The notes below the pieces were generated by a model. It was not told where the DNA came from and searched no databases. It was given only the letters and a program-made list of their open reading frames with translations. The position numbers were made by a program, and so were the translations under genes. From a virus, in the IMG/VR virus record IMGVR_UViG_3300027156_000310, positions 1 to 49,575 of that record: a stretch of 49,575 bases of DNA. One strand, given 5' to 3'. Each line of letters opens with the position of its first letter. The first letter of the stretch is position 1. This document shows, one piece after another, positions 1-49,575 of the stretch.

Positions 1-1743
1 GTAATGTACTTCGGCATCAAATCCTCCGCGAGTTCTCCATAACATTCTAAAAAATGGCCACATTTCATTTACAAGTGCATCTGCAAAAGGATTTATGTTT
101 GGTTTTATAATGTTATAATCAAATTTTTCGTACTCAATTTCATTACATACTGTTGTATCGTGTAATGTTATTTTATAATGTTCTTTTCTTAAATTATCTC
201 TTATAGGATAACCAAACGGAACTTCAGTGCATCCGTTCATCATGTCAAGAAACATGTGAAATGTTTTGACACGATTCATAACATGCGTACCGCCCTTGGT
301 AAAATCTTTTGTTATCCAATGTCCTTGATATTTTTGGTAACTTAGATTCCATCTGTGTGGATTTTGTCCCATTAGCGTTTCAGGACCCTGACCGTACCCT
401 ACGCCTGCACCAACATTGTTTATATTCATGTTACGCATACGCCATAAGAATGTCATGCTATCTGCAAAATCTTGATAGTCTTCTGAAGGAAATGCAACAA
501 TCCAATTTGTTGCGTTCCATATGCCTACTTCTTTTGCATCTTTAAAATTTTGTTCCATTTCTTGCACAGTTACGTTCTTGTGCATGTCGTCAAGCACTTT
601 TTGACTGCCACTTTCAATGCCATAATTTAACATAATACAGCCACCGGCTTTTATGTCTTTGAAGTACTCTAAATCCATGCGACCGTCGCATCTTGCATAA
701 CCTGTCCAATGTATATCAAGTCCTTTTGCTTGTACTGCTTTAGCAAACGCACGTAATTCGTTTACATCACCATTAACAAGGCTGTCAATAAACCAAAACA
801 CGTTAACACCCTTATTGTAATACAGCCATTCAACTTCTTGTATTAGGTCAACTGCTTTACGCTGTCTGTATTTCCAAAAGTGTGTTTCTTCGCAAAAAGA
901 ACACTTAGCAGTGCATCCACGACTAATTTCAGTATTAACACCGTTTGGAACTCTATATTGATTAAAGTCAATGCTTTCGTAATCCGGCATAGGCATTCCG
1001 TTTATATTAAGTCGTTGATTTACTTCTTGAGTCAACACCATAGGATCATCGTGTATAACGCCATTTTCTAATTCTTCTAATATAGTCAGAAGATGTTGTT
1101 CGCCTTCGCCCTTTACTATATAATCATAATAGGGTGCATCATTTGCCCAACTTTGGTGTGTATTACTGCCGCCGATTATAATTTTAATATTAGGTGCAAG
1201 TCGTCGTATTTCTCTGCACATGTATTTTGTTGCTTCGGCACTGATATAATACACTGTAAATCCAACCGCAGTGGGCTTTAGATTTAAAATTTCTTGCACG
1301 CCTTCATCTAACACTGGTTTTAGTACAGGATGAATATCATTGTAATAGGTTGATCCTAGCCAATGCCAGCTTGCACTAGAATCCCAAAGTTTAAATGGCA
1401 GCTTGTTGTTTGGTTGCCAATCGTTTTTATAAATGTTATATGTGCGTATGTTGAAATCAAGTATGTGAGTTTCATACCCTGCACTCTTTGCAACGCCACT
1501 TAGTCTAGCCAAGTTAAATGGAGGAAATTCAGGAGCCCATTCTGGACATAACGCTAGTACAAGTTTTGTTTTTCTTGTTTTATAATCAACATACACAGGA
1601 GTAAGATTTTTTTGATCTACTTTTTTTGCATACGGTGCAATAGCATCCATCATACTTTGATGCCTATCATCTGCTGCACTTGCATGTAGACGATCCGGTA
1701 TTTCTTGTTGTTTTTTTGCTAGCGATGTAAGATTAAATTCCAT
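1..1743 (-). CDS. B12-binding-domain radical SAM protein (3' end off the left edge)
   Basis: The reading frame is open from ATG at 1743 to the window edge, 581 codons with no stop. Residues of about 60-200 look like a cobalamin-binding Rossmann domain (hydrophobic strand KLVLALCPEW, later a GGSNTHQ and VKGEGE segment, as in B12-binding radical SAM proteins). The radical SAM cluster motif CTAKCSFC (CxxxCxxC) lies at about residues 275-282, preceded by a typical strand EISRGC. The core continues with WFIDSLVNGD and a NYGIESGS segment, both usual in this superfamily. Family members use S-adenosylmethionine and a 4Fe-4S cluster for radical chemistry, often methylation at unreactive carbon. It is the last gene of the accessory operon visible here and overlaps the preceding gene by 11 nt. 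The family call is secure; the substrate is unknown. Confidence 0.88.
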   Translation of the reverse strand, partial: MEFNLTSLAKKQQEIPDRLHASAADDRHQSMMDAIAPYAKKVDQKNLTPVYVDYKTRKTKLVLALCPEWAPEFPPFNLARLSGVAKSAGYETHILDFNIRTYNIYKNDWQPNNKLPFKLWDSSASWHWLGSTYYNDIHPVLKPVLDEGVQEILNLKPTAVGFTVYYISAEATKYMCREIRRLAPNIKIIIGGSNTHQSWANDAPYYDYIVKGEGEQHLLTILEELENGVIHDDPMVLTQEVNQRLNINGMPMPDYESIDFNQYRVPNGVNTEISRGCTAKCSFCEETHFWKYRQRKAVDLIQEVEWLYYNKGVNVFWFIDSLVNGDVNELRAFAKAVQAKGLDIHWTGYARCDGRMDLEYFKDIKAGGCIMLNYGIESGSQKVLDDMHKNVTVQEMEQNFKDAKEVGIWNATNWIVAFPSEDYQDFADSMTFLWRMRNMNINNVGAGVGYGQGPETLMGQNPHRWNLSYQKYQGHWITKDFTKGGTHVMNRVKTFHMFLDMMNGCTEVPFGYPIRDNLRKEHYKITLHDTTVCNEIEYEKFDYNIIKPNINPFADALVNEMWPFFRMLWRTRGGFDAEVHY

Positions 1744-2383
1744 AATTACTCATTTCGTTGTTATTTCTAGTTATCGGGTTTGGCCACTGTCCAGGGTTTG
1801 ATCTGAGCATAAAATGATAAACTTTTTCCATGTCTACCAATCCATCGGTTTCGAATGTTTTAAATTTATGTCTATCTAGATACGACAATACAGGTTCTAA
1901 AATTTCCATAGGCAAATAATGTGTGGTACTGCTTACACATCCATAGAAATCATGAATTTTTAATTCGCTGTTGCAGAGGTAGCATGTATGTGGATAGAAA
2001 TTTATTTTATAAATTCCTAGTTTTTCTAATCTAGCTAATACAGTTGTTGCTTGCTCTGCATATTGTTCTTTAAACAAATTGTCATTTAAACTTGTATCGT
2101 GCCATTTAAAAAATATTCTTTTTTTGATTATATCAATATCTAGTACTTCTGGACAAAATGTCTCGTTTGCAAGATGTTTTAAAAACTTTATTTCGTTTTG
2201 GAAATAAAAATCCATTTTAGATTGTGTATAATCCGGTCTATCAAAAAAGTATTTAGAATTATAATTATAATCCATACAAAATACTGTTTTTTCTTTATTA
2301 ACATATGGAACATATACTGAGTTAGACAGCATTTGATTTTTATTTTTATACTTTAAAAATATGTCCCAGTCTTCTATGTTCAT
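1733..2383 (-). CDS. Small kinase-fold-like protein with degenerate catalytic loop
   Basis: A 216-residue protein that I do not recognise as a named family. Its order of elements resembles a small aminoglycoside/choline-kinase-type phosphotransferase: a stretch with a Lys/Glu-rich N-lobe (NEIKFLKHL near residue 60), a hinge-like segment with strand RIFFKW, then YPHTCYLC at about 130 followed by strand LKIHDFYG near 140-148. The last two echo the HxD loop and the DFG metal-binding motif. The expected catalytic Asp of HxD is not evident, so it may be a pseudokinase or a kinase with altered chemistry, or the resemblance may be superficial. It starts in a 4-nt ATGA overlap with the radical SAM gene upstream and overlaps the B12 radical SAM gene downstream, so it belongs to the same transcript. 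Confidence 0.6.
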   Translation of the reverse strand: MNIEDWDIFLKYKNKNQMLSNSVYVPYVNKEKTVFCMDYNYNSKYFFDRPDYTQSKMDFYFQNEIKFLKHLANETFCPEVLDIDIIKKRIFFKWHDTSLNDNLFKEQYAEQATTVLARLEKLGIYKINFYPHTCYLCNSELKIHDFYGCVSSTTHYLPMEILEPVLSYLDRHKFKTFETDGLVDMEKVYHFMLRSNPGQWPNPITRNNNEMSNYGI

Positions 2384-3342
2384 AGTTTTTCCTTAGGTAT
2401 GATAATATCAGTACCACAATGGCAATGATTTTTATTACATACTACTGGATTTAAAGAAAAAGTCAAGTTTTCATCTAACACATTGCCATGTTGATTTCCA
2501 ACTCCGCAACTTGCACTACTAATATACCCTTTTGGATTTATGAACAATGCATCGTCTACATAGCATTTCCATCCGCTAAAAAAGTTTTGTCTGTCAGCAA
2601 TAATTTGATTGCTGTTAGTAGGTTCTATTTTATCAGCGTAATGACTTACACTTATGGCTTTATTATTGCGGTACGGCTTGGGTATTCGCATTACAGTTTC
2701 AAATTTTGCATTTTCAAGAAACTGCTGTTTTAACGGATCTGCGTATTTCCAAGGACCGGCATTTACACTCATTTCATCAAAAAGAGGCGTCCATTCTAAA
2801 TTATAGTTAGGTACTTCATTTCTGACACGGTTGCCAAATTCTACAATTTCCCAAAACTGTTCTTCGTGCATAAGCATTTTTGTGCAAAGGTAATCTATCT
2901 TGTCACATAAAAATTGAGCATTTTCGATGTATCGTTCTTTTTTACTAAATTCAATATGGAAACTTGCAACAATATCATCAAATAATTTATAATGTTCTTC
3001 CCAATATTTTAGCGGGCGCGACAAGTTTGTGTTAACTGCAACTGTTAAATTGTCTCCTAATTCATCTTTAAGGTACCGAGTAAGAGGGATAAAATTTTCC
3101 CAATATGTAGGTTCGCCGCCACTGTAAAATATTTTAAAATATTTGTACTCTTTATCTTGGTATTGCTGAAATATATTTCTTATATTCTTTTTATACAAAT
3201 CTAAATTACCGTTGTTACGACTATCGCCGGCCCAATTACCCGGGTTACAATAACTGCACTGAAAGTTACAAAAATTATTAACCTGCCAAGTTAAACTCAT
3301 ATACGGTTCTGCAAGTGGTGTAATTTTTAATAGGTTAGACAT
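2380..3342 (-). CDS. Radical SAM protein with C-terminal SPASM/twitch-like cysteines
   Basis: The 320-residue protein has the radical SAM motif CNFQCSYC (CxxxCxxC) at about residues 26-33 and the SAM-binding GGEPTYW segment near 75-81. The C-terminus carries more cysteines (GWKCYVDD, ASCGVGNQHGNV, then CNKNHCHCG), which is the look of a SPASM or twitch domain holding an auxiliary Fe-S cluster. Proteins of this layout modify peptides or sugars by radical chemistry. It differs from the three upstream radical SAM paralogues in having its auxiliary cysteines after, not before, the core. The start overlaps the SGNH-like gene by 8 nt (ATGTCTAA), as at several other junctions in this operon. The substrate is unknown. 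Confidence 0.85.
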   Translation of the reverse strand: MSNLLKITPLAEPYMSLTWQVNNFCNFQCSYCNPGNWAGDSRNNGNLDLYKKNIRNIFQQYQDKEYKYFKIFYSGGEPTYWENFIPLTRYLKDELGDNLTVAVNTNLSRPLKYWEEHYKLFDDIVASFHIEFSKKERYIENAQFLCDKIDYLCTKMLMHEEQFWEIVEFGNRVRNEVPNYNLEWTPLFDEMSVNAGPWKYADPLKQQFLENAKFETVMRIPKPYRNNKAISVSHYADKIEPTNSNQIIADRQNFFSGWKCYVDDALFINPKGYISSASCGVGNQHGNVLDENLTFSLNPVVCNKNHCHCGTDIIIPKEKL

Positions 3343-3934
3343 TATTAATTAATCCAAAAAGTCTTTCAGCAAATACATCATGCGATTTTAAATCAGGATG
3401 CCCGCACGGTAGTTCATTGTAATAAAAATCATTTGTTTTAGTATTAAAAGCTATATCAAACTTAACATTATTCCAATTTTTTGTATTATTACAAATATCA
3501 TCGCTGAAAACATGAATACTATTGATTACTTTTTTAACTTTACCATTTAAATAGTAATTTGCTAGATTAACATGCATTAGTGTATCAAGTATGTCGTCTT
3601 CGTGTCTATGATACTTTGCAAAAAACTTTTGCCAAGTTTTGTCATTGTTCCAACTTGCAAGTTGTTCCCAATGAATTCCGTTCCATATACTACGACGCAT
3701 CGGATTAGACCAATTTATAACTATCAAGTCAGTGTCATATACAGGTGTTTCAAGTATACTTACTGCTATCTCTTTTTGTGATCTTCCGGTATCTGCTTTA
3801 TTAACAACAGGTATATTTAATTTTTTTCCTAATACATTTGCAAATCCTAACTTACTAGGACCGGTATCAAGAGTACAATCTGGCAATCCTAGTCCATATG
3901 CATGACTACACCCAAAGACTACTAGTCTACTCAT
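3335..3934 (-). CDS. SGNH/GDSL-hydrolase-like protein
   Basis: The 199-residue protein begins with a strand followed by FGCSHAYG, the position of block I (GDS) in SGNH hydrolases, with the nucleophile Ser retained. Near residues 60-75 it has a strand ending INWSNPMRR (block III N-like). Close to the C-terminus is GHPDLKSHDVFAERL, matching the block V pattern where Asp and His complete the triad. SGNH enzymes are esterases or deacetylases, often acting on acylated glycans. There is no signal peptide, so it is expected in the cytoplasm. It sits between radical SAM genes with 8-nt overlaps on both sides. The fold assignment is likely; the reaction is inferred and could be O-acyl removal or transfer on a glycan. 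Confidence 0.7.
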   Translation of the reverse strand: MSRLVVFGCSHAYGLGLPDCTLDTGPSKLGFANVLGKKLNIPVVNKADTGRSQKEIAVSILETPVYDTDLIVINWSNPMRRSIWNGIHWEQLASWNNDKTWQKFFAKYHRHEDDILDTLMHVNLANYYLNGKVKKVINSIHVFSDDICNNTKNWNNVKFDIAFNTKTNDFYYNELPCGHPDLKSHDVFAERLFGLINNV

Positions 3935-5210
3935 ATCGACGTAACCACCCTAACTCCGGAAATACTGAATAAAAATCTTCATTCCTGTGTTTATCCAAGA
4001 TAGCATTTTTTTCGTTAAATGCTTTTAGCATATCGGCGTTTTCATATCCTGTGTTCATAAACTGAATTACAGTATCAATTTTTCCAATTACATCTTGCAC
4101 AATTCTGGGCTTATAAGGTATTCTATCTTTTATTTTTTCAAACGCCCACTTTTTATAATGTATATACTTTGCTCTTAACTCAATTTTAAATTCATCGGGT
4201 ATGTTGTCGATGCGCATAAAATCAGGACCTGTTAACATATTCAATCTGCAATTCTCTATGTCAACATAACCTTTTTCTACCCAATCCATGTGAAAGTCAG
4301 GCCAATTCCACACATTGTACAAACTAATAGTAGGAGTTAATTCAAAGTACACGTTTGGAAGTTTTTCCAACAACTCCTGTCTGTTACTTTCAATTACGTT
4401 CCATTCGGTTCCGTGTCTACTATACTCGGCACGAGATCCATTACAATCTAAGCTAGCACTTATTTGTATATCCGGAAACTGTTTCCAGTACTCTACTACA
4501 CTGTTCTTTTTATACTTAAAATTACTAAAATTAGTTGTGTATCGCAGACGTACATCAGTCTTTCCAAGTTCAATAAAACGGTCAAGTATTTTGTAATGCT
4601 CTTCTGTAATTAACGCCTCGCCTCCAGCAAAGTATACCTCTTCAACTCCGGGCAAGTATTTTTGCAAATCTTCCCAGAAGTTGTTTTCATGTGCAACGTT
4701 AACTACTATTTTTCCGTCGTTTTTTAAGAATTTTATTAATTCTTCTTCGCCGTACATGTCTTTGTGTTCTTTAGCATGTTGACTGCTTAAATCCGGGCCG
4801 CATGTTCTGCACTTCATATTACAAATGTTAGAAAATCGTATATCTAAGTATGCCATGCGCATCTTAGGAATACTACCATCTGCTTCAGTCTTTTCTACTA
4901 AATCAAAATGCTTGTCGCCAAACCACTCGTTGTGGTTTTTGCGCAATGTCCAAATGTTAGTGCTTCCTTCTAGTTCGTAACAACGCTTGCATACATCTAG
5001 CTTTTTGCCCCGAAGCATTGATTTACGAAGTTCTTTATACTTTTCGCTATTCCATACTTCTTCGATTGTATTATCTTTTAAATTTCCAAATGGTTGTCTG
5101 CTGTCCGCAATACAACACGGCATAGCATTACCGTTTGGCCAAACATGCATGTGTATCCAAGGCAGGATGCAAAACGCTTCGTTTTCTTTTAACAAAATTT
5201 CTTTATTCAT
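3927..5210 (-). CDS. N-terminal-twitch radical SAM protein (paralogue 3)
   Basis: The 427-residue protein starts with a SPASM/twitch-type cysteine module: FCILPW at 13-18, PCC at 31-33 and a later CKRCYELEG near 75-83. The radical SAM motif CNMKCRTC follows at about 130-137 and YFAGGEALI near 195. This inverted order, auxiliary module first and catalytic core second, is the twitch-domain radical SAM family known from marine bacteria and phages. The C-terminus (RNEDFYSVFPELGWL) matches the ends of the two genes upstream, so the three are tandem paralogues. The start is an ATG in an 8-nt overlap with the upstream gene, with AAGG nearby. Radical SAM membership is certain from the motifs; product and substrate are unknown. 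Confidence 0.88.
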   Translation of the reverse strand: MNKEILLKENEAFCILPWIHMHVWPNGNAMPCCIADSRQPFGNLKDNTIEEVWNSEKYKELRKSMLRGKKLDVCKRCYELEGSTNIWTLRKNHNEWFGDKHFDLVEKTEADGSIPKMRMAYLDIRFSNICNMKCRTCGPDLSSQHAKEHKDMYGEEELIKFLKNDGKIVVNVAHENNFWEDLQKYLPGVEEVYFAGGEALITEEHYKILDRFIELGKTDVRLRYTTNFSNFKYKKNSVVEYWKQFPDIQISASLDCNGSRAEYSRHGTEWNVIESNRQELLEKLPNVYFELTPTISLYNVWNWPDFHMDWVEKGYVDIENCRLNMLTGPDFMRIDNIPDEFKIELRAKYIHYKKWAFEKIKDRIPYKPRIVQDVIGKIDTVIQFMNTGYENADMLKAFNEKNAILDKHRNEDFYSVFPELGWLRRYE

Positions 5211-6435
5211 CTAACATAGCCTTTAATTCAGGAAATACGTTTTCAAAATTTTCGTTACGTATTTTATCTAGTTTTTTTACTTGCTGTTGAAATCCTACTT
5301 TATGAATTTCCCACTCACTGCTTTCGTTAGTAAAACTAATTGCATCTCTTACATGTTGATGTTGATACCATTCGTTTAATATCATAAAGTCGTGTATTTT
5401 TTCTAGTTTTTGCGATCCGACTGCTTTTAGGCTTTCCGGCAATACTTTAGCACAGTAATACAAAGGAGTAAGAGCTCTGTAAATGCTAATCATGTCCTTT
5501 TGTCTTAGTAAGTCTTTTTCTATCATGTATTTAAAAAACGTATCTAATGTTACAAAATTAAATACACTCAGTACTGTATTAAACTGATAGTCAATATAAT
5601 CAAGATTTCTAATACTGTGCAAATTCTGTTCTACTACTGCCCAATCAGTTCCATGACGTAAGAATTCTGCTCGTTCACCATAGTGGTCAAGACTTGCACT
5701 GATTTCAACACGATGGAATCTGCTCCACAGGTCAAGTATATCATATTTTTTGTATTTAAAATTACTCATGTTTGTATTGTAGCGAAGGGTAATACGCTTG
5801 TTTACACCTGTACGAATCATTTCTTCTAACAGTTGATAATGTTCGTCTGTTATAAGAGGTTCGCCACCAGCAAAGTATGCAAGATCCATGTTCGGTACTT
5901 GATCTTTGATTTCTTGTAACAAGTTACCACTTTCGTCTGCATGTTGAATGATTTTAAAACTTTCAGGAACCCACTTGTTTTGTTTCATTTCTTGAGCCCA
6001 CTGACTGCTGAATTCCGATCCACACGTTCTACATTTAAAATTACAAATATTTGAAAAACGTATATCAAAATATTTCATTTTAAATTCAGGAACGTGTCCA
6101 GTTTCGTCAGTTGTTGTAACTATATCGTCAAAGTCTTTTCCAAAGTGTTCTAGACTGTACTTTCTAAAACTAAACGGAGAACTTTCTTCATGTTTATAGC
6201 AATAATCACATATGCTACTTTTTTTGTCGTTTAGCATATTTAAACGAAGCTCTTTCATTTTATCGTTATTGAAGGCTTCTTTAAGGCTTTTGTCTTTTAC
6301 GTTATCAAACGGAGCAGTGTAATCAGATGAACAGCATGGATACACGTTTCCTAATGGAGTAGCATTAAGATGCACCCATGGAAACATACAAAACGTTTTA
6401 CTTTTATTTAACAAGTGATCTTTATCTAAGTTCAT
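5203..6435 (-). CDS. N-terminal-twitch radical SAM protein (paralogue 2)
   Basis: I chose ATG at 6435 (410 residues), since AAGG lies 7 nt upstream; the longer frame would need a TTG at 6456. The N-terminal cysteine module reads FCMFPW, then YPCCSSD, then CDYCYKHEE. The core has CNFKCRTC at about 130-137 and YFAGGEPLI near 193-201, followed by ISASLDHYG, a strand shared with the neighbours. It is closely related to the gene downstream over its full length and more distantly to the one upstream. The auxiliary cysteines suggest at least two Fe-S clusters. It overlaps the upstream gene by 14 nt and the downstream one by 8 nt, so translation is likely coupled. Confidence 0.87.
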   Translation of the reverse strand: MNLDKDHLLNKSKTFCMFPWVHLNATPLGNVYPCCSSDYTAPFDNVKDKSLKEAFNNDKMKELRLNMLNDKKSSICDYCYKHEESSPFSFRKYSLEHFGKDFDDIVTTTDETGHVPEFKMKYFDIRFSNICNFKCRTCGSEFSSQWAQEMKQNKWVPESFKIIQHADESGNLLQEIKDQVPNMDLAYFAGGEPLITDEHYQLLEEMIRTGVNKRITLRYNTNMSNFKYKKYDILDLWSRFHRVEISASLDHYGERAEFLRHGTDWAVVEQNLHSIRNLDYIDYQFNTVLSVFNFVTLDTFFKYMIEKDLLRQKDMISIYRALTPLYYCAKVLPESLKAVGSQKLEKIHDFMILNEWYQHQHVRDAISFTNESSEWEIHKVGFQQQVKKLDKIRNENFENVFPELKAMLDE

Positions 6436-7807
6436 TAGCTGCCTTGCACAAATCAAAGAAATCTTTCATTTCAGGAAAAGTCTGAACAAAGCTATTGCCG
6501 CGGCGGCGGTCTTGTTCGTTAAAGAAATTCCAAAAGTCAATCCTGCCATCTAGTGTACGAGAATCGTTGTATGTTGTTGTCTTCATGTAATCAACTACAC
6601 GTCTAAACTTTTCATACTCCATGCTGCTAAAAGCATGTTTACTTGTGTCGTCTACATTGTCTTTTATAAATTGCAAATGGCTTTCCATATAAGGAACATA
6701 CGTGTCTTTAGGAAGTATGTTCATATCGTATTGCAGAGGTTCTTTCAAGTAAGGAGTATCAAAGTGAATGCGTTGCCAACGGCCGCTATTAATGTCATTA
6801 TACTTTTTACGCCATTCTAAGATCTTTTCAAGCAAAAGATTAAATGTTGTTACACTAAAAATGTTAAATGTAATCATAAATGTTACAGGAGCATCGGTAC
6901 GAGTTAAGAAGTAATCTAGATTTTGTTCAAATACATCAATGTCAAGACCGTCACGAATGTATTCAGCACGAGGACCCCATGTATCAACACTTGTAAACAA
7001 CTTGAATTGCTTAATTTTATTTTGTGTTAAAAGACTGTTAATAGCGTCAGTAAATCTTTCAACTTGACGTTCTTTGCCGCCAAGGTTGCTGTTAACATTT
7101 AGTTCAAGATGTGGCTTAGGGGATTCTTCCAGTAGTTCAAAAAGTTTATAGGTGCTTTTTTGCATAGTTGGTTCGCCGCCAGTAATACGCAAAATGTTCA
7201 GCGTCTTGCTAACTTCCGGCCACCATTTCCACCATGCACGTAGGTATGGATTTGAATCTTCTTCATAAACTCTAAAATAGTCGATATCGCATCTATGATT
7301 TTTAACATTTGTATATGGGCCGTGCTGCCGAATTTCATTATAATAACGACTGCTTGCTTTAGGATGGCAATAACCACATTTAAAATTGCATTCATTTCCG
7401 AATGAAATTTCAATATATTCAGGATTTACATTGTAATCCCATGGATTAAATTTTACTTCATTTAATCTATTATCGGTATAAATGCTTCCGCTGCGAATGT
7501 GACGATCGCTAATGTAGTCCTTACCCATATTTTCAATATTCCAGCAATATTGACAACCTTTGGGCTTTTTGCCTTCGAGCATTTCTAAGCGTTCTTGCTT
7601 TTTTTCATCTGTGTTGTGTAATGCAGACGGATTAGTTAATAACTGGTCAACATCGATTTTATGAGGTGCAGGATGATAACAACTATGTGTTTCACCTGTT
7701 TGTAAATAGATATTGGTATGATACCATTTTGCAAAACAAAACGTAGGACTAAAATGTCTATTTGTAATACTGTTTACTGTTTCCAGCGTTTCTTTATTTG
7801 CATTCAT
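6422..7807 (-). CDS. N-terminal-twitch radical SAM protein (paralogue 1, divergent)
   Basis: The 461-residue protein has an N-terminal cysteine module in a variant form (FCFAKW, then SCYHPAPH in place of the PCC motif, then CQYCWNIE). The radical SAM motif is CNFKCGYC at about 139-146, and RITGGEPTM lies near 201-209. The C-terminal NSFVQTFPEMKDFF corresponds to the FPEL ends of the two genes downstream. It is longer than they are and the most diverged of the three. The one cysteine replaced at the PCC position may change the auxiliary cluster. ATG at 7807 is joined to the stop of the glycosyltransferase gene upstream by a TAATG overlap. The substrate is unknown. Confidence 0.87.
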   Translation of the reverse strand: MNANKETLETVNSITNRHFSPTFCFAKWYHTNIYLQTGETHSCYHPAPHKIDVDQLLTNPSALHNTDEKKQERLEMLEGKKPKGCQYCWNIENMGKDYISDRHIRSGSIYTDNRLNEVKFNPWDYNVNPEYIEISFGNECNFKCGYCHPKASSRYYNEIRQHGPYTNVKNHRCDIDYFRVYEEDSNPYLRAWWKWWPEVSKTLNILRITGGEPTMQKSTYKLFELLEESPKPHLELNVNSNLGGKERQVERFTDAINSLLTQNKIKQFKLFTSVDTWGPRAEYIRDGLDIDVFEQNLDYFLTRTDAPVTFMITFNIFSVTTFNLLLEKILEWRKKYNDINSGRWQRIHFDTPYLKEPLQYDMNILPKDTYVPYMESHLQFIKDNVDDTSKHAFSSMEYEKFRRVVDYMKTTTYNDSRTLDGRIDFWNFFNEQDRRRGNSFVQTFPEMKDFFDLCKAANELR

Positions 7808-8733
7808 TATTGTTCTCTATCTATAAACTGTTGATTTGTAGTTCGTGCTGGATTTTGATAAACGGTTTTAAAGAAATGACTGCCGCCGGCATCAAGTGGA
7901 GTCGGACTAATAGGCAAATCAAGTGCTTCTTTTAGCTTATCGCCATAGTCTTCGATTGCTTCCATTAAATTTTCTTCGTTGACTGTTACCTCAAGATTTT
8001 TCCACATGTTATTTAGATAGTCAAAATCTCTAACATTTACAAAATCCCAATCAGTCATCATTGTCATATACAATCCTTGACGGGCACCGTAAATAGCCCA
8101 CAACCCATTTTCAACATCTGCACCTACCATGAGCCAAATATACAGACGATGCAAGTTTTTCCAATGATTCTTATGAAAATCATCAACACTTACTCGTAAA
8201 CCTCTATCTAATGCCATTTTAACGCCTTCGCGAAAACCGGCACGCCACGCTTGTTGAGGTGTAGCATTATTATAAATGGTACTATAGCAACTATTCATTT
8301 GAATGTATTCAATGTCCCAGCAAAAATCGACTTGAGCGTGAGGATTGCTAGGATCGGCATTTTCATGTGTACGCATATTCAATACATATTGTTTAGGCCA
8401 ACATTTAATGCCACCGTTGCCATACATAAGACCGTTGATGTGATTTTTAGCTGTCCAACTAATAACACACTTTTCTAGATCTTTGTCTTGGTCAAAGTCA
8501 AATTCTTTTGTTAAAAATTCTGCGTTAATAATGTTGTCGCCATCGATAGTAATAAATCTGTCAGTGTCAGAAATGTTTGCACATGCTTTGTGTGCAGCAT
8601 CCGATCCTTTAACGCCATGGATGCGTTTTGCCCAAGGAATTTTTTTACACAAATCTGCATAATTTTTTTCAGCATTAGGCTCGTCGTAGCTTAGATAGAT
8701 AATATCAAAGTCTAAAACTCTAAATTTGCTCAT
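7807..8733 (-). CDS. GT-A-type glycosyltransferase-like protein
   Basis: The 308-residue protein opens with strands typical of a nucleotide-sugar-binding fold (DIIYLSYDEPN at about 9-19). FITIDGDNII near residues 60-69 is a DxD-like motif that in GT-A glycosyltransferases binds the metal and nucleotide-sugar phosphates. GNGGIKCWPK near 105-115 is also usual for this group in phages. No signal peptide or membrane span is visible. The start codon sits in an ATGA overlap with the orphan gene upstream. It is the third glycosyltransferase-like gene of the operon and lies directly before the radical SAM paralogues, so the two activities may share a pathway. Donor and acceptor cannot be read from the sequence. 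Confidence 0.75.
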   Translation of the reverse strand: MSKFRVLDFDIIYLSYDEPNAEKNYADLCKKIPWAKRIHGVKGSDAAHKACANISDTDRFITIDGDNIINAEFLTKEFDFDQDKDLEKCVISWTAKNHINGLMYGNGGIKCWPKQYVLNMRTHENADPSNPHAQVDFCWDIEYIQMNSCYSTIYNNATPQQAWRAGFREGVKMALDRGLRVSVDDFHKNHWKNLHRLYIWLMVGADVENGLWAIYGARQGLYMTMMTDWDFVNVRDFDYLNNMWKNLEVTVNEENLMEAIEDYGDKLKEALDLPISPTPLDAGGSHFFKTVYQNPARTTNQQFIDREQ

Positions 8734-9311
8734 TTAATAACCTCGTGATAATAAGACTGTAACCTTTTTACAGTATACACACTTATATTGTCATCGTCAA
8801 GTTCATTCTCTGATTCAAATGATATACTAAATGTGCGGTCATCGACCAACGTTGCGATATTTACAGTTAATGTCCTGTACAACTCGTGCGGATCGTTTTT
8901 TCGTGTTATGTGAAAATATAAAATCTTGTCTAAAGATAAGTTTTGCGATAACAAGTTTTCTTTTAATGTCGGATCAATAAGAAAATTCCATGTTTTATGT
9001 TTAATGTCTTGTATAATACTGATATCCGGACTTGTGCTTTTGTATTTTGATATTTGATGTATTTGATCGTTTACATTAAATATAATTTCTTCGTTTGAGA
9101 ATTTTTCTTTTAATACATATGTCTTTTTTGAAATGTCATACACGACAATGTACGATGTAATGTTTTCTTTACCGTTAATTAAATTGATCACATCATTGAA
9201 CTCAACTTCAACAAACTGCCCAGCCGAAGCGTTTGATCCACTAATAGACAATATGTTTCCGTTGTTATCAAAATAAACATATTTTTTTGTTGGTATAATT
9301 ATTGAGTGCAT
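8730..9311 (-). CDS. Hypothetical protein in glycosyltransferase operon
   Basis: I do not recognise this 193-residue protein. It is predicted to be mostly beta strands in its N-terminal half (IIIPTKKYVYFDNNGNIL, then FVEVEFNDVINLI and SYIVVYDISKKTYVL), with no cysteine-rich motif, signal peptide or membrane span. The C-terminal half has short alternating strands (LYRTLTVNIATL, TFSISFESE). The beginning resembles small structural or attachment proteins that carry a DNNGNI-type turn, but that is a weak likeness. It overlaps the upstream glycosyltransferase by 13 nt and the downstream one by 4 nt (ATGA), so it is made along with both. It might be an accessory or substrate protein of the pathway. 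Confidence 0.6.
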   Translation of the reverse strand: MHSIIIPTKKYVYFDNNGNILSISGSNASAGQFVEVEFNDVINLINGKENITSYIVVYDISKKTYVLKEKFSNEEIIFNVNDQIHQISKYKSTSPDISIIQDIKHKTWNFLIDPTLKENLLSQNLSLDKILYFHITRKNDPHELYRTLTVNIATLVDDRTFSISFESENELDDDNISVYTVKRLQSYYHEVIK

Positions 9312-10141
9312 TTTAAATATTCTTCATATGTGTTAATGATTTCATCTGTTACAAAATCTTTTTCTGTATAGTGAAATATTCCAGATTGCTTGTAATTTCC
9401 TATTTTTAGCTGTAACTCAGAATTTAAATATACTCCAACTTTATCTTGCCAACGTTCTGTAACAATTTCTTTCCATCCTTGCACATGTGTTTTCATGTGT
9501 ACAAAATTAGGATAAGAAGTTTTAGTTGTTATATTTCCTGTACAGCCTAAAATCTTTGCTGCAATTGCTGCACTAACGTCTACACTTGGAAATTTTTGAA
9601 AATATTTTCCGCCAGCGTATTGTCCATAAAACAATTCCCAGTTGTTCATTACCAGTTCAAGCAATTTGTAAAACTCATGTGCTTCGTCGGACTTTTCAAA
9701 ATAGTGAAATCCTGCATATAAGTTAGGTAAGCTATGATTTTTAAACGCTTTTCTATAGTACACACTCGTAACCGGATTACCTCTATAATCCAAAACGTTT
9801 GTTGTAAAAAATATCTTTTTAGTTTCTAGATGTTTCCACCATGTTGATATGTTATCTAGTACAAGCATGTCAGTATCTAAAACAATTGTTTTAGTATACG
9901 GAGTTGCATGGTATATTTTCCATCGATTTTCAACCTTCCACTCGCTGTCACTTGCTTGATCGTTCCACGGAATGTCAACAATGTCGTCAAACACACTAGA
10001 AGTTTTGCTATCTAATGTTTCATTTGTAATTAAACAAATTTTGCTGTTAGGATTGGTTGCTCTAATACTTAATGCACACAAATATGCTTGCTTTACATAG
10101 TCATGATTACTGTTTTGAGCTAGCATTGTAAAGTTAAGCAT
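9299..10141 (-). CDS. GT-A-type glycosyltransferase-like protein (GT8-like layout)
   Basis: ATG at 10141 is chosen over a TTG six bases earlier because it gives the 8-nt overlap (ATGCTTAA) seen repeatedly in this operon; the protein is then 280 residues. The N-terminus (NHDYVKQAYLCALSIRA) matches the start of GT8-like enzymes and of the gene upstream. TIVLDTDMLVLDNI at about 88-101 contains the DxD motif that binds the metal and sugar nucleotide. A later YAGFHYFEKS segment and DVSAAIAAK are also typical. The upstream neighbour shares HDYVKQ/VDYVKQ and LDTD, so the two are paralogues. The donor sugar and acceptor are not known. Confidence 0.78.
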   Translation of the reverse strand: MLNFTMLAQNSNHDYVKQAYLCALSIRATNPNSKICLITNETLDSKTSSVFDDIVDIPWNDQASDSEWKVENRWKIYHATPYTKTIVLDTDMLVLDNISTWWKHLETKKIFFTTNVLDYRGNPVTSVYYRKAFKNHSLPNLYAGFHYFEKSDEAHEFYKLLELVMNNWELFYGQYAGGKYFQKFPSVDVSAAIAAKILGCTGNITTKTSYPNFVHMKTHVQGWKEIVTERWQDKVGVYLNSELQLKIGNYKQSGIFHYTEKDFVTDEIINTYEEYLKCTQ

Positions 10142-10970
10142 TATCAATAATCCTACTTAGACTATACTTATTCATGACATGTACACTGTTGTCGTAAATG
10201 ACAGCAGGAAAATAACCATTGTTGGTTTGCTTTTCTAATAAAAATGTAAATTTTGTATTGTCTAACCCAACTAGTAAATCTCTATCTGTGGTATAAAACA
10301 TCTTACCCGGCATAGGTTTTGCAAAATTTCCTTGTTTATATCCATTCATAATATGAATAGCAATGCTAAATGCAAAGTCGTTTCTAAACGTTGACTGTCT
10401 TATTTGATAAAGAGTCTTATAGTGATTCCAGTTTTCTTGTATGTGCTTGACTAAATTGAAAAATGTTTCATTTTCTTTTGTTTTTCTAAAAAACACAACA
10501 GTTGCCCAATAAAATTTTGGACCAACTTCGCTAATATATTCAAATTCTTTTAAATCTCTGTGACCAGACAATTCAACTCCGGTATCATATATTAAGAAAT
10601 TGTTTTTTTGGTTAAAACATTCTAACAAGTCAGCGTTTGATACAATGAAATCTGTATCTAATAGCAGTGTTTCATCATATGGACTTAGATTATACACATC
10701 TGCTCTAGCAGTATTCTTAAATTCTAAACTTTTCCTTGAAAAAATTCCGTCATTGTACTTTTTATAAGTAAAATTTCTGTCGTTACTTATATCTATTACA
10801 GAATCAAATACTTCTGCATTATAGTTCTCTTTTAAATAAGAACTGTTGTCAGTTATTATACTAACAGGTATATTTAAAAAATGTTTAATACGATTTGCAA
10901 GAAAAACTGCTTGTTTTACATAATCAACTTCTGTATTATTTCTTGCTATAAGTATAGCACCCTTACTCAT
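10134..10970 (-). CDS. GT-A-type glycosyltransferase-like protein, paralogue of the next gene
   Basis: I set the start at ATG 10970 (278 residues). It begins MSKGAILIARNN, aligns with the start of the downstream paralogue, and overlaps the previous stop by 8 nt (ATGAGTAA); a longer frame to 10991 is possible but less likely. VDYVKQAVFLANRI near residues 16-29 is the conserved opening helix, and ETLLLDTDFIV at about 100-110 has the DxD motif. A middle segment (FYWATVVFFRKTKE) and DFAFSIAIHIM correspond to the same blocks as in the downstream protein. It is expected to be a soluble glycosyltransferase; the reaction is inferred from the fold alone. Confidence 0.76.
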   Translation of the reverse strand: MSKGAILIARNNTEVDYVKQAVFLANRIKHFLNIPVSIITDNSSYLKENYNAEVFDSVIDISNDRNFTYKKYNDGIFSRKSLEFKNTARADVYNLSPYDETLLLDTDFIVSNADLLECFNQKNNFLIYDTGVELSGHRDLKEFEYISEVGPKFYWATVVFFRKTKENETFFNLVKHIQENWNHYKTLYQIRQSTFRNDFAFSIAIHIMNGYKQGNFAKPMPGKMFYTTDRDLLVGLDNTKFTFLLEKQTNNGYFPAVIYDNSVHVMNKYSLSRIIDNA

Positions 10971-11316
10971 GTAGATTAATAATACCTTCAACTGTTTTGT
11001 TAATTTTTAATTTATTGTATTCTGTAAGATACTTATTGGCTGCTTTCCAATAAACGCTAACTAATTCGTTTGCAAATTTTTCTAAATCAACGATCATTAC
11101 CGGAATGTCATTGTCATCAATAAGTACAGTTTCTGTTTGATGTAATGCAAGTAAACTTTGACAAAAGCTAACTAAACTTTGAGTAACTGTAAATTGAGAT
11201 CCATTGAAATAATACATCAAGTTGTTTTGATATTGTTCTTTTAGAATACGTTTTTGGTTATCTAACGTTATCATTAAATTACTAAAATCTAATGCTTCTT
11301 TTAATCTCTCATCCAT
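10963..11316 (-). CDS. Small hypothetical protein, first gene of the accessory operon
   Basis: The start is ATG at 11316 because AGGAG lies 7 nt upstream; an ATG at 11322 is only 1 nt from that site, and the open frame up to 11355 runs over the promoter. The protein is then 117 residues (MDERLKEALDFSNLM...), largely helical, with a coiled-coil-like start (LDNQKRILKEQYQNN) and a middle containing a short acidic IDDNDIPVMIVD strand. No motif identifies it. Similar small helical proteins are found near tail-fibre genes of marine T4-like phages, where some act as assembly chaperones, but I cannot show that here. It is the first gene after the perfect sigma70-type promoter at 11341-11369. Confidence 0.65.
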   Translation of the reverse strand: MDERLKEALDFSNLMITLDNQKRILKEQYQNNLMYYFNGSQFTVTQSLVSFCQSLLALHQTETVLIDDNDIPVMIVDLEKFANELVSVYWKAANKYLTEYNKLKINKTVEGIINLHE

Positions 11317-11340
11317 AGTCATACTCCTGCTGTTATATGT

Positions 11341-11369
11341 ATTATATAACACCAAGGAATACGTGTCAA
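11341..11369 (-). promoter_or_regulatory. Perfect sigma70-type promoter for the accessory operon
   Basis: On the minus strand TTGACA lies at 11369-11364 and TATAAT at 11346-11341, exactly 17 nt apart, which is the full bacterial consensus. It is 25 nt upstream of the ATG at 11316, leaving room for a short leader with AGGAG. The -35 box begins 6 nt after the stop codon of the last fibre gene. It should be read by host RNA polymerase without phage factors. Confidence 0.88.
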
Positions 11370-11375
11370 TGTGGA

Positions 11376-12380
11376 TTATGCCGGCGGTGAACCATTGTTG
11401 GCAGTAAGTAGTACCTGATTTGCAATAGTAGGTGCTGCTATAGATACAGCAGTTTCTGTTATACTGTTATATATAAAACTGCTGTCAGGTCTCACAGGAA
11501 TAACATTACTTGTAGTGGTTCCACCAACGCTTTCATCAACCGGTGGTGAGCCTGTGCCAGTGTCACCGTCATTGAAGGTTATTCTAAATCTCAATACAGC
11601 ACCGGACTTAAACCCTTCGATCTTATAGTCGTTGTCTGCATATACACCAGACCCTGACTTGATAAACAATTGTCTGTACGAACTTGTTAAACTATCATAA
11701 CCGCTACCGCCAGAGCCGCTTGGAGTAGGAGTACCAGAGCTAGCAGTGAGTTCCCACTTATCAAACTTAACTGTACCAATTGCTGTTAGCAAGTTTGCCC
11801 AATCAGTATCTTTGGATCCTGAGCCGCTAGTTAATGATGCTGTAAAACGTATTTCGCCGCCTGCATTAAAATAATAATCCATTTGTGAAACACTTGCAAA
11901 TGTTGCTGTAACTACATGATAAATTGCTTGAGGAGTAGTACCTCCCCATGCAGTGGACCTAGTGCTAGTTGTTGCCGTTCCAACTGAAAGGTTTCCAACA
12001 GGAAATCCTGATGTAGCACCGTTGAAGCTTGTTATAGCAGTAACTATACCAGTGTAGTCATTTACACCCATAAACGATCCGTTTACAGGTGTGCTACGAG
12101 CGCCAGTTGTTTGGTTAAATGTCTGAGAAGCGTCTGCTCCTACAGTGTATCCTACACTAGGAACTGCTAACGATGCATAAGCAGATCCTTGTTGGTGCAC
12201 ATAAGCACTTTGCGCATCAAGATATAAATCTTCCCATTGTGCTTGAGTTACCGAATCTACTGTGCCCGATAATGCAGAAGATCGCAGTGTTTGTCCATAC
12301 GAAGTTAACAATACACCACTAACAGACGTCCTGATTGAATTGTAATCAGTTGCGAATATTTTTCCACCAGTGGCTACCAT
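11376..12380 (-). CDS. Tail-fibre-type structural protein (paralogue B)
   Basis: The 334-residue protein is rich in Gly, Ser, Thr and Ala and lacks a catalytic motif, as expected of a fibre or decoration protein. Its opening (KIFATDYNSIRTSVSGVL) matches the opening of the gene just upstream (EIITAARYNAIQAKVSSVL). Both then share STxWGG, SIYH/AIYH, FNAGGE and FxASLT, plus a KSGSGxYxDNDxxI block near residue 245. The pair is therefore a duplication that diverged. ATG at 12380 has AAGGA 6-7 nt upstream. Its last codons abut the promoter of the accessory operon. A virion role is inferred from composition and position. Confidence 0.72.
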   Translation of the reverse strand: MVATGGKIFATDYNSIRTSVSGVLLTSYGQTLRSSALSGTVDSVTQAQWEDLYLDAQSAYVHQQGSAYASLAVPSVGYTVGADASQTFNQTTGARSTPVNGSFMGVNDYTGIVTAITSFNGATSGFPVGNLSVGTATTSTRSTAWGGTTPQAIYHVVTATFASVSQMDYYFNAGGEIRFTASLTSGSGSKDTDWANLLTAIGTVKFDKWELTASSGTPTPSGSGGSGYDSLTSSYRQLFIKSGSGVYADNDYKIEGFKSGAVLRFRITFNDGDTGTGSPPVDESVGGTTTSNVIPVRPDSSFIYNSITETAVSIAAPTIANQVLLTANNGSPPA

Positions 12381-12404
12381 CTACGTTCCTTTTTTACTTA
12401 CAAC

Positions 12405-12431
12405 TTTATATATAATTTATTTTTTTGTCAA
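12405..12431 (-). promoter_or_regulatory. Possible promoter before the last fibre gene
   Basis: TTGACA on the minus strand (12431-12426) is followed after 15 nt by TATAAA (12410-12405), or after 17 nt by the poorer TAAAGT. The stretch also contains AATAAATTA, somewhat like a late motif. Spacing or sequence is off in either reading, so this is a weaker call than the other promoters in the window. Confidence 0.35.
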
Positions 12432-13303
12432 GCTAAAGAAGTGGTGGTTGTATAAATTGGAGTGGCAACTTCTACATAAAGTCCAGTCGGTCTTAGCTGT
12501 GATATAGTACTAGTTAGAGTTCCATTTACACTTTCGTCAACACTAACGTTAGCATCGTCATTAAATTCTATAGAAAAATCAATTTTTGCAGGGTTTGACG
12601 GATTAGTTCTTGCTTTTATTGTCACATCGTTATCTGAATAAAGACCCGATCCTGATTTTACAAAAACAGTTTGATAACTTGTTGTTAAATCAAAATTTCC
12701 TATGCCTGATGCAGACCCGGATCCTGCTGTTACTGTTGTATAATTAAACTTTAAAGTGCCTATAGCAGACAACATTCCTGCCCAGTCGCTTGCCTTAGAT
12801 CCAGAGGTTCCGGTGAGTGTAGCCGAAAATCGTACTTCGCCGCCGGCATTAAAAAAGTTTCTTCTATGATTTTCTGAAGTAAATGTAGCAGAAAAGTTAT
12901 GATAAATGCTCTGAGGATCTGCTGCTCCTCCCCACTGAGTCGACCTTGCACTGGTTAGTTTAACTTCAGTGTCTGCTTGGGTTGCTTCGTAAATATCATT
13001 TTTGTTTGTGTACAGCGTGTCTGTTAGTGTACTGTATTCTGCATAAACTGTGTCTGTAATTCCGTCTGCTGATGCAACAGTTGTTAAACTGGGCAATGAT
13101 CCTGTTTGGTGTACTTTAATTTTAGTTAAGTCTGTTTTAAGATTTGCCATGTGTGTTGCATTAACAGTATTACCTAATGCAACTAATCCAGATGTTAACG
13201 CAACACCATATCCAAACTGGCCGCTGCCTGTGCCTAACACAGACGAGACTTTGGCTTGTATTGCATTGTATCGTGCTGCTGTGATTATTTCACCTACGGC
13301 CAT
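12428..13303 (-). CDS. Tail-fibre-type structural protein (paralogue A)
   Basis: The 291-residue protein is the closest relative in the window of the gene downstream. Shared blocks are the N-terminal helix, KVHQTGSL versus YVHQQGSA near residue 75-90, STQWGG, IYHNFSATF, FNAGGEVRFSATLTG, SDWAGMLSAIGTLKF and VKSGSGLYSDNDV. The C-terminal part (IEFNDDANVSVDESVNGT) is also common to both. These repeated features suggest a beta-rich fibre domain. The ribosome site GGAG lies 6 nt before ATG 13303. It is likely a tail fibre or receptor-contact subunit; the exact position in the particle is unknown. Confidence 0.72.
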   Translation of the reverse strand: MAVGEIITAARYNAIQAKVSSVLGTGSGQFGYGVALTSGLVALGNTVNATHMANLKTDLTKIKVHQTGSLPSLTTVASADGITDTVYAEYSTLTDTLYTNKNDIYEATQADTEVKLTSARSTQWGGAADPQSIYHNFSATFTSENHRRNFFNAGGEVRFSATLTGTSGSKASDWAGMLSAIGTLKFNYTTVTAGSGSASGIGNFDLTTSYQTVFVKSGSGLYSDNDVTIKARTNPSNPAKIDFSIEFNDDANVSVDESVNGTLTSTISQLRPTGLYVEVATPIYTTTTSLA

Positions 13304-13319
13304 TAGTAACTCCTACCTT

Positions 13320-14792
13320 TTAAACTTTCAATACACATTCGACTAACTTTTCGTCGTCGATGTCGTTTGATTCTAAAGCAATACCAACTAACGCAGTAGT
13401 TGCCAATGTTGTGCAAACACCAGCAGACATAGCATACACTGGTTGCCCTTTTTTAACAGCACCTTTGACTCTAACAGGAACACGACCCTTTAATGCAATA
13501 TACTGCCCTTCAGCTTCGCTGTTCATCATAATTGCCGGATTAGTAGATACGACACCTATACAGAAGTTATGAGCAGACGCTGGTTCAACTTCGTGTCCAG
13601 TATGCGAACAAACTGCAACTGCGGTTCCTGCTGGCAAATCGTTTTCTGTAGTGTACTTTTCTGCCAAGTCGGCATATCTTGCTTGTGTTGCAGTACCACT
13701 AAAGAGCACTGCTGTTAAGTTACCCGAACTATCTCTAGCAGCTATTGTATTTACTGCTGCTGCGGTAGACGCACTTCTGTATGTTCCACTTACGTTTAAT
13801 GCATCTGCTTGTGTAGCTGTGCCGTTGAATGTTGTAGCATAAACATTGTTCCACTTAAGGCTCGACGACCCTAGATCGTATGCTAAACTTACGCCAGGAA
13901 TAAATCCTGCTGCGGTTATATTTGCTATATTTTTTTGTATAGTGTCTCTTATATAAAACTTAATACTACTGCCTACTTGATTTTCTATAGCGCCAATAGT
14001 TCCTGATTCGATATATAATTTTAAATCGTTGCTATCGCCTATTGTAAGACCTGCATCTGCAAACGAAACTACATCTGTAAACACTGCTTCGTCTTTTAGT
14101 AAGTAATTACTAGCGGCTTCTCCACCTAGTTTTAATGAGTTACTAGCAGTACCCCAAATAATAGGACCGCCGACCGTGCCTGCGCCTGTTGTTGAGCCGT
14201 TAGTAGCTGCTTGTGTTGCAGTGAGTGTTAGTCCTCTTTTAACTATATCAAACCCAGTGATTGCATCTCCTGCACTGATTGTAAATTCGTCAGAGCTAAT
14301 AATAAAGATAACGTCATCTTCAATAGTACCTGCAATTACAGCATGAGATTGTGCAAATGTATCAGTTAATGCTAGACTTTGCATCTGAGTTACACCTGTA
14401 CCGGCACCCTGTGGGCCAACTAGTACCCATTCGTTTGACGCATTTTTTGCAAATAATTGATTTGTTGAATTATTCCACCACAAATCGCCTTCTACTAATC
14501 CTGTAGGAGCAGTAGCACTTACTTCGCCGCCGCCAGTTGTTTTCCACTTAGATCCGTCGTATACTTTTATCTTGCTAGAGGTATTATCATACCATATCAT
14601 TCCGGTTAGTGGCTTTGTCGGGGCTGACGAATTTGAAAAGTGTTCTAATAGATGTAAAAAGTTTTCATTCTGCGCTTCGCCGTATCCTGCAAAATTCTTA
14701 CCTATTAGTTTTAATTCGGTAGTTTGGTCGACTGTTCCGTCCTCAACTGACGTTAACACGGTACCGTTGTATCTATTAATTATATAAGCCAT
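13320..14792 (-). CDS. Tail fibre protein with shared N-terminal module and conserved C-terminal domain
   Basis: The 490-residue protein begins with a module of about 90 residues common to three consecutive genes: NRYNGTVLTSVEDG, LIGKNFAGYGEAQNENFLHLLEHF, then GMIWYDNTSSKIKVYDG. A second motif TGLVEGDLWWNNSTNQLFAK follows. The middle is a beta-rich shaft with a SLKWNNVYATTFNGTATQAD repeat motif common in phage fibres. From about residue 379 (LAEKYTTENDLPAG) it has a conserved C-terminal domain (GVVSTNPAIMMN, LKGRVPVRVKGAVKKGQPV). Such ends occur in many tail fibres, some related to self-cleaving chaperone domains. The start is ATG 14792 after a GGGG-containing site. Confidence 0.82.
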   Translation of the reverse strand: MAYIINRYNGTVLTSVEDGTVDQTTELKLIGKNFAGYGEAQNENFLHLLEHFSNSSAPTKPLTGMIWYDNTSSKIKVYDGSKWKTTGGGEVSATAPTGLVEGDLWWNNSTNQLFAKNASNEWVLVGPQGAGTGVTQMQSLALTDTFAQSHAVIAGTIEDDVIFIISSDEFTISAGDAITGFDIVKRGLTLTATQAATNGSTTGAGTVGGPIIWGTASNSLKLGGEAASNYLLKDEAVFTDVVSFADAGLTIGDSNDLKLYIESGTIGAIENQVGSSIKFYIRDTIQKNIANITAAGFIPGVSLAYDLGSSSLKWNNVYATTFNGTATQADALNVSGTYRSASTAAAVNTIAARDSSGNLTAVLFSGTATQARYADLAEKYTTENDLPAGTAVAVCSHTGHEVEPASAHNFCIGVVSTNPAIMMNSEAEGQYIALKGRVPVRVKGAVKKGQPVYAMSAGVCTTLATTALVGIALESNDIDDEKLVECVLKV

Positions 14793-14820
14793 TTGTGGTT
14801 CAACCCCTTTTCAACACTAT

Positions 14821-14827
14821 TATTTAC
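14821..14827 (-). promoter_or_regulatory. Weak late-type promoter motif before a fibre gene
   Basis: The minus strand reads GTAAATAA just upstream of the fibre gene starting at 14792, one base away from the ATAAATA core seen elsewhere in the window. The distance to the ATG (about 30 nt) is suitable. The mismatch lowers confidence. Confidence 0.3.
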
Positions 14828-14831
14828 CTTA

Positions 14832-16634
14832 TTAAACGCTTGATGCTAGGTCTGACTCAAATACCCATTGATAAGATCCGTTTACAATAAAACGTTTTCT
14901 ACCTCTTGTAACACTCAATGTTACACTATTTGATCCACTGTTAAAACTAACATCTTGTAACACACTTTGGTTCTCTGTTCCATTTTTATCGACAGTCACA
15001 AACGATTTAACAACTTGAGTAGACGGATCAGTTGTTACAGAACCGCTGTAATACACAGTATGAACATACGCATATACTCCTGTTAATTTTGTAGCTGCCG
15101 GTACCAAGTCTTCCAGTACGCTTGCAATAGTGGTATTAGTTAGTCCTGTTATGTCTAGTGACAAGTAGATGTCATTATTTTTTGTAAATTCGTCAACGTA
15201 TTCTTTTGTTGCTACAGTATCTGGATCATCACTGACATCCGGTGTACCTACTCCAATTATCTTTCTTGAATTTGAAACAGTAATATTGTCAGCACTGTTA
15301 ATTGTTAAGCCGTAGGTCGTTGTTGTTAGAGATGCCGAGTTTAAATTAATGTAATCTACATCTAGGTTTGTTAACGTACCTATTTGTGTAATACCTGTTG
15401 CGCTTGTTACAGTCGAACTTAGTGTTGTTGCTGACAGTATGTCTGCATGACCAATCTTATATGAACTACCAGTTGGAATGTTTACACTGGTTGAACTATC
15501 CCATGTGTTGTATGTATAATTCCATGTAAGAGACTTGTCATTGCCAGTTGCTCTAACAATAATACCTGCGCCATCCAATTGAGCATCGGTTAGTAATGTA
15601 CTGTCTGAGGTAAATGCTATTTCAATATGTTTATCTTCGACTCTCAAAGTAGATATATCTAAATATGTAGTATCACCTTCGACAATTAGATCACCGCCGA
15701 CACGGAGGTCTCCGTTAACATCTAGTGTGTATTGTGGTGACGATTGCCAAATACCTATTTTTGTTTCGCTGTTATCGATAGTAATTGCATCTACATAAGA
15801 AGCACCTTGTCTAACTTGTATCTTATAATCCGAGCCTGTTAACAAGTTTCTATTAACAACAGTAGATCCTTCAACCTTTATTGTAAAATCGTTGTTGAAT
15901 CCTACAAATATGCCATTATCGTTTTTAACTGATAGTGTACCTGTTCCGATGTTGTTTGACGAAATTTTAAAAAAACTATCTGGAGTATAGGAATTCAAAC
16001 TCGAGTCAACTAATGTAGATGTTGAGTTTGCAACACCTTGGAAATAGAACTCTGGATAAAACGAGCTTATGTTGATGCCAACTTCGATTGCTGATCCGAA
16101 TCCCGATATTGCAACAGCTGGTTCAAAAGATTCTCTGCTAATTATTGCAACAACGGCTGCACCTACTAATAATTTTAAAATTGTTTTTAAGTTACCGTAT
16201 CTATCTAGAACACTTTCTACCCTAAACCCACTCTCACCTTGTACAGAATTGTAAATCGGTCCTGCTAAAATTGTATCTGAGCCGTCGTTAAAATAAAATT
16301 GTTTGTTTGTACTATCTATCCACAAATCACCAGCTAACATAGTTGGTTGTGTTGGACTAACCAAAGTAGTATCAGTTGATCTAAACACAGTTCCGTTATA
16401 AACTTTTAATCTGCCGTCTGAAGTGTCGTACCATATTTGTCCTCTTAGAGGATGTGACGGAGCAGATGAGTTTGCAAAATTCTCCAGCATACGGATTAAG
16501 TTTTCATTTAAGTACTCTCCGTATCCGGTATAATTTCTTCCAACCAAAACTATGTCAGTTGTATCTTCGTCAATTCTTCCATCCACTAGATCAACTAACA
16601 ATGTTCCGTCAGTTTGATTTATTTTATAACTCAT
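14832..16634 (-). CDS. Tail fibre protein with shared N-terminal module
   Basis: The 600-residue protein repeats the same start as its two neighbours: LVDLVDGRIDEDT, LVGRNYTGYGEYLNENLIRMLENF, RGQIWYDTSDGRLKVYNG, then AGDLWIDSTNKQFYF. Further on, LDVNGDLRVGGDLIVEG near residue 310 and KHIEIAF are standard fibre-shaft phrases. A C-terminal part after about residue 500 (LSLDITGLTNTTIASVLEDLVPA) is not shared with the other two. It has none of the collar or C-terminal domains of its neighbours. Its ATG overlaps the stop of the upstream gene in TAATG with GGAG 7 nt before. It is likely a fibre subunit attached to the baseplate through the common N-terminal module. Confidence 0.8.
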   Translation of the reverse strand: MSYKINQTDGTLLVDLVDGRIDEDTTDIVLVGRNYTGYGEYLNENLIRMLENFANSSAPSHPLRGQIWYDTSDGRLKVYNGTVFRSTDTTLVSPTQPTMLAGDLWIDSTNKQFYFNDGSDTILAGPIYNSVQGESGFRVESVLDRYGNLKTILKLLVGAAVVAIISRESFEPAVAISGFGSAIEVGINISSFYPEFYFQGVANSTSTLVDSSLNSYTPDSFFKISSNNIGTGTLSVKNDNGIFVGFNNDFTIKVEGSTVVNRNLLTGSDYKIQVRQGASYVDAITIDNSETKIGIWQSSPQYTLDVNGDLRVGGDLIVEGDTTYLDISTLRVEDKHIEIAFTSDSTLLTDAQLDGAGIIVRATGNDKSLTWNYTYNTWDSSTSVNIPTGSSYKIGHADILSATTLSSTVTSATGITQIGTLTNLDVDYINLNSASLTTTTYGLTINSADNITVSNSRKIIGVGTPDVSDDPDTVATKEYVDEFTKNNDIYLSLDITGLTNTTIASVLEDLVPAATKLTGVYAYVHTVYYSGSVTTDPSTQVVKSFVTVDKNGTENQSVLQDVSFNSGSNSVTLSVTRGRKRFIVNGSYQWVFESDLASSV

Positions 16635-18667
16635 TATACAACTCCATGATAAATTATATAGTTAACAGTACCAAACGGACTAGTGAAGTATAACGGGTCG
16701 CCGACTTCTTGTGGAACTCCATCTATAGTAACTGTAGAAAATGTCTCTCCGTTAACTCCTTCAGTTCTCGGTAATCCAGACCCGGATGCACCTCCTGTTA
16801 TTGACGCAGAAACTGCATCGGAGTCTGTTGCTCCTGTAACGTTTGTTAATGCATAAAACTGTGTTCCTGAGTCACCTTGTAAACTGTGTTCGTGCTGCGG
16901 TAATTGATTTTTAGTGATGTACGAACTTTCAGCGCCGCCGTAGTTGCCTACTGTTTCTGCTGCACCATCATTTAATATACGAGTGCCTGTAGTAGCTGAT
17001 CCCAAATGTCCTAGTAGGAATCTGCCTCTAAAGTCAGGCAACTTAAACAAAGTTGTAGGTGAACCACTTACACCAAAACTTGTTCCAATTGCAGTATACA
17101 ATGCACCGTATGTAGATATAGATACTTCCGATCCGTCACACAACACCCATCCTGCTGGAGCAGTCGATCCGCCAAATGGCATGATCATTCCTGGATAAAA
17201 AGTAGGAACAGTAGAAACAAAAAGCTCCTGTGATACCCTTCTTATTCCTGTACCAGATCTATATATCAGGATTTCGTCAGATGATGCTATAGTAGTAGAG
17301 GTTGACTTAGATGTAAAATATGTATCACTTAATGTTGTTGTAAATGTTTTTGTTGTGCCGCCAGTTTGACCGTCAAAAGTAAACGAAGGCGATGTAACAT
17401 CACCTGTCATTGTAAATGTTGTGACAGATGCTAGTTTACCTGACGACGATGCAGACCCGCTGATGTTGCCTGTTAAGTTACCAGTGACATTACCGTAAAA
17501 CCCGTTTGCATATACAAAGTTATACTTGTTAGCTGTTGTACCGATTGAACGTACACCAGATAAATCAGGTACTATGTCGTGTGTTGTGACAGATCCGTAC
17601 ACATCGACATTTCCGCCTACATATAAGTTTTTAGCAATACCGGCACCACCAGCAACAACAATTGCTCCTGAACTTATGCTTGTACTTTCTGTTGTGCTTC
17701 CTAGAACTAGGCCGCCGCTTGCTTTTATATTTCCAACTACATCTAATTGTTCAGTCGGCGATGTATTATTAATACCTACTTTTTTATCACTCTTTATACG
17801 AATTGCAGTTTCAATTGTTCCTGCATTGTTTACTCTGATGTCGATGTTTGAGCCAGTTGCTCTATGACTAATGATACCTGCACTGCCTTCTACTTGTAGT
17901 AACAGTGTCTGAGTTTCGCCAATGTCTAATCCGCTGTTGGTTCTAATTCTTAAAGGTTTTGTTAAAATGTTTTCTACATTTTTTCTAACAAACTCAGAGG
18001 CAGGAACTTTTACGCTGTCTACTATAAGATTTTCTGCTTTTTCAGCAGTACCGTAATACTTTCCAACTGCGCCACCGAGGTTTCCACTTATGTTTACACC
18101 AGGGTAAATTGTAGAAAATCCTACAATAGTAGACTTCGGAGTAAACGTAGATGAACTTATAATAGTTACTGCTCTGCTATCTGCGTAATTTATAATTACT
18201 GGATATTCATTGTTGTCAGTTCCAATAACTGTTTCAAATTTAGCACCGGTATTAGCACCTTCGGCGTATGTAGGACCTACTAGTATCCATCCAGATCCAC
18301 TGTATAAGTAAACTTGTTGGTTAGATGTGTCTATCCATAAATCGCCTACTGTGCTGTTTGCTGCATCTGGTTCACTAACTGCTTTTTTCAGTCCGCCGGC
18401 ACTTACCCACTGAGAGCCATCATACACTTTTAATTGGTCGATTCCTGATGTTGTATCGTACCACAGTTGTCCTTCAACTGGGTTATTAGGAGGATTGTTG
18501 TTAGCAAAGTTTTCAAGTAAATGTAATAAATCCTCTATGAGAACTTTACCGTAGTCACTAAGATTACGTCCAGGAAATCCTAAACTTGTTTCTGTGTTAA
18601 TTGAATTGTCTTCAACTGTAATTGAGCCTTTGTTTACGCTATCGGTAAATTCAATTTCATATGCCAT
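16634..18667 (-). CDS. Tail fibre protein with C-terminal tail-collar domain
   Basis: The 677-residue protein starts with the common module (GFPGRNLSDYGKVLIEDLLHLLENF, GQLWYDTTSGIDQLKVYDG, GDLWIDTSNQQVYLY). A shaft follows with LDVVGNIKASGGLVLG and IGTTANKYNFVYANGFYGNVTG motifs. From about residue 485 there is a clear phage tail-collar domain: PGMIMPFGGSTAPAGWVLCDG, then FKLPDFRGRFLLGH near 540. That domain ends short tail fibres such as T4 gp12 and many receptor-binding fibres. The start is ATG 18667 with GGAG 7 nt upstream. It probably makes the receptor-contact tip; the host target is unknown. Confidence 0.86.
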   Translation of the reverse strand: MAYEIEFTDSVNKGSITVEDNSINTETSLGFPGRNLSDYGKVLIEDLLHLLENFANNNPPNNPVEGQLWYDTTSGIDQLKVYDGSQWVSAGGLKKAVSEPDAANSTVGDLWIDTSNQQVYLYSGSGWILVGPTYAEGANTGAKFETVIGTDNNEYPVIINYADSRAVTIISSSTFTPKSTIVGFSTIYPGVNISGNLGGAVGKYYGTAEKAENLIVDSVKVPASEFVRKNVENILTKPLRIRTNSGLDIGETQTLLLQVEGSAGIISHRATGSNIDIRVNNAGTIETAIRIKSDKKVGINNTSPTEQLDVVGNIKASGGLVLGSTTESTSISSGAIVVAGGAGIAKNLYVGGNVDVYGSVTTHDIVPDLSGVRSIGTTANKYNFVYANGFYGNVTGNLTGNISGSASSSGKLASVTTFTMTGDVTSPSFTFDGQTGGTTKTFTTTLSDTYFTSKSTSTTIASSDEILIYRSGTGIRRVSQELFVSTVPTFYPGMIMPFGGSTAPAGWVLCDGSEVSISTYGALYTAIGTSFGVSGSPTTLFKLPDFRGRFLLGHLGSATTGTRILNDGAAETVGNYGGAESSYITKNQLPQHEHSLQGDSGTQFYALTNVTGATDSDAVSASITGGASGSGLPRTEGVNGETFSTVTIDGVPQEVGDPLYFTSPFGTVNYIIYHGVV

Positions 18668-18669
18668 TA

Positions 18670-19281
18670 TTATGCTCCATTAAAACCACTTAAACTCTGA
18701 ACTCTTACAGTGTAATCTATTTGAATTAGTCTGTTTAAACTTTTTTGTACAGGATGGAAAATAACATGTGTTAAAAGTCTACCTGTACCAGTTGACGAAT
18801 AACTTCTTAAACCTAGTTCATCAAACACATAAAGCTGTTCAGAACTTGCAGCCGTGTCAAACGCTTGCTGTCCATCTGGCTCGCCGTAATCAAGCAAACA
18901 ACTAATAACAATATCTGTATAGTTTGTCCCAGATAAGTGTCTGATTTCTGTTTTGTTTCTTGTTGGGTCTAGGTTATTTACACTTCTGTCATCAACCACT
19001 TTTGTATAAGTTTGGTTATATAAGCTAGCATTTGTACCTGTTGCGTTAGGAGTTAGATATGTAATAATACCTGTAGGGTCAACGCTTGTACCACCGTTGC
19101 CAAACGACATTTCATATATAAATCCTTGCCCAGCATTAGATAAACTTTCAGCTAATGCTAAACTCATATTTTCATAGTGAATAGCATTACGTTTATTGAT
19201 GTATGTTTCTCCCGAAACTGGGTCAAATATTTTTATGTGTCCTTCGACATGTATTCCATTTAATTCATTATATTGTGTCAT
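18670..19281 (-). CDS. Small virion structural protein between the giant gene and the fibres
   Basis: I place the start at ATG 19281 (203 residues); the frame can be extended to a GTG at 19290, but AGGTGG lies properly for the ATG. The protein (GIHVEGHIKIFDPVSGETYINKRNAIHYENM, then YEMSFGNGGTSVDPTG) is beta-rich and lacks enzyme motifs. It occupies the place of T4 gene 8/9 in the tail cluster, after the gp7-position gene. I cannot match it to gp8 by sequence, so I only call it a baseplate-periphery or fibre-adaptor candidate. A late-type motif ATAAATA lies immediately upstream. Confidence 0.68.
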   Translation of the reverse strand: MTQYNELNGIHVEGHIKIFDPVSGETYINKRNAIHYENMSLALAESLSNAGQGFIYEMSFGNGGTSVDPTGIITYLTPNATGTNASLYNQTYTKVVDDRSVNNLDPTRNKTEIRHLSGTNYTDIVISCLLDYGEPDGQQAFDTAASSEQLYVFDELGLRSYSSTGTGRLLTHVIFHPVQKSLNRLIQIDYTVRVQSLSGFNGA

Positions 19282-19298
19282 TCTTACCACCTATACTA

Positions 19299-19305
19299 TA
19301 TTTAT
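19299..19305 (-). promoter_or_regulatory. T4-late-type promoter motif
   Basis: The minus strand carries ATAAATA at 19305-19299, 18 nt upstream of the ATG at 19281 with AGGTGG in between. It matches the core of T4 late promoters (TATAAATA) recognised by gp55, and overlaps the stop codon of the giant gene. Confidence 0.5.
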
Positions 19306-22300
19306 TTAGGTAATTGTATTGTTGCTCCGCGGAGGAATCTGCTAATATCATTCTCAGAATCCTTAAGAGCTTTACCCGTTTCGTTCCAAACTTTTCCTAT
19401 TCTTCTCACTACATTTATATAAATATTTTCAGCCGGTGCAGTTGCTAGACTTATAGTTCCTGCTTCAACATCGACTGTAAACTCTGGCGGAAGTACAATG
19501 TCTGCCTCCGGGCTATCTTGATCGATTGTTGCAACAAACAAGTCAAGACTTGTTTTTCTTAATTTTCTACCTGCAACAATTACATCAATTTCGTTTACCG
19601 ATGCGGGTGTAAAATCTAGTACAAAGTCAGTTGATGTGCCGTCACCAATAAATGTTTGAGTTAGTGTTCTGTCTCTGTACGGAATGTTTTCGTCAATTCC
19701 TTGTCCATACAAAGTTGCACCAGGATTATAAACATTCTTAATGCCAGTTCCTAATGTTCCTCTTCTTAGTTGTAACAAATAGTTTCCTACAACTTCAAAG
19801 TATTCAATACGTTCGCCTTCTATAAAAACAACTCCTGGCTTGTTCATTTCTTTACTAGGGATAGCAATTCCGGCCGAACTTACTAAAGATATTCTAGCAT
19901 CATAGTAATTAAGTGGATCTTTTAAAACATATGAGTTGTTTTGATTTAACCGCTTATAATGAGTTCTGTTCATTATATCTTTAAACATTCTATAACCAAA
20001 CTTTGGTACAACTGGATTAGCTGAAAACTGTAATATGTCAATTGTATCATTTTCTATCGGAGTTCGTAGTAACTTTACTGCGCTTCGATTATCAGTTAAA
20101 GTGTAGTCGACATTAGGAGTTAACAATTCTCCATTGTGTATAACCCACGCATAATTTCCACTTGTAATTGGTGATCTTAGTTCAACAATACCCGAAGAAA
20201 GAAGATTTCGTTTTACATAATCGCTCGATCCTGCACTTACCGAAGTTGTTGTTAACACATCATAAGATATTCTATTAAAGTCGTTTACATCATGATTGCT
20301 AAATGTATAAATTTCAACTACCTCGCCACTTGACGGTGCTATTGCAAACTGTATAGAATCGCTTAGTACATATTTTATACTTGCTATTCTGCACTCAATA
20401 GACGAATGCCCATCAAAGTCTAATCTAAACACGTCATTGCTTACAAACGCATCTCTAATATTTGTATTTCTAGTAACAAACTGTACTACATTGTTATCTG
20501 AAGAGTGTACTACTAAATCTTGTGTAGTAGAATCAACCACTGCCGCGCTGTCATCATAAACAATTGAAGTAGCATAAACGTGATCGTCTGCTTGTAAGAA
20601 ATCTAAGTTCAATGTTTGACTAGGCAATGCTTCAAATGTTATTTGAGTATCAAGAGTCCAATAGTCTGCATTTTTTAACACAAAAATTTCTAATTTACTT
20701 CCAGCTGGGGCAACTGTTGAAAACAGTATTTCGATAGTTGCGTTCACTGGATCAAACGAATATTGAGTTGACAGTAGCTGAACTCCATCGGCAAACACTA
20801 TTATATCAGTGTCATCTATAGAAGTTGTATCTTGGAATTGCCACTCTTCGATTTGGTACACTCTAGCACTGGTTGTAGTAAACGAAATATTGTAACCAGG
20901 GTTTAGAATTCTGTCGTTAACTGTAACCAATATTTTGTGAGATATCGGCAAAGCGTTAAACGGAATAGGAATATTTGTTGTGTCAAACTTATGATAGTTT
21001 GTCAAGCCGTCGGCTTCAAACGTTCTATCTATAACCATTTGACTGTAAGTTTTTAATTCACTGCCATAAATTGTCCATTGTACAAAATTATTTTCTGCAA
21101 GAACTGTAAAGTCAAAAACTATTTGTACTCTGTTCGGATAGTCACTAGTGTTTGAAGATTGAACTAGTGTATATGCTGTACCTTCGGACAACACTTCGCC
21201 ATTCTTAGTTACAAATGCCGATAACTCAGTTTGCCAAACAGCACTTGTAGTAACAACCAATGTACTGCCGTCGGATACAAATGTGCCTGTGTCTAATAGA
21301 TCTATACCGTTTGTACCGATTGACATTATTGACAAGTTAGATCCAAGTGTTGAAATGTCATTATCAAATAGTAGTAGATTATTCTTCAAATCAAGCGAGT
21401 ATAAATCAGACGATACAATATCGTTATCAATTTTTACTACTACACTATCAACGCTTTGTGGCACAGATGGTAATGCAAAACTTGTCGAATCTCCATCGAT
21501 CTTAAAGTTTGCTACACCTATTATACCTGTGCCATCTGTTGTTCTGTGATAAACTTGGATATCCAGTGTATCCAGTATTTGTCCTGGAACAAGTTCTTCT
21601 GGACCTCGAGAAGTTGTTGTTGTAACAAATCCGTCGCCGTCGATGTTTATCTCTCCGCTTGACACACCTGCTGCTGTAGTGTAAGCTAAGTTACCGCCTT
21701 CAATTGCTGTATCATAGCTGTCGTTGGTTGGAACAAAACTTCCATCACTTGTGCTTTTTCTAATTACAACTACATCGCCGTCAACAATAGAAATTAGTTC
21801 TTCGTTTATAGAAACAACTGTAGTTTCACCGTCACCGACTAATGTTTGCATTAGTGCATTTGGATTCGAAAGTACTGTGCTGTAATCGTACTCAGGATCA
21901 TCAATTCTAACGTTGTTTAGATACACGTTGTATTCAAGGCCGTCTTCTAATGGATTCGTTAGTTCGAATGTATTTGTACTTCCATCACAGACAAATATTT
22001 CATCGTCGTATGTATTACTAAATGTATCCCACGGTAACGCACCATATCCCGAAACGTCAAACCCTTGCTGAGTTCCAAAGTCTATGCTGTCTAAAATTGT
22101 ACCAGTGTAGTCAACGCCATCCATTAACTGAGACAAGTCTTTACCTAGCATTCCAGTTGAAGGATTGTAGAAAAAGTTAATTCTGTCAGCAGCCGACAAC
22201 AGTTTAATATTTTTGTTGTACGTAATCTGTATCAAAGACTCGTTTGCTGGAGGATCCATAAACTCAATGTAACCGATTTCTCTGTTGTATGTTTTTGTTT

Positions 22301-25300
22301 TATCTGTAACATTTCCAACAACAAATTGACTTGATAGCTGCTTTACTCCATTTACACTAACAGAGTAAGTATTTGTTCTCAGATCGATTGGCCATTTAAG
22401 GTAGAACAATTCTGCGGCGCCAGTTCCTGTAAATGTCTGTGTTTCATCAAGTTCTGTAAACAAGTAAGAACCCGATACTCTATCAAATTTCATTCCAATG
22501 CGAGTGCTTCTTACAACTCCATTACCTAGAACTGCAACTGCTTTTGCTTGAGAACCACCCTCTGCTATACTGCCTTCTATTGTTATTTCAGGAGCAGTTA
22601 AATATTTTCCTCCTGTATTGTCAATGATAACCGACGAAACTCTTCCTCTGCTTAGGTACGCTCTTGCTGTAGTTCCGTTGTTATTATCAATTCTAACCAA
22701 CGGTGTTGACGTATATCCGCTGCCGCCATCTGCTACATCGATTCTAATAATATCATAACCGTTATTATCAAGCCACGACTTGAATGGATATTCTAAGTAT
22801 TTGTCAGCAATGCCTGTTAAAACTCCGTCAATAACGCTAATACCATTAGTCTCAATTTCTCTAGTTTCTAAGTTATAACTTGGAGGCAAGTCAAAGTCTG
22901 TAATCAGAGATTGAGTAGGCTCAGTATATGTATAAGAACTGATATATTCTCTAACCTTTGAAGCATACGGTTTTACTTCATTAACGTAATCTTCGTAATT
23001 TTCTAGGTTGTCATTTTTAAATGTGACAGACTGAGATAGATTTCCTAGATTGTGCTTTGCTCGTATAAAGCTAGTTTTAAATGCCCAATCTATGAAAAGT
23101 TGTTCGCTAAATGCATATCGTACACTAGCAAAGAATAATTTGTTCCACTCAACTTCTAAGTCACCAATGAATATGTCATCTCTTAGTGCAGTTAGTATGT
23201 TTCGTAATTCCACAACAGGTTCTCTGTCATAAAATGCAGTATCATATATGTTTGCATCATATCCACTTGTAGTTGTGATAAAGTCATAAAGTCTTGAAGC
23301 TAGTTGTATAGTTCCGTTTTCTCTGCCTATTGTTTTATAATTTATTGTATAATCTTCAGTTAGTTGATCATCAATTTTTTCTAATAGCAACCAACCGCCA
23401 GAACCAATAGTGTTAATTTTAACAACATCACCTATGTTATTATCTAACCCAAACAATTCGTATGATTCGTTTACAGTTTGATTTATTGCAGTTTGAGAAC
23501 CGTATCCTGCTGCATACCAATCAGCATATGTCCAATAGTTTTGAGTGTTATACTTTTGACTATCAACTCTTGTCCACGATCTAGCCGATTTGTTATAATC
23601 GTAAATTGCCCAACGGCCTACTATTTCGCTATCAGACTTAACAAGTACACTAAACTTTCTTGGGGTTAATGTTGTATTGCTAGGATAATTTTTACCTTTT
23701 GATCTTACTAATACAGAAGTTATTTGTCCTAGATTATTGATAGTTGTTTTAAATATAGCCCCTGTTCCTGACGAGCTTGTAATTTTAATTTCAGGAGCAA
23801 TAACGTAGCCTCTTCCAGGGTTTACAATATTAACAGAAATTATTCTTCCATCTTCGACAACTGGACTTAATACGGCTTGCTCAGTTTTTGCAACTATAAC
23901 AAATCTTAAATCTTCCAAAGTATCGACTGTGGTATCATACCGTCCGCTGTTTTCATTAGGAATTTCTTCTTGACTTAGCAACATTGACATATCGTAGTTG
24001 TCTACTATCGAATTTTGCAACAATACAGAATTTGCTCTTTCAACAACTTGTTTTAGTGCTTCTGTTTTATTAATAAACATGCCCTGTCTTGGAGAATTTA
24101 ATATACCATATTTTTGTTTAACAGAGAGTGCAGTATCGGGCACAGGTCTGTCGTTAATGTCGTATCCAATTAAACTATCAAACCACTTTGTTTCAACTTT
24201 TTCGTTAGGCTTGCTACTTGCTAAGTTTTCAGTTAATAGTTGATACTCAGAATGAATGTTGTTTATATTAGTCAGGTCATTTGTTATTGTGAAATGTAAT
24301 GCAGTTTTTGTGCCTTCGATGTAACTACGGGCATTGTATAATGCAAATTTGTCTTGTCCAATTAGTGCAACAAAAGTATAACCAGTAGATGCAGGATCTT
24401 CAATTAACTTTGCAACATCAAACGCAGACAGTTTTCTGTTATTTTTAAAAGGAATAGTCTGAGGATTTTTAACCCAGAAGTAATACTTGTAGTTAAAAGT
24501 TCCTGTTTCTATGTTATAAACTTTACGTAAACTATATGCATTTAGATGTAGAGGAGTTCCAGTTATACCGTTAGCAAAGCCTTCGTTGGTTTCAGTAATT
24601 CTGTTATATTCATCCGGAGTTAAATCTGATTCAGTCCATTCGTACACATCAATTGACGCACCATCAACTAATTTATTCCACCATGCAGTTCTGTACTGAG
24701 TAGTTCCTTGATAAGGATTGTACCAGCTAGCTTTAGAAATGTCCCACCACAGTCTTCCTACTTCCGATGTTGTCCATGAATTTAATTTGTCAACAAATAC
24801 GTCAGGATAATTTTGATTTATATCTTGTTCAGCAACTGAGTAAACAGCTGGGTCATACCAAGTTTTATAGAAAATTTCACTATCGGCAACCCCGGCAATT
24901 TTTCCTTGTCGTGGATCTATCAAGTCGATTGTTCCAAATGTAGTATTCTTTTCAGTATTATATAAGAACACTTTCTTAATATATTTTACATCAACCTTAT
25001 TAGTTTGCGATGTAATTGTTGACCAACTATTGGTATTTCTTTCTGCTCTGCAATCAACTAACATTCCAATTGTAGAGTCTTCATTTGTTATTTCTGGAAA
25101 TCCTATATAGATATGGTTGTCAACAATTTTAAAATTAGTATTATCCTGTAGTCTAGTATTTCTTGTATAAATTAGATCTTCTGCGTATACAAAGTTATCT
25201 CCAATTTCCTGGAATACATACAACTTTCCTAAATCTTCAGCGACTGTCATAAATCTTGTAGAATTGTTATCAAATACAGTCGCATTATTATCAAACAACA

Positions 25301-28300
25301 TTCTAACTTTTGAATCGCCGTTTTTGCTTGATATTACAAGTTTGTTACCAGCAAAGTCAATGCCGGTGCCAAACGATTCGTTATGTTCAGTAAACGGACT
25401 CGGAATAGATTGTTGTAAAGCAAATACACCGTTTACTTGTTTGTAAATGTATACTATTCCTGTATCAATTCCGGTTAAGTTATTATGTGGAGCACCAACA
25501 GCTATCTTTGTTCCTGTATCGTTTATTGCTAAACTAAATGCATAATCTTCAACGCTGTCATCAGTATCTATATACTGACCAAACTGCCAGCGACTGCCTT
25601 CGTTTCTATACAACCCAATTCTATTTAAAATTGTTGGATCGCCGTTTTGAGTTAGTCCAGTATCTAATGATCCTGATAACACTATCATATCACCTAGCGA
25701 ATTAACATCAAAATTATATCCGATGCCTGTTGCATTTACCAATCCCGTACTATCACTATCGCCATCGATTACATCTACAGTATTAGGAATAAAGCCAACA
25801 TGTTCGATGTCTGAGCTCAATGAAATCCAGTTAGTTAAGTCAAAAATTCCTGGTGCTAGATTTGTACTTGCTTTATAAAGATAGCCTTCGTAATAAACGA
25901 TTTCGTCTACATAGTACTGTGTTGTTTCTGAGAAGGAACCTTTGTACATTCTATTACGTGAGTATTTCCAGTTGCTGTCGGTATACTCAACAAAATAAAT
26001 TCTACCTGTGCTACTGCCCGGTGCACCTATAAATATTTTAGGTCCGCTGTAATGATTACGTATCTGTATATTAGCGCCAAACCGTTCACCGTTCATTGGA
26101 TCCGGACTTGTAAATGTTGTAATTAGATTGTATAAACTGTTAGGTTGTTTTTCATATAGATATACAATACCTTGAGATGACAACCCGCTACTACTACCAG
26201 TAGCATCACCTTCTATCAAGTAAGTTGGTGTCCAGTCTTGCGACAAATCAGAAATTGTGCTGTTATCACCTGCAATAGTTTTATTTGCTTTCCATAGAGT
26301 ACCACGATCGCTAACAATATCGCCTTCTGCGTAACTACCAGTAGGATTTAAAATTCCTACATAACGAGTTTTAACATTACCAGCATTTGGTGCTCCAACT
26401 GCAATGTACTTTCCGTCAGGACTAATTGCTACGCTGTATCCATACTTAGAGCTACTATCATGTATAGAAGTCGAAGGCAGGATCTCTTGATATTTTGTCT
26501 TTGCAATAGATTCGTTAAATCTATAATATAAGTTAACGTATCCGTTTACTCTGTCCGGCGAACCAACTACAATTGTAGAGTTTGAAGAAGATACGTCAAA
26601 CGAAGATGCAAATCCGTCACCGTCGCCGGTTGGATTGATAGACTCTTCTTGCAGTGCAAATACCGAAGAGTGTTTGTACACAGCCCATTGGCTATCTACT
26701 GCATCATCTACCCAAATTTTATCACTCAAGTCATCTTGTACTTTATAGTACTGATTGTTAATGTCATTGGAATCAGCAAATCTTCTAGATCTAAAAATAG
26801 ATACTACACCGCTAGAATCTTCGTAAGGAGTGTTAATATCAATACTAACCGGAGTTTCAGTTACAATGCTTACCTTATCTAGTACTACATCTACAATTTT
26901 ATGAAAGCCATTTATGTTTAAATTGTTGTTGTATATTCCGATTATTTCATCTTTTTCAAATGGTACGTAGTTTTCAAACTGTAATGTAAATCCGCTTGGT
27001 GTTCCGTTTTCGTAGAACTTTCTATCAGTTGGAGTGTATGACTGAATCCCAATAATCTTTTGATCTGAGTTTACATGTCTTACTACATCCCATGTGTTGT
27101 TTTTTTCAACTATCCAAACGTGATTACCTAGCTCAACTTCTTCAATGTTTAAAGTTAGTAATTCGTCGTATGTGTTAACTACATAATCAACATCATCGTT
27201 TCTAACATATCCACTATCTCTTGTGAATGTTGTTGTGTTTGTAGTTAGAGGAAACGGCTTATGGGTATAATCGTCTGGCTTCAGATAAACATCATAAGAA
27301 GGAATTTCGTAAACTAAATCAGTTCTAGATGGTGACAAACTACTAACCAATTCAAAAGGTTGTGGCTCTAGTCTATACTTTTCTTCATCTATTTTGTATT
27401 CAACTTCTTTTATGTTATTAACCGAACCATACTGCCCAAGAGCAATAGCCCATTCTTCAAAGAATTCTAAACTATCTTTGTCCGCAGAGCTCAGTGCATC
27501 AAACAGTTTTGTAAGAGAATTTTTTGTTCCTTTTTCTGCAATAAAGCCTTGATAAAACTTATACTGACTTACGTCATCGTTAATGATGTTTGCAAGGTAT
27601 TCACGCTTTTGATATCCGATTAAGTGTTGTCCTAAACGTTGTTGCTCTGTATCAAAGTTGTCAGTGTCTAGATCATAAAAATCAGTAAACTGATTAACTT
27701 TATAATCCCAGTTTGCATATAAAGACGGTGTCGGTTTCTCGTCTAGTAGATTCCAATGATTAGCATCAAAGTAATCAGTACTTGTGTGTTTCATATTTGA
27801 ACTGTAATAAAATTCTTTGTATTTTACTAAGTCACCTATTGAATAGTCAGTCCATGTATTCCAATTACTAACGTATGCTCGATCGTAGAAAAATCCCGGT
27901 ATGTTTAATCCACCATTCCAGTTGTCAGTTCTGTAACCTACTAACTTTATTCTTTCTTGTCTATATCCCGGAATCATATCATAAATGATATCATTAAAGA
28001 CTGTAACGTTGTCTAATAGCACAACATGTTCTGTTTGTACTAACGGTAGTCTAACTAAGAAAATACCTTCGGCTGTTTGTATTGGTTCCAATCCGTAGGT
28101 ATTAGCATTTGTTCTATATATAGAAGAAAATTCTTTAGATAGTCTCTCGCCAGTTCCTGTTAAAATGTTATAATCGTAAAAATTATCAAATATGTCATCA
28201 ACCATATGATAATCTTTAGAGAATTTTACACTGTTTCCAACAGGACTTATTGTTATAACCGATCCAGTATCCCAACCTTGAGTAACCCAGAACATAAATT

Positions 28301-31300
28301 CTTTTGCACATAGACGCATATCTTCTACTGCTTGAGTTTCTGAATTATAATAGTCAAAGACGAATCCTTGCACTTTACAATAATTCTCGTAACCTAAAAT
28401 AAAATCAACTACTTCTTGAATTGATGCAAATGTATATCCGTAAGGATATGCAACAACGCTATCTTCAAAAGTTGTTCTAAATACTGCACTTACTCCGCCA
28501 ACAATAGGAAGTGAAGATAGTTTTGTAAACTTAGTTTCTTCAAACGCCGATGAACTTTCGTGTGTTACTTTTGTTCTATAATAGCTGTTTTCATATCTAA
28601 CAATAATACCAGCTACATACTGCTTGTTTTCATCCCATTCTACAAACGACTCGCTTATTCCTCCAACGTTAACCACCGGATCAACATTTCTTTCTCTGTG
28701 AGGATTTATGTAAAACACAGATGATTCTTTATCATATCCTGATAAGATATATCCATTTTCATTTTTTTCAAATATCATACCACTTAGCGATGGAACATCT
28801 AATGCGCTGCTTGTGTTTAATACAATTTGATAGTTTTCCTCTGGTACAAAGACGTTTCCTTTGTTTAACGGTGTTCTGCTATCTAACACTAGTTTTAGTT
28901 TTGTTTTGTCAGCAAAACCACCTAAGTAAACTGCTAATTGTAAGTTTAGATTTTTTAGTTGTTCTTTATAAGAAGAAAAGTTTGCAGAATGTTTGGTTGT
29001 TATATAGTTGGCAACATAATTAACCAATCCAGATGTTTGTACTAACTCTTCAGTTTCTAGCGTACTAGGAAATACCAACTCGCTGAGTTGTATTCTCTTG
29101 TTAGTTTCTGTATAAACAAAATTTCCAGCAACGTCTTTGGAAATTCTAGATAAGTCAAAACCTATACCAAACAACTTAGAAGGTTGTAACAACACCCAGG
29201 CAGTTATAAATGCAAACGGAAATTCCGAGCTTCTTCTCCATGCAGTTTCGACGTATGCTTCATCACCAAATGCAAACTGACCTCTTGTTTTTAGTCTGTC
29301 AACATTTTGTGCTAATCCGCAGTCAACTGGACTTAGCAATTGTCCATATTCGTTTACAGGAATATTGTTTAACAATCCAGGTCTATAAAACTGTACATTT
29401 CGTTCTATTAGTTTGCCTGGCTGTCTAATAATTCCTTCTTGCAAGTCGTACCACAATACAGTGTTATTGTTTGTGTACGGGGCAGGTCCGTATACATCTT
29501 CCCACCAAGTAGGTTGTATTGTTAAACCTAACATTTCCCAAGGATGAGTGTGCGGTCTATCAGTATCAAAATAATGTTTATAGATACTTCTCCAAAATCC
29601 GTCTAGATTGTTTCCGTTTATATCTGAGCTATACTTGTAGTTGTAAGAAAATCCGTCGGAAATGTCCCACGCATCATTTTTTACATAATCCGGAGACCCT
29701 GCTACTTCTAACCATTGAGCAAAGTCTGATAACATTATGTTGTTTAGACTTTCTTTTTTAAATCCAGTGTCTCTGTTTACACCATTGATAAAATCAAAAA
29801 TGTTAAGTTTAGACACATCATAGGACGACTTAATGTTGTTGTAAATTCTTCTTTCTAGTTCAAGTATTAGTTCGTCACGATAGTCATTGTATGCTAGTAT
29901 TAAACTACCGTCGTGTCCTTGAATCATAGTCTGAGGAGTAGAATATGTAGTATCCACAATTAATGAAGGAATGTATTTAGGATACAATCCTAGTTTAGTA
30001 GGTGTAGGAGGAACAAATGTTCCGTTAGTGCTTTCAAATTCGTGTACTTCAACTGTATCATTTGAATCTAAATCTAATGTTACGTAAACAAATTCGTTTT
30101 CAAAAGTATAGTCAACTCCGTGTACTAACTGTTCACCATTTAAGTACACTAATATAGATCTAGTAGATAGTGTTTGTAAATTAAATGTCTTTGACATTGC
30201 AAAATACGCAGGTCCTGGATACTCTACAGTTGTAGATGAAACAGTCGATGACTGGTACCCTAACATATCACTAAAATAAAATGAGTTTGTTGAAGTTTTA
30301 TCTTTGTTAATTCTAGAAAGAATTAAGTCTACATGCTCTTTAACTGAACCATGAAATCCTGAATTTTCTGCTTCGTTTAAAAATGTTCTTTTAAACTTAG
30401 CGTATTCTTTTTTTGCATATCTTATAGATTTAATAATGTTAGCATCTTTGTCTGTGATATGGTAAAGACCTAGCGGCAACGGACCTGAGTGTTGTATAAA
30501 TTTGTTTCCATATGTAGATACGTTACCTAAGTCTCTTAAATTGCTTGCACCCGGAAACTCGCCTGCAAAGGTTCTAACATTTTCTATAATACTGCTAGCA
30601 TGATCATTTACTTCGCCTAGCGTAAATACAGATAGGCTTTCGTTTAATGGATTTTTTTCAAGGTTTGACGGAATCTCGTAGAATCCGTTTGCATTTTTTG
30701 TTGCACTACTGTATGCTTTAATTACTAACGAATCGCCTACTGTTAGATCATTATTAAAAATTACAACTGCTATATTGTTAACATTTTCAATAGTATACTC
30801 ACTGGTTAGTTTTTGTTTTTTTCCGTTAACATAAACATATACAACCAAGTCAGTAAGCGATCCACTGTTGTCAAACATGTCGACAGCAAAATTATTTAAT
30901 TGTGTATCTACTATAGAATTTTTAATTACAAACTGTTTACTGTTTGCATTTGCTTTAACCCATCCGTTAACAAAAGAATAAGCGTCTCCTGAAGGATCAT
31001 ATAGTTTTAGATATCCTTTATCAGTGGTTACGCTTCCGCCGCGATGAACAGCAGACTGGTACTCAAAGGAATCGTTGGTTAAATCAAAGATAAATTGTAT
31101 ATCGCCGATATTGGCAATGTTTTGGTAACTTAATGGAAAACCTAGTTCAACATCATTTGACCCTGTACCTATTTTATAGCTAAAAACTTTATTACCAGCA
31201 AATGTTGATGCTGGATAATAAGTTAAATCATTAAAAGCTATACCAGTTTTATCAAACAAATCAAATAACGGGGTTTGATTTACTGATGTTTTTTCCTGTG

Positions 31301-33017
31301 ATCGAGTCCAAGTGCCGCTTGTATAGGAAAACATTTTTCCTTTGTAGCTGTCACCATTTAGAATTAATACAGTTTCGTTTTTGTTAGGAACAGAATCTGC
31401 GGTTTCGATTAACGATATTTGTCTGCGACCGTTGTGTGTTATAAACCTTACTTCGTAAATTCTACCATTTACTAAAATGTCAGTGTCGGCTGTAAACAGC
31501 ACTCTAGTACCGTTAACAAGATCAATGCCGTCAACGTTATAGCCTAGACTTCCTTCAATTGTGCTAAAAGCATCAACTGTAAATGTATCAACTACATCAA
31601 CAGGCTGTTTTGCTTTAGTGCCGTGATTAAACAGTTTTAATCCTGCTTCAAATTCTATAATAGGTCTTTTTGCTCTAGCATCTTGATCGAGCACAATTTC
31701 GTTATTACTTGCTTCTGCACTTGCAACAATTACATCCTTGTGGAACCATCTGTTATATCGTGTCCACGGATTTTTATCAGCACTTGCTCTATTAATAACA
31801 ATGTAATCTTTTGTTCCCGGAAAACTAGTTGCGTCTTCAAACGGATATATGTCAAATGCAGTGCCATCAAACGGAATGTTATATTCAGATGTAAAAATTG
31901 CAGGAACTTCTAGTGATTCGTCAGATATAAGAACGATTTTATTTCCTACACCCTCGACATAAAAATATTTTCCAGCATATGTACTTGGAGTTACATTACC
32001 AGCAAAAGACACTTTCATGCCGTTGCTTAATTCTACGCCATTGCTAGCTTTGTAGGTCTTTTTTCCAAGTATTTCAGTATCAACATTTATTGATGTGTTT
32101 TCTTCAATATTAGAAATATTAAAAATACCGCTAGTGTTAATGTTGTTTTTGCTTATATAATACAACGTTGACGGAGCGTTTGCAGGAATAGTGAATTCTA
32201 TTATGCCCTTTTCAATAAAGGTTGCATCTGTAATTTTGCCATCTTCGTCATATTTTACAATACCGTCATTGTACAGTGCAGAAACGTTTTCACCAGCAGT
32301 GTAATCAATTCCTCCAGTATCAGCTAGAATGTATGAGCTGTTTTCTGTAAACGATCTATTTACAAAAAATGCAACAGGATGTCCCGGAGTGTTAATTTCA
32401 AATCTGTATGTTACTTCTTTATACAAGTCAAGTCTAGGATTTCTTGTAAATCCGTTAGGAGAAAATACATATGCATAATTGTCGCCTTCATCTGAAAGAG
32501 ATATTGTATATGTACTAACAACTTCAGACGATTGTCCGGAAATCACGATAGGATCTGGACCCATCGGCAACCAATAATACTCTCTAAAGTTTACAAATTT
32601 ATCCCAGTCTATGTGAGGGTTCCAAGAATAAAATTCCTGGCTATTTAAAATACTATGGTTAGAAACAGTTGATTTGAAACTTTTTAATTGTCCGAGATAA
32701 TCTCTGTATCCTTTTAGAAATGTTACATTATCAAGTTCGTCCTTAGCAACCACAACTGGTTCGAATTGATAATTTTCTCTGTCCGCAGAGAAGTCTGCCA
32801 AGTAGCTATCTGATGCAGTCGTAGCTTTAGAAAACCGTCTACCAGCAAACGCACTAAGTTTTTCAACTACACCGGGGGTAGTCATTTGATCAAGTGTGCT
32901 GCTTAAAAACTTTTTGTTAATGTTTGTTCTAAAGTATTTAGGTAACAAATTAATAGATGAAGTGTTACTATTTCCGATAGGAAGTGGGAAGTCATCTTGT
33001 ATATTGTTGTTTGCCAT
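19302..33017 (-). CDS. Giant virion structural protein (gp7 position, 4571 residues) with FG-GAP-like repeats
   Basis: This single frame takes 13.7 kb. The N-terminus (FRTNINKKFLSSTLDQMTTPG, then NPHIDWDKFVNFREYYWLP near 135) is characteristic of giant baseplate-region proteins of marine T4-like phages. Its place after gp6 corresponds to T4 gp7, which is about 1,030 residues. At roughly residues 2120-2610 are repeated units such as AISPDGKYIAVGAPN, ERFGANIQI, KIFIGAPGSS and INDTGTKIAVGAPH, which look like an integrin-type FG-GAP propeller. Around 3066 and 3436 are GRGYVIAPEIKI and GSGYTSTPLVRI units, and throughout are beta modules with a VNG turn (YVYVNGKKQ, SVSVNGVKQ, VYLNGEQL). A ribosome site CGGAGG lies about 12 nt before the ATG. 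It may form wedge periphery and adhesive arms. Confidence 0.8.
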   Translation of the reverse strand: MANNNIQDDFPLPIGNSNTSSINLLPKYFRTNINKKFLSSTLDQMTTPGVVEKLSAFAGRRFSKATTASDSYLADFSADRENYQFEPVVVAKDELDNVTFLKGYRDYLGQLKSFKSTVSNHSILNSQEFYSWNPHIDWDKFVNFREYYWLPMGPDPIVISGQSSEVVSTYTISLSDEGDNYAYVFSPNGFTRNPRLDLYKEVTYRFEINTPGHPVAFFVNRSFTENSSYILADTGGIDYTAGENVSALYNDGIVKYDEDGKITDATFIEKGIIEFTIPANAPSTLYYISKNNINTSGIFNISNIEENTSINVDTEILGKKTYKASNGVELSNGMKVSFAGNVTPSTYAGKYFYVEGVGNKIVLISDESLEVPAIFTSEYNIPFDGTAFDIYPFEDATSFPGTKDYIVINRASADKNPWTRYNRWFHKDVIVASAEASNNEIVLDQDARAKRPIIEFEAGLKLFNHGTKAKQPVDVVDTFTVDAFSTIEGSLGYNVDGIDLVNGTRVLFTADTDILVNGRIYEVRFITHNGRRQISLIETADSVPNKNETVLILNGDSYKGKMFSYTSGTWTRSQEKTSVNQTPLFDLFDKTGIAFNDLTYYPASTFAGNKVFSYKIGTGSNDVELGFPLSYQNIANIGDIQFIFDLTNDSFEYQSAVHRGGSVTTDKGYLKLYDPSGDAYSFVNGWVKANANSKQFVIKNSIVDTQLNNFAVDMFDNSGSLTDLVVYVYVNGKKQKLTSEYTIENVNNIAVVIFNNDLTVGDSLVIKAYSSATKNANGFYEIPSNLEKNPLNESLSVFTLGEVNDHASSIIENVRTFAGEFPGASNLRDLGNVSTYGNKFIQHSGPLPLGLYHITDKDANIIKSIRYAKKEYAKFKRTFLNEAENSGFHGSVKEHVDLILSRINKDKTSTNSFYFSDMLGYQSSTVSSTTVEYPGPAYFAMSKTFNLQTLSTRSILVYLNGEQLVHGVDYTFENEFVYVTLDLDSNDTVEVHEFESTNGTFVPPTPTKLGLYPKYIPSLIVDTTYSTPQTMIQGHDGSLILAYNDYRDELILELERRIYNNIKSSYDVSKLNIFDFINGVNRDTGFKKESLNNIMLSDFAQWLEVAGSPDYVKNDAWDISDGFSYNYKYSSDINGNNLDGFWRSIYKHYFDTDRPHTHPWEMLGLTIQPTWWEDVYGPAPYTNNNTVLWYDLQEGIIRQPGKLIERNVQFYRPGLLNNIPVNEYGQLLSPVDCGLAQNVDRLKTRGQFAFGDEAYVETAWRRSSEFPFAFITAWVLLQPSKLFGIGFDLSRISKDVAGNFVYTETNKRIQLSELVFPSTLETEELVQTSGLVNYVANYITTKHSANFSSYKEQLKNLNLQLAVYLGGFADKTKLKLVLDSRTPLNKGNVFVPEENYQIVLNTSSALDVPSLSGMIFEKNENGYILSGYDKESSVFYINPHRERNVDPVVNVGGISESFVEWDENKQYVAGIIVRYENSYYRTKVTHESSSAFEETKFTKLSSLPIVGGVSAVFRTTFEDSVVAYPYGYTFASIQEVVDFILGYENYCKVQGFVFDYYNSETQAVEDMRLCAKEFMFWVTQGWDTGSVITISPVGNSVKFSKDYHMVDDIFDNFYDYNILTGTGERLSKEFSSIYRTNANTYGLEPIQTAEGIFLVRLPLVQTEHVVLLDNVTVFNDIIYDMIPGYRQERIKLVGYRTDNWNGGLNIPGFFYDRAYVSNWNTWTDYSIGDLVKYKEFYYSSNMKHTSTDYFDANHWNLLDEKPTPSLYANWDYKVNQFTDFYDLDTDNFDTEQQRLGQHLIGYQKREYLANIINDDVSQYKFYQGFIAEKGTKNSLTKLFDALSSADKDSLEFFEEWAIALGQYGSVNNIKEVEYKIDEEKYRLEPQPFELVSSLSPSRTDLVYEIPSYDVYLKPDDYTHKPFPLTTNTTTFTRDSGYVRNDDVDYVVNTYDELLTLNIEEVELGNHVWIVEKNNTWDVVRHVNSDQKIIGIQSYTPTDRKFYENGTPSGFTLQFENYVPFEKDEIIGIYNNNLNINGFHKIVDVVLDKVSIVTETPVSIDINTPYEDSSGVVSIFRSRRFADSNDINNQYYKVQDDLSDKIWVDDAVDSQWAVYKHSSVFALQEESINPTGDGDGFASSFDVSSSNSTIVVGSPDRVNGYVNLYYRFNESIAKTKYQEILPSTSIHDSSSKYGYSVAISPDGKYIAVGAPNAGNVKTRYVGILNPTGSYAEGDIVSDRGTLWKANKTIAGDNSTISDLSQDWTPTYLIEGDATGSSSGLSSQGIVYLYEKQPNSLYNLITTFTSPDPMNGERFGANIQIRNHYSGPKIFIGAPGSSTGRIYFVEYTDSNWKYSRNRMYKGSFSETTQYYVDEIVYYEGYLYKASTNLAPGIFDLTNWISLSSDIEHVGFIPNTVDVIDGDSDSTGLVNATGIGYNFDVNSLGDMIVLSGSLDTGLTQNGDPTILNRIGLYRNEGSRWQFGQYIDTDDSVEDYAFSLAINDTGTKIAVGAPHNNLTGIDTGIVYIYKQVNGVFALQQSIPSPFTEHNESFGTGIDFAGNKLVISSKNGDSKVRMLFDNNATVFDNNSTRFMTVAEDLGKLYVFQEIGDNFVYAEDLIYTRNTRLQDNTNFKIVDNHIYIGFPEITNEDSTIGMLVDCRAERNTNSWSTITSQTNKVDVKYIKKVFLYNTEKNTTFGTIDLIDPRQGKIAGVADSEIFYKTWYDPAVYSVAEQDINQNYPDVFVDKLNSWTTSEVGRLWWDISKASWYNPYQGTTQYRTAWWNKLVDGASIDVYEWTESDLTPDEYNRITETNEGFANGITGTPLHLNAYSLRKVYNIETGTFNYKYYFWVKNPQTIPFKNNRKLSAFDVAKLIEDPASTGYTFVALIGQDKFALYNARSYIEGTKTALHFTITNDLTNINNIHSEYQLLTENLASSKPNEKVETKWFDSLIGYDINDRPVPDTALSVKQKYGILNSPRQGMFINKTEALKQVVERANSVLLQNSIVDNYDMSMLLSQEEIPNENSGRYDTTVDTLEDLRFVIVAKTEQAVLSPVVEDGRIISVNIVNPGRGYVIAPEIKITSSSGTGAIFKTTINNLGQITSVLVRSKGKNYPSNTTLTPRKFSVLVKSDSEIVGRWAIYDYNKSARSWTRVDSQKYNTQNYWTYADWYAAGYGSQTAINQTVNESYELFGLDNNIGDVVKINTIGSGGWLLLEKIDDQLTEDYTINYKTIGRENGTIQLASRLYDFITTTSGYDANIYDTAFYDREPVVELRNILTALRDDIFIGDLEVEWNKLFFASVRYAFSEQLFIDWAFKTSFIRAKHNLGNLSQSVTFKNDNLENYEDYVNEVKPYASKVREYISSYTYTEPTQSLITDFDLPPSYNLETREIETNGISVIDGVLTGIADKYLEYPFKSWLDNNGYDIIRIDVADGGSGYTSTPLVRIDNNNGTTARAYLSRGRVSSVIIDNTGGKYLTAPEITIEGSIAEGGSQAKAVAVLGNGVVRSTRIGMKFDRVSGSYLFTELDETQTFTGTGAAELFYLKWPIDLRTNTYSVSVNGVKQLSSQFVVGNVTDKTKTYNREIGYIEFMDPPANESLIQITYNKNIKLLSAADRINFFYNPSTGMLGKDLSQLMDGVDYTGTILDSIDFGTQQGFDVSGYGALPWDTFSNTYDDEIFVCDGSTNTFELTNPLEDGLEYNVYLNNVRIDDPEYDYSTVLSNPNALMQTLVGDGETTVVSINEELISIVDGDVVVIRKSTSDGSFVPTNDSYDTAIEGGNLAYTTAAGVSSGEINIDGDGFVTTTTSRGPEELVPGQILDTLDIQVYHRTTDGTGIIGVANFKIDGDSTSFALPSVPQSVDSVVVKIDNDIVSSDLYSLDLKNNLLLFDNDISTLGSNLSIMSIGTNGIDLLDTGTFVSDGSTLVVTTSAVWQTELSAFVTKNGEVLSEGTAYTLVQSSNTSDYPNRVQIVFDFTVLAENNFVQWTIYGSELKTYSQMVIDRTFEADGLTNYHKFDTTNIPIPFNALPISHKILVTVNDRILNPGYNISFTTTSARVYQIEEWQFQDTTSIDDTDIIVFADGVQLLSTQYSFDPVNATIEILFSTVAPAGSKLEIFVLKNADYWTLDTQITFEALPSQTLNLDFLQADDHVYATSIVYDDSAAVVDSTTQDLVVHSSDNNVVQFVTRNTNIRDAFVSNDVFRLDFDGHSSIECRIASIKYVLSDSIQFAIAPSSGEVVEIYTFSNHDVNDFNRISYDVLTTTSVSAGSSDYVKRNLLSSGIVELRSPITSGNYAWVIHNGELLTPNVDYTLTDNRSAVKLLRTPIENDTIDILQFSANPVVPKFGYRMFKDIMNRTHYKRLNQNNSYVLKDPLNYYDARISLVSSAGIAIPSKEMNKPGVVFIEGERIEYFEVVGNYLLQLRRGTLGTGIKNVYNPGATLYGQGIDENIPYRDRTLTQTFIGDGTSTDFVLDFTPASVNEIDVIVAGRKLRKTSLDLFVATIDQDSPEADIVLPPEFTVDVEAGTISLATAPAENIYINVVRRIGKVWNETGKALKDSENDISRFLRGATIQLPK

Positions 33018-36000
33018 CAGTAAATGTAGCCTCCGGTTGTATTACTTGTTGTATTAAGTGTTGTACTTTGTACTCCACTGTTTGAAGTAGAAGTAGATGT
33101 AACAATTGACCCATCTGCTTTTAATCTGTCTGTAGTATTAGAACTTATTATTTCAACGTCGCTAACTGTTGCTCCGCTTATAAAAATTTCGTCAGTTTGA
33201 GGAGTTATTTCAAACAGGCTACCAAATGTACTTGTAGCAGATCTAGGAACAATAACTATGCTGCTAACGTCTGGTGCTAAATCTTTCATTATGTAAGACG
33301 ACAGTTCAGAGAAGTAAAATGTTTCTCCAAAATCCCAATTGTCTAGTGCAAAGAATTTATTAATACTAGATACTACTCTAGATTTAATTTCGTTGTCATT
33401 GACTACTCTGTTAGGATTTTTTACAATTTTAAAGATTGCTTGCATGTCTGAATCTGCTTTACTACCAAATAGTATTTTATACTTTACAGGATGATAAACT
33501 ATATCATCGCTGATACTTTTAACTTTGGCTAATTCTGCTCCATAGTTAATGAACAATTGATCGCTGCTAGGAGGCAACGGTTTGTCAATTGTTCCATCTA
33601 GATACTGTCTAAACAATGTATCGTATGAACGAGTTAACAAATACACATCAATTATATTGCTACTGCTTGGATCAATTCTATTGTTTTCGTCGCTAGCATG
33701 AATGTAATGAAACTTGATATTGTCTCTTCCTGTATATGCATTGTAATCGTATATTTGGGTTAGTGTGCCTGCTGTTCTGTTGTACTGTTTAAATGTGTCT
33801 GTTGACTCTATATAAAAAATTGTACCTGTTGCATACTCTGTTAAATTAATAGAACTTTGTGTAGGAGCTACAACTATATTTTCAGCTGTCTGATTAACAT
33901 AAACAGTAAACTCGTTGTTGTTTATTATAGTTTTTTTAGTAAACACATATGTAGCATCGTTTACAATATCAGTGAATATGTCAGGATTATCAATTACGCC
34001 GTCATCGTCGCTATCATAGAAAACAACTTCTACTTTTTTTGTATCAACATAACCGTTTTCGTCTCGGTAATCACTTGCTATTTCCCAATCAAAGTCAACG
34101 GTAAACGGAATTAACTGTCCTGGCTGTTTGTTAATGTTGAGCACTGATATTTTATCTTTTACAATAACTCCGGTCTGACTATCATAAATCTTTTTATTAT
34201 TGTCAAAATAGAATCTAATTTGTGCATCACTTTCGAATATGTAACGCAGTGATCTATATGTTACTGTATAAGAAAATCCATTTGTCTCAAATAATAATAA
34301 CCAGCTAGAGTCTAGTTGTTGATTGCTAGTGTCTCCTGCTTGTCCTAGGCTAAAGTCATCATAAACATTTAGGTTGTCTTCGTTGATAACTTCCCACTGT
34401 CTGTTGTCTCTGTCGTATCTTAATCCAAATGTTCTATATGCAAATATTTCAGATATAATTTGTGTGTAAACATCATTTACAAGATCTTTTACAAATTTAG
34501 GTTTTACAGCATTTAAAATAGCACCGGTAGGTATAACATCGTTAAACACAATAGGTCCTAAACCTGAAGAAGTTAATGTTGTTCCTGATTCCGAAACACT
34601 TACAACCTTTACCCATTTATAAGTAACTGCATTTTCTGTATCAGCAGCGCCTGTTACTAGATTTCCGTCAACATCAAAATACTTTCCGGTTGGTGCAACA
34701 AATTTTACCATTGCTTCAGGTTCTAAAAATCTCAACGGACCCTCAGTAAATGTAGCAACTTGATAAATTATGTCGCTTGAATCTTTGATGTATCCTGTAG
34801 ATCTATTGGTATCTTTGGTTACTTGATTCCATGTTAAATTGTATTCTGCATAGTCCTGGTTAGGATATTCGCTTAGATAAAAGTTTCTTACATTTTTGTC
34901 TTGGAACACAGGTATTATTTGATTTTGTAATACTGCTTCGATATCTGTTCTAGTCAAGAAATTAAAATTAATTTTCTTATCTACTTTTTCTTTAAACAGA
35001 ACGCCATCGGTTGCAAACAAGTTAGTTGTAGAATATTTTCCTGTTGCATCTATTAAATCGTAATATCTGCTTATGCCAATTGAAGTTCTGTTGATCGATT
35101 TTACTTTAACGATTTCTTGACTTATTGCAAGTGGACCAATTGAATAATCTTCAGCAGTTATTAAACGGTTTTGAGTATAATAAGTTGCAGGAGCATTATT
35201 TTTTATGCTCTCGATTGTTTCAGTGCTGCTTGCATTAGTTACAGTTGTTTTCAATGACAATACAATAGTCAATGTTTCTGTTCTACCTATTCTACTAATG
35301 TACGGTATTCTAACTGTTACGTTAGTGATGTTTGCTGGAAGTATTGTATAATCTTTGTTTGCACTGATTCTGTAATAGATTCTAAACGATCCTTTTGGAA
35401 GTGTTCCAAAAATACCATCAGAGAAAATTAAGCTAACTCTATCATCTGTTCGTGTTGTTACTGTGTAGATGTTTTTAATCTTTTTATTTAGATTGTTATA
35501 AACAATGTTGTTGCCTTCTACTGCATCAACTTTGGTCCACAGCTCAGTTTCTTGTCCTGCGGAATCTAACTTGTATAACCAAACGTCTGTGTGATTTATG
35601 TTAGACGAATCAATGTCTATTGTTTGGTTAGGAACAGGAGAGTCAATTGTAAAATCTCCTCTGTTTAGTAACCCTTGTCTAAAGTGTGCAAAAAATCCTG
35701 TTGAATTACTTCCAGGTCCTTGACCGTTATCTCTATAAATGAACGCTAGAGAATTTCCGGGTAGCGGTGCTTCTTCTACTAAGTCGCCATTACTAATTGT
35801 TGTACTAACAATTTCGAAGTCTAAATTTGTATTATTAACTGACTTGGAAAAAGAGTATACAGGAGTAGTAGTAGATGCAGAATTGAATCTATATTGTTCT
35901 GTAGAAATGCCGCCTACGCTATCCAATTGAATAGGTCTGCCAAAAGTGTTTTGCACTGGCATAGCAGCATTTAAAACTTTAGTAAATTGTTCGTACCAAT

Positions 36001-36451
36001 CGGTGTTTACACTGTCATTCCAAATAACAGTTTTTCCACTTAAATTTCTGCCAGCACTGTCTGTAATGTTTTCTGATGTGGAAACACTTTGAAATTTAAG
36101 CAAACCGTTACCGGCTTTATTACGCTGAGGATTATATGAAAGCAAACGTGCAAGTCTTAAAACACTTTCTCTGCGTTCAGCTAATTCGATAAAGTTTTCT
36201 CTTGCGTTTAAGTCAACTCTAAACGAAATGTTTTGTCCTAAAAACGCAATTAAATCGATTAACGCAAGATATTCCGACGATTCAATATAATCATTGAAGT
36301 CTTCAGGATAGTTTACTCGTAGATATTCAATCATTGTTCGACGTAAATTGTCAAAATCATATGATTTAAAATCTGCATACTTAAAACTTTGATAGATTTT
36401 TTTCCAATCTTCAGCAAGTAATAATCTGTTTTGTCTATCTGTAGAAGACAT
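33017..36451 (-). CDS. 6: Baseplate wedge protein gp6-like
   Basis: ATG 36451 is preferred over a GTG two codons earlier, as AAGGA lies 8 nt before it; the product is 1,144 residues. The N-terminal 110 residues (AEDWKKIYQSFKYADFKSYDF, RRTMIEYLRVNYPEDFNDYI, LIAFLGQNISFRVDLNARENF) are strongly characteristic of gp6 of T4-like marine phages. gp6 forms the ring of the baseplate wedges and contacts gp25, gp53 and gp7. T4 gp6 has about 660 residues, so this version has nearly 500 extra, mostly beta-rich, after the conserved start. Near residue 1020-1100 is a part (YKILFGSKADSDMQAIFKIV) similar to gpJ-like ends. The stop codon is joined to the ATG of the giant gene. Confidence 0.87.
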   Translation of the reverse strand: MSSTDRQNRLLLAEDWKKIYQSFKYADFKSYDFDNLRRTMIEYLRVNYPEDFNDYIESSEYLALIDLIAFLGQNISFRVDLNARENFIELAERRESVLRLARLLSYNPQRNKAGNGLLKFQSVSTSENITDSAGRNLSGKTVIWNDSVNTDWYEQFTKVLNAAMPVQNTFGRPIQLDSVGGISTEQYRFNSASTTTPVYSFSKSVNNTNLDFEIVSTTISNGDLVEEAPLPGNSLAFIYRDNGQGPGSNSTGFFAHFRQGLLNRGDFTIDSPVPNQTIDIDSSNINHTDVWLYKLDSAGQETELWTKVDAVEGNNIVYNNLNKKIKNIYTVTTRTDDRVSLIFSDGIFGTLPKGSFRIYYRISANKDYTILPANITNVTVRIPYISRIGRTETLTIVLSLKTTVTNASSTETIESIKNNAPATYYTQNRLITAEDYSIGPLAISQEIVKVKSINRTSIGISRYYDLIDATGKYSTTNLFATDGVLFKEKVDKKINFNFLTRTDIEAVLQNQIIPVFQDKNVRNFYLSEYPNQDYAEYNLTWNQVTKDTNRSTGYIKDSSDIIYQVATFTEGPLRFLEPEAMVKFVAPTGKYFDVDGNLVTGAADTENAVTYKWVKVVSVSESGTTLTSSGLGPIVFNDVIPTGAILNAVKPKFVKDLVNDVYTQIISEIFAYRTFGLRYDRDNRQWEVINEDNLNVYDDFSLGQAGDTSNQQLDSSWLLLFETNGFSYTVTYRSLRYIFESDAQIRFYFDNNKKIYDSQTGVIVKDKISVLNINKQPGQLIPFTVDFDWEIASDYRDENGYVDTKKVEVVFYDSDDDGVIDNPDIFTDIVNDATYVFTKKTIINNNEFTVYVNQTAENIVVAPTQSSINLTEYATGTIFYIESTDTFKQYNRTAGTLTQIYDYNAYTGRDNIKFHYIHASDENNRIDPSSSNIIDVYLLTRSYDTLFRQYLDGTIDKPLPPSSDQLFINYGAELAKVKSISDDIVYHPVKYKILFGSKADSDMQAIFKIVKNPNRVVNDNEIKSRVVSSINKFFALDNWDFGETFYFSELSSYIMKDLAPDVSSIVIVPRSATSTFGSLFEITPQTDEIFISGATVSDVEIISSNTTDRLKADGSIVTSTSTSNSGVQSTTLNTTSNTTGGYIY

Positions 36452-36475
36452 TGGCACGTTCCTTAACTATTAAAA

Positions 36476-36482
36476 TATTTAT
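36476..36482 (-). promoter_or_regulatory. T4-late-type promoter motif before gp6
   Basis: ATAAATA on the minus strand (36482-36476) in the context CTGATAAATATT, 25 nt upstream of the gp6 ATG at 36451, with AAGGA in the leader. The distance is as expected for a late transcript start about 10 nt downstream of the motif. Confidence 0.6.
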
Positions 36483-36504
36483 CAGATTTAAAAAGTGCGC
36501 AGTT

Positions 36505-36948
36505 TTAAAGTAGACCGTTTTCTCTGTCAAATCTAAAAACTAATTCTTCACTTATACTGTAATCCAAGTAAAGTAAAGTACACTGTATTTGTAGTCCGTA
36601 TTCATATTGATCGACTACTATATTATCAACCTTTACTCTAGGATCATAATTTACAATATCGGTAACGTTTTTTATAACACTCTCTTTTAAGTCGTTTGTG
36701 AGAGGTTCAAACAGTACATCCCAAATTATAGTACCAAATTCTGGATTTTCTAATTTTTCTCCCATTCTTATATGAAAATGGTTAACAATATCTTGTTTAA
36801 TTAGTGCAATGTCACTGCTCTTAAAATCTTTATTGTTGGGATTTACTGTACTAATTCCTTTGTAACTTTTATTAGTAATAGGATTAGAAGCCACAAGCTG
36901 CGGTTGTACTTTTAAATTTTTATAAAGATTTTTTTCTAAAGTGCTCAT
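36505..36948 (-). CDS. 25: Baseplate wedge protein gp25-like
   Basis: The 147-residue protein has the gp25/GPW domain (Pfam GPW_gp25). The segment IALIKQDIVNHFHIRMGEKL, then NPEFGTIIWDVLFEPL and the YDPRVKVDNIVV strand (about residues 50-110) is diagnostic. gp25 is a lysozyme-like-fold wedge protein at the junction of wedge and tail tube, and is essential for sheath assembly. T4 gp25 has 132 residues, so the length is normal, with about 20 extra residues at the N-terminus. It lies between the muramidase-like gene and gp6, as in other marine T4-like phages. No strong ribosome site precedes the ATG, which lies only 7 nt after the upstream stop. Confidence 0.92.
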   Translation of the reverse strand: MSTLEKNLYKNLKVQPQLVASNPITNKSYKGISTVNPNNKDFKSSDIALIKQDIVNHFHIRMGEKLENPEFGTIIWDVLFEPLTNDLKESVIKNVTDIVNYDPRVKVDNIVVDQYEYGLQIQCTLLYLDYSISEELVFRFDRENGLL

Positions 36949-36952
36949 GCTG

Positions 36953-36959
36953 TATTTAT
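36953..36959 (-). promoter_or_regulatory. ATAAATA motif abutting the gp25 start (doubtful)
   Basis: The minus strand reads GATAAATAC at 36960-36952, with the core ATAAATA ending 4 nt before the gp25 ATG. A transcript from this motif would start within the gp25 coding region, so either it is coincidental or it serves the genes downstream of gp25. Confidence 0.3.
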
Positions 36960-38098
36960 CTTCGCGTATCTGGAGGAATAAACTGTGGTGTTACTGGTGA
37001 TCTGTACTTTACGTTGGGTCCAGTTGTTGTGCCGGTCGATGCTCTAGTCGTTGTTTGTGAACTGACTAGTACTTCTCTAGCACCTCCGGGAGTCATTACC
37101 GTTTGATATTTGCTTGTGATAGTTTTTACGCCTGCAGGAGTACTAACTTGATTAACCTTTGTTACAGTCTTACCGTCAGTTGAACTTCTTCCATTTAGTG
37201 CGGTATCAGTTTCACTATCAGAATATCCTCTACCTCCAATGTCATTTGGCGGCGGTAGTCCGTTTCCGGGTATTAGTCCTTGATTTGATGTAGGATTTAT
37301 TCCGTTTGTCAACATATCTCGTACTTTCCTGCCTGTTCGGAAATCATATCTATTATCGTAAGGATCTGTTTTTTCGTACACATACACATTACTAGGTGTA
37401 GGAAGTCTATCATTACCTAAAGGTACGTCGGCTGCTGTTCCGCCAAAGATACGCTGGCCGCCACCGGCAGCAATTTCAGTTTGCATTTTTTGTGAAGTTC
37501 CAGTTGGCTGGTTAGCAATGCTACCTTGCTGAATGTCAACTTCAGTAACTGTTCCAGTGCCGCCATTTCTAATATCTGCTAAGTTAGCTAGAAAAACATC
37601 TGCGTTGTGATGGGCCTGGTCTATTCCATTATCATAATATGAGTCTCCTTTTTTTCGAGGTTTTCCATTATGTCCTGTCATATCGTACGGAACTGGTACA
37701 CTTGAAAATACTTGTGCCAGTTTTATACAAAATTCTGCATCAGTGATTGCACCCGATTTCCAGTCTTCTAGTCTTTTATATTTTTTAATATACGCTAAAA
37801 TTAAAATGTCTTGTACATCTCTGCTAAACTTAGTAGTAGTAGGATCCAATCCAGCAAACTTTACAGCTTCGCGCAACGAAGTTTCTCTAAATTGATATCG
37901 TCCACATGCATCTGACCCGTAACCCGACGCCATTCGGCGTTGTTGAAATTCATACAGTTGACTGATGGTACGTTCTGTTATCTCAGGAAAGTTTTGGCCG
38001 GAATATACTGCACAATATGGATCTCCACCGGTACCCTCGGACTCGCCCTTTGCACATAGCGTTAGTAATGCTTTTTCTTGTGTTGTAATCTGAACCAT
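36956..38098 (-). CDS. Muramidase-like tail lysozyme, separate polypeptide
   Basis: The 380-residue protein has a lysozyme-like domain in residues 5-160. AKGESEGTGG has Glu19 in the catalytic position, and ACGRYQFRETSL (64-75) is the GRYQ motif found in phage muramidases and P22/lambda-type lysozyme relatives. Around residue 110-130 follow ILAYIKKYKRLEDW and AEFCIKLAQVF. After residue 170 it is low-complexity, rich in Gly, Thr, Ser and Pro, like a linker or a fibre-attachment tail. T4 carries its tail lysozyme inside gp5; here the muramidase is a separate gene next to the gp5-like spike. The product probably helps cut peptidoglycan during tail penetration. AAGGA is upstream of ATG 38098. Confidence 0.78.
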   Translation of the reverse strand: MVQITTQEKALLTLCAKGESEGTGGDPYCAVYSGQNFPEITERTISQLYEFQQRRMASGYGSDACGRYQFRETSLREAVKFAGLDPTTTKFSRDVQDILILAYIKKYKRLEDWKSGAITDAEFCIKLAQVFSSVPVPYDMTGHNGKPRKKGDSYYDNGIDQAHHNADVFLANLADIRNGGTGTVTEVDIQQGSIANQPTGTSQKMQTEIAAGGGQRIFGGTAADVPLGNDRLPTPSNVYVYEKTDPYDNRYDFRTGRKVRDMLTNGINPTSNQGLIPGNGLPPPNDIGGRGYSDSETDTALNGRSSTDGKTVTKVNQVSTPAGVKTITSKYQTVMTPGGAREVLVSSQTTTRASTGTTTGPNVKYRSPVTPQFIPPDTRR

Positions 38099-38106
38099 TT
38101 TTTTCC

Positions 38107-40596
38107 TTATTGTGGGGTTGATGTTGCAGGCGGCGGACTATCTGGATCTTCTGCTACAGTTTTAGTTTGAGTCACAGGTGACGGAATAACGCCTCTTTCA
38201 ACATCCCATGCGCCGCGTTCGACTTTTGATGCACTAAAATGCATTGCGTCACTTATTTTTCTCCATTCGCCTCCCCATCCCAATCCGTGCTTGGCTGCTA
38301 TTGCTCCAGTATTGGGTGGCATGTCAGTCGGTGTAGGTACTCGTTTAGGTTTGTAATACCCGTTGGTAGCAGGATTTATGTCTAGAGCAGCGCCGCTGGC
38401 ATGAAAACTTTTAATACTTTTTTCACCTTTAACGGGTCTATTTGCGTATCCATACATAACTTTGATGTCATACCCTGTAGCTTCAAGGTCGTCAATAAGC
38501 CCTTGGAACGCATCCTTGAATACTAGAGCAACTTGTGCAGTTATACCGCGTTTACTTGTTACAGTTGCAAGAGGTCCTTGATTTGCAGGAGCTGTATCTA
38601 TGCCGCCACGGGGTGATGATCCATAATCTTCTTCAGATCCAGTTCTACCTAATCCGTATCCTCCGGATCCTTCTACGTAACTTGATGTTTTTCTACTAGA
38701 CGTACCTCTTGTGAATGTATCTGGTGTTATTATTCTGTCGTTTGACGGAAGTTCTCCACCAAATTCTCTGTCTGTTTCTTCTCGTTTAAATGCCTGCGGA
38801 TTCATGTTTTCATGCTGTGTCCACGGTTCACGTTGTGGCGCTCTACACAGTATACTTTCATACGGAATTGGCAATTGAGCACCAGGAGGAACATAGGGCA
38901 ATACATGTGTTGATAACGGCTTCAACGAGAGTGCATTGTTAGGCGCAGTTGGTGAATTACCGCCAATTTTTTGAACTGCAGGTGTAGCATCACCGGCTAA
39001 TCCGCTGTTTAAGTGTATTTCTCCTGCATCTGCTGCAAAGATACCTGCGGCCTTGATATTAAGATTACTGTCTGCTTGCAGGTATATGCTTTGAGAAGCA
39101 CTGATACTGGTCTGACCGCCGAGTGCAGAAATATAAACGTTGTTAGGAGCATATATATGAAAATCTGCACCGGGTTGCTGATGTATAGATCCTGTTGCAA
39201 TGTCAACTATATCACCGCCTGCTGCTTTTCTATACCAACTTTGTCCTGCTGTTTGGTGAAAACTCAAGTCTGCTTTTTGATATATGCTACCGCCCTCGGC
39301 GTGCATATTGATGTCGCCCTTTGTAGTAAGTTTAATTTCTCTAGCAACATTAAAGTCTAGACTTTCGCTGGAAGTAAACTGGAAAGATCTTCCTGCAACA
39401 ATTCTAGTGTCGTACACACTTTCAATATGCACACGACCTGATTCTAATCCGTTAAAACTCTGCGCTCCATCGCTGAATCTTGCAGATGCTTTCATGTTGA
39501 TGTTTCTACCAGCTTCAAAATTTATATCTCGTTCTGCTGTAACATTCAAGTCATTGTCTGACATGATACTGATACTATCGTCTGCATGTATATCTATTTT
39601 GCCATCAGACGTTAACTCGATCCATGCTGTTCCTCGAGAATTGGCAATGTAGATTATATCTTCTGAATTATGCAATAATATTTGATGGCCAGTTCTAGTT
39701 CGAAGTCGTATTAATTCGTTATGAGGAATTGTTTCGTCGCCACCAGCTTCTTCGATTAATTTATTTTTATAAACAGGAGGACCGTCACTTGCATGAAATT
39801 CTCTAATTAACTTGTCATCGCCGTCGTCCATAACCAAACTACTACCACCTAAACGACTTACATGAATTTCTGCTTCGTTTCCTGCTGTACCAATTTTTGC
39901 TCTAGGTGCTCCGGGTCTCTTATCAATAGGTCCAGGAGTGTTAAATCCAAATACTGCACTAGGAATTTCTCTTCTAGCACTAGAACTTGTTAATCCTCGA
40001 GCTTCGTCAAATAACAATCCTTGTATTTCTAATACTTGAGTAAAATCTTGGTTATAAGGTTTTCTTGTTAGTGTTGTGTCATCGGGTAACTCAGTTGTAA
40101 TGCCTTTGTTATACTCGCCTACTGGTAATTTTGCTCCTTGTAGATTGCTAGGTGTTCCTGAAGTTGTTAGTTCTGTTGATGCACGACCGTCAGGTACCAT
40201 GAAATTCATATGTTCGTCGGGCACACATGCAAACCAATATCCCCGCGATCTGTCTCCTTCTAGAAACATTACTAAAACTTTAGTATCGACATCCGGAGGA
40301 ACCATCCAGAACCCGTAGCTCTGCTGTGAACTTCTGTAATTGTCGTCGCCTGTTATGTTTGCCAAAGAAGTTACGCCATAAAACGGAGACGCATAGTTTA
40401 CAATTACAGTCGATTCATCTATGTTTTCGTAATCACCTGCTGAGGTTGTTTTGATAAGTTGTACTTCTAATGCACCCATATACTTTTTGTCTAAAAATCC
40501 TACAACCTTTGCAAGATAGGGTCCAGGTGTTAACGGAGGGTGTACTGCGTGTGAAGTTCGAGATGTAACATTCCTAATAGGCTGTCTTGTACTCAT
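38107..40596 (-). CDS. 5: gp5-like baseplate hub spike with C-terminal M15-type peptidase
   Basis: The 829-residue protein begins with an OB-fold region (GPYLAKVVGFLDKKYMGALEVQL, about 25-50). Around residues 330-540 are short repeated beta strands (DGKIDIHADDSISIMSDNDLN, RDINFEAGRNINMKAS) like the spike beta-helix of gp5 and VgrG. The C-terminus (about 680-795) is an M15/VanY-type peptidase: SFHASGAALDINP supplies the zinc-binding His and Asp, and WGGEWRKISDAMHF supplies the second His. M15 enzymes cut cross-links in peptidoglycan (L-Ala-D-Glu or D-Ala-D-Ala type). T4 gp5 has a lysozyme domain instead. The order of modules, spike followed by peptidase, is well supported; bond specificity is unknown. 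Confidence 0.84.
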   Translation of the reverse strand: MSTRQPIRNVTSRTSHAVHPPLTPGPYLAKVVGFLDKKYMGALEVQLIKTTSAGDYENIDESTVIVNYASPFYGVTSLANITGDDNYRSSQQSYGFWMVPPDVDTKVLVMFLEGDRSRGYWFACVPDEHMNFMVPDGRASTELTTSGTPSNLQGAKLPVGEYNKGITTELPDDTTLTRKPYNQDFTQVLEIQGLLFDEARGLTSSSARREIPSAVFGFNTPGPIDKRPGAPRAKIGTAGNEAEIHVSRLGGSSLVMDDGDDKLIREFHASDGPPVYKNKLIEEAGGDETIPHNELIRLRTRTGHQILLHNSEDIIYIANSRGTAWIELTSDGKIDIHADDSISIMSDNDLNVTAERDINFEAGRNINMKASARFSDGAQSFNGLESGRVHIESVYDTRIVAGRSFQFTSSESLDFNVAREIKLTTKGDINMHAEGGSIYQKADLSFHQTAGQSWYRKAAGGDIVDIATGSIHQQPGADFHIYAPNNVYISALGGQTSISASQSIYLQADSNLNIKAAGIFAADAGEIHLNSGLAGDATPAVQKIGGNSPTAPNNALSLKPLSTHVLPYVPPGAQLPIPYESILCRAPQREPWTQHENMNPQAFKREETDREFGGELPSNDRIITPDTFTRGTSSRKTSSYVEGSGGYGLGRTGSEEDYGSSPRGGIDTAPANQGPLATVTSKRGITAQVALVFKDAFQGLIDDLEATGYDIKVMYGYANRPVKGEKSIKSFHASGAALDINPATNGYYKPKRVPTPTDMPPNTGAIAAKHGLGWGGEWRKISDAMHFSASKVERGAWDVERGVIPSPVTQTKTVAEDPDSPPPATSTPQ

Positions 40597-40606
40597 AAAT
40601 TATTCC

Positions 40607-43018
40607 TTATCTTCGTGAATCTGTAAATTGTTTTATTGTCGGTAACTTAAATGTTCCAGGTCCGCCAGTTGGAAACACAGTCGTAGGCACTTTAGCTGTA
40701 TTTTGCGAAAGCAGTGCTGCAACCTGTGTTGGGCTTTGTCCAGTTAGAGATCTTCCTAATTGTTGTTCTAGTTGACTTATATCAATTGCCCCACTGGCAA
40801 GTTGTTGAGCAATTTGTGACTGACTTAATCCAGCAAGTTGAGCCAATGCTATTGGCATTCCTTCAGATCCTACAGGAATTTCAATTAATGATTTTATATT
40901 TAACGGCTGGAATACTTGTAATAGATTTGTTCTTAAATTTTGAACGTTGTTTATAAGCTGTGTTGCTTGATTAATAACTCCAAAAATTTGTCCTAGTTGT
41001 CCCGGTATATTTGATAGACCGCCTAGTAAATTAGTCGGTATGATATTTAAGAATCCTAATTTTGATACCACTTGACTTAGTTTTTCAACCTCCGAGAACA
41101 ATAAATCAGTAGATGCTGCACTGCCCGCCGGTACAGGAACAGTATAATCGCCGCCCGAGATCAATTGTTCTACTATAGACTGTACGTAAGATCTAGTGGC
41201 ATTATCTTGATTTGGTCTTTTTAATAAATGCAAGGAATTTGTAAATTGTCCATTACTGAAATTACTGTTTAATGTAATAACTTTATATATTCCAGTAAAT
41301 GCATTTGCACTGTCAATTATTAATCCGTTTTCTTTGTAGTCAAGTGCTGAAGAAAAGTTTAATAAAATATCAACTTCAGATGTTCTAAAATTTACAGAAT
41401 TATTCGATGTTATGTTTCTGTAAGGTGTCTCTGGCTGATAATTTCCTGCATCTGCATCTGGTAGATAATACGGGTCTCCCCATATTTTTAAATCAAGAAC
41501 AACGTTGTCAACATCACTGTTTAAAATAGCTCTATTAAATAATTCTGCTACACGGCGTTTTTCGTCATCAATGGCTGCGCCAGTCGGTGCTGTTGCATCA
41601 GCAGTTGTATAAACTGCTTTGTTTACAGGCGTTGCACCATTTGTTTCTATTAGTCGACTTACTTGTGCGTTTGAAGCAATACTGGCAATTTCTTTGGTTA
41701 TAGTTCTAGGTCCGCTGCCTAAAGATGAAACAGCAGCCATAGACGGGTCAGCCAATGTTTTAAAGAAACTGTTATCAATTGTAAATTCTAAGTCGAGTAC
41801 GTCTGTGTTTAACCCTGTATAGGAATAAAAATATGCTTTAACACAGTCACCCGCTAGTTCTACATAGTTTTGTTCTGAAGTGTTTGGTGCAATTTGACTG
41901 ACATGAACTTCTTGCTCGTAAATGTCGTAGATATAGTTTAATGCAGGACGGCCTTGACCATTGTCAGGAGACAATATATTGACTCTTGAAAATATTTTAA
42001 ACCAAGAGATCATTCCTTTACTGTTAGGACTTCTACTAATAAGTCCTTGTCCCCATTCACTGGTTAACAATACATCTTCTATAATTTTTTCAATTTTTGT
42101 ATTTTGAGAATACTGAAATGTTCTAGTGATGTCATTTATTGATGTAGGCATTATAATCCCTGTGCTCGGATTGTATACCTGACTCAATGAAGCAAGTCCA
42201 GATGTTCCGTAAGAATCAAAATCTTTACTAATGTTGCTTGTGGCAAACGAAGATCCGTTTACAGTTCCGGTGTTATATAAACTTCCAGACGATGGTCCTG
42301 TGGTGTTTGTTACAAAATTAATGTCGTATACATCGTTTTGAAGTATTACCTTTCGTCCCATTGCTTCTTCCTGGGGATAATTTATTGCTTTTAGTAAACT
42401 CTTTTCACCGGTTTTTAATATTTCTTCAACAGTAATTCCTGATATTTTTACACTTGTTCTTACATTTTGAACTTCATCAGTAAACGCACTGTGATTCCAA
42501 GGAATACATTCAATGTCATACACAGATCCACTGGCATCTACTTTAAAAGTCAAGTTTACAAGTTTTACTACGAAAGTCTTACGCTCTACTTGACTGGTTA
42601 CTTTGCCCGAGTCGTCGTAGCCTACAAACTCACAGGATAAGGAAAAAGGTGCTTCGATATAATTTCCAAAACCTGCAGATTTTGATGCAAGGTGTAGTGT
42701 TTGTAAAAATAATCCTATGCTATAAGGTTCTGTAACTTGAAATGTAATTTTTGTTGCAACAGATGTACTTGTTCCAGGGTTGTTGGAAATAAGACTGTCT
42801 ATAGAAATGTTGTCGATAAAGTATTCTACTTTTATTCCTGCTGCATCTTCTGCCGCAGTTGTAATAGTTTTATCAGGTAACCCACTTGAACGTATTATAG
42901 GAATATTTCCAGCACCAGGTAATCCTGTGCTGTTTACTTCGTTAACGTTTAATGCACTTAACGTCCACACATAGTTGTAAGATACAAACTTTCCTAGTGG
43001 ATTTAAAAGTATTCCCAT
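40607..43018 (-). CDS. Baseplate hub protein, gp27-position
   Basis: The 803-residue protein is placed where T4-like phages have the hub protein that holds the gp5 spike. It has long beta-rich stretches in its N-terminal half (KITFQVTEPYSIGLFLQTL near 90-110, then CEFVGYDDSGKV, FVVKLVNLTFKVD and YDIECIPWNHSAF). A middle part has an FNRAIL segment and many YxxE-type turns. The C-terminus (about 640-790) is rich in Gln, Leu, Ser and Gly with heptad-like spacing, suggesting a helical extension. It shows no catalytic motif. A gp27-like role is inferred from location and size and is not proved by sequence. ATG 43018 follows GGAATC. Confidence 0.6.
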   Translation of the reverse strand: MGILLNPLGKFVSYNYVWTLSALNVNEVNSTGLPGAGNIPIIRSSGLPDKTITTAAEDAAGIKVEYFIDNISIDSLISNNPGTSTSVATKITFQVTEPYSIGLFLQTLHLASKSAGFGNYIEAPFSLSCEFVGYDDSGKVTSQVERKTFVVKLVNLTFKVDASGSVYDIECIPWNHSAFTDEVQNVRTSVKISGITVEEILKTGEKSLLKAINYPQEEAMGRKVILQNDVYDINFVTNTTGPSSGSLYNTGTVNGSSFATSNISKDFDSYGTSGLASLSQVYNPSTGIIMPTSINDITRTFQYSQNTKIEKIIEDVLLTSEWGQGLISRSPNSKGMISWFKIFSRVNILSPDNGQGRPALNYIYDIYEQEVHVSQIAPNTSEQNYVELAGDCVKAYFYSYTGLNTDVLDLEFTIDNSFFKTLADPSMAAVSSLGSGPRTITKEIASIASNAQVSRLIETNGATPVNKAVYTTADATAPTGAAIDDEKRRVAELFNRAILNSDVDNVVLDLKIWGDPYYLPDADAGNYQPETPYRNITSNNSVNFRTSEVDILLNFSSALDYKENGLIIDSANAFTGIYKVITLNSNFSNGQFTNSLHLLKRPNQDNATRSYVQSIVEQLISGGDYTVPVPAGSAASTDLLFSEVEKLSQVVSKLGFLNIIPTNLLGGLSNIPGQLGQIFGVINQATQLINNVQNLRTNLLQVFQPLNIKSLIEIPVGSEGMPIALAQLAGLSQSQIAQQLASGAIDISQLEQQLGRSLTGQSPTQVAALLSQNTAKVPTTVFPTGGPGTFKLPTIKQFTDSRR

Positions 43019-43019
43019 G

Positions 43020-43325
43020 TTAGATTCCTATAACTGTAATAAGAGTTGACTTTTTTGGAACATAAATCTTAGTACCTGCAACAAAATCAAAAATAGGATC
43101 TTTAATTATATCCATGTTTCTAATAGAAAACACCCACCACAGCTTTGAACTACCATACAAGTCGTAAGCTAACAAATCTGGTCTGTATGTATACTGAGGA
43201 GTAATTTCAAAAACCAAATCATCCGACAGTGCCGGTATGTCTCTTTTTACCATTATATCAAGATAGTTTGTAGAATTTAATTGTGTTAACTGCCACGGAC
43301 TTGTTTTTGCATAACTAACTTCCAT
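43020..43325 (-). CDS. 53: Baseplate wedge protein gp53-like
   Basis: The 101-residue protein ends with the conserved block YRPDLLAYDLYGSSKLWWVFSI, followed by IKDPIFDFVAGTKIYVP. This block, including the WW pair and the G-x-x-I-x-V-P end, is diagnostic of gp53 and of LysM-like tail proteins. gp53 links wedges to the central hub in the T4 baseplate. T4 gp53 is about 196 residues, so this is roughly the core half only. ATG 43325 overlaps the upstream stop in TAATG with GGAAGG before it, and the next gene begins one base after its stop, as expected in a baseplate operon. Confidence 0.82.
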   Translation of the reverse strand: MEVSYAKTSPWQLTQLNSTNYLDIMVKRDIPALSDDLVFEITPQYTYRPDLLAYDLYGSSKLWWVFSIRNMDIIKDPIFDFVAGTKIYVPKKSTLITVIGI

Positions 43326-44188
43326 TAAATAAATCCTTCCTCTTTAACATATCCACCTTGTATAAAGCTATCCAAGTTAAATTGTCTTTGTTTATCTCTG
43401 CTAAACACCGGCTGTACTGTAATACTAAATGTGCAAAGTGTAGGAACATAGGTATATGTACCGGAACCTATTTCGTTTGCAACAGACTGTGCAATTGGGA
43501 CTTTTATGTAATCAACACCGTTTGGTAAATCAAGATTAAACATCTTAACAATAACTGGTGTTTTGTTAAAAATAAAGTCGCCGTATCCGCTTAAATGAAC
43601 CAGCGGCGGGGGTGATCCTCTATTCGGAGAACTACCGTAAGACATTTTTGTAATTGATCTTAAAAATTGTACGCAGGCTACCCAATACTGTCCGTCTTTT
43701 TCATTTTCTACAGGAAAATCTCCAGTAATTGTAATATCTTCAACTGAACTACTTTGATATATCGGAAAGGGATAATTAGTATGTAAGGGTTGTAAATTAT
43801 TATAACTTGCAGAATGAGTTACCAAAACTTGCGGAGTAGTAGGAAATACCATACAGTTATCTGAAGCACGTAAAGGCTCTAAATAAGCAGAATTAATAAA
43901 GGAAGGAATACTAGTTGGAAGATGAATTCTTACTCTCCAGTCCGATCCGGCAGATTGAGCAGTGCCTCCCCAAGATGCAAACGATGTATTTGACGCAACG
44001 TATTGAGCACCTGATGGAAAGGTTCCTAATCTCAGCGACGACATAAATGCTGCCGGATTAGATATAATCTGTGTTACATTTTTTATTCCGTTTATTGTAC
44101 CAGACACTTGATTAACAAAATTACCAACTGTAGTAGCTGTAGACGAAACTGTTTTTACAAACTTATCAAAGGATGAAAGTAAACTCAT
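43325..44188 (-). CDS. Tail-tube/baseplate protein, gp48/gp54-like
   Basis: I choose ATG 44188 (287 residues) because GGAG lies 9 nt before it; another ATG at 44203 overlaps that ribosome site. The N-terminus (SFDKFVKTVSSTATTVGNFVNQ) is helical. The central block WGGTAQSAGSDWRVRIHLPTSIPSF, then the VEDITITGDFPVENEKDGQYWVA and HLSGYGDFIFNKTPVIVKMF phrases, are seen in the tube-initiator proteins of marine T4-like phages. It is the first gene of the minus-strand block and lies next to gp53 and the hub gene. In T4, gp48 and gp54 sit between baseplate and tail tube, so this assignment is by family resemblance and position. Confidence 0.62.
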   Translation of the reverse strand: MSLLSSFDKFVKTVSSTATTVGNFVNQVSGTINGIKNVTQIISNPAAFMSSLRLGTFPSGAQYVASNTSFASWGGTAQSAGSDWRVRIHLPTSIPSFINSAYLEPLRASDNCMVFPTTPQVLVTHSASYNNLQPLHTNYPFPIYQSSSVEDITITGDFPVENEKDGQYWVACVQFLRSITKMSYGSSPNRGSPPPLVHLSGYGDFIFNKTPVIVKMFNLDLPNGVDYIKVPIAQSVANEIGSGTYTYVPTLCTFSITVQPVFSRDKQRQFNLDSFIQGGYVKEEGFI

Positions 44189-44205
44189 AATATTATTCTC
44201 CATAT

Positions 44206-44213
44206 GTATTTAG
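44206..44213 (-). promoter_or_regulatory. T4-late-type promoter motif (CTAAATAC)
   Basis: The minus strand reads CTAAATAC at 44213-44206, 18 nt upstream of ATG 44188, in front of GGAG. It is one base off the ATAAATA core. It lies back to back with the plus-strand TTGACA box starting at 44214. Confidence 0.45.
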
Positions 44214-44242
44214 TTGACAAAATTAAGTGCATATATTATATT
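44214..44242 (+). promoter_or_regulatory. sigma70-type promoter for gp55
   Basis: TTGACA (44214-44219), a 17-nt spacer, then TATATT (44237-44242). It is about 25 nt before ATG 44267, and AAGGA is in the leader. The plus-strand frame can be read back to 44204, but a start there would overlap this promoter. Confidence 0.75.
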
Positions 44243-44266
44243 AGTATTAACTCAATAAGGAAAAAG

Positions 44267-45094
44267 ATGAAAAAAGTCAATTATTTAAATAACAAAGATA
44301 TGCTAGCAGAAATACATAAAAGTAAAAACACATTTTCAAGTTTTACTGATCTAGAATTTTCAGAGTACGATATAATCGTGTCAGATGTTTCTAAAATTAC
44401 TTCTAAAATTGTTATAGAAGCAAAACAAAATAGAGCAAAACGGTTGTCTTCAAAAGACTACGAAGTTAAAAAAATAGAAAACAACAAGATAAAACTATCG
44501 GATTGTGAAATAGATATTAAATCAATTAAAAAAACTGATTTAGTATTTAGAGTCATGACGTTTGATCATATACCCGACGAACCCGGTAGAAAGAAAAACC
44601 CAAAAAGTGTAGCCGATGGTAAGATAAAACTAAATTTCCCACCTTTTCAACATTGGAAGTTTAACGAAGACGGCGAACTAGTGTGCGTGGGTAAAAGTCA
44701 TTGGGTCGGTGGCATGGAGAATGGCTATTTTTCCAAAGAACATGGTGTGGCAACACGAAAACTTGCACTTATGTGGATGAAGCTGTGTGAGCGTTATGCT
44801 ACAAGAGGAAACGTTCGTGGTTATACATACAATGACGAAATGAAAGGTCAAGCAGTACTACAGCTAACACAGATAGGATTGCAGTTTGACGAATCAAAGT
44901 CTAATAACCCGTTTGCATATTATACCGCAGCCGTAACTAACAGCTTTGTTCGTGTTATAAACTTAGAAAAACGCAATCAAAATATTCGTGATGACATTTT
45001 AGAAATGAATAATTTAAATCCTAGCTTTACTAGACAGTACCAAGGCGAGTTCGAAGCTGCTACAAAACGTTATATAGATTCTCAAGAAGAATAA
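44267..45094 (+). CDS. 55: Late transcription sigma factor gp55-like
   Basis: With ATG 44267 the protein has 275 residues; AAGGA lies 6-8 nt upstream. Residues about 165-255 contain the sigma-like core: LMWMKLCERYATRGNVRGY, then DEMKGQAVLQLTQIGLQFDE and PFAYYTAAVTNSFVRVINLEK, like region 2 of small sigma factors and like gp55 of T4-like phages. gp55 binds host RNA polymerase and directs it to ATAAATA-type late promoters, together with the sliding clamp and gp33. T4 gp55 is 185 residues; here about 90 more lie at the N-terminus, Lys- and Ser-rich (SSKDYEVKKIENNK). The gene has its own sigma70-type promoter, consistent with production before late genes are read. Confidence 0.86.
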   Translation: MKKVNYLNNKDMLAEIHKSKNTFSSFTDLEFSEYDIIVSDVSKITSKIVIEAKQNRAKRLSSKDYEVKKIENNKIKLSDCEIDIKSIKKTDLVFRVMTFDHIPDEPGRKKNPKSVADGKIKLNFPPFQHWKFNEDGELVCVGKSHWVGGMENGYFSKEHGVATRKLALMWMKLCERYATRGNVRGYTYNDEMKGQAVLQLTQIGLQFDESKSNNPFAYYTAAVTNSFVRVINLEKRNQNIRDDILEMNNLNPSFTRQYQGEFEAATKRYIDSQEE

Positions 45095-45097
45095 TTG

Positions 45098-45126
45098 TTG
45101 ACAATCAAAGACATACTCGCTATACT
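45098..45126 (+). promoter_or_regulatory. sigma70-type promoter for gp47/gp46
   Basis: TTGACA at 45098-45103, a 17-nt spacer, then TATACT at 45121-45126, followed by GGAG and the TTG start of gp47 at 45150. It lies entirely between the gp55 stop and gp47. It agrees with the other strong promoters in having a 17-nt spacer. Confidence 0.78.
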
Positions 45127-45149
45127 TTAGTTTAATACGGAGATCTATA

Positions 45150-46163
45150 TTGTTTAAAAAGGCAGCAGTGTTCACTGACATACATTTTGGTATGAAAGGT
45201 AACTCTAAGATTCACAATCAAGACTGTGAAGACTTTGTTGATTGGTTTATTCAAACCGCTAAAGAAAATAACTGCGACACAGGATTGTTTTGTGGCGACT
45301 GGAATCACAATAGAAACAGTCTTAACCTAACAACAATGGATAGCGGGCTTAGGGCGTTGGAAAAACTCGGGGCTGCATTTGAAAACTTTTATATATTTGC
45401 TGGCAATCATGACTTGTATTACAAAGATGCAAGAGACATCAAGTCAACTGAGTTTGCAAAACATATTCCTGGTATTACAGTAATTAACGACGTTACAGTA
45501 TTTGATGATGTAGCACTTGTTCCATGGTTGGTTAATGAAGAATGGAAACAAGTAGAGAAGTTGCAAGCAAAGTACGTGTTTGGACACTTCGAACTTCCTT
45601 CGTTTTATATGAATGCTATGGTGCAGATGCCGGACCACGGCGAACTCAAAGCAGAACACTTCAAGAACCAAGAGTATGTGTTTAGTGGACACTTTCATAA
45701 ACGACAAATACAAGGTAAGATACACTACATTGGTAATGCATTTCCTCACAACTATGCCGATGCATGGGACGATGCACGTGGAATGATGATACTGGATCGT
45801 GAAAACGATGCAGAACCTCGGTACATTGATTGGCCAGATTGTCCAAAGTATCGTACAATTAAACTATCACAGCTAATCGACGAGAAGGATACGCTTATCA
45901 AGCCTAACATGTATCTGCGTGTTACACTCGACCTGCCTATTAGCTACGAAGAAGCAAGTTTTGTAAAAGAAACATTCATGGAACAGTATAAATGCAGAGA
46001 GATAACTCTTATTCCACAAAAACAACTTGAAGAAATCACTACAGAACTCGATATTGCACAATTTGAAAGTGTAGATCAGATTGTAAGCAACGAGATCATG
46101 TCTATTGACAGCGAGAACTATAATAAAAATCTACTATTGAACATATATGGTGAACTACAATGA
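45150..46163 (+). CDS. 47: Recombination endonuclease subunit gp47 (SbcD/Mre11-like)
   Basis: The 337-residue protein is a calcineurin-type metallophosphoesterase with the ordered motifs FTDIHFG (D10, H12), FCGDWNHN near 49-56, AGNHD near 84-88, FGHFEL near 146 and SGHFHKR near 178-184. These residues bind two metal ions in the Mre11/SbcD family. With gp46 it forms the nuclease-ATPase complex that resects DNA ends for recombination-dependent replication. I take the TTG at 45150 as start, because GGAG lies 7 nt before it and the encoded residues FKKAAVFTDIH fit the family start. The stop overlaps the gp46 start in ATGA, so the two subunits are coupled. T4 gp47 has 339 residues, so the length is normal. 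Confidence 0.92.
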   Translation: MFKKAAVFTDIHFGMKGNSKIHNQDCEDFVDWFIQTAKENNCDTGLFCGDWNHNRNSLNLTTMDSGLRALEKLGAAFENFYIFAGNHDLYYKDARDIKSTEFAKHIPGITVINDVTVFDDVALVPWLVNEEWKQVEKLQAKYVFGHFELPSFYMNAMVQMPDHGELKAEHFKNQEYVFSGHFHKRQIQGKIHYIGNAFPHNYADAWDDARGMMILDRENDAEPRYIDWPDCPKYRTIKLSQLIDEKDTLIKPNMYLRVTLDLPISYEEASFVKETFMEQYKCREITLIPQKQLEEITTELDIAQFESVDQIVSNEIMSIDSENYNKNLLLNIYGELQ

Positions 46164-47938
46164 TTCGCATCAAGGATTTGACTGTTAAGAACTTTATGAG
46201 TGTGGGTAATGTTACCCAAGCTGTCGACTTTAATCGTGAACAGCTTACGTTGGTACTTGGTGAAAACTTAGATCAAGGCGGAGACGATACTGGTTCACGT
46301 AACGGTACTGGAAAAACTACTATTGTTAACGCACTATCATATGCATTGTATGGACAAGCACTAACTAGTATTAAAAAGAACAATCTAATCAATAAAACCA
46401 ATAACAAGGGTATGTTGGTTACCCTTAACTTTGAAAAAAACAGTATACTATATCGTATCGAACGTGGAAGATCGCCTAACATCTTAAAGTTTTATGTAAA
46501 CGACATTCAACAAATTGACGAATCTGCTGATGAAAGCCAAGGCGATAGCAGAGAAACTCAAAAAACTATCAATGACTTGCTAGGAATGAGCCACAATATG
46601 TTTAAACATGTTGTAGCACTTAATACATACACTGAACCATTCCTTAGTATGCGAACAAATGACCAAAGAGAAATCATTGAACAGCTTCTTGGCATTACTA
46701 TCCTGTCCGAAAAAGCAAACTTGTTAAAAGATCAAGTTAAATTTACAAAAGATCTTATAACAGAAGAAACATTAAAGATTAATGCTGTACAATCCAGCAA
46801 CGAAAAGATCGGTCAAAGTATTAACACTCTGATAAGTCGTCAACGTGCATGGGAAATAAAAAGAAAGCAGGATATTGAAAATCTATCGACTGCATTAGAA
46901 GAACTTGCAAAACTTGACATTGAAGTCGAGTTGGATTTGCATGATCAACTGTTAAAGTGGAACGATCGTAATACTCGTGTTAATGCATTAAAGAAAGAAC
47001 ATGCAACTCTTGAAACTGCACTTACTAGAGCAGATACTAGTGTTCAGAAAGTACAAAAAGACATCAAAGAACTAGACGATGCTGTGTGTTATGCATGTGG
47101 TCAAGCATTGCATGATAATAAAAAACAGGAAATTCTTTCAAAAAAAGATAAAGAATTGTCGGACGCTATGAAATATCTGTCCGAAGTTGCAGACAAATTT
47201 GAAAAAGTCAACAACGAATTAACTGAAATCGGCGATGTTAATGCAAAGCCAAACACATTTTATGAAACTGCAAAAGAAGCCTACGAGCATAGAAACAACG
47301 TAGACAACCTACAAGCAGCGATCGTGCGTAAAGAACAAGAAGAAGATCCGTATCAAGCACAGATAGACGATTTAAAAAACACTGCATTGCAAGTAATCGA
47401 CTGGTCAGGTGTTAATAAGTTAACAGAACTTAAAGAACATCAGGATTTCTTGCTTAAACTGTTAACTAATAAAGATTCCTTTATTAGAAAAAAGATTATT
47501 GATCAAAACTTAGCGTATCTAAACAATAGACTTACATATTACCTTGATAAACTAGGGTTACCACATCAAGTTGCGTTTTTAAATGACCTGAGTGTTGAAA
47601 TTACACAGCTAGGTCAAGACTTGGACTTTGATAACTTATCAAGAGGTGAGCGTAATCGTTTAATACTAGGTCTGAGCTTTGCTTTCCGCGATGTTTGGGA
47701 AAGTTTGTACCAAAGCATTAACTTGTTGTTTATCGACGAGCTTATTGACAGCGGAATGGATACAGCAGGAGTTGAAAATAGCTTAGGAGTTCTAAAAAAG
47801 ATGGGAAGAGAACGTAGCAAAAACATTTTTCTTATCTCGCACAAAGACGAACTGGTTGGTAGAGTTAATAATGTGTTGAAAGTTATTAAAGAAAACGGCT
47901 TTACCAGTTACGCAAACGACATTGATGTAGTAGAATGA
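46160..47938 (+). CDS. 46: Recombination endonuclease ATPase subunit gp46 (SbcC/Rad50-like)
   Basis: The 592-residue protein has a Walker A motif (GSRNGTGKTT, near 46-55), long coiled-coil arms (about 170-470) and a zinc hook CYAC near 309-312 at their apex. After the second arm come the ABC signature LSRGERNRL (about 492-500) and the Walker B segment LLFIDELID near 523. These are the parts of Rad50/SbcC. It uses ATP to drive end processing by gp47 and tethers DNA ends through hook dimers. T4 gp46 is about 560 residues. It starts in an ATGA overlap with gp47 and its own stop overlaps the next gene in ATGA, so the three are one unit. Confidence 0.93.
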   Translation: MIRIKDLTVKNFMSVGNVTQAVDFNREQLTLVLGENLDQGGDDTGSRNGTGKTTIVNALSYALYGQALTSIKKNNLINKTNNKGMLVTLNFEKNSILYRIERGRSPNILKFYVNDIQQIDESADESQGDSRETQKTINDLLGMSHNMFKHVVALNTYTEPFLSMRTNDQREIIEQLLGITILSEKANLLKDQVKFTKDLITEETLKINAVQSSNEKIGQSINTLISRQRAWEIKRKQDIENLSTALEELAKLDIEVELDLHDQLLKWNDRNTRVNALKKEHATLETALTRADTSVQKVQKDIKELDDAVCYACGQALHDNKKQEILSKKDKELSDAMKYLSEVADKFEKVNNELTEIGDVNAKPNTFYETAKEAYEHRNNVDNLQAAIVRKEQEEDPYQAQIDDLKNTALQVIDWSGVNKLTELKEHQDFLLKLLTNKDSFIRKKIIDQNLAYLNNRLTYYLDKLGLPHQVAFLNDLSVEITQLGQDLDFDNLSRGERNRLILGLSFAFRDVWESLYQSINLLFIDELIDSGMDTAGVENSLGVLKKMGRERSKNIFLISHKDELVGRVNNVLKVIKENGFTSYANDIDVVE

Positions 47939-48186
47939 CAATCGAAGACGACACACACGACAAACTTGTTAAGGCATACCTAGATTATTTTGCATTAAAC
48001 GAAGATTTTCAGCAGCGTCCTGCTGAAACCAGGCGGCGCATAGTAAGAAAAAAGCTAAACGAGATAAAGTTATTGTGTTCAATACGTCGTGATGAAATAA
48101 TGGAAGAACACCGTAGGCATGTAAAAGATGGCAGAGCAAGAAATAATCCAAAAGAGGCACGTAGAGTAAATCCAAAAAATAATTAA
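47935..48186 (+). CDS. Small basic protein resembling histone-H1-like Hc1 proteins
   Basis: The 83-residue protein has an acidic first 10 residues, a helix DKLVKAYLDYFALNEDF, then a basic part (RRRIVRKKLNEIKLLCSIRRDEI, with a later RRHVKDGRARNN). The pattern of an aromatic helix, then R-x-x-L-x-E-I-K-x-L followed by RRxEI, resembles Hc1-type DNA-binding proteins, but the likeness is modest and needs a profile search. It could instead be a gp33-like coactivator, given similar small helical proteins in marine phages. It starts in the ATGA at the end of gp46, so it is made along with the recombination complex. Basic composition suggests nucleic-acid or RNA polymerase contact. Confidence 0.6.
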   Translation: MTIEDDTHDKLVKAYLDYFALNEDFQQRPAETRRRIVRKKLNEIKLLCSIRRDEIMEEHRRHVKDGRARNNPKEARRVNPKNN

Positions 48187-48189
48187 TGT

Positions 48190-48624
48190 ATGAATTGGAC
48201 ATATAAAGGTAAAGAAGTCATAGAAATACCAGAAGACATCGAAGGCTTTGTATATCTTATTACCAATTTAACAAATAATCGCAAGTACATAGGCAAGAAA
48301 TTAGCACGATTTAAAACTACTAAGCCACCGCTTAAAGGCAAAAAGAACAAACGTAGAGGCTACAAAGAAAGCGATTGGCGAGACTATTGGGGATCGTCAG
48401 ACAGGTTAAACGAAGATGTAGCAGCACTAGGCACTGATAAATTCACAAGAGAAGTACTTTACTTTTGCAAAAGCAGAGCAGAAATGAGCTACATAGAGGC
48501 AAGAGAACAGTTCGAACGTAGAGTTTTAGAAACAGATGAGTATTATAACGGTATCATCAACGTTCGTGTAGGCGGCAGCGATAAACTTAGGGAAGCATTG
48601 TTAGAGCATGGCAAGAAGTATTGA
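48190..48624 (+). CDS. GIY-YIG-type nuclease-like protein
   Basis: The 144-residue protein has GFVYLITNLTNNRKYIGKK at about residues 19-37, the GIY-YIG pattern with the two Tyr-containing strands 10-14 residues apart (VYL...YIG). A DYWGSSDRLNEDV motif follows near 68-80, and FTREVLYFCKSRAEMSYIEAREQF near 88-112 contains a Glu in the expected metal-binding place. These are features of free-standing GIY-YIG nucleases in T4-like phages. It is a single domain without a visible DNA-binding extension, so it may be a repair or restriction-type nuclease or a homing enzyme. It lies 3 nt after the small basic gene. No clear Shine-Dalgarno precedes ATG 48190. Confidence 0.75.
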   Translation: MNWTYKGKEVIEIPEDIEGFVYLITNLTNNRKYIGKKLARFKTTKPPLKGKKNKRRGYKESDWRDYWGSSDRLNEDVAALGTDKFTREVLYFCKSRAEMSYIEAREQFERRVLETDEYYNGIINVRVGGSDKLREALLEHGKKY

Positions 48625-48886
48625 TTGGCAAACTGTACAAAAGCGACATAAAATTTATAAAGAAAACGATCAAGAAAGAAAAGGCTGGGACCATCGTGCA
48701 TCAGACAACGCTGCACTAAGAAAAAATAAAATATGGGCAGTTAAAGGCAAGTATTACGGAAAACCTTTAAGCGATCTTCCACTAAACTATTTAGGTTGGA
48801 TTGTTGATAACTTTGAAACAATATCGATACATAGGCAAATGGCAGCCGAAGAGCTACAACGTAGATATAAAGATATAGGCAAATAA
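48608..48886 (+). CDS. Small protein with DUF3820-like motif
   Basis: The 92-residue protein has a central segment KGKYYGKPLSDLPLNYLGWI near 46-65 followed by NFETISIHRQMAAEELQRR. This matches the DUF3820 family (also labelled putative quorum-sensing-regulated virulence factor), which is common in phages and usually starts FGKYKGKPLSDLP. Its biochemical role is unknown; family members are often near DNA-metabolism genes. The N-terminus is charged (QKRHKIYKENDQERKGWDHR). It overlaps the nuclease gene by 17 nt, so it is likely translated by reinitiation. It is the last gene before the structured non-coding stretch. Confidence 0.72.
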   Translation: MARSIDWQTVQKRHKIYKENDQERKGWDHRASDNAALRKNKIWAVKGKYYGKPLSDLPLNYLGWIVDNFETISIHRQMAAEELQRRYKDIGK

Positions 48887-49063
48887 TCCAACACAAAAGG
48901 TTGGCGGGCCAGTTTATAATACCGCTGTGGAAAAACCTGTAGAGATACAGGACACGTAACATACTAATGGACTCATCTAGGTTAACCATTACCATTGGAG
49001 TACCCGTCGGTATAGATAGATTGTTGGCTGTCAAAAAAAAACTGCACATTACACATAAAAACC

Positions 49064-49151
49064 GTTTGCACTAGGAACGAAGCAACGGATAAAAGTGTAG
49101 TGTATGCACTCTAAAAGAATTTTATTAAAATTTTTTTATAGCGTATGCACT
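49064..49151 (+). repeat. Repeated GTWTGCACT motif
   Basis: GTTTGCACT occurs at 49064-49072, GTATGCACT at 49102-49110 and again at 49143-49151, with 38 and 41 nt between starts. A shorter ACTGCAC lies near 49041. They are direct repeats within the non-coding region and may be binding sites for a DNA-binding protein. Confidence 0.5.
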
Positions 49152-49258
49152 ATATTTTGATGTCGACGTAGGTTGGGAAAGGTCAGAGCCCATTGTGTAG
49201 CAGAAAACACCTACTTCCAAGTCTCGGCTGGTGATACTCACATAATGTTTGAGAAGGA

Positions 49259-49278
49259 GGAACCTGTTAACAGGTTCC
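49259..49278. repeat. Perfect 20-bp palindrome
   Basis: GGAACCTGTT followed by its exact complement AACAGGTTCC. It can act as an 8-bp hairpin with a TTAA loop in RNA, or as a symmetric site for a dimeric protein. No T-run follows, so it is not a usual intrinsic terminator. Confidence 0.7.
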
Positions 49279-49408
49279 GTCTGACCAGATTAATCTACAT
49301 AATATTAATTGCATGTGTTACACACATGCTTAATCATTAAGATAAAGATAATATGTGTTGAGCGATAGCGATAACACAGTTGAACGTAGTTCGACTTTAA
49401 AGTTCTTC

Positions 49409-49415
49409 ATAAATA
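49409..49415 (+). promoter_or_regulatory. T4-late-type promoter motif before the last gene
   Basis: ATAAATA in the context TTCATAAATAATA, 30 nt upstream of ATG 49445, with AAAGGA between them. It fits a gp55-dependent late promoter and is the only one seen on the plus strand. Confidence 0.6.
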
Positions 49416-49444
49416 ATATAAATGCGTTTAAAGGAATAACCAAA

Positions 49445-49575
49445 ATGAAAATACATCAAATAATGTCGGAATCTGAAGTTGATGAAGCACCTGTTGGTAT
49501 GTTGAAGCGTTTAGGTCAGAAGATAGCAAGTAAAGTTCCTGGTGAGATTGGTGCTAGGGCTTCTGGACAACTAAG
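49445..49575 (+). CDS. Start of an unidentified late gene (3' end off the right edge)
   Basis: Only 43 codons are visible, beginning MKIHQIMSESEVDEAPVGML and continuing with LKRLGQKIASKVPGEIGARA. AAGGA lies 9 nt before the ATG, and a late-type ATAAATA motif lies 30 nt upstream. Short N-termini of the form MKIxxIxxE...EAPxG are common on marine T4-like virion or prohead-associated proteins, where the first residues may be cut by the prohead protease. The product cannot be named from this piece. Confidence 0.6.
   Translation, partial: MKIHQIMSESEVDEAPVGMLKRLGQKIASKVPGEIGARASGQL

Follow-up and report, generated by a model that had tools for sequence, protein, structure and literature searches.

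A glycan cutter and an M15 peptidase in the baseplate cassette of an uncultured T4-related phage, with a putative docking motif

The window (the whole stretch of DNA analysed here) spans 49,575 nucleotides, positions 1 to 49,575 of IMG/VR virus record IMGVR_UViG_3300027156_000310. Its source is an uncultured T4-related phage with a contractile tail, and the lineage that carries the cassette described below is related to T4-like jumbo phages. The genes and features of the cassette are as follows.

36505-36948, minus strand: gp25-like baseplate wedge, downstream flank (PF04965, E 8.3e-7)
36956-38098, minus strand: separate protein with an enzyme domain and a putative tag, 380 aa (open reading frame; syntenic in relatives)
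37301-37393, minus strand: conserved short motif block of the separate protein, residues 236-266, with core D248-V259 at 37322-37357 (conservation in 18 sequences)
37553-38092, minus strand: lambda-lysozyme-like (GH104-type) domain of the separate protein, residues 3-182, with E19 and GRYQ at 66-69 (phrog_90, profile and model)
38107-40596, minus strand: gp5-like central spike, 829 aa (open reading frame; phrog_13211; DUF2345 and Phage_base_V matches)
38203-38580, minus strand: M15 peptidase domain of the spike, residues 673-798 (PF13539, our own profile and alignments)
39472-39633, minus strand: beta-helix shaft segment (DUF2345) of the spike, residues 322-375 (PF10106, E 6.8e-13)
40607-43018, minus strand: gp27/VgrG-like hub protein, 803 aa (phrog_11190 in PHROGs)
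43020-43325, minus strand: gp53-like baseplate wedge, upstream flank (PF11246, E 5.6e-5)

The spike and the gene after it are present as open reading frames where the original prediction had placed them, with 8 bases between them. No recognised enzyme domain was found in the hub protein with Pfam or our own profiles, and the structural model of a homologous hub (L055, 1165 aa) matches the hubs of A-1(L), P1 and Mu, T4 gp27 and VgrG.

The spike matches phrog_13211 (baseplate hub subunit and tail lysozyme; E 3.9e-54), and this match together with the DUF2345 shaft identifies it as a central spike of the gp5/VgrG type, in which an OB domain is followed by a beta-helix. The OB model itself (PF04717, Phage_base_V) scores 18.9 bits, below its cut-off of 23.8, and a phmmer search of the spike against the PDB gave a weak VgrG match only. 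At its C-terminal end the spike carries a peptidase of family M15, recognised by the curated model PF13539 (Peptidase_M15_4; residues 724-788, E 2.9e-15, 57 bits against a cut-off of 25) and by the H, D, H site with an acidic residue before the last H. H732, D739 and H786 are invariant and D783 is nearly so in 19 aligned domains, and the three H...D...H residues align with those of the solved L-Ala-D-Glu peptidases 2vo9 and 8q2g. The original prediction of an M15-type end, made from SFHASGAALDI and DAMHF, is thus borne out: the two stretches are M15 metal-site motifs and the zinc ligands are intact. No lysozyme family domain aligned to the spike in Pfam or NCBIfam. The domain is predicted to cut stem peptides, probably at the L-Ala-D-Glu bond.

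The separate protein has no Pfam or NCBIfam family match, none of its 17 aligned relatives retrieves anything relevant from Pfam either, and phmmer finds no PDB match. It does match phrog_90 (endolysin; E 6.6e-16) and, weakly by profile, lambda lysozyme (1am7/3d3d; E 0.005-0.006). E19 of its GESEG stretch and G66, Y68 and Q69 of GRYQF are invariant in 18 sequences, and in the alignment with lambda lysozyme E19 and GRYQ fall on its catalytic Glu and on its own GRYQ. When the enzyme model was compared with the PDB by plain Foldseek, nothing matched at E <= 0.001; the structural matches to lambda and A-1(L) were recovered only by a second look with VIA, in which the best is 8kea_A, the lysozyme domain of the A-1(L) hub (Z 13.8), and 3d3d follows over 147 residues (Z 12.4, rmsd 3.7). 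Sequence relationship, fold, and the Glu and GRYQ residues all place the domain with lambda lysozyme, a member of family GH104. Lambda lysozyme is a lytic transglycosylase, and the separate enzyme, which resembles it, probably works in that way and not as a hydrolysing muramidase. The GESEG and GRYQF motifs of the original prediction hold, and its muramidase-like label is corrected to lambda-lysozyme-like.

Beyond the enzyme, the tail of the separate protein bears a conserved motif that the original prediction had missed. Its consensus lies around D-x-R-Y-D-F-x-T-G-x-K, within a block of about 20 conserved residues, and Y241, D248, R250, Y251, D252, F253, R254 and G256 are invariant in 18 sequences. 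It is better conserved than the enzyme of the same protein, as pN/pS is 0.17 for the motif, against 0.35 for the enzyme and 0.42-0.56 elsewhere. We compared related loci through 45 representatives; the hub end is readable in 40 related loci. The motif is strong in 32 of the 45 and weak in six (E 8e-4 to 0.042); it was not detected in L057, L073 and L083, though their hubs are complete, nor in L084, whose contig covers just part of the hub. It is kept in enzyme-less homologues of the separate protein and, in loci that have no separate gene, it sits at the C-terminus of the hub. All 38 places in IMG/VR that match a degenerate DNA pattern of the motif fall inside the cassette, and 29 of the 38 come from contigs outside the set previously collected. 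Searches of INPHARED phages with the consensus gave chance matches only (best E 3), and searches of open-licence PMC full text turned up no account of the motif or of an enzyme pair split in this way.

We read the motif as a putative short linear docking tag. The motif stretch is predicted to be disordered both in the model of the free protein (confidence mostly below 50) and at the hub end in the model of L055 (mean confidence about 27-41), so no docking surface is seen and we claim no contact with the hub. The main competing account, which we regard as possible but rather unlikely, is that the enzyme is a passenger and that the motif serves the hub-spike complex itself, as a structural strap or as a site of processing. 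T4 gp5 is cleaved during maturation, which offers a precedent. The motif persists where its carrier has no enzyme at all, as in L074, L079 and L082, and so may serve the structure in its own right; it also occurs at the hub C-terminus, where docking to the hub would be superfluous. A block of about 20 conserved residues is, however, long for a cleavage site, and there is no sign of cleavage. Were the motif a strap attached to the spike, it would hold the enzyme as well, and to that extent this account overlaps with the docking tag that we favour.

The relatives suggest that the free protein belongs to the tail, since seven of the 45 representatives have this GH104-type domain as a fusion at the tip of the spike. 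Six of these fusions accompany a readable, M15-bearing hub; in the seventh, L065, the hub is cut off. From the forms fused to spike and hub, the separate protein is likely present in the virion. That it is instead a lysis endolysin placed by chance in the baseplate operon, with only the spike peptidase acting at entry, seems improbable. Its enzyme domain does resemble the endolysin of lambda, and a search of long viral records turned up no GH24, Amidase_2, SLT, GH108 or Amidase_3. Against this stand the spike-tip fusions and the long tail, whose conserved motif is retained where the enzyme is gone. A better candidate for a separate endolysin is a GH19-like open reading frame of 279-319 aa, far from the hub in five of the six long viral records.

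The pairing itself recurs across the relatives. Of the 40 readable loci, 33 combine a single glycan cutter with a single M15 or M15-like peptidase (24 when the peptidase has to be of the Pfam-grade M15 type), and none has two enzymes of the same kind. The pair is permuted among spike tip, hub tip and separate gene. The second peptidase-like type, M15b, is M15-like by signature only: hhalign gives it a probability of 0.3 % against the first type, eight members of it retrieve no M15 family from Pfam, and its best PDB matches are M15C peptidases (E 0.009-0.013). A peptidase was not detected in seven of the 40 loci, L057, L073 and L083 among them, and both enzymes are absent in two of the seven. 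The spikes of L074, L079 and L082 end in a VgrG3-like C-terminal domain (PF21277, E 1.1e-34, in L074; our own profile in the other two). Two loci, alike in the layout read, lie in contigs of one metagenome-assembled Candidatus Neomarinimicrobiota bin, the sole host-like clue; it is too weak to use, and these contigs may be mis-binned. That the pair is adapted to a thin or unusual wall, as the original prediction had suggested, is very improbable and not supported, given that the pair is found in most related loci, in a cyanophage and in A-1(L), a recurrence that makes it look like a general entry kit, and that passages of a review (PMC6116005) tie two catalytic domains to thick Gram-positive walls.

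We think it probable that the window encodes a pair of enzymes with which a contractile tail related to that of T4 pierces the cell wall, and that the separate protein is held in this tail by its motif tag. Contraction of the sheath would drive the spike into the periplasm, where the M15 domain at the spike tip would cut stem peptides, probably at L-Ala-D-Glu, and the lambda-lysozyme-like protein on the hub-spike complex would cut glycan strands by transglycosylation, the two cuts together opening a hole for the tube. The D-x-R-Y-D-F-x-T-G-x-K tag would attach to some part of the hub-spike complex that stays constant, and would thereby keep the separate protein in the tail. Comparisons of sequence or structure establish the two enzyme domains with their key residues intact, the gp5-like spike, the gp27-like hub, the gene order, the permutation of the pair, and the conservation and confinement of the motif; we infer that the separate protein is part of the virion, and likewise the timing, the bond specificity, and the docking role and partner of the motif.

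Should the motif prove to be a docking tag, it would offer a natural handle on how loose enzymes are loaded onto a phage tail. The retention of both activities is also of interest. According to the same review (PMC6116005), one catalytic domain is typical of the entry enzymes of phages that infect Gram-negative bacteria, and endopeptidases occur almost exclusively in phages of Gram-positive ones. In the cassette studied here, a whole lineage related to T4-like jumbo phages keeps a glycan cutter and a peptide cutter.

Among known systems, the window resembles the T4 gp5-gp27 device in having a gp27-like hub followed by a gp5-like spike with OB and beta-helix parts. The only lysozyme of the T4 device lies within gp5, ahead of the beta-helix, whereas the enzyme of the window spike is C-terminal and a peptidase, no lysozyme domain lies inside the spike, and the second enzyme is separate. 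The Kyanoviridae phage S-CREM1 likewise has, in a baseplate gene cluster, a GH104-type domain (E 1.4e-24) and a VanY/M15 domain (E 2.4e-9), but both on one polypeptide of 1016 aa (SCREM1_47). The best structural match of the separate enzyme belongs to the cyanophage A-1(L), for which the published account describes a myovirus baseplate hub, gp15 (8kea), with lysozyme and peptidase domains, and reports that its endoglucanase and peptidase domains lyse cells (PMC10966104). As described there, a two-enzyme hub is already published, so the pairing of enzymes is not new; all the A-1(L) domains are on one hub polypeptide, whereas the window has its peptidase on the spike and its glycan cutter as a separate protein, and no enzyme domain is recognised on its hub. 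In the stretch read of the A-1 record, no hit to the motif fell below E 0.88 and no hit to the M15 profile below E 0.25.

A further parallel is cargo loading in type VI secretion, in which, as outlined in sections of PMC10433429, effectors ride a gp27/gp5-like VgrG spike either fused to it (specialised) or as separate cargo. The related phages also carry their enzymes fused or separate, and some of their spikes are VgrG3-like C-terminally; in contrast to that system, hub and spike are separate proteins in the phage, and the cargo consists of entry enzymes, not injected effectors. It is conceivable, and to us slightly short of an even prospect, that loading is modular in the same way, with the tag docking interchangeable wall-cutting cargo and selection keeping a glycan cutter and a peptide cutter while the carrier swaps among spike, hub and tagged free protein. 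The parallel with type VI secretion, drawn by analogy, is one of likeness in working, not of membership.

The cassette in the window encodes a hub resembling gp27, a spike resembling gp5 that ends in a peptidase, and, as a separate protein, a lambda-lysozyme-like enzyme; other tail genes flank it:

43020-43325, minus strand, gp53-like gene, first in gene order
40607-43018, minus strand, hub protein of 803 aa, phrog_11190
38107-40596, minus strand, spike, phrog_13211 (baseplate hub subunit and tail lysozyme; E 3.9e-54), with DUF2345
36956-38098, minus strand, separate 380-aa protein, phrog_90
36505-36948, minus strand, gp25-like gene, after the separate gene
33017-36457, minus strand, gp6-like gene, last in gene order

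By family search alone, the hub is phrog_11190, a virion structural protein, and nothing more specific. The cassette assignment draws on the spike and enzyme matches together with a model of the homologous hub from the related locus L055, for which hub-type tail proteins of A-1(L), an Anabaena eCIS, P1, Mu, T4 (gp27), and VgrG rank at the top. Beside gp6, a giant ORF of 4571 aa (19302-33017) carries a chitin/cellulose-binding-type module at 28545-28640 on the minus strand (PF02839 CBM_5_12, E 1.1e-8, above cut-off), and PF07484, the Phage Tail Collar domain, occurs in a 677-aa protein (16634-18667, minus; E 5.7e-22).

Two wall-cutting activities had been predicted in the tail hub region, and both domains are now identified by family, profile, and structure matches. 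The M15-type peptidase proposed for the spike is confirmed at its C-terminal end (PF13539 Peptidase_M15_4, E 2.9e-15). Across 19 aligned domains, H732, D739, and H786 never vary and D783 hardly does; searched against solved structures, the profile of these domains gave two matches, 2vo9 (E 1.8e-4) and 8q2g (E 0.003), both L-Ala-D-Glu peptidases whose H, D, and H align with those of the spike. The separate protein has no family match in Pfam or NCBIfam, and is matched by phrog_90 (endolysin) at E 6.6e-16. A profile combining the protein with 17 relatives matched lambda lysozyme (1am7 and 3d3d, E 0.005-0.006), aligning E19 and GRYQ. Because lambda lysozyme is a lytic transglycosylase, transglycosylation rather than hydrolysis would be expected by analogy; the predicted muramidase would thus be the second wall cutter, acting on glycan and encoded next to the spike, but probably not a hydrolase. 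The AlphaFold2 model is confident over roughly residues 1-190. Plain Foldseek with the enzyme model gave no match at E <= 0.001, and a second structural alignment of the Foldseek candidates gave the top rank to 8kea_A, a baseplate chain of cyanophage A-1(L) (Z 13.8, over its residues 98-258); lambda lysozyme came next at Z 12.4 and 12.2, and the remaining lysozyme-like folds reached no more than Z 5.6. The matched range falls within the lysozyme domain of the A-1(L) hub as the authors of that structure define it (residues 56-265; PMC10966104).

Scanning viral contigs with the spike gave 598 relatives. The 80 best were retained and, together with further loci, yielded 81 spikes, which clustering at 90% identity reduced to 45 groups. 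Arrangements were typed with profiles of the window's own domains and of the relatives' spike tips. Among the 40 cases with a readable hub end (window included), which are related by descent rather than independent events and lean to the window's relatives, 18 have a peptidase on the spike and a glycan cutter in the separate gene (14 Pfam-grade M15, four M15-like, that is, M15 by signature only), and one more adds a SleB-type domain to this split. The reverse, a glycan cutter on the spike and a peptidase on the hub, is found in 14 (ten Pfam-grade, four M15-like); five show only a glycan cutter, two neither enzyme, and none of the 40 pairs two glycan cutters or two peptidases. Tip cassettes include M15, GH104-type, GH24 (PF00959, E 1.3e-17 in L029), SleB-type (PF07486), and VgrG3-like C-terminal domains (PF21277, E 1.1e-34), as well as another lysozyme-like type (L033: phrog_27932, E 2.4e-36). 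A tree built from the N-terminal 640 residues of 44 spikes, with an outgroup added, implies at least 12 changes of the tip and at least four changes in where the separate gene stands. The VgrG3-like domain, known from type VI secretion spikes, occurs on the spikes of L074 (by PF21277) and of L079, L082, and L126/L127 (by its own profile). In L052 (5950-9603) the spike tip joins an M15-like domain to a cell wall hydrolase of SleB type (PF07486, E 5.8e-8). The separate protein of L032 (3612-5996) has its GH104-type domain and, at residues 565-620, a weak likeness to GH19 chitinases (E 1.8e-4, under the curated cut-off).

The most interesting part of the arrangement is a motif block in the tail of the separate protein (residues 236-266), centred on D-x-R-Y-D-F-x-T-G-x-K. 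The longest invariant stretch among the separate protein and its relatives lies in this tail, not in the enzyme (R250 Y251 D252 F253 R254 and G256, with Y241 and D248), and enzyme-less proteins at the same place retain it. A 32-column profile found the motif at E below 1e-6 in 32 of 45 representatives, most of them seeds of the profile itself (not so L059 and L065; the L065 motif ORF is cut off), more weakly in six (E 8e-4 to 0.042), at E 0.64 in one, and not in six. Three of the last lack the hub on the contig or have a partial one (L030, L053, L084); in the others the hub is complete and the separate gene absent (L057, L073, L083). At other loci lacking the separate gene, the motif sits near the extreme C-terminus of the hub, strongly in L055, L056, and L059 and weakly in L062, L068, L069, L076, and L081. 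As a test of confinement, a degenerate DNA pattern of the motif core matched 38 stretches across viral contigs: 37 were not among known loci and all lay inside this cassette, and the other (L025, 2711-2737) falls within the separate gene, which there stands between those for hub and spike. Judged by contig names, 29 of the 38 belong to contigs outside the earlier locus set. A genome-bin locus found through its spike alone also carries the motif (E 1.8e-13), and the A-1, Kyanoviridae, and Paride stretches examined gave nothing better than E 0.05. In L052 the separate gene is split in two, enzyme and motif apart; in L103, where frameshift or assembly error is possible, hub and separate gene occupy several ORFs, with enzyme and motif on different ones.

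Comparison of nine pairs of relatives gives a pN/pS of 0.17 for the motif block, against 0.35 for the enzyme, 0.42 for the linker, and 0.56 for the part that follows the motif; synonymous change is not lowered (0.59), so conservation acts on the protein sequence, not the DNA. AlphaFold2 models of the free separate protein and of the L055 hub end leave the motif disordered. A docking tag would be expected to have this appearance, a linear motif conserved within a disordered tail regardless of enzyme and carrier; a structural strap is a possible alternative. That the separate protein is instead the phage's lysis endolysin is improbable: five of six long viral records (135-358 kb) encode a GH19-like ORF (279-319 aa; two above the curated cut-off, three under) far from the hub. 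GH24 was found in none of nine records, and Amidase_2, SLT, GH108, and Amidase_3 in none of the six. The profile of the separate protein matches one place per long record. The GH19-like protein is thus a candidate lysis endolysin, which would leave the cassette enzymes as candidates for entry.

A 2018 review describes entry enzymes of phages of Gram-negative bacteria as typically having one catalytic domain, and endopeptidases as almost confined to phages of Gram-positive bacteria (PMC6116005). Of the original interpretation, the pairing of glycan and peptide cutters is supported, and a thin or unusual wall as its reason is not. Neither the split arrangement nor the motif turned up in the open-licence papers searched. 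Pairs of wall cutters are already known from myovirus hubs: cyanophage S-CREM1 bears VanY-type and GH104-type domains on one baseplate-cluster protein, and the A-1(L) hub has lysozyme, endoglucanase, and peptidase domains, the latter two shown to lyse cells (PMC10966104). In the Nostoc phage A1 record KU234533 (L128, 12978-15676), 'peptidase' and 'lysozyme' are annotated on separate, neighbouring genes, versus one hub polypeptide with both domains in the A-1(L) structure paper (PMC10966104). As described there, A-1(L) places several wall-cutting domains on a single hub polypeptide, unlike the spike and separate protein of the window.

Follow-up and report, generated by a model that had tools for sequence, protein, structure and literature searches.

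GOLLD and ROOL are large phage RNAs that build RNA-only cages, and GOLLD combines a constant 3' region with a variable 5' region (PMC12286853). In the virulent Vibrio phage ICP1, a lncRNA of ~800 nt encoded in a gene-free stretch is the most abundant ICP1 transcript (PMC7567579). The RNA described here likewise occupies a gene-free stretch of a phage genome; however, while the ICP1 lncRNA is known by its transcription, this one was recognised through its homologues and its structure.

The window (i.e., the whole 49,575-base virus record IMGVR_UViG_3300027156_000310) is T4-like phage DNA. Its + strand encodes a structured RNA that closes the gp55-gp47-gp46-(X)-SegE operon, a position that is typical of a large group of uncultured T4-like aquatic phages. 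The RNA was new relative to Rfam 15, the phage collections and the literature searched, in which no published description was found, and it would add a family to the few large structured phage RNAs.

The locus and its homologues

The operon and the gap that follows it contained these features:

44204-45094, late sigma factor gene (gp55)
45150-46163, gp47 gene
46160-47938, gp46 gene
Between the gp46 and SegE-like genes, small ORF (X)
48190-48624, + strand, SegE-like GIY-YIG gene (Pfam PF19835, E = 4.8e-34), the usual upstream neighbour of the RNA
48608-48886, + strand, 92-aa ORF inserted between the SegE gene and the RNA
48887-49305, + strand, class A structured non-coding RNA, defined by nhmmer homologues, covariation, G-U/A-C asymmetry and fold z
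49311-49329, + strand, terminator-like hairpin 1 after the RNA, from sequence, with its 3' block conserved
49354-49378, + strand, hairpin 2 after the RNA (TGTGTT..GAGCGATAGCGA..AACACA); the same motif follows class B RNAs
49379-49395, + strand, hairpin 3 after the RNA (GTTGAAC..GTTCGAC); the same block is found at class B loci
49408-49415, + strand, T4-like late-promoter-like site CATAAATA, preceding the downstream gene

The 558-nt stretch without a gene (48887-49444) that had drawn attention to this locus is real, being flanked by the end of the 92-aa ORF (48886) and the start of another ORF (49445), with no conserved ORF crossing it. It has three parts: the structured RNA (48887-49305; its 5' end is approximate, at most ~16 nt from the upstream stop codon), the terminator-like hairpins (49311-49395) and the late-promoter-like site (49408-49415). 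The three consecutive hairpins originally drawn at 49304-49395 are present, but they form a separate module rather than part of the RNA, and recur at class B loci. As a terminator, hairpin 1 scored on the - strand.

The 92-aa ORF had no relatives in Pfam, PHROGs or GenBank phages. It occurred in only four further contigs and stops 2 nt ahead of the first helix of the RNA; in locus L083 a different ORF occupies its slot. No gp46 relative from a cultured phage exceeded 50% identity (PA5oct group, Phosso, Atu_ph07), and the nearest SegE relative among the matches listed came from Methylophilales phage Melnitz-3 (73%). Elsewhere in the window, positions 3-7807 (- strand) held a run of radical SAM/SPASM genes, with PF04055 and/or PF13186 in five ORFs, one of which has a B12-binding domain; this run adjoins glycosyltransferase-like ORFs and is unusual for a phage. 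A single ORF of 4571 aa spanned 19302-33017 (- strand) in the tail gene region.

A scan with gp46 yielded 80 viral loci. By iterative nhmmer, many of these were seen to have the RNA type of the window (class A), several matching only its later part, and others had a different RNA (class B) in the same slot. Five loci were hybrids, in which the first ~44 nt were of class B and the remainder of class A. Those gp46-linked loci that lacked both classes all ended ahead of the slot, such that every contig reaching it has the RNA. Motif scans of IMG/VR, one per class, found at least 120 contigs each. The 304 loci assembled include some contigs counted twice, and abundance is a lower bound; on that footing, viral contigs of marine and freshwater origin gave more than 220 distinct sequences, and there were 229 distinct RNA sequences with identical repeats (see below) among the 304 loci listed. 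A number of contigs ended inside the RNA (L009, L016, L041, L042, L048, L055, L061, L062, L066, L070, L071, L077, L079 and L082); conservation between strains probably breaks metagenome assembly at this point, and the family is likely to be under-counted in contig collections.

The two classes were linked in two ways. A profile built from class B detected the 3' third of class A RNAs (best E = 2e-9). A covariance model for the 3' domain of class B found the class A locus L010 (E = 1e-4), aligning the two repeats and the hairpin in their proper register; the match to the window itself was in the wrong register, and that to L010 is the trustworthy one. Because of these links, classes A and B were taken as one family that combines a constant 3' domain with a variable 5' domain.

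No relatives beyond this family were found in the collections compared. Comparison by blastn with 50,697 phage records gave no match to class A, class B, freshwater class A or hybrid RNA, and a scan of bacterial genomes with the class B motif gave six matches of 20-24 nt, approximately the chance level. The Rfam/Infernal search recommended with the original prediction returned no family at the gathering threshold in Rfam 15, whether for the window or for class A and class B loci, and nothing credible for cultured relatives or at permissive thresholds (E up to 10). Covariance-model matches to GOLLD, ROOL, group I/II introns and known ribozymes were all lacking, as were ARAGORN or Rfam matches to tmRNA or tRNA, and no tRNA was found in the window.

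Fold of the class A RNA

A lack of compensatory changes in homologues would have counted against the original prediction that this stretch is structured; such changes were found in abundance and did not refute it, and folding energy was consistent with it. The + strand of the gap (48887-49444) folded to -151.2 kcal/mol, against -119.3 kcal/mol in dinucleotide shuffles (z = -5.7, 0 of 100 shuffles as low), while the value for the - strand was marginal (z = -1.9). The RNA proper (48887-49305) gave z = -4.0; among controls, two coding stretches of equal length gave -2.0 and +0.3, and another intergenic gap gave +0.8. Energies alone are insufficient, however, and the strong evidence for the RNA is comparative, not energetic. 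The helices were as follows:

48888-48893, + strand, 5' strand of P1 (CCAACA), pairing with 49022-49027 and pseudoknotted with P5
48902-48927, + strand, P2 hairpin (48902-48906:48923-48927)
48928-48956, + strand, P3 hairpin (inner stem 48936-48939:48948-48951)
48961-49013, + strand, P4 (48961-48967:49007-49013) with a variable apical part
49015-49032, + strand, P5 hairpin (49015-49019:49028-49032), the loop of which forms P1
49022-49027, + strand, 3' strand of P1, within the P5 loop
49051-49055, + strand, 5' strand of PK2, pairing with 49194-49198
49062-49088, + strand, P6 hairpin (49062-49066:49084-49088)
49089-49161, + strand, P7, a long AU-rich hairpin (inverted repeat 49089-49124/49126-49161)
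49168-49214, + strand, P8 (49168-49173:49209-49214) enclosing P9 (49174-49177:49189-49192)
49194-49198, + strand, 3' strand of PK2, identified by covariation
49259-49278, + strand, P10 hairpin between the repeats, a perfect inverted repeat that reaches 49255:49282 in relatives

Covariation was assessed across 89 class A sequences with an R-scape-like test, using a Fitch-based null on a FastTree tree, for which E-values are approximate. Pairs in P1, P4 and the long-range PK2 reached E = 0.00, and support at the level of whole helices was obtained for P1, P2, P3, P4, P5, P8 and P9; PK2 was the strongest covarying helix. Pairs were also counted in 67 class A sequences less than 88% alike, for ten helices and 53 pairs. 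Standard pairs occupied 97.8% of cells, and both-sided changes affected 497 cells, whereas shuffling gave 138 (none of 500 shuffles reached the observed count) and sliding the partners gave 27-66. Compensatory changes thus exceeded both the shuffled and the slid controls, as befits a conserved structured non-coding RNA. G-U pairs outnumbered A-C mismatches in the helices by 674 to 36, and therefore the functional RNA corresponds to the + strand. Given this strand asymmetry, the covariation and the fact that no gp46-linked locus reaching the slot lacks it, the candidate phage-encoded RNA is strongly supported. The longest + strand ORF within it had a median of 41 codons; with this, pervasive compensatory change and a freely varying length of P7, the RNA is non-coding.

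Individual helices differed in their manner of change. P1 was paired in 99.5% of cells, with CG/AU/GC and CG/UA exchanges and E = 0.00 for 48888:49027; it joins the extreme 5' end of the RNA to the P5 loop and thereby creates a pseudoknot. P2 was 99.7% paired (CG/UA, GC/AU and CG exchanges), and all four inner pairs of P3 changed on both sides. P4 was 97.9% paired and three pairs in it or its apical part had E = 0.00. All five pairs changed on both sides in P5, in PK2 (98.2% paired) and in P6 (96.1% paired), the last having a near-invariant loop, AGGAACGA; near-invariant loops of the RNA also included GGAACGA and GGUCAGAG. P8 and P9 were 99.5% and 98.1% paired respectively, with exchanges of UA to CG and of UA to GC/AU. 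P10 was 99.8% paired but showed one-sided GU changes only. P7 was variable in length or nearly missing among homologues in the class A alignment (A1), alignments of the variable parts of the RNA being unreliable. In one subgroup of class A, P4 was lengthened and included an additional conserved segment, CTATCCTGAAAAATTGGAAGTGAGTCTGAG (L311, L252, L234, L278, L225, L321, L277, L316, L246, L320, L271 and L210).

The three-way junction originally drawn at 49168-49214 was therefore only partly upheld: 49168-49173:49209-49214 and 49174-49177:49189-49192 are supported as P8 and P9, but the rest is not, and 49194-49198 pairs instead with 49051-49055. This helix, PK2, is a second pseudoknot, linking the 5' half of the RNA to the P8/P9 domain. 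Two further helices suggested by folding the window were rejected. The first (49168-49173:49293-49298) was contradicted by covariation of P8 with 49209-49214 and had 92% pairing at a changing position; the second (49181-49187:49280-49286) paired well but never covaried significantly.

Twin repeats of the 3' domain

The 3' domain contains two direct repeats that flank P10:

49236-49246, + strand, repeat r1 (ACUC followed by the core ACAUAAU)
49293-49303, + strand, repeat r2 (AUCU followed by the core ACAUAAU)

The 7-nt cores of r1 and r2 were identical in 268 of the 280 loci listed, among which there were 20 different cores; this count took the best-matching pair per RNA and so leans to identity, a lean from which the class B alignment test is free. 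In that alignment, the repeats provided the second and third strongest covarying column pairs (E = 0.00), by identity. Columns 248/300 were A/A in 37 sequences and G/G in 33, while columns 252/304 were A/A in 35, G/G in 34 and C/C in one, and so, in all 70 class B rows (100%), r1 and r2 agreed at both core sites. When trees were inferred with the repeats left out, the history of each site required 15 or more joint changes, and none of the 70 sequences showed an intermediate state. The 5' flanks were invariant, as ACUC and AUCU in the class B alignment (A2) and as CUC and AUCU in the class A alignment (A1). The distance from r1 to r2 was 49-67 nt, without helical phasing. Repeats that covary by identity and not by complementarity, through so many parallel steps per site, are unusual, and this form of covariation restricts the mechanism to one in which a single partner recognises both.

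A partner for the repeats in cis was sought but none was found. No alignment column of the RNA was complementary to them, the RNA with its flanking sequence showed no enrichment of their complement, and within 10 kb there was no enrichment of either the core or its complement; together, these results point to a partner outside the RNA. Some single sequences suggested that the repeats lie in conserved hairpin loops or that their 5' flanks are joined by a helix, but neither arrangement was consistent across sequences. Gene conversion is unlikely to maintain the identity, because consistent differences persist right beside the cores. A partner that acted through base-pairing would be expected to tolerate G-U intermediates. 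Repeats that are identical within a phage and differ between phages are best explained by one type of partner that reads both, and a protein dimer fits a pattern this strict (A/G intermediates are absent), as well as a spacing that varies and repeats that have no complement.

Position, function and related systems

The gene upstream was co-oriented with the RNA in nearly all loci and was SegE-like in ~220 of the 304 loci listed; others included a resolvase-like gene and an inserted ORF, as in the window. The upstream stop codon lay between 15 nt before and 32 nt inside the start of P1 and the RNA, mostly at +10 (118 of 130 class A loci). No above-chance promoter was identified immediately upstream of the RNA, which makes processing from the operon transcript the simpler route, although there may be an internal promoter inside the upstream gene. 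Downstream, 91 of the 214 distinct loci listed had a next gene in the opposite orientation, and where this gene was on the same strand a late-promoter-like NATAAATA or NCTAAATA followed the RNA in 108 of 121 cases, compared with 25.8 in shuffles. Therefore, the RNA is not the leader of the next gene, as had been proposed, but a 3' appendix of the gp55-gp47-gp46 operon, and is probably derived from its 3' UTR. Since it is found in every gp46-linked contig that reaches the slot, marine and freshwater alike, the RNA is probably important to the infection cycle; its conservation rules out the remnant of a lost element that had also been suggested.

Whereas family, fold, strand and position are established, the transcription of the RNA, its release from the operon, its stability, its partner and its effect are inferred. 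We tentatively favour a stable RNA that acts in trans and offers its twin sites to two copies of the same partner, giving this reading a little under even confidence. The RNA would be freed from the 3' end of the operon transcript, with the hairpins at 49311-49395 serving as terminator, and would accumulate in stable form and act in trans. Its 5' domain and PK2 would form a scaffold, while the 3' domain would display r1 and r2 as two copies of one recognition sequence, each bound by one copy of the same partner, for which a homodimeric protein is the likeliest candidate. Whenever the preference of the partner shifted, both copies would have to change, leaving them identical within a phage and different between phages. 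It is possible, with more hesitation, that the RNA represents a new viral class of two-site receptor, in which identical sites on a pseudoknotted scaffold are locked in step by one symmetric partner. If so, each phage would have its own version of the core and the family would be a natural record of a co-evolving specificity code between RNA and partner. The partner may instead be a nucleic acid, or the repeats may be read at the DNA level.

The leading, though unlikely, alternative is that the RNA acts in cis as a 3'-UTR device that blocks exonucleases, thereby stabilising the gp55-gp47-gp46 mRNA or insulating it from the next unit, with the repeats binding a decay or termination factor. The RNA always lies at the very end of the upstream ORF on the same strand, is followed by terminator-like hairpins and a late promoter, and keeps its place despite replacement of the upstream gene or insertion of an ORF, which all speaks for a cis-acting device; however, it exceeds known stabilising 3' ends by far in size and intricacy, and such a device alone does not explain two identical, co-changing cores.

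Two other explanations seem improbable, each to a similar degree. The first concerns a homo-oligomeric structural RNA that builds particles in infected cells, as GOLLD and ROOL build RNA-only cages (PMC12286853), which the large size, pseudoknots, phage origin, variable 5' domain and constant 3' domain of this RNA would suit. Yet it is half the size of GOLLD and ROOL and has no Rfam match, and identity between cores differs from the palindrome switching of symmetric kissing loops, there being no complementary column. The second concerns a signal in the DNA (a replication origin, or a recombination or packaging site), for which r1 and r2 would be iteron-like protein sites. Direct repeats evolving in step, as r1 and r2 do, are a typical feature of sites read by a single DNA-binding protein, and the operon encodes recombination proteins. 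Against this, their spacing of 49-67 bp lacks helical phasing, there are only two copies with no others nearby, and the rest of the element shows RNA-type covariation with strong G-U/A-C asymmetry.

More doubtful still is a catalytic RNA, for instance an unrecognised self-cleaving or splicing ribozyme with the repeats marking the ends of a released piece; two pseudoknots and the near-invariant loops GGAACGA and GGUCAGAG recall catalytic RNAs, but no ribozyme or intron in Rfam matched, permissive thresholds included. That the RNA serves the downstream late gene as a 5' leader or riboswitch is scarcely credible, for although the next gene of the window is co-oriented and lies 140 nt downstream, co-orientation fails in 91 of 214 loci and most same-strand genes have a late promoter of their own, which refutes it for the family.

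The RNA can be set beside several known systems. Among cultured phages, the PA5oct/Paride-type Pseudomonas phages have a gene-poor slot of ~1.3 kb between the gp55-gp47-gp46 region and a baseplate-hub gene. This slot (in PA5oct, L087:9149-10540, i.e., NC_071039, record positions 75798-77189) is at least 99.5% identical across PA5oct-type records, including Paride; it begins with a perfect sigma-70 consensus (TTGACA-N17-TATAAT) and ends with several hairpins, its annotated small ORFs look doubtful, and it is a candidate large ncRNA in a culturable phage. Sinorhizobium phage Phosso has ~1 kb without annotated genes in a syntenic, hairpin-rich position (L088:9411-10424), which matched neither Rfam nor the window RNA, while Atu_ph07 has no gene-poor gap at the syntenic place. 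Homology of the PA5oct and Phosso slots with the RNA cannot be claimed, as there was no sequence or covariance-model match.

Omega RNA and HEARO are similar in that a structured RNA lies directly 3' of a nuclease-like gene, but here there is no obligate pairing with a nuclease, and no variable guide segment was noticed. SegE as an obligate partner, or an omega RNA-type guide, was rejected: SegE homologues in Melnitz-3 and S-CAM9 are without the RNA at the corresponding place, and the RNA also follows other genes. A further resemblance is to GOLLD and ROOL, which are likewise phage-encoded, large, multi-helix and pseudoknotted, GOLLD sharing the layout of constant 3' and variable 5' regions. 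However, these are ~650-800+ nt in length whereas the RNA described here is ~280-420 nt, and, unlike them, it resides on the gp55-gp47-gp46-SegE operon, has twin co-changing repeats and lies in a window where no tRNA was found. The RNA belongs, therefore, to the loose category of large phage RNAs, but outside the GOLLD and ROOL families.
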